This document shows positions 1 through 24,989 of a DNA stretch of 24,989 nucleotides, one piece after another. The stretch covers positions 1 to 24,989 of the IMG/VR virus record IMGVR_UViG_3300050030_000064. One strand, given 5' to 3'. The position numbers were made by a program, and so were the translations under genes. This DNA is from a virus. The notes below the pieces were generated by a model. It saw only the letters and a program-made list of their open reading frames with translations. It made no database searches and was not told where the DNA came from. Position 1 is the first letter of the stretch, and each line of letters begins with the position of its first letter.

Positions 1-333
1 CTCATTTATCCAATTGATATATTTGTCGTTGGGTGCAACAAATAGACATCCCATGTTTTCTAAAACAACCGAGATTGATTTTTTATCCACTTCTTTAATA
101 CCGATAAAATCCGAATGATAAATTGGGTCGTAATGCTGATAAATTTCACCTGTTCTTGAAACGGTGTAGGTGTTCCATGCCTTACTTTTATGATAATCCC
201 TGTGCTGTAATCTTATGATGTGATTACTATCTTTTCTCAAACTTGTGGCTAAAATTATCTGTGTTTTAGCAATTTGAGTTTTATATCTGTTACCTTCAGG
301 TATTGCATATGTTTCACTGTCTATGCGCATCAT
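1..333 (-). CDS. N-acetylmuramoyl-L-alanine amidase-like lysis protein, 3' end outside window
   Basis: An open frame of 111 codons runs off the left edge of the window and starts at an ATG-ATG pair (333 or 330), 2 nt after the stop of the dCMP deaminase. The visible residues include the pattern YTVSRTGEIYQHYDP followed by KKSISVVLENMG. That arrangement resembles the core of phage amidase_2/PGRP-type endolysins (a 'typed by host' strand, then an 'I.IELVN.G'-like strand). The usual first zinc histidines near the N-terminus are not obvious (ILATSL where HH would be expected), so catalytic activity cannot be claimed. The product would cleave peptidoglycan during lysis if the assignment is right. 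Tight spacing suggests co-transcription with the upstream deaminase. The fold call is from memory of family patterns and is moderate. Confidence 0.5.
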   Translation of the reverse strand, partial: MMRIDSETYAIPEGNRYKTQIAKTQIILATSLRKDSNHIIRLQHRDYHKSKAWNTYTVSRTGEIYQHYDPIYHSDFIGIKEVDKKSISVVLENMGCLFVAPNDKYINWINE

Positions 334-335
334 AA

Positions 336-779
336 TTAGCTAATATATTCTATTTCAACACCGCCTTCGGTTAATATTATTAATGAAATTTTCCAATTTT
401 CGCCCCATCTTTCGTCATTTAAATTTGGTTTATTTTCACAAATAAGTTTTTTTATGCCAGCATTAACAATAGCACCTGCGCAATTACAACAAGGAAAATA
501 ATTAACATACATATCACAATTTTTTGTTTTCTGACCATTTTTTGCTGCATTAGCAATTGCATTAATTTCTCCGTGAACAGTAAATAAATATTTTAAGGGA
601 CGTTCATGCCGTTCAAGTATATCTTCATTAACTTTGGCAGGAAATCCATTAAATCCCATTGATATTGGATTTTTATCTTCTGGATTTACTATTATTGCAG
701 CAACTTTAGTCGATTTATCTTTACTCCAACCAGCAATATATTTTGCTAATTCACCAAACCTTATTTTCCATTTATCCAT
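336..779 (-). CDS. Deoxycytidylate (dCMP) deaminase
   Basis: The 147-residue product matches the cytidine/deoxycytidylate deaminase fold. The HGE motif at residues 69-71 gives one zinc ligand (His69) and the proton shuttle (Glu71), and PCCNC at 96-100 gives zinc cysteines Cys97 and Cys100. These enzymes convert dCMP to dUMP, feeding dTTP synthesis, and are typical of T4-like phages, where they help supply nucleotides for phage DNA replication. Length is normal for a phage dCMP deaminase. The start overlaps the end of the upstream GIY-YIG gene by 19 nt, and the next gene starts 2 nt after the TAA, so translation is probably coupled in an operon. A related ComE-type or other zinc deaminase is less likely. 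The T4 counterpart is gene cd. Confidence 0.9.
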   Translation of the reverse strand: MDKWKIRFGELAKYIAGWSKDKSTKVAAIIVNPEDKNPISMGFNGFPAKVNEDILERHERPLKYLFTVHGEINAIANAAKNGQKTKNCDMYVNYFPCCNCAGAIVNAGIKKLICENKPNLNDERWGENWKISLIILTEGGVEIEYIS

Positions 780-1567
780 AATAATCTATTTTCTTTTAAT
801 TTTTCATTAATCATATGTACACAAATATCATTAAGCCATCCATTCCTATATGATGCAGTAAATTCTTTTAGATAATTTCTTTTAAATTCTGCTTTTGTTC
901 TGCACAATAATGCTTTATTTTTACACAATTCAATGGTATATTTAAATTTTCCACCTCTATTGCTTTTTAACATCAAATTAATTTCATCATGCCAATTATT
1001 TTTTAATGATGAAGAATATGCGCCCCGATATTTCTTTTCAAATTCACTTCTCGTTTTGCACTTTTTTGCTGCTTCAATACATTTTTCTTTAATCCAAATT
1101 AATGTATTACCACCAATACCACCAGTTTTTGCAACATTTAATATATTCCAACCATTATTTTTATATTCTTCAACATATTCACCTTCTAATTTTGATGCTA
1201 TTTCAACATCAATATAATCAGTTAATTGCTTTCTTATTGGAACATATCCTGTTTTCTTAATATGTTTTGTTACTTGGTCAGTATTACGGCAATCTCTACC
1301 ATTTTGTCTTTCAATAATATTATGCGTTAAACCAATATAAACACATTTATCTTCAATAAATTCATATGAATATACACATCTTTTATATTTACTACCATAT
1401 AATATCATATGTGCTGTTATTACATTCATCCAACCATTTCTGTATGCAATAACATTTGCTGATGGTGATTTTTCTTTAAATTCTTTTTTAATTAGATATT
1501 TTAATGCTTCAATAGCACAATTATCATATGTCCAATAGCCATTTGGTTTTCTTATTTTAGCTTCCAT
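761..1567 (-). CDS. GIY-YIG endonuclease with three helical repeats (putative homing endonuclease)
   Basis: 268 residues. A GIY-YIG nuclease core spans about residues 64-153: VYSYEF as the 'GIY' strand, YIG at 77-79, Arg87, and the Glu-rich helix with candidate catalytic Glu128 or Glu130, ending in a Gly-rich loop. The core is flanked by one repeat on the N side (about 11-54) and two on the C side (about 157-260). The repeat pattern is W-T-x-E-x-C...E-A-L-K-Y...F...A-Y...N-G-W-x-x-E-I-x-x-H-M. The same repeat fills the 601-residue protein at 9403-11208. The gene overlaps both neighbours (19 nt downstream, 16 nt upstream), so it sits in an otherwise compact operon. I infer a free-standing homing endonuclease in which the repeats supply DNA recognition; activity is not shown by sequence alone. 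Confidence 0.8.
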   Translation of the reverse strand: MEAKIRKPNGYWTYDNCAIEALKYLIKKEFKEKSPSANVIAYRNGWMNVITAHMILYGSKYKRCVYSYEFIEDKCVYIGLTHNIIERQNGRDCRNTDQVTKHIKKTGYVPIRKQLTDYIDVEIASKLEGEYVEEYKNNGWNILNVAKTGGIGGNTLIWIKEKCIEAAKKCKTRSEFEKKYRGAYSSSLKNNWHDEINLMLKSNRGGKFKYTIELCKNKALLCRTKAEFKRNYLKEFTASYRNGWLNDICVHMINEKLKENRLLWINGK

Positions 1568-1773
1568 AGTCTGTTCTTTGATAAATTTTTTGCTCTTTTA
1601 ACCAGTTTTTCCAATGGTTCGAAATCAAATTCTGCATTATCATAATTAGCAAATTCTTCTACATCAATTTTTGCCAATTCGTCAACAATTTTCAAAGATT
1701 CTTTAAGAAGTGTTGCTTTTTCATGGTCTTCAGCGTATTGTTTTCGCTGTTCTTCAGTAATTGGTGTTGCCAT
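1552..1773 (-). CDS. Small acidic helical protein, unknown function
   Basis: 73 residues, mostly charged and predicted helical (EEQRKQYAEDHEKATLLKE at the N-terminus, then KLVKRAKNLSKNRLWKLK at the basic C-terminus). No motif is recognised. It starts 1 nt after the stop of the four-TM membrane protein and its end overlaps the start of the GIY-YIG gene by 16 nt, so it lies in the same transcription unit. The acidic-to-basic charge asymmetry could suit a small binding or adaptor protein, but no function is inferred. Confidence 0.7.
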   Translation of the reverse strand: MATPITEEQRKQYAEDHEKATLLKESLKIVDELAKIDVEEFANYDNAEFDFEPLEKLVKRAKNLSKNRLWKLK

Positions 1774-1774
1774 A

Positions 1775-2926
1775 TTATTTCATATTTTCTAATATTCTCA
1801 GAGTATCATCAAATTTTTCCACAACGACCATTGCATCTTGATATGTTGCACCAATCATTCTTCGTTTACCAATTGTTGTGAACACACCAACTTTATCCAT
1901 ATCATGCAAGAATTCATCTACAAACTTATTTGAGTTTTGTATGTTGGCTTTTTCAGCCACGAGTTCTTTTAATTCCAAACCACTCATTACTTTATCTCCG
2001 GGTATTAATTTTCCGTCATTATATATAAATGATAATAATGAACGATATCTGTCTTTTCTCAAATAAATTTTTTCAAATTTCTGCTGATTAATAACATATA
2101 AATTATACTCATACCATTCACGGAAGTAAACTCCTGAAATTATTATTAATTCTGCAAAGATAGCAATTATAATAAATAATACAATGCTTTTTGTATCTTC
2201 AGTGGCATTTTTTATAATGGTTGTATTAAGACCGGATTTCAATTCACTGACTCTCTGCGACAACTGATTGTCAATTTTATTTATCTCACTTTGATTATCA
2301 TTGATAATTTCCGTGTTTTTATCAACACTTGATTGATAGTCTCTACGTATTGTCATCCAACCTACAGGGGTAAGTGCGATATTCTTACGTAAGTCAGTAT
2401 TTGCATCACGCAATGATTGATTATCAAATTCATATGTCTTCTTTTTTCTTTCATATTGAACTGCGAGACTGTCCTTTTGTATATCTACTTGTACTGTGGC
2501 TATGTTGTTTTTAGTGTTACTTGTACTTGCAAGATTCTTAGACCCAACAAGAGAAAGATAAAAACTCAGTAGGACAATTGCCACTGATACTGTAAACCAA
2601 CCAAGAATTGGACCGTTCATTTTCTTATTATTGGCAACATAATCACTGCTGAAGTTTCGGAATAAATATCTCTTGATTATCTCGAAGATAACCAAAAATA
2701 CGTTAGTAAATACAAATGCCAATGCTGTACCAAAAAATCCATCGACTAAATTAATGCTGATTGCTTTCAGTAATGCGGGGTATAATAAAAAATATGAAAA
2801 AAATATCGAACCTAAGTTTCCTACGAATGAGAAACCAAACAGCCATTTATCCAAGGCTTTATTATTGCCCTCAAAGTCTTTGATGTTGATTTTTTTTCGT
2901 AATTTGTCGTATTCTTTTAATTCCAT
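1775..2926 (-). CDS. Four-TM membrane protein with a coiled-coil domain, unknown function
   Basis: 383 residues. Hydrophobic segments lie at about 29-50, 63-85, 107-127 and 247-267. Between the third and fourth lies a polar, helix-rich stretch (about 140-240) that looks like a coiled coil, rich in Q, N, D, K and regularly spaced hydrophobics. A soluble C-terminal part of about 110 residues follows the last TM. The layout (three TM, coiled coil, one TM, soluble tail) is reminiscent of DUF4407-type membrane proteins of Bacteroidota, but that is a resemblance only. It lies 36 nt downstream of the SbcD-SbcC gene and directly before the 73-residue gene. A degenerate AGTATTTATA-like box (2941-2950) precedes it. 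Membrane remodelling, superinfection exclusion or host takeover are all possible. Confidence 0.75.
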   Translation of the reverse strand: MELKEYDKLRKKINIKDFEGNNKALDKWLFGFSFVGNLGSIFFSYFLLYPALLKAISINLVDGFFGTALAFVFTNVFLVIFEIIKRYLFRNFSSDYVANNKKMNGPILGWFTVSVAIVLLSFYLSLVGSKNLASTSNTKNNIATVQVDIQKDSLAVQYERKKKTYEFDNQSLRDANTDLRKNIALTPVGWMTIRRDYQSSVDKNTEIINDNQSEINKIDNQLSQRVSELKSGLNTTIIKNATEDTKSIVLFIIIAIFAELIIISGVYFREWYEYNLYVINQQKFEKIYLRKDRYRSLLSFIYNDGKLIPGDKVMSGLELKELVAEKANIQNSNKFVDEFLHDMDKVGVFTTIGKRRMIGATYQDAMVVVEKFDDTLRILENMK

Positions 2927-2931
2927 AAATG

Positions 2932-2949
2932 CTATTTACCCATAAATAG
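2932..2949 (-). repeat. Short perfect inverted repeat before the membrane-protein gene
   Basis: Seven-base arms (CTATTTA and TAAATAG) flank a 4-nt loop in the 36-nt gap between the SbcD-SbcC stop and the membrane-protein start. It is too AT-rich to be a convincing terminator. It overlaps a weak version of the AGTATTTATA box and may simply be part of that element. Confidence 0.3.
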
Positions 2950-2962
2950 TAAAATTTTATAT

Positions 2963-5900
2963 TTATTCTAATGACATTGAGGAAATACCGTCTTCATCCA
3001 AAGTTACATTAATCAAGTAATCTGGATTGATTTCATGCACCTGTTCGATGACCAAAGTTTTCTTCATACGTAATTTTATCATTTGTAGTATCTCAATAAA
3101 TTCTTCAACACTACCTTCCACGTCCAGTTTACCCATAACTTCATCAAGTAAGAACATCATTGGTTTGGCTTTTACATTGATTTGATTCAATGCAAACTTC
3201 AGTACAACACTTGCAAACGTTCTTTCTTTTCCGCTTGCTGAGATACAATCAATAATTGATGTAGGTCTGTTATTATATGCCAATTTTGGTCGTAGGTCAT
3301 CGGCATCGAGCCATACTTTAAACGGTGCAACAGACAAGATGTTCTCTAACGTCAAATTAATCTTAGGCAAAATATAATTGCTCAATATTTGTTTTGGAAT
3401 ACCTTCACGATGAACACACTTCTTATATAGTGTCATAATTGAATCTTGATATTCTTGTATCTTGAATTCAGCAATTAGCAATTCTAAATTTTTTATTTTT
3501 ATCGAATTTTCACCAATAGCTGTTTTTCTCAGATATACGTCTTCAGTAAATTCCTTTTCTTGACCTTCAAGTATAAGAATTTTTTCTTTTGCTGCGGTAA
3601 TACCTTTTTCGATGTTATGATTTTCTTCAATTTGCAATAAGCTATTATCATAACTGTCAATTTTTTGCTGAAGTATCGAAACTTGCAATTCGACATTCTG
3701 AATCTTTATTGGAATCTGGTCAAGTTCTGCTTGAAGTTCTTTACGTCTGTTGACATCGTTCATTTCATTGGTCAGAGTACCAATTTCTTTAAGTACTTCT
3801 TCCATTGCAAGAGCATCAGACTGAATAATTGTTTCAATACCAGCAATTTCAATTTTTTTAGCATTAATAACATCTTGAAATACCTTTTTATCGGCATTCT
3901 CTTTTGTTTTAATTTCTCCAGCAATTCTGAACATTTCTTTTTCCTTTTCAGCAATTGACTCTTCGATGTGTTTTAAGTGGTCGGGAACTATTTCTTGTTT
4001 ACATAATGGACAAATAGGATTTTCAGCATCTTTTCCTGCTTTTAATATCAATGCTTCCTTTTTTAGCGCAGCACCATCTTGCTTTAATCTGAAAATTTCA
4101 CCGTTGACAATTTCGATAGCATGTTCATTGTCTCTCATGACCTGCTCCAAAGTTTTGATTTCTAATTTTCTTCCATGCTCAATTGTTTTATGTAAATCTT
4201 TCTTTTCAAGCAATAGTTTCAGTCTTTCGGCATCATAAGTTTCTCTCAAACTTGCTATACTTGTTTCAAGAATGCCCTTACGTTGCTTGTGTTGCTTGAT
4301 ACTTTCGTTATGAATACCAATACTCTTCTTGACATCATCTACGCTTAAACCGTAAATTTCGGGGTCTATTTTAAATAATTTCTTTGTTAATGTTTCTACA
4401 TAGGTCCTACCTGTCTTAATTTTGTCCTGTACTTCGGGAATTTTAACTGTTTCGCAATCCAGAACTTCTGCATCAAGTAAAACATTATATTGAGTTAATG
4501 CCCGGATTTGTTCAGTAGACCTTTCTATATCGCAAGTAACTCTGGATTTTTCATTAGCTTTCTTCTGATATGCCTTTAGACCTTCGAGTTTCTTATCGAA
4601 GATATCCAAACCACTGTCATATAATAAAGAATCGATGAAAACAGCCATATCATTTGACAATATACGATTAAGCGTATCTGATGTTGTCATAACAACACGC
4701 ATGAAATTATCGTAACTACCAATAATAGCATCAATCTTTTCCTGTGTTTTATTTCTACGGTCTTCATCAAGTTTTTCCAATGCTGTATTAGCATCCATTA
4801 CTTCATCAGGATTTGAAAGTACGTAATAACTTAACGTAGTTGGCGCACCATTAATTTCACCCGATTTTGTACGAGTAATTTCAGTTTTTTTCTTAATACC
4901 GTAATATTCGCCATTGGCTTCCAATACAATATACGCATCACAATAATTTGCACCATTTCTGTTGTTGACAAAGCGTGAATCACCATACTTCATACGACTT
5001 TCGGTTTCCAATGCCTTGCCAAAAAGTACGTATGTTATGAGTTTCATTATTGTTGTCTTACCCGCAGTGTTTATTCCTGTAATCTGAAACAAGCCATCCA
5101 TATTACGCCAATCAATCTCAAGTTCATGATATGACATGAAGTTTGTGCCGCCAAATTTAATTATGTTCCATTCAATGTTTGAAATACCATCAACAGTAAT
5201 ATCTCTTGATATTTCTACGTCCAATGCAATAATATCGTCAATGAGTTGTTTGTCAGTGCCAATTTTTTCAAGATATTCACGAAATATTTCATGCTGAACA
5301 GCTTCATCCGTAATACTTTCCAACGTAACATTTTCATTTACGTCAATTTTATCAGACTCAATAAATTCATTTTTATGAGAAATAATTATGCTTTTATGTT
5401 TAGATTTAACATATTCGACTAATTTTCTTTCATTGTCTTTGGTTCTTGTCTGCGGAAGTGTGCCCCAGACAAACCTGATTCTCATATGCTTGGTGGGATT
5501 TAATATCTCGAAATCCAAGTCATCAAAATCAGTAAATGGAGTGATTTTGACGTTTTTGAATGACCAACTACTTTTAATTGAAATTAAGTCCGCTACTTTA
5601 TTCTCTACATCCCATAGTAAGTATCCGTGAAAGTTATCATCACCCTCAGTAACATCTTGTGCTATTAATGACCCACAATATGCTTTTGTTTGATGTTTAT
5701 CCAAGAATTGCATTCTATGTATGTCGCCAAAGAACGATAAATCGCCCTTGAAGTCTGAGAGTTTGTAATATGCTTTGCTTTTCATTTCAAAGCCTGTTGT
5801 AGATATACAGCCACCCACAGGGTCATGAAAAAGGTCAATAAAAGTAAATCCACTCTTACCTCTTTCAGCATCTATTTTTTTACCTTCTTTAGTTTTCCAC

Positions 5901-6307
5901 GGATTGTTCTTTTGGTCGCCATGATGCCAAACCGCCCACATAATGTCATCATCAATATGCATGCCTGTTCTGTCGTAATAAATAACATTGGGATTGTTCA
6001 GTGTTTTTACAATTGCACGTATAGAGTCTACACGCTTAAGATTTTTCTTTCTACAGTCATGATTTCCTCTCGTTATTCTGACAGGAGCAACCATTGCCAG
6101 TGCATTGAGTAAATCATGTGCCATAATTAGCTGTTCACCTTGTAAATCAAGATAATCGTGGACCAAATCACCAACAATTACTATTCTATCGGGTTTTTGT
6201 TTTCTAAGGGATTCTATTAGATTTAAAAATACTTCGTCATATTCTTCATTTCGTACAGGTACTTTTCTGATATGGATGTCAGCTAAATGAGCAATCTTTT
6301 TTATCAT
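2963..6307 (-). CDS. Fused SbcD-SbcC (Mre11-Rad50; T4 gp47-gp46-like) recombination nuclease/ATPase
   Basis: A single 1114-residue frame carries both subunits of the Mre11/Rad50 complex. Residues 1-about 270 are the nuclease: D10/H12, GD at 46-47, GNHD at 81-84, HH at 128-129 and GDIH at 194-197. Residues about 380-1114 are the SMC-like ATPase: Walker A at 411-419 (GINTAGKTT), two coiled-coil arms, zinc hook CPLC at 766-769, the signature region SASGKER at 1023-1029, Walker B at 1050-1056 ending in DE, and D-loop GKLD at 1059-1062. In T4 and E. coli these are separate genes. The complex processes double-strand ends for recombination-dependent replication and host DNA degradation. No stop or frameshift lies at the junction (about residues 270-380). 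A host-type promoter candidate lies 29-62 nt upstream of the ATG at 6307. Confidence 0.95.
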   Translation of the reverse strand: MIKKIAHLADIHIRKVPVRNEEYDEVFLNLIESLRKQKPDRIVIVGDLVHDYLDLQGEQLIMAHDLLNALAMVAPVRITRGNHDCRKKNLKRVDSIRAIVKTLNNPNVIYYDRTGMHIDDDIMWAVWHHGDQKNNPWKTKEGKKIDAERGKSGFTFIDLFHDPVGGCISTTGFEMKSKAYYKLSDFKGDLSFFGDIHRMQFLDKHQTKAYCGSLIAQDVTEGDDNFHGYLLWDVENKVADLISIKSSWSFKNVKITPFTDFDDLDFEILNPTKHMRIRFVWGTLPQTRTKDNERKLVEYVKSKHKSIIISHKNEFIESDKIDVNENVTLESITDEAVQHEIFREYLEKIGTDKQLIDDIIALDVEISRDITVDGISNIEWNIIKFGGTNFMSYHELEIDWRNMDGLFQITGINTAGKTTIMKLITYVLFGKALETESRMKYGDSRFVNNRNGANYCDAYIVLEANGEYYGIKKKTEITRTKSGEINGAPTTLSYYVLSNPDEVMDANTALEKLDEDRRNKTQEKIDAIIGSYDNFMRVVMTTSDTLNRILSNDMAVFIDSLLYDSGLDIFDKKLEGLKAYQKKANEKSRVTCDIERSTEQIRALTQYNVLLDAEVLDCETVKIPEVQDKIKTGRTYVETLTKKLFKIDPEIYGLSVDDVKKSIGIHNESIKQHKQRKGILETSIASLRETYDAERLKLLLEKKDLHKTIEHGRKLEIKTLEQVMRDNEHAIEIVNGEIFRLKQDGAALKKEALILKAGKDAENPICPLCKQEIVPDHLKHIEESIAEKEKEMFRIAGEIKTKENADKKVFQDVINAKKIEIAGIETIIQSDALAMEEVLKEIGTLTNEMNDVNRRKELQAELDQIPIKIQNVELQVSILQQKIDSYDNSLLQIEENHNIEKGITAAKEKILILEGQEKEFTEDVYLRKTAIGENSIKIKNLELLIAEFKIQEYQDSIMTLYKKCVHREGIPKQILSNYILPKINLTLENILSVAPFKVWLDADDLRPKLAYNNRPTSIIDCISASGKERTFASVVLKFALNQINVKAKPMMFLLDEVMGKLDVEGSVEEFIEILQMIKLRMKKTLVIEQVHEINPDYLINVTLDEDGISSMSLE

Positions 6308-6336
6308 TCATAAGATGTTACATAAAATTATTTTTA

Positions 6337-6369
6337 CAAATATATCAAAATCAACCCTATAATGCAAGG
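6337..6369 (-). promoter_or_regulatory. Bacteroidota-type promoter candidate for the SbcD-SbcC gene
   Basis: On the minus strand CCTTG is followed by 20 nt and then TATATTTG. This fits the Bacteroidota housekeeping pattern TTG/TTTG - about 19-21 nt - TAnnTTTG. The -33 box sits at the tail of the upstream gene's 3' flank. The implied leader is roughly 20-25 nt. Confidence 0.6.
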
Positions 6370-6373
6370 ATTT

Positions 6374-7120
6374 TTATATTTTCTCTATAATCCACGAATT
6401 ACTTAATTTATTTCTTTTTATTTCATATTTTTTCAACAGTCTATAAAATGTTCTTAAATTCATATTTATTTTTTTTGCGGCAATTTTAATGGTAGACGAT
6501 GTATTTAATGCTTTAAGCATTGATGCAACCCTTTGAAATTCTAAATTAAATTCAACATTATTAACTTTTCTCAATATTGTACTACCGCCATAATTTTTAT
6601 TAAATAATATGCCAGTTCCATTATCTAATCTACCAAAATAATTAATAAACACTTGTTCAATATGATATGCATCGATTTCACTAATATTTTCAATCAACTT
6701 TGCACTACAAAAATCATTTGTTGATTTTAACTCATTAATATATTCCACTAAATTAATGTTTCTATTATTCATATCAGATATTCTACCATTTTTGCCTTTA
6801 CCAAAATATATTGGTTCGTAATATAAATGAAAATTACCAACTTTATTGTATATCTTTTTTCTCATATTATAATAAGCATAAACATAATAATTATTAATTG
6901 CGTGATTATTGTCAATTTTATCAATAATTATGGCATCTTCAATTTTCACTTCATTAATATAATTAATGTCAGTAATTTTAATTTTATAATTTTCTAATAA
7001 TGCTTCCTCAATCATATCATTCATACTAACCTCTTGGTTTTCATTTTTAGATAAAATTAATCTAATTTCTTCAAGTTTATTAAATAAACCATCTGATAGT
7101 TCATATACAATTTTTTTCAT
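6374..7120 (-). CDS. GIY-YIG family protein with N-terminal ribbon-helix-helix-like and C-terminal HTH regions
   Basis: 248 residues. The middle holds a GIY-YIG-like core: YVYAY at 79-83, YFGKG at 105-109, Arg113, and a helix with candidate catalytic Glu155 (HIEQVF), then a NYGG loop near 176-179. Residues 1-45 look like a ribbon-helix-helix segment (a short strand, then helices ending SMNDMIEEALLENY). Residues 210-231 look like a helix-turn-helix (IKIAAKKINMNLRTFYRLLKK, broken here as IKIAAKKINM and NLRTFYRLLKK). It differs from the other GIY-YIG genes here in having no WTKExC repeats. It has its own AGTATTTATA box 13 nt upstream. The gene sits between the recombination gene and the divergent Hsp20 gene. 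A free-standing homing endonuclease is most likely. Confidence 0.75.
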   Translation of the reverse strand: MKKIVYELSDGLFNKLEEIRLILSKNENQEVSMNDMIEEALLENYKIKITDINYINEVKIEDAIIIDKIDNNHAINNYYVYAYYNMRKKIYNKVGNFHLYYEPIYFGKGKNGRISDMNNRNINLVEYINELKSTNDFCSAKLIENISEIDAYHIEQVFINYFGRLDNGTGILFNKNYGGSTILRKVNNVEFNLEFQRVASMLKALNTSSTIKIAAKKINMNLRTFYRLLKKYEIKRNKLSNSWIIEKI

Positions 7121-7133
7121 ACTTAAAATTTTC

Positions 7134-7143
7134 TATAAATACT
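7134..7143 (-). promoter_or_regulatory. AGTATTTATA box upstream of the GIY-YIG gene at 7120
   Basis: An exact AGTATTTATA lies on the minus strand, 13 nt before the ATG, preceded by an AAAATT tract. The same box occurs upstream of five other genes in the window. Its position fits a -10-like element giving a very short leader. Confidence 0.5.
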
Positions 7144-7163
7144 GACAATTTTAAAATTTGTCA
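7143..7163. promoter_or_regulatory. Operator-like palindrome in the divergent intergenic region
   Basis: Arms TGACAA and TTGTCA surround the self-complementary core TTTTAAAA in the 124-nt gap between the divergent GIY-YIG (7120) and Hsp20 (7245) genes. A third TTTGTCAT half-site lies at 7181-7188. The palindrome directly abuts the AGTATTTATA box. A regulator-binding site is plausible, but AT-richness raises the chance background. No convincing promoter for Hsp20 was found in this gap. Confidence 0.35.
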
Positions 7164-7244
7164 TGTTTTTAACAGTAATTTTTGTCATTAAATACTCAAT
7201 GGTATGATTTCTGATACGTTATATGAAAATAACTTTATTAAAAA

Positions 7245-7658
7245 ATGAAAATTATGTTACCCATTAGACCAAGTTTATTAATTACCAATATTTTTGATGA
7301 TATTTTTGACGTGAATCCATTTAAAGACCCGACAATTCAATGCCCGGTCCATGACGTTATTGAAAACGACAAAGAATTTATTATCGAAGTGATGTTAGCG
7401 GGGATAAAGAAAGAAGATGTCACTGTTAAAGTTGATAAAGACGTATTGAAAATCAAAGCAGTTCGTAAGGAAGTTAAAGACTTGAAATACAATCGTAAAG
7501 AATCGTTCACAGGGACATATAAAAGATTATTTGTTTTGTCAGAATTGGCTGATGTTGAAAATATTGGTGCTTCTTTTGAAGACGGAGTGTTAAAGGTTAC
7601 TGTGCCTAAACTCGAAAAAGAACCTGCACCTACAACGAAAGTTATTGAGATTAAGTAA
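7245..7658 (+). CDS. Small heat shock protein, Hsp20/alpha-crystallin family
   Basis: 137 residues, the usual length of a bacterial small heat shock protein. The alpha-crystallin domain covers about residues 35-125, with the pattern PVHDVIENDKEFIIEVMLAG for the first strands and the family signature GVLKVTVPK near residue 113. The C-terminus ends in the VIEIK tail that supplies the conserved I-x-I oligomerisation motif. These proteins hold unfolding proteins in an ATP-independent way; T4-like cyanophages also carry them, possibly for virion assembly. It is the only plus-strand gene in the window, is divergent from the GIY-YIG gene, and ends at a strong intrinsic terminator facing the convergent sigma-factor gene. 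This isolation suggests independent regulation. The second Met (residue 4) is an alternative start. Confidence 0.93.
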   Translation: MKIMLPIRPSLLITNIFDDIFDVNPFKDPTIQCPVHDVIENDKEFIIEVMLAGIKKEDVTVKVDKDVLKIKAVRKEVKDLKYNRKESFTGTYKRLFVLSELADVENIGASFEDGVLKVTVPKLEKEPAPTTKVIEIK

Positions 7659-7683
7659 TATGTATTAAAAGTCCCAATTTAAG

Positions 7684-7712
7684 AAGCGGTCACGAATTGT
7701 GACTGCTTTTTT
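7684..7712 (+). terminator. Intrinsic terminator of hsp20
   Basis: The stem AAGCGGTCAC / GTGACTGCTT (one G-T wobble) has a 5-nt loop and is followed by a run of T (7707-7712). It begins 26 nt after the Hsp20 stop and separates it from the convergent sigma-factor gene. On the minus strand no T-run follows the stem, so it is mainly a plus-strand terminator. Confidence 0.85.
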
Positions 7713-8361
7713 ATTCAAATACATCCTCTGGTAAAGATTTTTTAAGTTTAGTCTTGATGTAGTTAATTTTATTACTTACTGTACTACTTGTTAACTGAAA
7801 TTCGCTACCAATTTCCTTATAATCATAACCTTGAACATATTTCATATCAAGCAATGCATAATCGGATGGAGATATTTGTGACGAAATAAAACTGACTGCA
7901 TTAGCATTCTCGAAAGTACATGATGTTGAATTTACTGCAGTACCGTTATTTGAAACACTACACGTGCCATTACCGTTAGCATTATTTACAGTAAATGTAT
8001 TGTTGAAATAGCCACCTGCATTATAATTGCAGGAAGTCAACCTAATGTTTGCATTTGCAGGTAAAATGGTAGTACAGCACGTTGCTGTACATCGCCATTT
8101 ATCAATCATATAGTTTTTGCAGATACTCAGAACCCAAGATTTAAATTTAGATTTGTGTTCCTGGAATTCCTTGATGTTCATGAAGACTTTAATCAGTACT
8201 TCTGATACATCATCATCAATGTCGTAATACGTAGGATATTTACTGAGTATAAAATCTTTTACTATTTTTCTATAGCGTTTATAGAGTGTTTCTTGTGCTG
8301 TTTGATTCCCATCCAAAATATTTTGAATTAGAACTGTATCTTCTTGTTCCTTGCTTATCAT
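7711..8361 (-). CDS. ECF-like RNA polymerase sigma factor with an Asn/Cys-rich insert
   Basis: 216 residues from the ATG at 8361. A frame extension to 8394 exists but adds only an atypical hydrophobic stretch. Residues about 5-90 match sigma-70 region 2 of ECF factors (ILDGNQTAQETLYKRY, then DIDDDVSEVLIKVF, then FKSWVLSICKNYMIDKWR). Residues about 162-208 match region 4 (YALLDMKYVQGYDYKEIG, then an HTH with TSSTVSNKINYIKTKLKK). Between them, residues 91-160 are a low-complexity segment rich in Asn, Thr, Ser and Cys (Cys91, 95, 96, 111, 134, 148), unlike a normal ECF linker. The gene overlaps the primase end by 83 nt, so the two are probably translated together. It would redirect host RNA polymerase to phage promoters, a role T4 gives to gp55. 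Confidence 0.85.
   Translation of the reverse strand: MISKEQEDTVLIQNILDGNQTAQETLYKRYRKIVKDFILSKYPTYYDIDDDVSEVLIKVFMNIKEFQEHKSKFKSWVLSICKNYMIDKWRCTATCCTTILPANANIRLTSCNYNAGGYFNNTFTVNNANGNGTCSVSNNGTAVNSTSCTFENANAVSFISSQISPSDYALLDMKYVQGYDYKEIGSEFQLTSSTVSNKINYIKTKLKKSLPEDVFE
8015..8033. repeat. Inverted repeat inside the sigma-factor insert
   Basis: Six-base arms CCTGCA / TGCAGG with a 7-nt loop lie inside the DNA encoding the Asn/Cys-rich insert of the sigma factor. Together with the palindrome at 8072-8090 this marks the insert as structurally unusual DNA. Confidence 0.45.
8072..8090. repeat. Perfect 8-bp inverted repeat at the start of the sigma-factor insert
   Basis: Arms GTACAGCA / TGCTGTAC with a 3-nt loop sit exactly where the protein leaves conserved region 2 (after DKWR) and enters the low-complexity insert. 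The hairpin would form in the mRNA and might influence translation, or be a scar of an insertion event. Confidence 0.5.
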
Positions 8362-9358
8362 AGGGTTTTGCCAACTTATTAATAAAGTAATCATCCACAG
8401 TTAAACCCCTTGCACTACGTAGACTTTTAATTACTTCGCTAATACCTCTTTTTTTACGAAGTTCGTCCATGTCTTTCTCAAATGGAATTTTAACTATTTT
8501 GACCCTTTCTTCACAGCCTACATAAATATCGTGCAACATGTAATAAAGTTCAATTGCATTTTTGTAGGCATCCGGGTCTAACAATACAACTACATCAGGT
8601 TTCATTTCTTTCAGTTTTAAAAATAATGTGGTTGATATCGTCTTACCCAACATCGGAATGATGTTAACGGGAAATGACAGCATTTCAAACGCACCTTCAA
8701 CAAGGTATACAGTAGAGTCCCAATTTACAAACCCCTCATTAAAGATAATCCTGTCCTTATCGGACTTAGGGTTATCATAGGGGTGTTTTCTTTTATTTGC
8801 AATATCATAATTTCTTCCAACAAAGTAATTTACTTCGCCATTTTTATCATATGACGGTATAATTATCCGTTTTTCATATTTACCTGTAGTACAAAAACCA
8901 AGCCGATATTTTAAAATTATATCTCTTGATATCATTCTGTCATTAATCATGTAGTTATATGCATCAAAATGGTCTTGATTTAAAGCATCCATTTGACTAA
9001 ATAAAATCATTTCTTCAGGAAGTTTTACAGCAACATATTCCTTTTCATCACCTTCTTCATTCTCATAGTCGGGATAAATTGCCGCATATGATTTATAAAG
9101 GTCATAATCAATAGATGTTCCAAACATCCACACAAGTTTTTTCAGCGAACCACTAAACTTAGGTTCATCACACTTCCAACAACGAAATTTTCTTCTTGCC
9201 GTATTGATTTCGAGATTGAACTTTCCATCGGGATAAGCCAGACCCTCTCTTTCCTGACAATGAGGACAGTTAACCTGTATCTGCTCAGATTGTTGAAAGC
9301 CTTTAACATCGACAAAGATGTTCTGGACTATAGCGTGAAACTCTTGCCCCCGAATCAT
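8279..9358 (-). CDS. DNA primase with zinc-binding and TOPRIM domains
   Basis: 359 residues from the ATG at 9358. An in-frame upstream ATG (9388) lies inside the promoter and encodes a non-homologous leader, so it was rejected. A zinc-ribbon is visible: C31-x2-C34 (CPHC) and C60-x2-C63 (CWKC). The TOPRIM core has EG at 221-222 (LVEGAFEML) and the metal-binding DPD at 261-263 (VVVLLDPDAY). Bacterial DnaG and phage primases use this pair to recognise template and make RNA primers. It is shorter than DnaG (about 600 residues) and lacks a visible helicase-binding domain, as expected for a phage primase acting with a separate helicase. The end overlaps the sigma-factor start by 83 nt. The start codon is only 5 nt after a TATATTTG promoter element, implying an almost leaderless mRNA. 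Confidence 0.85.
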   Translation of the reverse strand: MIRGQEFHAIVQNIFVDVKGFQQSEQIQVNCPHCQEREGLAYPDGKFNLEINTARRKFRCWKCDEPKFSGSLKKLVWMFGTSIDYDLYKSYAAIYPDYENEEGDEKEYVAVKLPEEMILFSQMDALNQDHFDAYNYMINDRMISRDIILKYRLGFCTTGKYEKRIIIPSYDKNGEVNYFVGRNYDIANKRKHPYDNPKSDKDRIIFNEGFVNWDSTVYLVEGAFEMLSFPVNIIPMLGKTISTTLFLKLKEMKPDVVVLLDPDAYKNAIELYYMLHDIYVGCEERVKIVKIPFEKDMDELRKKRGISEVIKSLRSARGLTVDDYFINKLAKPYDKQGTRRYSSNSKYFGWESNSTRNTL

Positions 9359-9361
9359 AAC

Positions 9362-9394
9362 GACAAATATAAAAAAAATTTGCCACAAAACAAA
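9362..9394. repeat. 33-bp direct repeat, copy A (upstream of primase)
   Basis: It matches 11212-11244 at 32 of 33 positions, in the same orientation, 1850 bp apart. The segment holds the promoter core and the T-run. The two copies bracket the ten-repeat GIY-YIG gene exactly and are each placed just before a start codon. Confidence 0.85.
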
Positions 9395-9395
9395 A
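9364..9395 (-). promoter_or_regulatory. Bacteroidota-type promoter candidate for the primase
   Basis: On the minus strand TTTTG is followed by 19 nt and then TATATTTG, with the ATG of primase only 5 nt further. If the initiation point lies the usual few bases after the -7 box, the transcript would be leaderless or nearly so. Confidence 0.6.
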
Positions 9396-9402
9396 CATTA
9401 TT

Positions 9403-11208
9403 TTACATATGCGAAGTAATTTCAATATAGAAACCATTTCTATCAGCAAAAGCAACGGCACTACTCGAATTTCTCCGAAAATCTACTTTTCTTTTATATT
9501 TTAATGCTTCTTCTTGGCATTTTTCTTTAGTCCAATAATTTCTTTTAAACTCAAAATGTGAGGTAATTTCATCAAGCCAACCATTTTTTTTAATGGCACT
9601 ATATGCACCAGAACAACCTCTCATAAAATCCACTTTTCTTTTATATTTTAATGCTTCTTCTTGGCATTTTTCTTTAGTCCAATAATTTCTTTTAAACTCA
9701 AAATGTGAGGTAATTTCATCAAGCCAACCATTTTTTTTAATGGCACTATATGCACCAGAACAACCTCTCATAAAATCCACTTTTCTTTTATATTTTAATG
9801 CTTCTTCTTGGCATCTTTTTTTTGTCCAATAATTAATAGGTTTAGTTATATATTTCATATGCATAGTAATTTCATCGTACCAACCATTTCTTTTAGCTGA
9901 TGCGGCAACACCGGGATGATTTTCCCAAAATTCTTTTCTTGACTTACATGTTAGTGCGATTTCACGGCACTTTTTTTTATCATATATATTTGTTGACATG
10001 TGCCCCGTTATTTCTTTATGCCATTTATGATTACAAACAGCACTATATGCTTTAGGACTATTCGTATAGAAATCTTTTCTTGTTTTATATTTTAATGCTT
10101 CCTGCCTACACATTTCAAATGTCCAAACCACCAGACCACCGCCCGTTTCGCCACCTCTTTTAATATTTAACATATTCCATCCATTCTCACGATATTTTTT
10201 TATGTACTCTTTTTCTAAATTAGCTGCATCATCAATGGGAATAAATTCTGTTAATTGTTTTATAGTGGGTTGTAATTTTGTTTCATTTATGTGTTTGGTA
10301 ACACCATCTTTTTTATTTGTTTTTCTACATAAATCTCTTTTTTTTAAATTATACGTTAAACCAATATAGGCAAAATTATCTGAAAATTCATACGCATATA
10401 CGCACCTAAATACCCAATTTCCAATTCTTTTAAAATGTGTGGTAATTTCATCAAGCCATCCATTTAAAGATGCCGAAGAATATGCGGATGAATGATTCTG
10501 ATAAAATTCTTTTCTTGTTTTACATTCTAATGCTTCTTCATAACATCTTTCTTTATTCCAATAATTAAGTGGTTTATTTCCTTCTGTCATGTGTGAACAC
10601 ACGACATCAAGTAAATTATTTTTTTGCGCATAATCATAGGCTCGATGCGAACCTTTAATAAAATCTGCTCTTGTATTGTATTTTAACGCTACATTTTGGC
10701 ATTTTTCTATTGTCCAATTTCTACTAACAAAATGAGAATTAATTTCATCATACCACCCATATTCTCTTGCAGCCCAATATGCACTCTTTTCATTTATAAT
10801 AAATTCATTTTTTGTTTTATACTTCAATGCAACCTCATAACACCTTTCTTTAGTCCAATATCCACTTGGTTTTTTTATTGGTATCATGTGAGCACATATT
10901 TCATCTAAAATACCCTTTCTTAATCCCCAATTATATGCACCATGACTGTTAGTACAAAATTCTGACCTTGATGTATATTTTAAGGCTTCAATATGACAGG
11001 TTTCTTTAGTCCAATGAATAGCTTTCGGTCTTAATCTTATCATATGTGAACAAATCTCATCATTCCATCCATTTTTAATTGATAATCGAGCTGCAGTTTT
11101 AGAGTATTGGCTAAATTCTTTTCTCGTGTTATATTTAAGTGCTTCTTCATGGCACTTTTCCTTAGTCCAATAATTTGGTGATTTACGTTTTGAGCATATT
11201 TTATTCAT
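9403..11208 (-). CDS. GIY-YIG endonuclease with ten helical repeats (putative homing endonuclease)
   Basis: 601 residues from the ATG at 11208; an earlier in-frame ATG (11262) lies in the terminator/promoter segment and was rejected. Five repeats of about 45-52 residues (1-260) precede a GIY-YIG core (about 266-358: VYAYEF, YIG at 281-283, Arg291, Glu332/Glu334, Gly-rich loop), and five more follow (about 360-601). Each repeat reads roughly W-T-K-E-x-C-x-E-E-A-L-K-Y-K-T-R-x-x-F, a variable stretch, then A-Y-x-x-A-x-x-N-G-W-x-D-E-I-x-x-H-M. Repeats 8 and 9 are identical over their cores because of a 147-bp DNA duplication. The same module occurs three times in the protein at 761-1567. I infer a homing endonuclease with array-like DNA-binding modules. 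It lies between the coiled-coil gene and the primase and has its own copy of the primase promoter. Confidence 0.85.
   Translation of the reverse strand: MNKICSKRKSPNYWTKEKCHEEALKYNTRKEFSQYSKTAARLSIKNGWNDEICSHMIRLRPKAIHWTKETCHIEALKYTSRSEFCTNSHGAYNWGLRKGILDEICAHMIPIKKPSGYWTKERCYEVALKYKTKNEFIINEKSAYWAAREYGWYDEINSHFVSRNWTIEKCQNVALKYNTRADFIKGSHRAYDYAQKNNLLDVVCSHMTEGNKPLNYWNKERCYEEALECKTRKEFYQNHSSAYSSASLNGWLDEITTHFKRIGNWVFRCVYAYEFSDNFAYIGLTYNLKKRDLCRKTNKKDGVTKHINETKLQPTIKQLTEFIPIDDAANLEKEYIKKYRENGWNMLNIKRGGETGGGLVVWTFEMCRQEALKYKTRKDFYTNSPKAYSAVCNHKWHKEITGHMSTNIYDKKKCREIALTCKSRKEFWENHPGVAASAKRNGWYDEITMHMKYITKPINYWTKKRCQEEALKYKRKVDFMRGCSGAYSAIKKNGWLDEITSHFEFKRNYWTKEKCQEEALKYKRKVDFMRGCSGAYSAIKKNGWLDEITSHFEFKRNYWTKEKCQEEALKYKRKVDFRRNSSSAVAFADRNGFYIEITSHM
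9485..9814. repeat. In-frame 147-bp tandem duplication within the endonuclease gene
   Basis: The sequence repeats exactly with a period of 147 bp (49 codons) over 330 bp, about 2.2 copies. Identity stops at 9485 on one side and 9814 on the other. Absence of any substitution between copies implies a recent event or ongoing homogenisation. Confidence 0.95.
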
Positions 11209-11211
11209 ACT

Positions 11212-11244
11212 GACAAATATAAAAAAAATTTGCCTCAAAACAAA
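11212..11244. repeat. 33-bp direct repeat, copy B (upstream of the ten-repeat endonuclease)
   Basis: 32 of 33 positions match 9362-9394. This copy is continuous with the left arm of an intrinsic terminator that the primase-side copy lacks, so copy B sits in the older context at the end of the preceding gene. Confidence 0.85.
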
Positions 11245-11246
11245 GG
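11214..11246 (-). promoter_or_regulatory. Bacteroidota-type promoter candidate for the ten-repeat endonuclease
   Basis: On the minus strand CCTTTG is followed by 19 nt and then TATATTTG, with the ATG at 11208 just 5 nt downstream. The -33 box lies in the loop/stem of the terminator hairpin, so terminator and promoter share DNA. Confidence 0.55.
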
Positions 11247-11259
11247 TTTTAAGGCAAAT
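11221..11259 (-). terminator. Intrinsic terminator downstream of the coiled-coil gene
   Basis: On the minus strand a 14-position stem (one mismatch; arms ATTTGCCT-T-AAAAC and GTTTT-G-AGGCAAAT) closes a 4-nt loop and is followed by eight T. It starts 18 nt after the stop of the gene at 11278. It is the strongest hairpin in the window and overlaps the next promoter. Confidence 0.85.
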
Positions 11260-11277
11260 CATATATATTAATCGAAA

Positions 11278-11820
11278 TTAGAATCTTTTTTCTTTCTGTA
11301 AGAACGGAAAATATACTATTAATCTGTTCAAGAAAGCAGGTGGAACAATTACAAAATTTGGTGTTCCATAAGGAGTAAGTCCAGGATTTTTCATATAATT
11401 TGACTGAATTTCATGGAATATTGTCAATATACCATTTTTCAGTTCACCATCATTCTGAACACCCGCACCGCTTTTAACACGTTGATTTTCATTAAGCATT
11501 TTTTGAAAATCAACTTTCATTACTTCTAATTCGCCTTTAAGTAATTGGTTTTCACTTGTAAGTGCAGCTACTTGTTCTTGAAGCCATATATCGCTACCCG
11601 TTGGTTCTTCTTCTACTTCAAGAAGGTCTTCTTTAGGTTTTGGTGTTAGAGTCAAATCAACATCACTGTCACTTAAGAGTTCTTTAACTACTTCTTTTGC
11701 TTTAATATCTCTTTCTTCTGCTGGAGTAAGTACTTTTTCTGGTACTACTTCTTTCTTGACAGGAGTAACTTTCTTTACTCCCTTTGCCAAATTAACTAAT
11801 TGCTTGGTACTTTTTGCCAT
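11278..11820 (-). CDS. Coiled-coil protein, unknown function
   Basis: 180 residues. The N-terminal third is Lys/Val/Pro/Glu-rich and probably disordered (KGVKKVTPVKKEVVPEKVL). Residues about 78-118 form a clear heptad-like coiled coil (WLQEQVAALTSENQLLKGEL and onward). The C-terminal about 60 residues are more globular, ending in a hydrophobic-aromatic segment (FLNRLIVYFPFLQKEKRF). No family is recognised. An AGTATTTATA box lies 24 nt before the ATG and a strong terminator follows, so it appears to be a single-gene unit. A scaffold, virion-internal or oligomeric accessory protein is conceivable; the promoter class it shares with virion genes slightly favours late expression. Confidence 0.75.
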   Translation of the reverse strand: MAKSTKQLVNLAKGVKKVTPVKKEVVPEKVLTPAEERDIKAKEVVKELLSDSDVDLTLTPKPKEDLLEVEEEPTGSDIWLQEQVAALTSENQLLKGELEVMKVDFQKMLNENQRVKSGAGVQNDGELKNGILTIFHEIQSNYMKNPGLTPYGTPNFVIVPPAFLNRLIVYFPFLQKEKRF

Positions 11821-11844
11821 ATCGGATAAATTTTATAATTTTTC

Positions 11845-11854
11845 TATAAATACT
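11845..11854 (-). promoter_or_regulatory. AGTATTTATA box upstream of the coiled-coil gene
   Basis: An exact AGTATTTATA lies on the minus strand, followed by G, 24 nt before the ATG at 11820 and just downstream of the preceding gene's terminator. That is the expected layout for an independent promoter. Confidence 0.55.
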
Positions 11855-11885
11855 GTAAAATTTTATAAAAATCTATAAAAAACAA

Positions 11886-11914
11886 AAAAACTCGCACTTT
11901 TGATACGAGTTTTT
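11886..11914 (-). terminator. Intrinsic terminator downstream of the HTH-phosphoesterase gene
   Basis: The stem AAAAACTCG / CGAGTTTTT has an 11-nt loop and is followed on the minus strand by a T-rich tract. It lies about 17 nt after the stop of the gene at 11931. A/T tracts on both sides could also allow function in the other direction, but no plus-strand gene ends here. Confidence 0.75.
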
Positions 11915-11930
11915 ATTTAATTATGATAAT

Positions 11931-13403
11931 TTACTTAATTATTAAGTTCGAATTTAGGTGTGCCATAAGACCTGCTTCATCATTCCAAATAAAACCTTCT
12001 CCGGCTTTAATTGCTCCGACAAATCCTTTTTTGTGATGCCATTCTTCTGTACCTGTGAGACTTGAAAGATATCTTACTGTAACACCTAAGTCTTCACTAA
12101 CAGTACGTTTTCTGTCAAGTATTGCATAGTTTACGTTACGCTTTCTATGTATGTGACCTAAATGCCATTCGTGATAAACTGTTTCGCTCCAATAAGGTTT
12201 TGCCTCAATATCCGTTGCCATAAGCATTGGTAATGAAACTTCTTTTTCTTCACCACCGTGGGTCAGACCAAGGAGAACCTTACCAAATTTATAATATTTC
12301 CTTGGAGAAGCACCATTATCTACACAAACCTGTGAATCTTGATTAAACCATGCTTCCAAGTATGCACCCATGTAATAACTACGTTCAAAGTCATGATTAC
12401 CCGGAATTACAACTACGTCAATGGGTACGCCAGTTTGTTTTAACATATTAATTGCATCAACAAGTAATCTCACGCCAACGTTGAAAGTTTTTTGCCAACG
12501 TAAATCTTCGTCTTGTGGTGTACCTTTGGTTGTTGTATTAAGGATTGTATCTGAGTTGAAAAAGTCATTACCTACGGGAAAAAGTATACGAGAATACTGA
12601 TATCCGCTTGCTCTCTGAATGAGTGTCTGCATTGTTGCTAAGAATCTCTGACGAGCAATTTTAACATCGTAGTTTTCAAATGTTTCACCGCCCCATGCGA
12701 GTTTACCGATGTGCAGGTCAAATATTGAAACTTCAAAAAGATTATTTTCGTCTGGTGTTTTAGGATATTCGGGAGTCCAATCAAGCACTGGTGGTACATA
12801 ATCTTGTACCATTTCAATAAATGCTTCACCGATTTTAGTTTCTCTGAAATAAACTTTATTTCTTCCAAGACGTGCTTTAACTTGGAAATTCTGAATAGTT
12901 ATTGGTTCGCCTGACTTCCATGAAGTAACATCCCATTTATTGACAATATAATCATTGACTTTCCAAAGTTCTAAGTCAACTTTACATACTTCAAGGAGTT
13001 CATCAAGAGTTTTAATGTGGTCGGGTGGATAGTTTTGATTCCATGTCCATTCAATTGTGGCTTCTTCACCATCGGGACTTCCAGAAATTGTAGTTTTTTC
13101 GCCTTCACTTATTTTAGGAAGGTCAACTGGTTTTTCTTTAGATTCTGTAATGTCGAGATTGATTTGTGCTGCTTTACCCTTACCACTTTCTTTATATTTG
13201 GCGTAGGCTGTATTAAACTTATCAAAAAGTTCTTCGGAGATTGCATCATTCTTATAAAGGTCAAGAACAATTGCTTTTACGTTCTTCACATAAGTGTAGT
13301 CAAATCCTTTACTTCTGGAAGCCTCTCTGACTGATATGTGATTTTCGATTGCATAATTAATGATTTCTACTGCTTTGTCTATTCGTTTGCCTTTTATTGA
13401 CAT
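11931..13403 (-). CDS. HTH-fused calcineurin-like metallophosphoesterase
   Basis: 490 residues. The N-terminal about 50 residues look like a helix-turn-helix (AVEIINYAIENHISVREASR, then a second helix near 36-46), followed by a charged linker. The catalytic domain covers about 222-470 with all metallophosphoesterase motifs: D-x-H at 229-231 (FDLHIGK), GND at 278-280, GNHD at 335-338, THG at 381-383 and GHIH at 416-419. Proteins of this layout occur in many phages and are annotated as DNA-binding phosphoesterases; a nuclease or phosphodiesterase acting on DNA is plausible, but the substrate is not known. It is separate from the SbcD-type nuclease at 2963-6307. It has a host-type promoter candidate upstream and an intrinsic terminator downstream, so it is a single-gene unit. 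Confidence 0.88.
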   Translation of the reverse strand: MSIKGKRIDKAVEIINYAIENHISVREASRSKGFDYTYVKNVKAIVLDLYKNDAISEELFDKFNTAYAKYKESGKGKAAQINLDITESKEKPVDLPKISEGEKTTISGSPDGEEATIEWTWNQNYPPDHIKTLDELLEVCKVDLELWKVNDYIVNKWDVTSWKSGEPITIQNFQVKARLGRNKVYFRETKIGEAFIEMVQDYVPPVLDWTPEYPKTPDENNLFEVSIFDLHIGKLAWGGETFENYDVKIARQRFLATMQTLIQRASGYQYSRILFPVGNDFFNSDTILNTTTKGTPQDEDLRWQKTFNVGVRLLVDAINMLKQTGVPIDVVVIPGNHDFERSYYMGAYLEAWFNQDSQVCVDNGASPRKYYKFGKVLLGLTHGGEEKEVSLPMLMATDIEAKPYWSETVYHEWHLGHIHRKRNVNYAILDRKRTVSEDLGVTVRYLSSLTGTEEWHHKKGFVGAIKAGEGFIWNDEAGLMAHLNSNLIIK

Positions 13404-13440
13404 AATTTATATATTAGATGAAATTATTTGATATTGCCGT

Positions 13441-13473
13441 CAAAAATATAACAAAAAAATCGGAAACACAAGG
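13441..13473 (-). promoter_or_regulatory. Bacteroidota-type promoter candidate for the HTH-phosphoesterase gene
   Basis: On the minus strand CCTTG is followed by 20 nt and then TATTTTTG, 37 nt before the ATG. The 10 bases ending in the -33 box (AAAATCCTTG) are identical to those in front of the SbcD-SbcC promoter, extending the conserved -33 region. Confidence 0.55.
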
Positions 13474-13477
13474 ATTT

Positions 13478-13786
13478 TTATATAAATACATTTCCGTTTG
13501 CTTTAAGAAATACTATTGTCTCTTCGATTTTTCGGCACACTTCTTTAAATGCGACTTCTTCAGATATGGATAAGTCGAACCATTCACCTTCCTTATTAAA
13601 ATGGCTGTATCTACGTTGTAATGCATGCTCAATTTTATTGGCATGTTCGGTATGATATGTATCAATGAGTTTTAATGGCGATGCGTTGCCAGTCTGCAAT
13701 TGTTGCAATCTTTTGGTTGGATGCTTCGAAATTCCTATTTTATAATACCCGTTTTCTAATGATTGAATTAGATAAATATACTTCAT
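13478..13786 (-). CDS. Small GIY-YIG (T5orf172/Mug113-like) nuclease domain protein
   Basis: 102 residues from the ATG at 13786. A frame extension to 13855 lies wholly inside the upstream gene and was rejected. The motif string is YIYLI at 3-7, YKIGIS at 15-20, Arg26, QLQTGN near 29-34, and a helix with the catalytic-type Glu53 (KIEHAL), then GEWFDL near 67-72. This is the T5orf172/Mug113 branch of GIY-YIG nucleases. The ATG overlaps the TAA of the RuvC-like gene (TAATG), which implies coupled translation. That coupling, plus small size and lack of a DNA-binding module, suggests a housekeeping nuclease working with the RuvC-like enzyme rather than a homing endonuclease, though the latter is not excluded. 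Confidence 0.8.
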   Translation of the reverse strand: MKYIYLIQSLENGYYKIGISKHPTKRLQQLQTGNASPLKLIDTYHTEHANKIEHALQRRYSHFNKEGEWFDLSISEEVAFKEVCRKIEETIVFLKANGNVFI

Positions 13787-14415
13787 TACCTCAAAATACC
13801 CAAAGTCTTCAGTCCGGCAATACCTACACAATATGAGTCGCTCATATCGAAACACATGTCTTTCAATGTGTTATTCTTGGTATAAAACCATTCAATTTGG
13901 GGTTCTAATTTAGCAACTTTTTCCCAGATATACAACTTTTTTTCTTTTAAATATTTTTCTGGAAAGCTAACTGTCTCAATTACTTCTATTTCGCCTGTTT
14001 TTCTGTTCTTTTTTCTGGTAACATGAATTAATTCGGGACAAAACAATTTTCGACTGTCGTACACACTTATTTTAGTTGGCATTATATCGAATACTTCCCA
14101 AAGAATATACCTGGCAATACCATTGAATCCCAATAGCAATGCCGTTGTATTAATATTTTTCGGAGTGTTTGAAAGTGGTGCTTCAACAAACACATGTATG
14201 ATTTCACCGTTTAATTCTTGCTCAATTCTTTCTTTATATGCAATACAATATTCTTTAAAGACTTCGGCTTTTTGAATGTCTCTATCATCAATGGCAGTTT
14301 CTTTATCGGTTTTTAACAAAAGATGTTTGAGTTCGATTAATTTGCCGTTGGCACTCCAAAGCGCACAGCCAACATTAGTTGTTGAAACATCTAAAGACCA
14401 AATGTATTTTTCCAT
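13786..14415 (-). CDS. RuvC-like (RNase H fold) Holliday-junction resolvase
   Basis: 209 residues. The first strand reads WSLDVSTTNVGCAL with Asp9, the second acidic site is Glu78 (HVFVEAP), and the C-terminal helix holds D186, D190 and D193 (DMSD), matching the Asp-Glu-Asp-Asp order and final D-x-x-D spacing of RuvC. These enzymes cut four-way junctions during recombination and packaging; the T4 equivalent role is gp49 (a different fold). Residues around 130-160 form a Lys/Arg/Glu-rich insert compared with E. coli RuvC (173 residues). The gene starts 2 nt after the ribbon-helix-helix-like gene and overlaps the following GIY-YIG gene by 1 nt, forming a three-gene operon. Confidence 0.8.
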   Translation of the reverse strand: MEKYIWSLDVSTTNVGCALWSANGKLIELKHLLLKTDKETAIDDRDIQKAEVFKEYCIAYKERIEQELNGEIIHVFVEAPLSNTPKNINTTALLLGFNGIARYILWEVFDIMPTKISVYDSRKLFCPELIHVTRKKNRKTGEIEVIETVSFPEKYLKEKKLYIWEKVAKLEPQIEWFYTKNNTLKDMCFDMSDSYCVGIAGLKTLGILR

Positions 14416-14417
14416 AA

Positions 14418-14657
14418 TTATTTTAATTCTACTCGCTCGCCAGTAACTCTGTTAACAATTACAGAACGTTCCTTTAGTTCGTCAATCATTTTTTGAAGAC
14501 TCTTAGGGTCATTAATATATAGTTTAATGAGGTCTTCAATAACACCACCAATTTTCATGCTTTTGCTTTTGCATAAACTTTTAAACTTGTTGTGAAGTTC
14601 TCCATCAATTATGACAGATTTTGGCTTAGTTTCTTCGTCCATGTACACTTTACCCAT
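14418..14657 (-). CDS. Small ribbon-helix-helix-like DNA-binding protein
   Basis: 79 residues. A short basic strand (PKSVIIDGE, about 12-20) is followed by two helices (LHNKFKSLCKSK and GGVIEDLIKLYI), the order seen in Arc/CopG ribbon-helix-helix repressors, then a charged C-terminal helix and strand. Such proteins dimerise and bind operator DNA. It is the first gene of the operon with the RuvC-like and small GIY-YIG nucleases and could regulate it. A second in-frame Met at residue 6 is an alternative start. An AGTATTTAT-type box lies 31 nt upstream. The family call rests on pattern only. Confidence 0.6.
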   Translation of the reverse strand: MGKVYMDEETKPKSVIIDGELHNKFKSLCKSKSMKIGGVIEDLIKLYINDPKSLQKMIDELKERSVIVNRVTGERVELK

Positions 14658-14688
14658 ATTATTATAAATTTTTTATTCATTAATTTAT

Positions 14689-14698
14689 AATAAATACT
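14689..14698 (-). promoter_or_regulatory. AGTATTTATT box upstream of the ribbon-helix-helix operon
   Basis: Nine of ten positions match AGTATTTATA on the minus strand, 31 nt before the ATG at 14657. The intergenic gap is 84 nt, the expected room for a promoter after the virion block. Confidence 0.4.
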
Positions 14699-14741
14699 AA
14701 GAAACTATAAAAAAATATAAAATTTTATGATTATTTTAAAA

Positions 14742-15452
14742 TTAAAAATCAATTGCAAATAAAATTGTCCTTGATATGTTACCATTTTTTTCTACTGGGT
14801 CATTAAATTTACCAATTGCGACTAAATTCATATTTGTATCATATATTCCGATTTCTGATGCAAATACTGACTGCCCGTCCCATGTTGAATTAGTAGACGA
14901 ATTGAAGTCACCAAGATTCATTATTAGTGAGAGATTTGTTGTAAAGACATCCGCATGTATTTGTGTAGTAACATTGCCAAAGAAATATATTTCATCACCA
15001 AAGCACAATTTATCGTCATCACCCGGTAATGCTGAAGGATATAATAAGCCAGGAATAGCATTATTTAATGTATATGCAGTAAAACCAGTATAATCTAATA
15101 ATGAAATATTAAATGTTTTATTTGTTAATTGGGTTGGCGTTATAATTCCTGTAAATCCGGTTATTTCAACGATTTTCCATTGTGATGCATCGGGTTTAAC
15201 ATTCGTTGTCCCGCTAACCAACTGAATTAATATAAATAATTTATTTACTGTAAATCCTGTTCCTGAAGTGATGTCAGTGCTTAAAAATTTAAAATCGCTA
15301 CTTCCACCAGAGAAAAACAAATTAATGTTATTGGTATATGGATTATCTGCTTGAAATTGTACAGAATTTATATAATTACAATGAATTGCAGTACTATAAC
15401 CACTTAAAGACGTTAAAAGATATGATGTAAATATTGTATAGTTGTTTGCCAT
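14742..15452 (-). CDS. Virion structural protein, unknown role
   Basis: 236 residues, rich in Thr, Ser, Asn and aromatic residues with many short beta-like strands and almost no long helices. It starts MANNYTIFTSYLL and ends NGNISRTILFAIDF; from memory, that type of C-terminus is seen in phage tail proteins. It starts 14 nt after the preceding virion gene in the block and shares its compositional style. No signal peptide or TM segment. A tail-fibre attachment, baseplate or tail-tip component is likely from position alone. Confidence 0.65.
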   Translation of the reverse strand: MANNYTIFTSYLLTSLSGYSTAIHCNYINSVQFQADNPYTNNINLFFSGGSSDFKFLSTDITSGTGFTVNKLFILIQLVSGTTNVKPDASQWKIVEITGFTGIITPTQLTNKTFNISLLDYTGFTAYTLNNAIPGLLYPSALPGDDDKLCFGDEIYFFGNVTTQIHADVFTTNLSLIMNLGDFNSSTNSTWDGQSVFASEIGIYDTNMNLVAIGKFNDPVEKNGNISRTILFAIDF

Positions 15453-15466
15453 AATTTATTTATATT

Positions 15467-16807
15467 TTATACTGGTGGGCAGTATTGTACTATTGGATTA
15501 TTGCTGATAACATAATTTGGTAATGTCCATGACCTGTTTGATTTATATGACATTGCAAAAAGTAATTCTTGGTCTTCAATTACAAATATTTTTAAGTCGG
15601 TGAAAACTTTACCTACAATATTACCATCTGGGTCAGCCAAATCATAATATTCCAAATCTAATGATTTTGTTAATCCGGTTAATAGTTGTGGAGAACCAAT
15701 TGCTTTTAATGTAACGCCTAATGTAGTTCCTGTTGATTTATGCCACATAATTGTCGGGATGTTTAACACAGGTGTAGTTAAATAAAATCCTTCACCATAA
15801 ACATTAGCGGGTGATGGATTAGTATAATGAATTACACCAAGTTTTTTCAAAACAGGCGATTGATTCTGAATATAAGAAACAAAACCACCATATGTTCTAC
15901 TGTTAAATTGAGTAAATTTTCTATAAGTTGTTCCAGTTAAAATTCCCGCAATTTCATCAGTAAAAATAATGGTCATATTCCAAAATGGAAATATTACTGT
16001 AGGACACTGGCTATTATTTAAGAAAGTCAATACACTTTCGTCCATATAATCTGTCGGAGTATCGTTGAAAATCGTATTACCACTATAATTTATAAAATTA
16101 TAATAAACCATAGCACCTGCTCTTACAGTTGGTATACCGCCAAAGTCAGGTAATTCCCTGTCAACTTGAACGACAAGATTATTGTTTGCTAAAGAGCCTG
16201 ATGTAATTGCGCTGATTTGATAAAACAAATATGGCGTTGGCTGTAATGTGTTTCCCGAATATCCTATTGTATCGGCATTGAGTGTCCATTTAACTAAAAG
16301 TAAATCTCCTACTGCTGGCTCATTACCGCTTGTACCATATGTGGGTGCTTGAAATAAGTGTAATGCCGTACCGCCTTGAACTGTGTTCATATTTACCATT
16401 GCATCCGGCTGTTTAACGTGATTACTATCTACAATAAACGTGAAACTATTACCTGTTGTATTTGTAAAAAATCCAATTGGGTCAACGGGATTTGTAACAA
16501 TATATGTTGATTGTGGCACACTTGGTATAATGTTATATGGCGTACCCGATATATTTTTTGGTATGAATGATATTATTTGTGGATTTACATCTGCAGGTTG
16601 CAATATTGAAGAATAAAATGGTGTATAGCCAGATTGACCCAATGCTGTCATTTGGTCATTTACTTGAGAAGTAAAAGAATAGTCAATTTCGCTATCGCCA
16701 ATAGCAAAATAGCTAAAACTTAAACTACCTGTGGATAATTGTTCTCTACCACAAGTGGTTAATTTAATGTTTAATACTACAGGGTCTTTTTTATCAATAA
16801 ATCCCAT
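15467..16807 (-). CDS. Virion structural protein with a conserved N-terminal beta-sheet module
   Basis: 446 residues. The N-terminus (VVLNIKLTTCGREQLSTG, then SFSYFAIGDSEIDYSF) is a pattern I associate with structural proteins of Bacteroidota tailed phages. The rest is beta-rich, Thr/Gly/Pro/Asn-rich. It lies between the FN3-like adhesin and the 236-residue virion gene and has an exact AGTATTTATA box 16 nt upstream. The role, probably baseplate or tail-fibre connection, is inferred from neighbours. Confidence 0.65.
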   Translation of the reverse strand: MGFIDKKDPVVLNIKLTTCGREQLSTGSLSFSYFAIGDSEIDYSFTSQVNDQMTALGQSGYTPFYSSILQPADVNPQIISFIPKNISGTPYNIIPSVPQSTYIVTNPVDPIGFFTNTTGNSFTFIVDSNHVKQPDAMVNMNTVQGGTALHLFQAPTYGTSGNEPAVGDLLLVKWTLNADTIGYSGNTLQPTPYLFYQISAITSGSLANNNLVVQVDRELPDFGGIPTVRAGAMVYYNFINYSGNTIFNDTPTDYMDESVLTFLNNSQCPTVIFPFWNMTIIFTDEIAGILTGTTYRKFTQFNSRTYGGFVSYIQNQSPVLKKLGVIHYTNPSPANVYGEGFYLTTPVLNIPTIMWHKSTGTTLGVTLKAIGSPQLLTGLTKSLDLEYYDLADPDGNIVGKVFTDLKIFVIEDQELLFAMSYKSNRSWTLPNYVISNNPIVQYCPPV

Positions 16808-16823
16808 TTTCTCTGATTTTAAT

Positions 16824-16833
16824 TATAAATACT
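16824..16833 (-). promoter_or_regulatory. AGTATTTATA box upstream of the 446-residue virion gene
   Basis: An exact match on the minus strand, 16 nt before the ATG at 16807, in a 39-nt intergenic gap. Confidence 0.5.
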
Positions 16834-16846
16834 AATAATAATAATT

Positions 16847-17794
16847 TTAAATTGTACAATCCAATAATGGCGTTGCATCAGTACCACCAGCAGTTGCTCT
16901 ATTGTTGCATTTTATATTTGCAATACCATTTACACCAGTAATAACAACAGAGTATCCACCGCTTGCAGTATTATAACTGCTATATTCAAGATTCCAACCG
17001 CCTCTGAACTTAACGTTGCCAACAACACTAATATTAGTAATTGTAGTATAGCCACTAATAAATTGACTATCGCTACCATTTGGTCCATGTGCGTATGACC
17101 ATATATCAGCTACTTGAGTCCATGTAATACCATCAGTAGTCATTTCTAACCAAGCGTGTCCTTGGCTTTGGTCACCTGGGTTTCCTGAACCAACATCACT
17201 GTTTGCATTAACATTATAATAGAAAGTAATTGAATATATATTGCCTGCAACATGATTATCTACTCCCATTATAACATTGTCATTTACTAAATCTACTGAA
17301 GCAAAATAAAGCTGTGATGGTGATAGTGTTATAAATGACACTTCATTACCATATGCAGTTCCTTGAGTATTTGTAGCATATGCACGAGTATAATATGTTG
17401 TATTTAAAGTCAATCCGCTTAACAAACTGCTGAATGAGCCAATTCCGCTACCATTGACAGTATGACAACCTGCAATAGTTGGATTTGGTGCAGTATTCCA
17501 AACACTACCACGTGCTGTAACACTTGCACCGCCATCAGAACTCACATTGCCACAACCCATTGCACTTATTTGCCCTATAGAAGTAACTGCAGAAGTACTA
17601 ATTGTTGGTAAATGAACTGGTGTTGCAGATGTTGCAATTTGTAGTGTATTGCCAAAATATTCTACACCACAGACAATCATATATGAACGATATTCATATA
17701 TGGTGCTTGCAGTTAAATTGGGAATTGTAAAATTGTAAGTAGTTCCTGTAATTGGTCCTGCAGTGAGTGATGTTGTTATCCAAGGTCCTGGCAT
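16847..17794 (-). CDS. Fibronectin-III-like tail adhesin
   Basis: 315 residues. Residues 1-60 look like the later strands of an FN3-like domain (ASTIYEYRSYMIVCGVEYFG). Residues about 66-158 form a complete Bacteroidota-style FN3-like domain (PTISTSAVTSIG, then SSDGGASVTARGSVWNTAPN, then LTLNTTYYTRAYATNTQGTA). A C-terminal beta-rich domain of about 150 residues follows, containing a GHAWLEMTTDGITWTQVADI segment that resembles a carbohydrate-binding jelly-roll. The last 20 residues hold two Cys. Such domains bind cell-surface glycans. The gene follows the large baseplate/tail gene and carries its own AGTATTTATA box. The abrupt start inside an FN3-like fold suggests it split from, or recombined with, a longer adhesin. 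Confidence 0.7.
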   Translation of the reverse strand: MPGPWITTSLTAGPITGTTYNFTIPNLTASTIYEYRSYMIVCGVEYFGNTLQIATSATPVHLPTISTSAVTSIGQISAMGCGNVSSDGGASVTARGSVWNTAPNPTIAGCHTVNGSGIGSFSSLLSGLTLNTTYYTRAYATNTQGTAYGNEVSFITLSPSQLYFASVDLVNDNVIMGVDNHVAGNIYSITFYYNVNANSDVGSGNPGDQSQGHAWLEMTTDGITWTQVADIWSYAHGPNGSDSQFISGYTTITNISVVGNVKFRGGWNLEYSSYNTASGGYSVVITGVNGIANIKCNNRATAGGTDATPLLDCTI

Positions 17795-17805
17795 TTTATT
17801 TTATT

Positions 17806-17815
17806 TATAAATACT
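17806..17815 (-). promoter_or_regulatory. AGTATTTATA box upstream of the FN3-like adhesin
   Basis: An exact match on the minus strand, 11 nt before the ATG at 17794, in a 26-nt intergenic gap. This is the closest spacing seen for the box. Confidence 0.5.
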
Positions 17816-17820
17816 TAATA

Positions 17821-20800
17821 TTATACTTCAATTATTGGTCCAAGTGGCGGTGTACATGTGCTACATGTTTGCGCATATACTGACATCATGTATGGATATT
17901 CACCAAGACAGAAGCAACCATTACCGCTTACAACACTAAAAATTGCTACTGATGCACTACTTGACGTTCCAATTATTGTTTCGGCTCTTGCACATGCAAA
18001 TGCATTAAATACATCACCATAATGAACAGTAAAGGGACCCCATGTACCTGTACAATTTAATGCTCCTTTTGAACCACAACTGCAACTACCAACAGTAAAT
18101 CCATTACATGTAAGTTCAACAGAAACCAATTCTGGCGCACATGAAGTAATTGGTTTTCGCATGTTCCAATTAAATGTTGTATTGTATGTTTCACCTGCTG
18201 ACATTGGAGGTTGGGTAGCCAATGCACCTATACTAAATGCGCATAATTCACAACTATAACCACCTTCACAGCATAAGAAATTTACTGCTTTATATGGCGA
18301 TACGCCACATGCTTGATTAACTGTAACATATTTTGTTGAACCAGTCAATGGTGTATAACATACAATACCCGACCTTGCTACACCAATATTTACACAAGCA
18401 GTAATTTGACTCAGTGCTCCTGTTGGTGAAGGAGTGCCATGATTTGATGGCAATGTTAAAATCCAAGGAACACTACATGTCACAGTATAACAATTCCATG
18501 AATCGCCAGTTATATAAACGCATTGTGTTGCTCCGCTATTAAGAACATTTAAAACAATTGGATTCACTTGAATGCTATAAGTTACTGCGCTGAGTACTCT
18601 ATATTGCATTCCATACCAGCTTGCACTGCTTCCACCTGTTATTGCAATGCCACCACTATTAATTGTGGTTGCACTTGCAGTACCTAATTTAGTAAATAAT
18701 CCCGGAATAATTGGTGTTGCCAATGTAGTTCCACTGTAAAGTTGTCCAAGTGCAAAATTTGGTCCGGACAATACAAATGCTTGATACGTATATGTGGTGT
18801 TTTCTAATAAACCATTTATCGACATACTGTAATTATCTACAGTCGGTGCACCAAGTTCTGATACGCATGACCACGGGTCTAATTGATTACACCTATACTG
18901 TACTCCATATGATGTAAGAAGATTGTAGTTTTGTATATTCATACCACCAGTATTAATAATACTACCGATTCCAGTCGTACCAGATATAGTATCAACATAG
19001 AATGTTGGTGGTATGGGTTGCGGTTGCTGTACTTGTTGATGAATCATAAACATACTGCCATCATCGCCCAAATATTGAACAATCGGCATATTTCTCATGT
19101 CAATTGTAGTAGAATTACCAGAGTAAAGATTTACACCCCTTTTATACATAAATTTTTGCTTGGTGAAGACCGTATTTCTAATCAATAAGCCACCCTGTCT
19201 TAATATAATTGTTGCAGACAGCAATTCATCAACAAATTTTTGAAAGAATGAATTGTATTTGCTCAAGAAAGGATATAAGTTTTCAAAAGTATAGCCGTTT
19301 GAGTGTAATGGGTCATTTTCGGGCAATAAACTTCTTTTAAGATACTGCATATAAACATTAAGCAATGCTGGATACCAGCCGCCCTTATAATCTGAAACAA
19401 TTTTTCTTGTTCTTACGTTAATCAATTTTCTTTGAATTAATTCGATAAATTCGAGAAACGATAATTTACTTATATCACCTACGCCAAAAACATCACTTAT
19501 AATTGGATTAAAATATGAACTTTGTGCCACAAGATAATATACGCTTATTACTGAACCATATCTAATACCGCTTGGCAAAAATACTTCGTATTTATTCAAT
19601 ACATTTATGTCATAATCTTTATATGGTTCTAATGCAATACCATCTACAAGTACCTTGATGTCAGATGCTTGATTTGCCCTATAATTCATTTTATAGACGT
19701 ACTTGTTTGCTGAGACATTGAAATAAACTTTACCTGAGTTAAAGCTATCTACCCTTACAACTTCACTACGTGCATTTATTTCATTACTACCTAAGACATG
19801 AACATATGCCACTTGTATATTAGGTTCTGCTGCGAGATATGCAATAATTTCTGGATTCTGAATGATAATATTACTCTGACCGCTTATTGAATTATTTGGG
19901 TCAACAATATAGTCAGCAACAAATTGTGGTGTACCTTTTGTTAAGGCAATACCATTGATTGTTACCTGTACATCACCACGTGGATAACTTGGCAATGGAA
20001 TTGTTGTTCCAATTAAATTCGGCTTGATTCTTGTTACAATATATTCAACAGTAATTCCAGTAACTGGATGGCTACCACCTGAATAAATAAATGTTGCTTG
20101 AATAACATCCCTTCGGTTTCCCAAATTTTGTGCATAATTACCGTTTAGTATAGTAAAGCTATTACCTGTAACACTATAATCTGCATGCGATAAATCATTA
20201 TATATTGGACCAGTAGCACCGCTATATTCTGTCGGTGCATTTAATAAAATACCATTAAAACGAACTTCCAGAGTACCTTCGGTTTTATTATATGGTGTAG
20301 GAAGTGTAAATGTGTTTTGTGCACCAGTATAGCCTAAAGATACGTTAATATATGAATAAGGCAGAGTATATCCGCTTGAATTAGCGGGAAAATCTACCGT
20401 ATTAATATAGTTATAAACATCATATTCAATACCCCTTGCAGTGTCAAGTGCAACATCAACTTCTTTGGTATTCAATACCAATTTACTGTCTTGCTGAACA
20501 TACTGTGGAGTATCATAATGAATTCTTGTTGTTGCTCCCGTCTGTATCCAAGATTTTTTGTTATCAACGATTTGTGTAAGACTAAATCCTGCCTTACGAA
20601 AGTTATTCATGTATGCTTGTCCACTATCGGTGTCACCACTAATTTGAAAATAAAAAGTTGGTGATTCTATCGGTGCTTTGGGATATCCACTATTATCGTA
20701 TGGCAGAGAATTATTTGGAAAATCTGCTGTGGTGAATGGTACTGTATTTGGATTGATTTTTCCTCCAACAGTATATACGTATTCGGTTATATTGATGAAA

Positions 20801-22218
20801 GGTTCTGGAATGCCAATAAGCAAAAAAATTGATTTTATTGCTTCTCTTGTGCCTTTTGATTTCCAGAAATAGTTTGCATTCATCAAAATTCTTCGCCAAA
20901 GTTCAATATTAACTTCACCAGGCATAAAATCTGTAGTCAAATCTCTCTCAACATTATTTATGCTCAAGAAGTTCTGAACTAATTCGTTTTCATTAACTAA
21001 ACTAAAATAATTCCAACCAAATGTTCTTGCTAAATTGCTTACTAATTGGTCGGGTATGTTATTGAGTTTATTATATGTTACTGTGTTGATATTAACGAGA
21101 GAATCAATAAATTTTCTCAATTGGTCAAATTCCCAACCATATACCCTCAATAGTTTTGTCATTTTACCGTCTTCTGTAAGGTCATATATTTTAATTGAGG
21201 TAGGGGTTAAAAACCTTGCAATTAAATCTGTTTTTACTGAGTCATATTTACTGCCAATGGCAAGTAATGCTGTTAAGAAGTTCTGATATTCAGTATCGTT
21301 GATATCAATATTATATCCGTCACTTGTAGTCCATAACATGGTTGTAGTAGCATAACTAATACTACCGTCTTCCATAAGTGTTGGGTCATTTATTATAAAT
21401 TGAAAACCGCTTGAAATTCCACCGACTCTTTGTGAAATAATATATTGCTCATAACTTGTTAATAATGACCTATATTCTTCGAAAATAAAACTGCTTGGCT
21501 TAATATGAAAACTAATTCTATTTGTACTACCAGTATTAAACCAAAATGGATTACCACGTGTTTTTATTGTAATATATGTAACGCCAGCAGTGTCACCCGT
21601 AAAACCAATTACAGGATATTCGGTATTTAGGTCATATGTTGACCATACTACATATTTATCATATGATAAATTTAAATTAGAAATTGCCATATCATTTGGC
21701 TCGCTCACGTTTCCTTGGTTGAAAACTAAGCCGAATGTATTTTGAACCACATTATATGAAGAAATTACTGTTGGTATTTGAATAGTGGTTATGTCTGTAG
21801 CGGAATTATAAATATAGCTATTAAAGGTCTGATTACCGCCAGGAACTGCATTAGTATTAACAAAAAGACTTCCGGGATAGCCTAAAATAATTTTTTGTAC
21901 GGAAACTCTGAAAAATTCGTAAGTTGAACCGAATCTTACAAATGTATTTAAATTTGATTTGTCGAGATTTAGTGTTGCATTTGTTTGATAGTCATGTATT
22001 ACGGAAGATTGTGTGTTATTGAGACCCATTGTTTCCAAAGTAACTGGACGAACAAAAGAACTTAAAGTATTTGTATAATTAATATATATTCTACCGCTAA
22101 AATTTGATGTAACAGTAAAACTACCAAATTGAAATATAGTTTCGGATGCTGTGTTATTAAAATTTATACCGTTTAAGTTCTGGTCGAGATTAGTACCTAC
22201 TACTTTTACTTTTGCCAC
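17821..22218 (-). CDS. Large baseplate/tail protein with C-terminal FN3-like and BACON domains
   Basis: 1465 residues from a GTG at 22218; no ATG lies nearby in frame. The first about 1070 residues are virion-type; the part near residues 320-480 (FLTPTSIKIYDLTEDGKMTK, LLRVYGWEFDQLRKFIDSLV, then FWKSKGTREAIKSIFLLIGI) resembles the helical region of phage tail-protein-I/baseplate proteins. An FN3-like domain follows at about 1074-1168, then a BACON domain at about 1214-1303 (ILNVLNSGATQCVYITGDSW, then WILTLP, then GVARSGIVCYTPLTGS and VTVNQAC). The last about 160 residues are Cys-rich. BACON domains bind mucin-type glycans or proteins in Bacteroidota and in crAss-like phages. It has an AGTATTTATA-type box 16 nt upstream and lies after an intrinsic terminator, so it starts a new unit. 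It probably combines a baseplate body with a receptor-binding tip. Confidence 0.75.
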   Translation of the reverse strand: MAKVKVVGTNLDQNLNGINFNNTASETIFQFGSFTVTSNFSGRIYINYTNTLSSFVRPVTLETMGLNNTQSSVIHDYQTNATLNLDKSNLNTFVRFGSTYEFFRVSVQKIILGYPGSLFVNTNAVPGGNQTFNSYIYNSATDITTIQIPTVISSYNVVQNTFGLVFNQGNVSEPNDMAISNLNLSYDKYVVWSTYDLNTEYPVIGFTGDTAGVTYITIKTRGNPFWFNTGSTNRISFHIKPSSFIFEEYRSLLTSYEQYIISQRVGGISSGFQFIINDPTLMEDGSISYATTTMLWTTSDGYNIDINDTEYQNFLTALLAIGSKYDSVKTDLIARFLTPTSIKIYDLTEDGKMTKLLRVYGWEFDQLRKFIDSLVNINTVTYNKLNNIPDQLVSNLARTFGWNYFSLVNENELVQNFLSINNVERDLTTDFMPGEVNIELWRRILMNANYFWKSKGTREAIKSIFLLIGIPEPFINITEYVYTVGGKINPNTVPFTTADFPNNSLPYDNSGYPKAPIESPTFYFQISGDTDSGQAYMNNFRKAGFSLTQIVDNKKSWIQTGATTRIHYDTPQYVQQDSKLVLNTKEVDVALDTARGIEYDVYNYINTVDFPANSSGYTLPYSYINVSLGYTGAQNTFTLPTPYNKTEGTLEVRFNGILLNAPTEYSGATGPIYNDLSHADYSVTGNSFTILNGNYAQNLGNRRDVIQATFIYSGGSHPVTGITVEYIVTRIKPNLIGTTIPLPSYPRGDVQVTINGIALTKGTPQFVADYIVDPNNSISGQSNIIIQNPEIIAYLAAEPNIQVAYVHVLGSNEINARSEVVRVDSFNSGKVYFNVSANKYVYKMNYRANQASDIKVLVDGIALEPYKDYDINVLNKYEVFLPSGIRYGSVISVYYLVAQSSYFNPIISDVFGVGDISKLSFLEFIELIQRKLINVRTRKIVSDYKGGWYPALLNVYMQYLKRSLLPENDPLHSNGYTFENLYPFLSKYNSFFQKFVDELLSATIILRQGGLLIRNTVFTKQKFMYKRGVNLYSGNSTTIDMRNMPIVQYLGDDGSMFMIHQQVQQPQPIPPTFYVDTISGTTGIGSIINTGGMNIQNYNLLTSYGVQYRCNQLDPWSCVSELGAPTVDNYSMSINGLLENTTYTYQAFVLSGPNFALGQLYSGTTLATPIIPGLFTKLGTASATTINSGGIAITGGSSASWYGMQYRVLSAVTYSIQVNPIVLNVLNSGATQCVYITGDSWNCYTVTCSVPWILTLPSNHGTPSPTGALSQITACVNIGVARSGIVCYTPLTGSTKYVTVNQACGVSPYKAVNFLCCEGGYSCELCAFSIGALATQPPMSAGETYNTTFNWNMRKPITSCAPELVSVELTCNGFTVGSCSCGSKGALNCTGTWGPFTVHYGDVFNAFACARAETIIGTSSSASVAIFSVVSGNGCFCLGEYPYMMSVYAQTCSTCTPPLGPIIEV

Positions 22219-22234
22219 AATCTTTACATTTTAC

Positions 22235-22244
22235 TATAAATACG
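22235..22244 (-). promoter_or_regulatory. CGTATTTATA box upstream of the 1465-residue tail gene
   Basis: Nine of ten positions match AGTATTTATA on the minus strand, followed by G, 16 nt before the GTG start and immediately after the preceding terminator's T-run. The terminator-then-box order matches that at 11845-11914. Confidence 0.55.
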
Positions 22245-22251
22245 ATAATAA

Positions 22252-22284
22252 AAAAAATCCCAATCGTTTACATTGGGATTTTTT
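22252..22284 (-). terminator. Intrinsic terminator downstream of the 303-residue virion gene
   Basis: The stem AAAAAATCCCAAT / ATTGGGATTTTTT is perfect (13 bp) with a 7-nt loop and ends in a T-run on the minus strand. It lies about 20 nt after the stop at 22304. Confidence 0.9.
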
Positions 22285-22303
22285 CGTATGATGATTTTAT
22301 TTT

Positions 22304-23215
22304 TTACTGTTGAATATCAGCTATGACATTATTGAAATTCTGTGTTTGGTCTATGTTGGTCCTTACTTGTTTTACTTCAAATAATGGAACATCGCTAACA
22401 TCATCCTTAATTTCAAATAAATTAAATTGGTCAGTAATTGCACCATTTGCATCATAATAAGTTAATATGCCCTTCTGAACGTCTTTAACCTGATTACCTG
22501 CAAGTATATTAGCAAGAGTATCTATAGTATTCTGAACCATATCAATTTCTATTACTATGGGCGAAAAGAAAGTATTTGATAATATGATTGTTTGCCCCGG
22601 ATTACCAATAAATGGCAAAACATTTGGTTTAACATCTGATGAGCTGCTTGGAGTCAATTGTAAGAAAAGTAATGTACCTGAGTCATCAAAACGATATTGT
22701 ATTGATTTTTGGTTTGTGTTTCCTACGTTTTGACTAATTGGAACTACCTTATTTGCAGTTGCCACATACCTTACAACATTTCTTAGTTTGGTTTGGGTAC
22801 TGTCTTGATTTATATACTCTACTCTATATCCCTGCAAAGCATTATTTCCTTGTAATGGTGCAGGCAATGTTGTCAAGTCCAAAACAATTCCTTTAACGCT
22901 TGGAAGCGATGATAATACACTACAGTCAATAACCACCGTTGTATATATTTTTGGCTTAATGTAAATCGTGTAAATACCCAACTGATTAAAAATTGTTGCA
23001 GGTAATTTGAGATTATATAAACCTTCTAAAAGGTTTTCGCTATTGGCTATTTGCTCATTGATAGGAAGTGTATTATATGACAGAACTTCTGATGGTGTCA
23101 GAGGTAATACTGTAGTATTAAGAGTTTCCCTGTTGGGGGTAAAATTATAGTATATGCTAATATCATCGATACTAACATCTGCTGGGCGAACAACTCCAAA
23201 AGTTCCAATTGCCAT
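22304..23215 (-). CDS. Virion structural protein, unknown role
   Basis: 303 residues starting MAIGTFGVVRPADVSIDDIS. It is beta-rich with many I/V/T strands, has a polar middle, and ends in an Asn/Gln-rich tail. There are no catalytic motifs. It starts 14 nt after the neighbouring virion gene and ends at a strong terminator, so it closes the upstream virion operon. A baseplate, tail-sheath-associated or connector protein is possible; position just before the large baseplate/tail gene favours a baseplate part. I do not recognise the family. Confidence 0.6.
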   Translation of the reverse strand: MAIGTFGVVRPADVSIDDISIYYNFTPNRETLNTTVLPLTPSEVLSYNTLPINEQIANSENLLEGLYNLKLPATIFNQLGIYTIYIKPKIYTTVVIDCSVLSSLPSVKGIVLDLTTLPAPLQGNNALQGYRVEYINQDSTQTKLRNVVRYVATANKVVPISQNVGNTNQKSIQYRFDDSGTLLFLQLTPSSSSDVKPNVLPFIGNPGQTIILSNTFFSPIVIEIDMVQNTIDTLANILAGNQVKDVQKGILTYYDANGAITDQFNLFEIKDDVSDVPLFEVKQVRTNIDQTQNFNNVIADIQQ

Positions 23216-23229
23216 TTTTTAAGTATTAA

Positions 23230-24018
23230 TTATGTGTTATTAACTATATTAAAGAAATTACCGCCTGCATATGTCGTCAAATCAACTAAACTTTGTATGT
23301 ATTCCAGCCTATAATTTCCGTCAAATGCAGAAACTTCTTGTCTTACTATAAATACATCATTGTAAATTTTTGGATTACTGATGATGTTTTCTTTATTCAT
23401 GTCTTTATATATTGGTTTGTTGATGAAATTCGGATTGCTTAAACCTTGACCTATAAACGTAAATGTTGTTCCCGATGTATATCCCGTGAAAGTATCAACA
23501 TATCGAATTCCACCAAGAAAATAAACGATTGTGTTTCCCGTTGATTGCGACAAAACTATGCCATCGGTCACAGAAGTACCACCAGTTACATATATTTGTG
23601 CTGTTGTACCCGATATAACATATTTACGTAATTCTACAAGTCGACTTGATGAATGTCCCGTAATTGTTATATATGTGGGTGTTATTGTCGTGCCTGTGAT
23701 GTAACCATTATCGTATAATTGTACCAATCCGCTTGCTGCAAGAGTTGTCCCCCCGCTTAAAACCTGCTCAAACTTTCGAATATTTTGCTCAGTAATTGCA
23801 CTTGTTGCGCCAGAAAGTTGAATATAAGTATAACCACTATCGAGCATATATGCATCGAAAAAGCCAATGTCCTGTGCATCCTGTGTAAGGCAGAATTTAA
23901 CGTAATATGTGACACCAGTATTAGGAATAAGATATTTGGTTGTAGCAGTACATCCAGTTATAAGAACTCCTGTTTCTGGGTCTCTATACGAACACGGAGC
24001 AGTTGCTCCCGTTGTCAT
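23230..24018 (-). CDS. Virion structural protein, Gly/Thr-rich
   Basis: 262 residues from the ATG at 24018 (MTTGATAPCSYRDPETG). A GTG 33 nt further upstream (24051) overlaps the TAG of the endonuclease as TAGTG and would add a basic, AT-encoded leader (EFIKKKIYRI) unlike virion proteins; I chose the ATG, but the GTG start is possible. The body contains many TG/GTT turns between short strands (ITGTTITPTYITITGHSSS, FTGYTSGTTFTFIGQG), typical of tail-associated beta-structural proteins. It sits between the EDxHD endonuclease and the 303-residue virion gene. Role unknown; a tail or baseplate component is inferred from context. Confidence 0.65.
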   Translation of the reverse strand: MTTGATAPCSYRDPETGVLITGCTATTKYLIPNTGVTYYVKFCLTQDAQDIGFFDAYMLDSGYTYIQLSGATSAITEQNIRKFEQVLSGGTTLAASGLVQLYDNGYITGTTITPTYITITGHSSSRLVELRKYVISGTTAQIYVTGGTSVTDGIVLSQSTGNTIVYFLGGIRYVDTFTGYTSGTTFTFIGQGLSNPNFINKPIYKDMNKENIISNPKIYNDVFIVRQEVSAFDGNYRLEYIQSLVDLTTYAGGNFFNIVNNT

Positions 24019-24050
24019 TATTCGATATATTTTTTTCTTTATGAATTCCA

Positions 24051-24758
24051 CTACAAAACCCTTTCACATATAATATTCTCAATATCATTATATTGATGGT
24101 ATGAGATTCTCACCAAATCAATATTGTTTTCAGCTAAAAAATTATTTTTTATTTTGTCGTTTTGTTGAATTACATCAAAGCCATCTTTTCCACCAAAAGC
24201 ATCAACAACTTCAAAATGTTGCCTACCATCATATTCAATTATCAAATTTTGGTTGGGCAGAAAAAAATCAAATGGAAGTTTTCTTTTTTTCCCAACACAA
24301 TGTTGAAACGTTTTTTCTCTAACAAACAAAATATTTTTTTCGCACAGCACTTTTCCAATTTTTTCTTCACCCTTTGATTCTTTACAAATAGGGCAACCCT
24401 GTTTTTTTGATAAATGATTGTTTGGTGTTACACTAAAATCGCCATGCAATTTACATGTAATAATTACGTGTTTTTGAGAACTAACATAATTGGTTTTGTT
24501 ATATTCGAATTTATCGCCAAATAATTCTATTGATTTTTTTATGAATTCGTCATTTGTTTTATTATTTAATCCTGCACATTTTTGACAACCACTGCCATAT
24601 AAATGGTCGTGTGGTTTTTGATAAAAAATGCCGTGTTCGGGACAAATTATGTTAATTTTATTTCTCGCAGTTACATATACACTATTAGAGTAATCATATT
24701 TATTTTTATGAATACTTTTTGCTCTTCTAATAAACTCATCTGTTGATAACTTTTTCAT
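24051..24758 (-). CDS. EDxHD-type (Vsr-like) free-standing homing endonuclease with zinc-finger repeats
   Basis: 235 residues. Two DUF723-like zinc-binding repeats come first: C39-x2-H42 with C58-x2-C61, and C102-x2-H105 with C122-x2-C125, each following a (D/N)EFI(K/R)(K/R)... helix. The C-terminal part (about 130-235) is a PD-(D/E)XK/Vsr-like nuclease: DFFLPNQNLIIEYDGRQHFE with D164, E175, D177 and H181, then an N-D-K helix and a final LVRISY strand. Enzymes of this layout are free-standing homing endonucleases known from phages. It is inserted among virion genes, 3 nt after the upstream structural gene. It is the only gene here that ends in TAG, which hints at a separate origin. Confidence 0.85.
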   Translation of the reverse strand: MKKLSTDEFIRRAKSIHKNKYDYSNSVYVTARNKINIICPEHGIFYQKPHDHLYGSGCQKCAGLNNKTNDEFIKKSIELFGDKFEYNKTNYVSSQKHVIITCKLHGDFSVTPNNHLSKKQGCPICKESKGEEKIGKVLCEKNILFVREKTFQHCVGKKRKLPFDFFLPNQNLIIEYDGRQHFEVVDAFGGKDGFDVIQQNDKIKNNFLAENNIDLVRISYHQYNDIENIICERVL

Positions 24759-24761
24759 TGA

Positions 24762-24989
24762 TTAAACTACTGATTTACGTAAGAACACCCTTATGTCTTT
24801 TTCTGGGTAACGAATTTCAAACATCGAATCTTCAGTTGCATAAATAGTATTATTAATTATCTGAATTTCGCCTGTTGCAGTATTGAGAATTTCCTGTGAT
24901 ACTACGTTATTTGAATATTGACCGCCAACTTTATTATAAACTTTAATGTCAATTACGTTAATAACACCATTTGCTGTAAGTATTTCACG
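24762..24989 (-). CDS. Virion-block protein, 5' part outside window
   Basis: The last 75 codons of an open frame enter from the right edge and end in TAA at 24764-24762. The visible residues (NGVINVIDIKVYNKVGGQYS, then TATGEIQIINNTIYATEDS, then FEIRYPEKDIRVF) are beta-rich and continue the style of the virion genes that follow. The pattern resembles the C-terminus of a baseplate-type protein, but the family is not identified. The endonuclease gene starts 3 nt after its stop. Confidence 0.6.
   Translation of the reverse strand, partial: REILTANGVINVIDIKVYNKVGGQYSNNVVSQEILNTATGEIQIINNTIYATEDSMFEIRYPEKDIRVFLRKSVV

Follow-up and report, generated by a model that had tools for sequence, protein, structure and literature searches.

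The window analysed here, a virus fragment of 24,989 bases from IMG/VR, encodes a phage sigma factor of the ECF family (sigma1, 216 aa), as judged from profile and model comparison. Sigma1 is a core gene in a clade of uncultured T4-core phages. Throughout this clade, the genomes carry what their sequences define as a single-element, non-host promoter class (box1, AGTATTTATA in its exact form), which is interpreted as the late promoter of virion genes. The chance that sigma1 is the factor reading box1 is put at about even. The promoter grammar around sigma1 is regarded as a more valuable result than the sigma factor itself. It would provide a readable transcription programme for widespread uncultured giant phages, in which early promoters of host type are joined by an ECF class and by a late box that marks virion genes even without a recognised protein family. 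No earlier description of the box or of the promoter grammar was found in a limited search of the literature.

Sigma1, its operon and its distribution

Sigma1 is encoded at 7711..8361 on the minus strand and was identified by Pfam, PHROG and PDB profile matches, by its AF2 fold and by 55 orthologous loci. These data substantiate the first-pass annotation, which had described an ECF sigma factor with regions 2 and 4 at this position. Against Pfam, the protein matches Sigma70_r2 at 4.8e-10 (39.5 bits; cut-off 24), Sigma70_ECF at 9.8e-6 and Sigma70_r4_2 at 1.3e-4, the last being under Pfam's own cut-off; the PHROG match is the sigma family phrog_1740 (1.6e-19). The nearest solved relative is SigW, to which a profile of 14 orthologues aligns over nearly the full length (11-198; 1.9e-10). 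Because of this full-length match and the Foldseek matches of the AF2 model to ECF sigma factors in the PDB, region 4 was accepted despite its sub-cut-off Pfam score. A longer reading frame extending to 8394 and overlapping the primase was ruled out as the sigma1 gene, since several relatives have an in-frame stop directly before the aligned methionine.

The AF2 model (mean pLDDT 67) consists of two helical domains flanking a disordered linker. Region 2 (8089..8286, minus strand), the part predicted to recognise the -10 element, was delimited by the Sigma70_r2 match and by alignment to SigW and the sigmaE/SigW chimera 5or5; it lies within 2-3 A of sigmaE region 2 in the model, and its loop EFQEHKSKFKSW aligns with the similar SigW loop FDINRKFSTW. 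The linker between regions 2 and 4 (7903..8088, minus strand) is rich in Asn, Thr, Ser and Cys and hypervariable, with 8-62% identity among orthologues compared to 32-89% for region 2; residues 90-153 have a pLDDT below 50 and are predicted to be disordered. The region 4 helix-turn-helix (7738..7857, minus strand) was placed by profile match and alignment, and its recognition helix TSSTVSNKINYIKTKLKK is kept even in the most divergent members. Identities range from 54 to 89% in region 2 and from 62 to 90% in region 4, with 32% and 46%, respectively, in the most distant member.

With region 2, the region 4 helix-turn-helix, a variable linker and neither region 1 (1.1/1.2) nor region 3, sigma1 resembles the ECF sigma factors SigW and sigmaE (PDB 5wuq, 1or7). 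It differs from them in the size and composition of the linker (about 60 aa, Asn/Ser/Thr/Cys), in a non-canonical region 4 helix and in a candidate promoter devoid of a -35 element. In the alignment, the canonical ECF signature P-x-GTVK is missing from the sigma1 region 4 helix (TSSTVSNKINYIKTKL) and present in SigW and in a second sigma factor of the same phages (sigma2, see below). The pairing of P-x-GTVK with an AAC -35 element, which is usual for ECF sigma factors but not strictly defining, is thus not seen in sigma1 and box1.

Sigma1 is the second gene of an operon headed by a DnaG-type primase (8279..9358, minus strand; phrog_47, 2.2e-30), which overlaps the sigma1 start in an order conserved in the relatives. 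Directly before the primase lies a Bacteroidota-type host promoter, TTTG-N19-TATATTTG (9364..9394, minus strand), which overlaps a terminator-like hairpin and T run. TATATTTG is found at the same spot in all nine genomes compared, with a strict TTTG at -33 in seven of them; the TTTG is usually located about 19-23 nt upstream of TATATTTG. This promoter fits the TAnnTTTG class of flavobacterial sigma-A promoters (PMC9723704), so that the operon is probably expressed early. The proposed co-expression of primase and sigma1 from a host-like promoter is thereby corroborated, and the placement of sigma1 among the early genes appears probable.

Between the primase and a 180-aa gene, the window contains a GIY-YIG/repeat gene (9403-11262; phrog_20046, 9.9e-117) seen in none of the relatives inspected. 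It comes with a separate copy of the primase promoter (11244-11214, minus strand) and of the start region (RQIFFIFVSM against WQIFFIFVVM), as if the insertion had duplicated the primase promoter.

In total, 55 sigma1 loci with 29-82% identity were retrieved from IMG/VR by tblastn, on contigs of up to 372 kb, and no relative was obtained among 50,697 phage records searched in the same way. A dozen related contigs were compared, each in full or mostly. Except for the cited GenBank records, all contigs are metagenomic and may be incomplete, which makes absences from them weak evidence. The proteins encoded next to sigma1 point to the jumbo phages PAU, PTm1 and MA9V, to immuto and Mel-JY01 and to metagenomic phages of 484-735 kb, many of these phages having Bacteroidota hosts. 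The sigma1 relatives encode a T4-type TerL, a gp20 portal, a prohead protease and gp23 capsid homologues. A phage multisubunit RNA polymerase was rejected, as no Rpb2-type subunit was matched in the nine contigs searched. Ribosomal protein S21, which occurs in Bacteroidetes phages (PMC9723584), was not found by a crude residue-pattern search.

A single-box promoter class ahead of virion genes

Four exact copies of AGTATTTATA are present in the window, all of them on the gene strand and no more than 60 nt ahead of the start of a gene (P about 2e-7). They are located on the minus strand at 7134..7143 (13 nt before gene 6374-7120), 11845..11854 (24 nt before gene 11278-11820, whose equivalent in the related contig G1 also has box1), 16824..16833 (16 nt before gene 15467-16807) and 17806..17815 (11 nt before gene 16847-17794). 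Three variants occur on the same strand: TGTATTTATA at 13481..13490, 77 nt before an exonuclease gene (11931-13403) and in the corresponding position in G1, G8 and G11; AGTATTTATT at 14689..14698, 31 nt before gene 14418-14657; and CGTATTTATA, one base off, at 22235..22244, 16 nt before a gene for 1465 aa with a GTG start (17821-22218). The first-pass annotation had placed the box upstream of the genes starting at 17794, 22218 and 11820, which is exact for the copies at 17806 and 11845, whereas the copy at 22235 is the one-base variant.

Across eight contigs, 284 of 408 copies of GTATTTATA are sense-strand copies immediately ahead of genes, in a compartment that makes up 3.6% of the sequence. 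In an unbiased 9-mer test, AGTATTTAT/GTATTTATA was the leading upstream 9-mer in nearly all contigs; in G9 box1 ranks second, the ECF class being just as strong in that contig. Sense copies outnumber antisense copies in G1 (67/12), G4 (88/20), G8 (57/9), G5 (52/10), G12 (78/18) and the 371-kb contig G030 (53/14). Chance occurrence in AT-rich sequence was rejected on this strand bias, the upstream concentration, the 9-mer ranking and the P value in the window. An identity with the T4 box TATAAATA was likewise rejected, since the gene strand reads GTATTTATA and TATAAATA is not enriched there.

When 506 box1 sites were stacked, one -10-type element emerged, aGTATTTATAnnAAA, together with a weak A/T-only tract centred 13 nt ahead of the first A and an A-rich presumed start site downstream; neither a -35 element nor an AAC was present in the stack. 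If the AAA is the start site, box1 would lie at about -12 to -5. There is a strong preference for the G of the box (G 470 times, other bases 132 times), and an ECF-type promoter class of the same phages shares both the GTAT core and, in the same register, the A/T tract. The distance from box1 to the ATG has its mode at 13-16 nt, with some copies 30-78 nt upstream. Box1 is found on a minority of genes only, where it almost completely excludes other promoter classes. Terminator-like hairpins are five times commoner ahead of boxes than ahead of other gene starts (34/346 versus 46/2354).

The genes behind box1 include TerL (5/5), the portal (5/5, with two copies of the box) and baseplate-assembly genes (7/8). 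The box lies about 14-16 nt ahead of terminase, baseplate and other virion genes and about 22 nt ahead of the portal; in G1 it also precedes tail-fibre, head-decoration and baseplate-hub genes, and the prohead protease has the variant CTATTTATA. Several large virion-like genes of the window are preceded by box1 as well. We infer that box1 is the late promoter of virion genes, and the earlier description of a non-host promoter class before such genes holds for terminase, portal, baseplate, tail-fibre and head-decoration genes.

Further sigma factors and candidate readers of box1

Three more sigma-like genes are encoded in the same genomes outside the window. Sigma2, with about 190 aa, is an ECF sigma factor of canonical type, region 4 included (SigW, 5.3e-24). 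For the gp55-like s3, with about 115 aa, the match is to the T4 late sigma factor family, phrog_234 (5.6e-9). The third, s4, is a conserved region 2 protein of gp55-like type and about 250 aa, which the clade's near-complete genomes encode. Its matches to Sigma70_r2 are weak (1.6e-4 in G029, 6.7e-4 in G020, 0.006 in LR756508), as is the profile comparison with gp55 (hhalign, 27% probability); an s4 HMM matches the sigma1 proteins at 1e-4 to 1e-3. The AF2 model of s4 was too poor to use and gave no significant Foldseek match. At loci L167, L172, L174, L197, L201-L203 and L208, the s4 match spans 1.0-1.1 kb, longer than expected for about 250 aa, so that in some phages an insertion or intron may be present within the gene.

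The ECF-type promoter class reads TGTAAC-N16 (164 sites) or N17 (40 sites)-CGTA and occurs in all large sigma1 contigs, even in G11, G10 and G5, where sigma2 was not found. Among the genes behind it are rIIA and those for a helicase, a methylase and a DNA polymerase-like protein. Its sites are concentrated just downstream of the sigma2 gene in G004, G008 and G021, and a site lies upstream of sigma2 itself in G1. The class was assigned to sigma2, which would thus head its own regulon. Arrays of genes, many of them with their own ECF promoters, extend 3' of sigma2 at 293-308 kb in G004, 186-205 kb in G008 and 34-43 kb in G021. CTTGCAT and TAAACCA, which were enriched and considered as a further sigma1 promoter class, were rejected as parts of host-type and sigma2-class promoters.

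Sigma1 and box1 occur together in every genome tested (23/23 sigma1 loci, down to 29% identity). In LR756508, immuto, Mel-JY01, PAU and LR756501, no convincing sigma1 was found and the upstream count of GTATTTATA is 0; three of these phages have s4 homologues. The co-occurrence of sigma factor and box across related genomes, which had been suggested as a check, thus turned out as predicted. The loss of the GTVK signature from sigma1 region 4 parallels the lack of AAC in box1. ECF sigma factors are reported to need a -35 element, a -10 element and a rigid spacing between them (PMC6411747), and given this stringency the missing -35 element counts against sigma1 as the reader. Within the clade, sigma1, s4 and box1 are always found together, so that co-occurrence and sequence alone cannot separate sigma1 from s4.

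If sigma1 reads box1, the host RNA polymerase with the host sigma-A would transcribe primase and sigma1 after infection. Sigma1 would then bind the host core polymerase and steer it to box1. There, region 2 would recognise the -10 element of GTAT type, and region 4, no longer endowed with the canonical ECF specificity for AAC at -35, would do no more than sense the A/T tract, which lies some 12-15 bp ahead of the box. In this way the genes for terminase, portal, baseplate, tail fibres and head would be switched on, while sigma2 would run the separate early or middle class TGTAAC-N16/17-CGTAT. All three promoter classes would likely be served by the host polymerase, with sigma1 responsible for the late one. 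The wider proposal, that an ECF sigma factor without -35 recognition reads the one-box element aGTATTTATAnnAAA on the host polymerase and takes the role of gp55 in late transcription of a T4-core jumbo-phage clade, beside sigma2 with its classical regulon, is plausible but held more tentatively than the reading of box1 by sigma1 as such.

Box1 might instead be a T4-type late promoter read by s4, possibly together with the shorter s3, in which case sigma1 would serve another early or middle class or help otherwise; this is possible, with a lower probability than reading by sigma1. A single -10-type box with no -35 element is the gp55 style (T4 machinery: PMC7892883), and the T4 late sigma match of s3, the Sigma70_r2 matches of s4 and its presence in the near-complete genomes, together with the s4 HMM matches to sigma1, are in line with such a role. 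Moreover, the conservation of s4 is on a level with that of the virion genes (77-83% between most members, 60% to G030), whereas sigma1 evolves much faster (54-70%, 30% to G030) with the box unchanged, and immuto has an s4 homologue, a single-box class of its own (TTCnTATATTTAGg) and no ECF sigma factor that could be found. This is countered by the s4 homologues outside the clade that occur without GTATTTATA (immuto, Mel-JY01 and LR756508), by the poor model and weak gp55 score of s4, and by the preferred G and the A/T tract of box1, which are ECF-like rather than T4-like. The ATATTTATA k-mer of immuto and Mel-JY01, at one point taken as box1 and as an argument against sigma1, was dropped, since motif fitting gave the different box TTCnTATATTTAGg in immuto and no clear motif in Mel-JY01.

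It is improbable that sigma1 reads the bipartite class TGTAAC-N16/17-CGTAT of early and middle genes instead of box1. The likeness of sigma1 to SigW, whose promoters are of the bipartite ECF type, would fit, as would the presence of the class in the contigs in which sigma2 was not found. However, both the clustering of these sites around the sigma2 gene and the canonical region 4 of sigma2 point to the latter. In G030 the strict -35 element is rare (3 sites) and ACGTATAA persists, yet the sigma1 recognition helix is conserved, and some sigma1 contigs, which are fragments, contain little of the class (1 site in G026, 2 in G013, 4 in G007). Least probable is that box1 is a leader element which signals translation or processing rather than a promoter. 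Translation in Bacteroidota uses A-rich leaders, which was counted for this reading, as was the short and fairly fixed distance to the ATG. It is contradicted by the restriction of box1 to a minority of genes, the copies 30-78 nt upstream, the excess of terminators ahead of the box, its -10-like shape with an A-rich start position and the near-total exclusion of other promoter classes.

Comparison with known systems and other genes of the window

If sigma1 reads box1, the system would resemble T4 gp55/gp33/gp45 in that a phage factor redirects the host polymerase to late promoters made of one box near position -10. The targets would be T4-core virion genes in both cases (gp20 portal, terminase). 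A one-box promoter before virion genes, as in the T4 late system, was also found here, as a likeness and not as membership; the boxes themselves differ (TATAAATA in T4, GTATTTAT here). Sigma1 stands outside the gp55 family, having no phrog_234 match. The earlier suggestion of a system analogous to T4 gp55 but of another family therefore stands as far as the family is concerned; it overlooked the genuine gp55-like factors s3 and s4 which these phages encode beside sigma1. Reading of box1 by sigma1 would mean that evolution had arrived at the T4 late switch by a second route, and an ECF sigma factor working without a -35 element would be a clear exception to the understood behaviour of the family.

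The sigma factors of crAss-like and huge phages annotated as 'sigma-W' (phrog_1740) are also phage ECF sigma factors and belong to the same PHROG as sigma1, but were retrieved in tblastn by sigma2 and not by sigma1. No TGTAAC-N16/17-CGTA site was found in the crAss-like NC_055873, NC_055894, NC_055872 and NC_055898 or in LR756502, hence their sigma2-like ECF sigma factors must read something else. The host ECF class of Flavobacterium has a CGT -10 element, as does the phage ECF class, and box1 has no counterpart resembling it among the six host motifs in their published description (PMC9723704). Immuto (NC_055915) and PAU (NC_019521) show strong one-box upstream motifs of their own, TTCnTATATTTAGg and TTAGTAcnAT, respectively, suggesting lineage-specific phage promoters.

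Among the remaining genes of the window, an Hsp20 small heat-shock gene (7245-7658; PF00011, 2.1e-20) is the only one called on the plus strand. A single-chain fusion of Mre11 and Rad50 (SbcD-SbcC; 1114 aa) is encoded at 2963-6307 on the minus strand, and a host-type promoter, CCTTGCATT...TATATTTG, lies upstream of it (6307) in the window and in the relatives. Genes of mobile type, a phrog_20046 member and an HNH/homing endonuclease, are located at 761-1567 and 24051-24758.

Follow-up and report, generated by a model that had tools for sequence, protein, structure and literature searches.

Repeated beads joined to a nuclease have been described in the T5orf172 homing endonucleases of ICP1-like and other phages, where the beads are zinc fingers of the CapR, DUF723 and related types (PMC10448857); the beads-on-a-string principle is therefore known. 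In those arrays, intragenic deletions and recombination alter the number of repeats, and the genes mark the boundaries of exchange between phages (PMC10448857). A GIY-YIG core, insertion beside conserved phage genes and a beads-on-a-string layout are likewise features of I-TevI and the Seg nucleases of phage T4 (PMC1564403, PMC2988022).

The gene described here belongs to a jumbo phage, a large virus of bacteria, and lies in a window of 24,989 nucleotides (the whole of the stretch analyzed, positions 1 to 24,989 of IMG/VR record IMGVR_UViG_3300050030_000064). It resembles the T5orf172 genes in having a GIY-YIG-superfamily nuclease, repeated beads (which bind DNA in T5orf172) and a repeat number that changes by recombination. 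However, T5orf172 systems have zinc-finger repeats and a nuclease described at one terminus, whereas the module in the window is predicted to be helical and contains no CXXC motif (one Cys is conserved at position 6 and another partly conserved at position 40), the nuclease can stand anywhere in an array of up to ten modules, and it is only weakly PF01541-like. No T5orf172, DUF723 or DUF4379 match was found in the window gene or its paralogue. Elsewhere in the window, an open reading frame (ORF) at 24051-24758 encodes a further homing-type nuclease, in which zinc-ribbon-like repeats (DUF4379/DUF723-like) precede a nuclease domain that matches the homing-endonuclease PHROGs 559 and 9084.

With I-TevI and Seg, the gene shares the three features listed above, but its modules lack a NUMOD match, its arrays are N-terminal or two-sided, and they are built of a single module type in tandem. 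Twenty-one three-module segments returned no NUMOD among the 25 of 34 Pfam families listed, at E values up to 10, and hhalign comparison of the module with four NUMOD1-like segments (few sequences) gave a probability of 0.5%. TALE and zinc-finger nuclease arrays, in which a repeated framework with variable positions also sits beside a nuclease, provide an analogy only: there is no homology and no known code, and the modules of the window gene are helical units of ~48 residues with linkers. PHROG 20046, which has no function in its library, takes in both genes of the window (E values of 1.7e-116 and 1.2e-34) and is matched by 79/80 isolated modules, but its 302-position profile does not separate the module from the nuclease. 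The module, the two-sided arrays and the site-linked residues appear to be new; we found no description of them in a literature search covering mostly open-access papers. With a probability of about 0.8, we consider the gene to be a free-standing homing endonuclease whose flanking module arrays bind DNA and define its target.

Ten modules around a GIY-YIG core

The gene (9403-11208, minus strand, as are all of its parts listed below) encodes a 601-aa protein with five modules, a GIY-YIG nuclease and five more modules. Although the longest open frame spans 9403-11262, translation probably begins with the ATG at 11208, given the promoter-like element GCAAATTTTTTTTATATTTG directly upstream of it at 11214-11233 (minus strand). 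A second copy of this element is found at 9364-9383 (minus strand), directly upstream of the primase ATG; both are identical terminator-then-promoter elements placed a few bases before a start codon. GCAAATTTTTTTTATATTTG resembles the TAnnTTTG box of Bacteroidetes, which suggests a host from this phylum.

A profile built from the modules of the protein detects exactly ten of them, at 77-88 bits each, in agreement with an earlier note on this DNA that had described five modules on either side of the core. The first five start at residues 14, 66, 118, 165 and 217 (module 1, 11041-11169; module 2, 10885-11013; module 3, 10729-10857; module 4, 10588-10716; module 5, 10432-10560). They are followed by the GIY-YIG core at residues 269-343 (10180-10404) and by modules starting at residues 362, 409, 461, 510 and 559 (module 6, 9997-10125; module 7, 9856-9984; module 8, 9700-9828; module 9, 9553-9681; module 10, 9406-9534). 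At the DNA level, a 57-nt unit is present in ten copies. The symmetry stressed in the earlier note holds for this gene but is incidental, since layouts in the family extend from 0-nuclease-5 to 10-nuclease-0.

In a set of 206 unique modules, the framework reads W-T-K-E-x-C-x-x-E-A-L-K-Y-x-[TS]-R-x-E-F-x-x-x-S-x-x-A-Y-x-x-A-x-K-N-G-W-L-D-E-I-C-x-H-M, and the most variable of its 43 positions are 28, 24, 31, 20 and 17, which bears out the earlier observation that variation clusters after the central Phe. The same variable stripe leads in pairwise comparison of modules. AlphaFold2 models of three modules (pLDDT 89) and of a single module (pLDDT 84) show four short helices in each, at about residues 3-10, 16-22, 24-32 and 36-39, with the stripe on predicted helices 2 and 3. 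The relative orientation of neighboring modules is not fixed in the three-module model (pTM 0.40). Modules are positively charged (mean net charge, +2.2), and the arrays of the window protein sum to a net charge of +36.

Sequence comparison of the module with Pfam, NCBIfam and PDB sequences yielded no convincing match, and its assignment to a known family in these databases was rejected. Fold searches with the three-module and single-module models likewise found no convincing match in the PDB, only weak ones (YqeY, Z score of 2.7), which do not show a new fold; in a viral structure library, they returned members of the module's own family. In the comparison with helix-turn-helix domains, the four short predicted helices (pLDDT 84-89) matched no solved PDB domain.

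The nuclease core matches PF01541 with 24.2 bits, against a curated cutoff of 22.6 bits (18.9 bits in a scan of the whole protein), and shows weak profile matches to the structures of T4 EndoII and UvrC. Its Tyr, Arg, Glu and Asn residues of the catalytic type are intact and nearly invariant across relatives. The profile match and these residues together point to membership in the GIY-YIG nuclease superfamily.

Array length and domain partners in the family

Relatives were sought with the module consensus, as the family-wide alignment is too poor in conserved stretches for degenerate patterns. Module arrays were found in 81 ORFs with 351 modules (counting duplicate loci, and before the synteny search), including those of Vibrio schizotequatroviruses, Rhizobium phages and Burkholderia phages BcepSauron and BcepSaruman. 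With the patterns used, 84,980 cellular species genomes yielded four loci only, and the sole match in 395 genomes of one phylum was a locus already known; the module family is therefore mainly viral. Relatives carry one to ten modules, either flanking the nuclease or confined to one side of it; the nuclease can be N-terminal (0-5), internal (5-5, 2-5, 4-3, 2-7) or C-terminal (3-0, 5-0, 10-0). This confirms, family-wide, that module number differs between copies, as had been noted for the paralogue in the window, which indeed has three modules (1 + 2) around its core.

Changes in array length can be seen between close relatives. Modules 8 and 9 of the window gene, near-exact duplicates of one another, are the product of a recent tandem duplication of a 147-bp unit (two units, 98% identical, at 9472-9765, minus strand). 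Contig L004, which comes from the same virus (99.99% identity over 7,584 bp and 99.4% beyond the repeat), lacks exactly one such unit, in frame, giving 5+4 modules; this could be real variation or an assembly collapse of the near-identical units. The nearest relative at the same site has 5+3 modules. In L029 and L037, the nucleases are 99% identical and the arrays comprise five and four modules, respectively. The second module of L037 is a chimera joined within the common S-K-S-A-Y stretch, which indicates a product of internal recombination relative to an L029-like array. An assembly artifact is excluded for this pair by the divergence of the differing modules and by the chimeric module at the junction.

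The arrays are also joined to a superfamily 2 helicase (L050) and to a different homing-endonuclease domain (L062 and L063; PHROG 3339, E value of 7.6e-10), and all three kinds of partner, the GIY-YIG domain included, act on DNA. The helicase ORF (L050:3435-5756) has six C-terminal modules and no nuclease, and represents either a genuine fusion or read-through of a decayed nuclease gene. In L062:551-2053 and L063:4824-6326, two modules precede the unrelated homing-endonuclease domain, which carries an IEYDGxxxH motif.

Insertion sites and the variable stripe

The window gene occupies the interval between g180, a conserved gene (11281-11820, minus strand), and the DNA primase gene (8282-9358, minus strand), whose start codon marks this insertion site. 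Many viral contigs, of up to 365 kb, are syntenic here, with the gene order g79, RuvC-like, T5orf172, exonuclease, g180, primase, sigma factor, Hsp20, SbcDC, membrane protein, s73 and dCMP deaminase. Several of these genes have features of their own. The small T5orf172/MUG113 gene adjoining the RuvC-like resolvase (13478-13855) is kept in nearly all relatives and thus probably belongs to the core genes, not the mobile ones. The phage sigma factor gene (7711-8394), whose start overlaps the end of the primase gene, encodes a protein with an unusual low-complexity insert, rich in T, N, C and S, that separates regions 2 and 4. The Hsp20-like small heat-shock gene (7245-7658), present in most syntenic relatives, is the only clear plus-strand gene here. 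SbcD-like phosphoesterase and SbcC-like ATPase are fused in one 1114-aa polypeptide (2963-6307). A 248-aa gene at 6374-7120, with a GIY-YIG-like start (VYAYYN...IYFGKG) and C-terminal helix-turn-helix matches, is found in L069, L085 and L092 and was undetected in most relatives; given this patchy distribution, it is perhaps a further mobile nuclease gene.

The g180-primase site holds a module-array nuclease in the window and in L004, L078, L088, L089, L099, L107, L110 and L127, and a remnant of one or two modules in L083, L085, L092 and L116. In most relatives it is empty, often consisting of about 70-100 bp with a terminator hairpin and a promoter. The insert typically ends at the primase start codon or within a few bases of it; in the window, the nuclease gene is followed by the second copy of the promoter element and then by the primase gene. 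The 40-bp direct repeat (92% identity) flanking the gene was considered as a target-site duplication and rejected, being the terminator/promoter element that empty sites also contain once. The L069 record (G005, 299 kb), the closest relative of the window, is without a gene at the primase site; it has at least three other module-array ORFs and a single module within an ORF of 533 aa.

At the second site, the paralogous gene (764-1567, minus strand, given as 761-1567 in the earlier note; 1 + 2 modules) lies between s73, a conserved small gene upstream (1555-1773, minus strand), whose last codons overlap its start, and the downstream dCMP deaminase gene (339-779, minus strand), whose start codon overlaps its end. 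The window and L098 carry an insert at this site, which is empty in the other genomes; in most empty relatives, s73 and the deaminase gene lie within about 30 bp of each other. Other members of the family adjoin genes for UvsX/exonuclease, helicase, NrdA, DNA methyltransferase, RNA ligase and SbcCD; in Rhizobium phages, they flank the primase gene on both sides and also adjoin that for dCMP deaminase. Comparison of the loci at the two sites of the window shows precise insertion in some genomes and an intact empty site in close relatives. Because precise sites beside conserved genes are found occupied, with remnants, and empty, the pattern is that of free-standing homing genes.

On a primase tree of 42 rows, 8 changes are required to account for the insert, and the closest primases to that of the window, from L097 and L098, both stand next to an empty site. 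The nuclease genes of the window and L121 are 80% identical at the nucleotide level along 1.6 kb and have their five N-terminal modules in common, against 69.5-71.5% identity for the flanking genes. The remaining same-site pairs all have a primase more conserved than the nuclease; the gene is therefore not simply slow-evolving. These figures indicate a gene history different from that of the flanks, i.e., horizontal spread, with window/L121 as the one clear pair.

Among module pairs from different sites, identity at the nine stripe positions stays at 0.15-0.18 as framework identity runs from 0.3 to 0.8, and framework and stripe therefore evolve independently. Pairs with at least 6 of 9 stripe identities are 24 times commoner within a site (21/945) than between sites (26/27,565); module pairs are not independent, and a Fisher value for this enrichment is not a true probability. 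A link between module sequence and insertion site, which had been set beforehand as a test, emerged from 2000 shuffles of the site labels: 18 matching pairs were observed, against a mean of 1.7 and a maximum of 12, and 10 against a mean of 1.4 and a maximum of 9 after removal of the three closest pairs. The matches sit at corresponding positions in the arrays, namely, the module that directly follows the nuclease in L089, L107 and L110 (in the L085 remnant, the first one), the first two modules in L006 and L019, and the last module before the nuclease in L018 and L049. The stripes of the window gene are shared with L088 and not with L089 or L078. The plain mean of same-site stripe identity shows a modest effect (20.7% versus 14.1% at nuclease identity of 50-60%) because it is diluted by modules that share a site but are unrelated.

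Genes at one site are partly related, and descent contributes to the shared stripes: the cores of site-2 genes are 64% identical to each other and 46-47% identical to that of the window gene. Exposed helix positions, moreover, vary in any small domain. The stripe could thus be an unconstrained surface, shared by common descent, of a protein that would still be a homing endonuclease, and some same-site pairs, such as the window and L078, have no common stripe signature. However, the stripes of L089, L107, L110 and L085 are more conserved than framework and nuclease, the reverse of the family pattern, and we regard descent as an unlikely full explanation. In the first post-nuclease module of L089, L107 and L110, 8-9 of 9 stripe positions are identical, with framework identity of 0.59-0.65 and nuclease identity of 56-61%, as would be expected of conserved contacts with a target.

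Proposed mechanism and alternatives

As a homing endonuclease, the protein would cut with its GIY-YIG domain, and its two flanking arrays of ~43-residue helical modules with short linkers would bind along the DNA in a beads-on-a-string fashion and jointly set the target. In phages without the insert, this target would be the junction where g180 meets the conserved 5' end of the primase gene; a break there, repaired with the gene-bearing genome as template, would give the empty site a copy of the gene and leave both neighbors unharmed. Specificity may reside in the exposed residues of helices 2 and 3 (module positions 17, 20, 24, 25, 28, 29, 31 and 32). Recombination between near-identical framework stretches of neighboring modules lengthens and shortens the arrays, which would change what is read. 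DNA recognition by the modules, proposed in the earlier note, is probable on indirect grounds: the DNA-acting partners, the mean charge of +2.2 and the site-linked stripe speak for it, whereas no known DNA-binding fold was matched and common descent accounts for part of the link with the site.

The same architecture might serve a phage weapon or defense protein whose array directs cleavage to the DNA of a host, a satellite or a rival phage. In phage ICP1, a chimeric nuclease with a swapped DNA-binding part is reported to act in this way (PMC8263062), and module arrays would suit a changing target. However, the genes are inserted precisely between other genes, next to conserved replication genes, and their sites also occur empty or with decayed copies, their variable residues track the insertion site, and no PADLOC defense model was matched; we therefore consider this role improbable, although the two roles are compatible with each other. 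Finally, that the modules bind RNA, protein or each other, with only the GIY-YIG domain and its immediate flanks touching DNA, would fit the failure of the module to match a known DNA-binding fold but is very improbable in view of the joining of the same modules to another homing-endonuclease domain and a DNA helicase, the net charge of +36 and the tie between variable residues and insertion site.

Within the homing-endonuclease interpretation, one may further ask whether stripe positions 17, 20, 24, 28 and 31 let every module read one fixed, short piece of DNA. We hold such collinear reading to be doubtful; under it, array length and module order would spell the target, and phages would retarget the nuclease by adding, deleting and shuffling modules on either side. 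If true, this would be a protein-only modular code distinct from those of TALEs and zinc fingers, and modules that read DNA one by one would offer a new programmable scaffold. The natural pairs of insertion site and module sequence are material for deriving a recognition rule, and this jumbo-phage clade presents the same site occupied, decayed and empty in one data set. The module is an uncharacterized, apparently zinc-free, putative DNA-recognition addition to phage homing endonucleases. Even without per-module reading, these arrays illustrate how selfish genes may change their target specificity by recombination between repeats.
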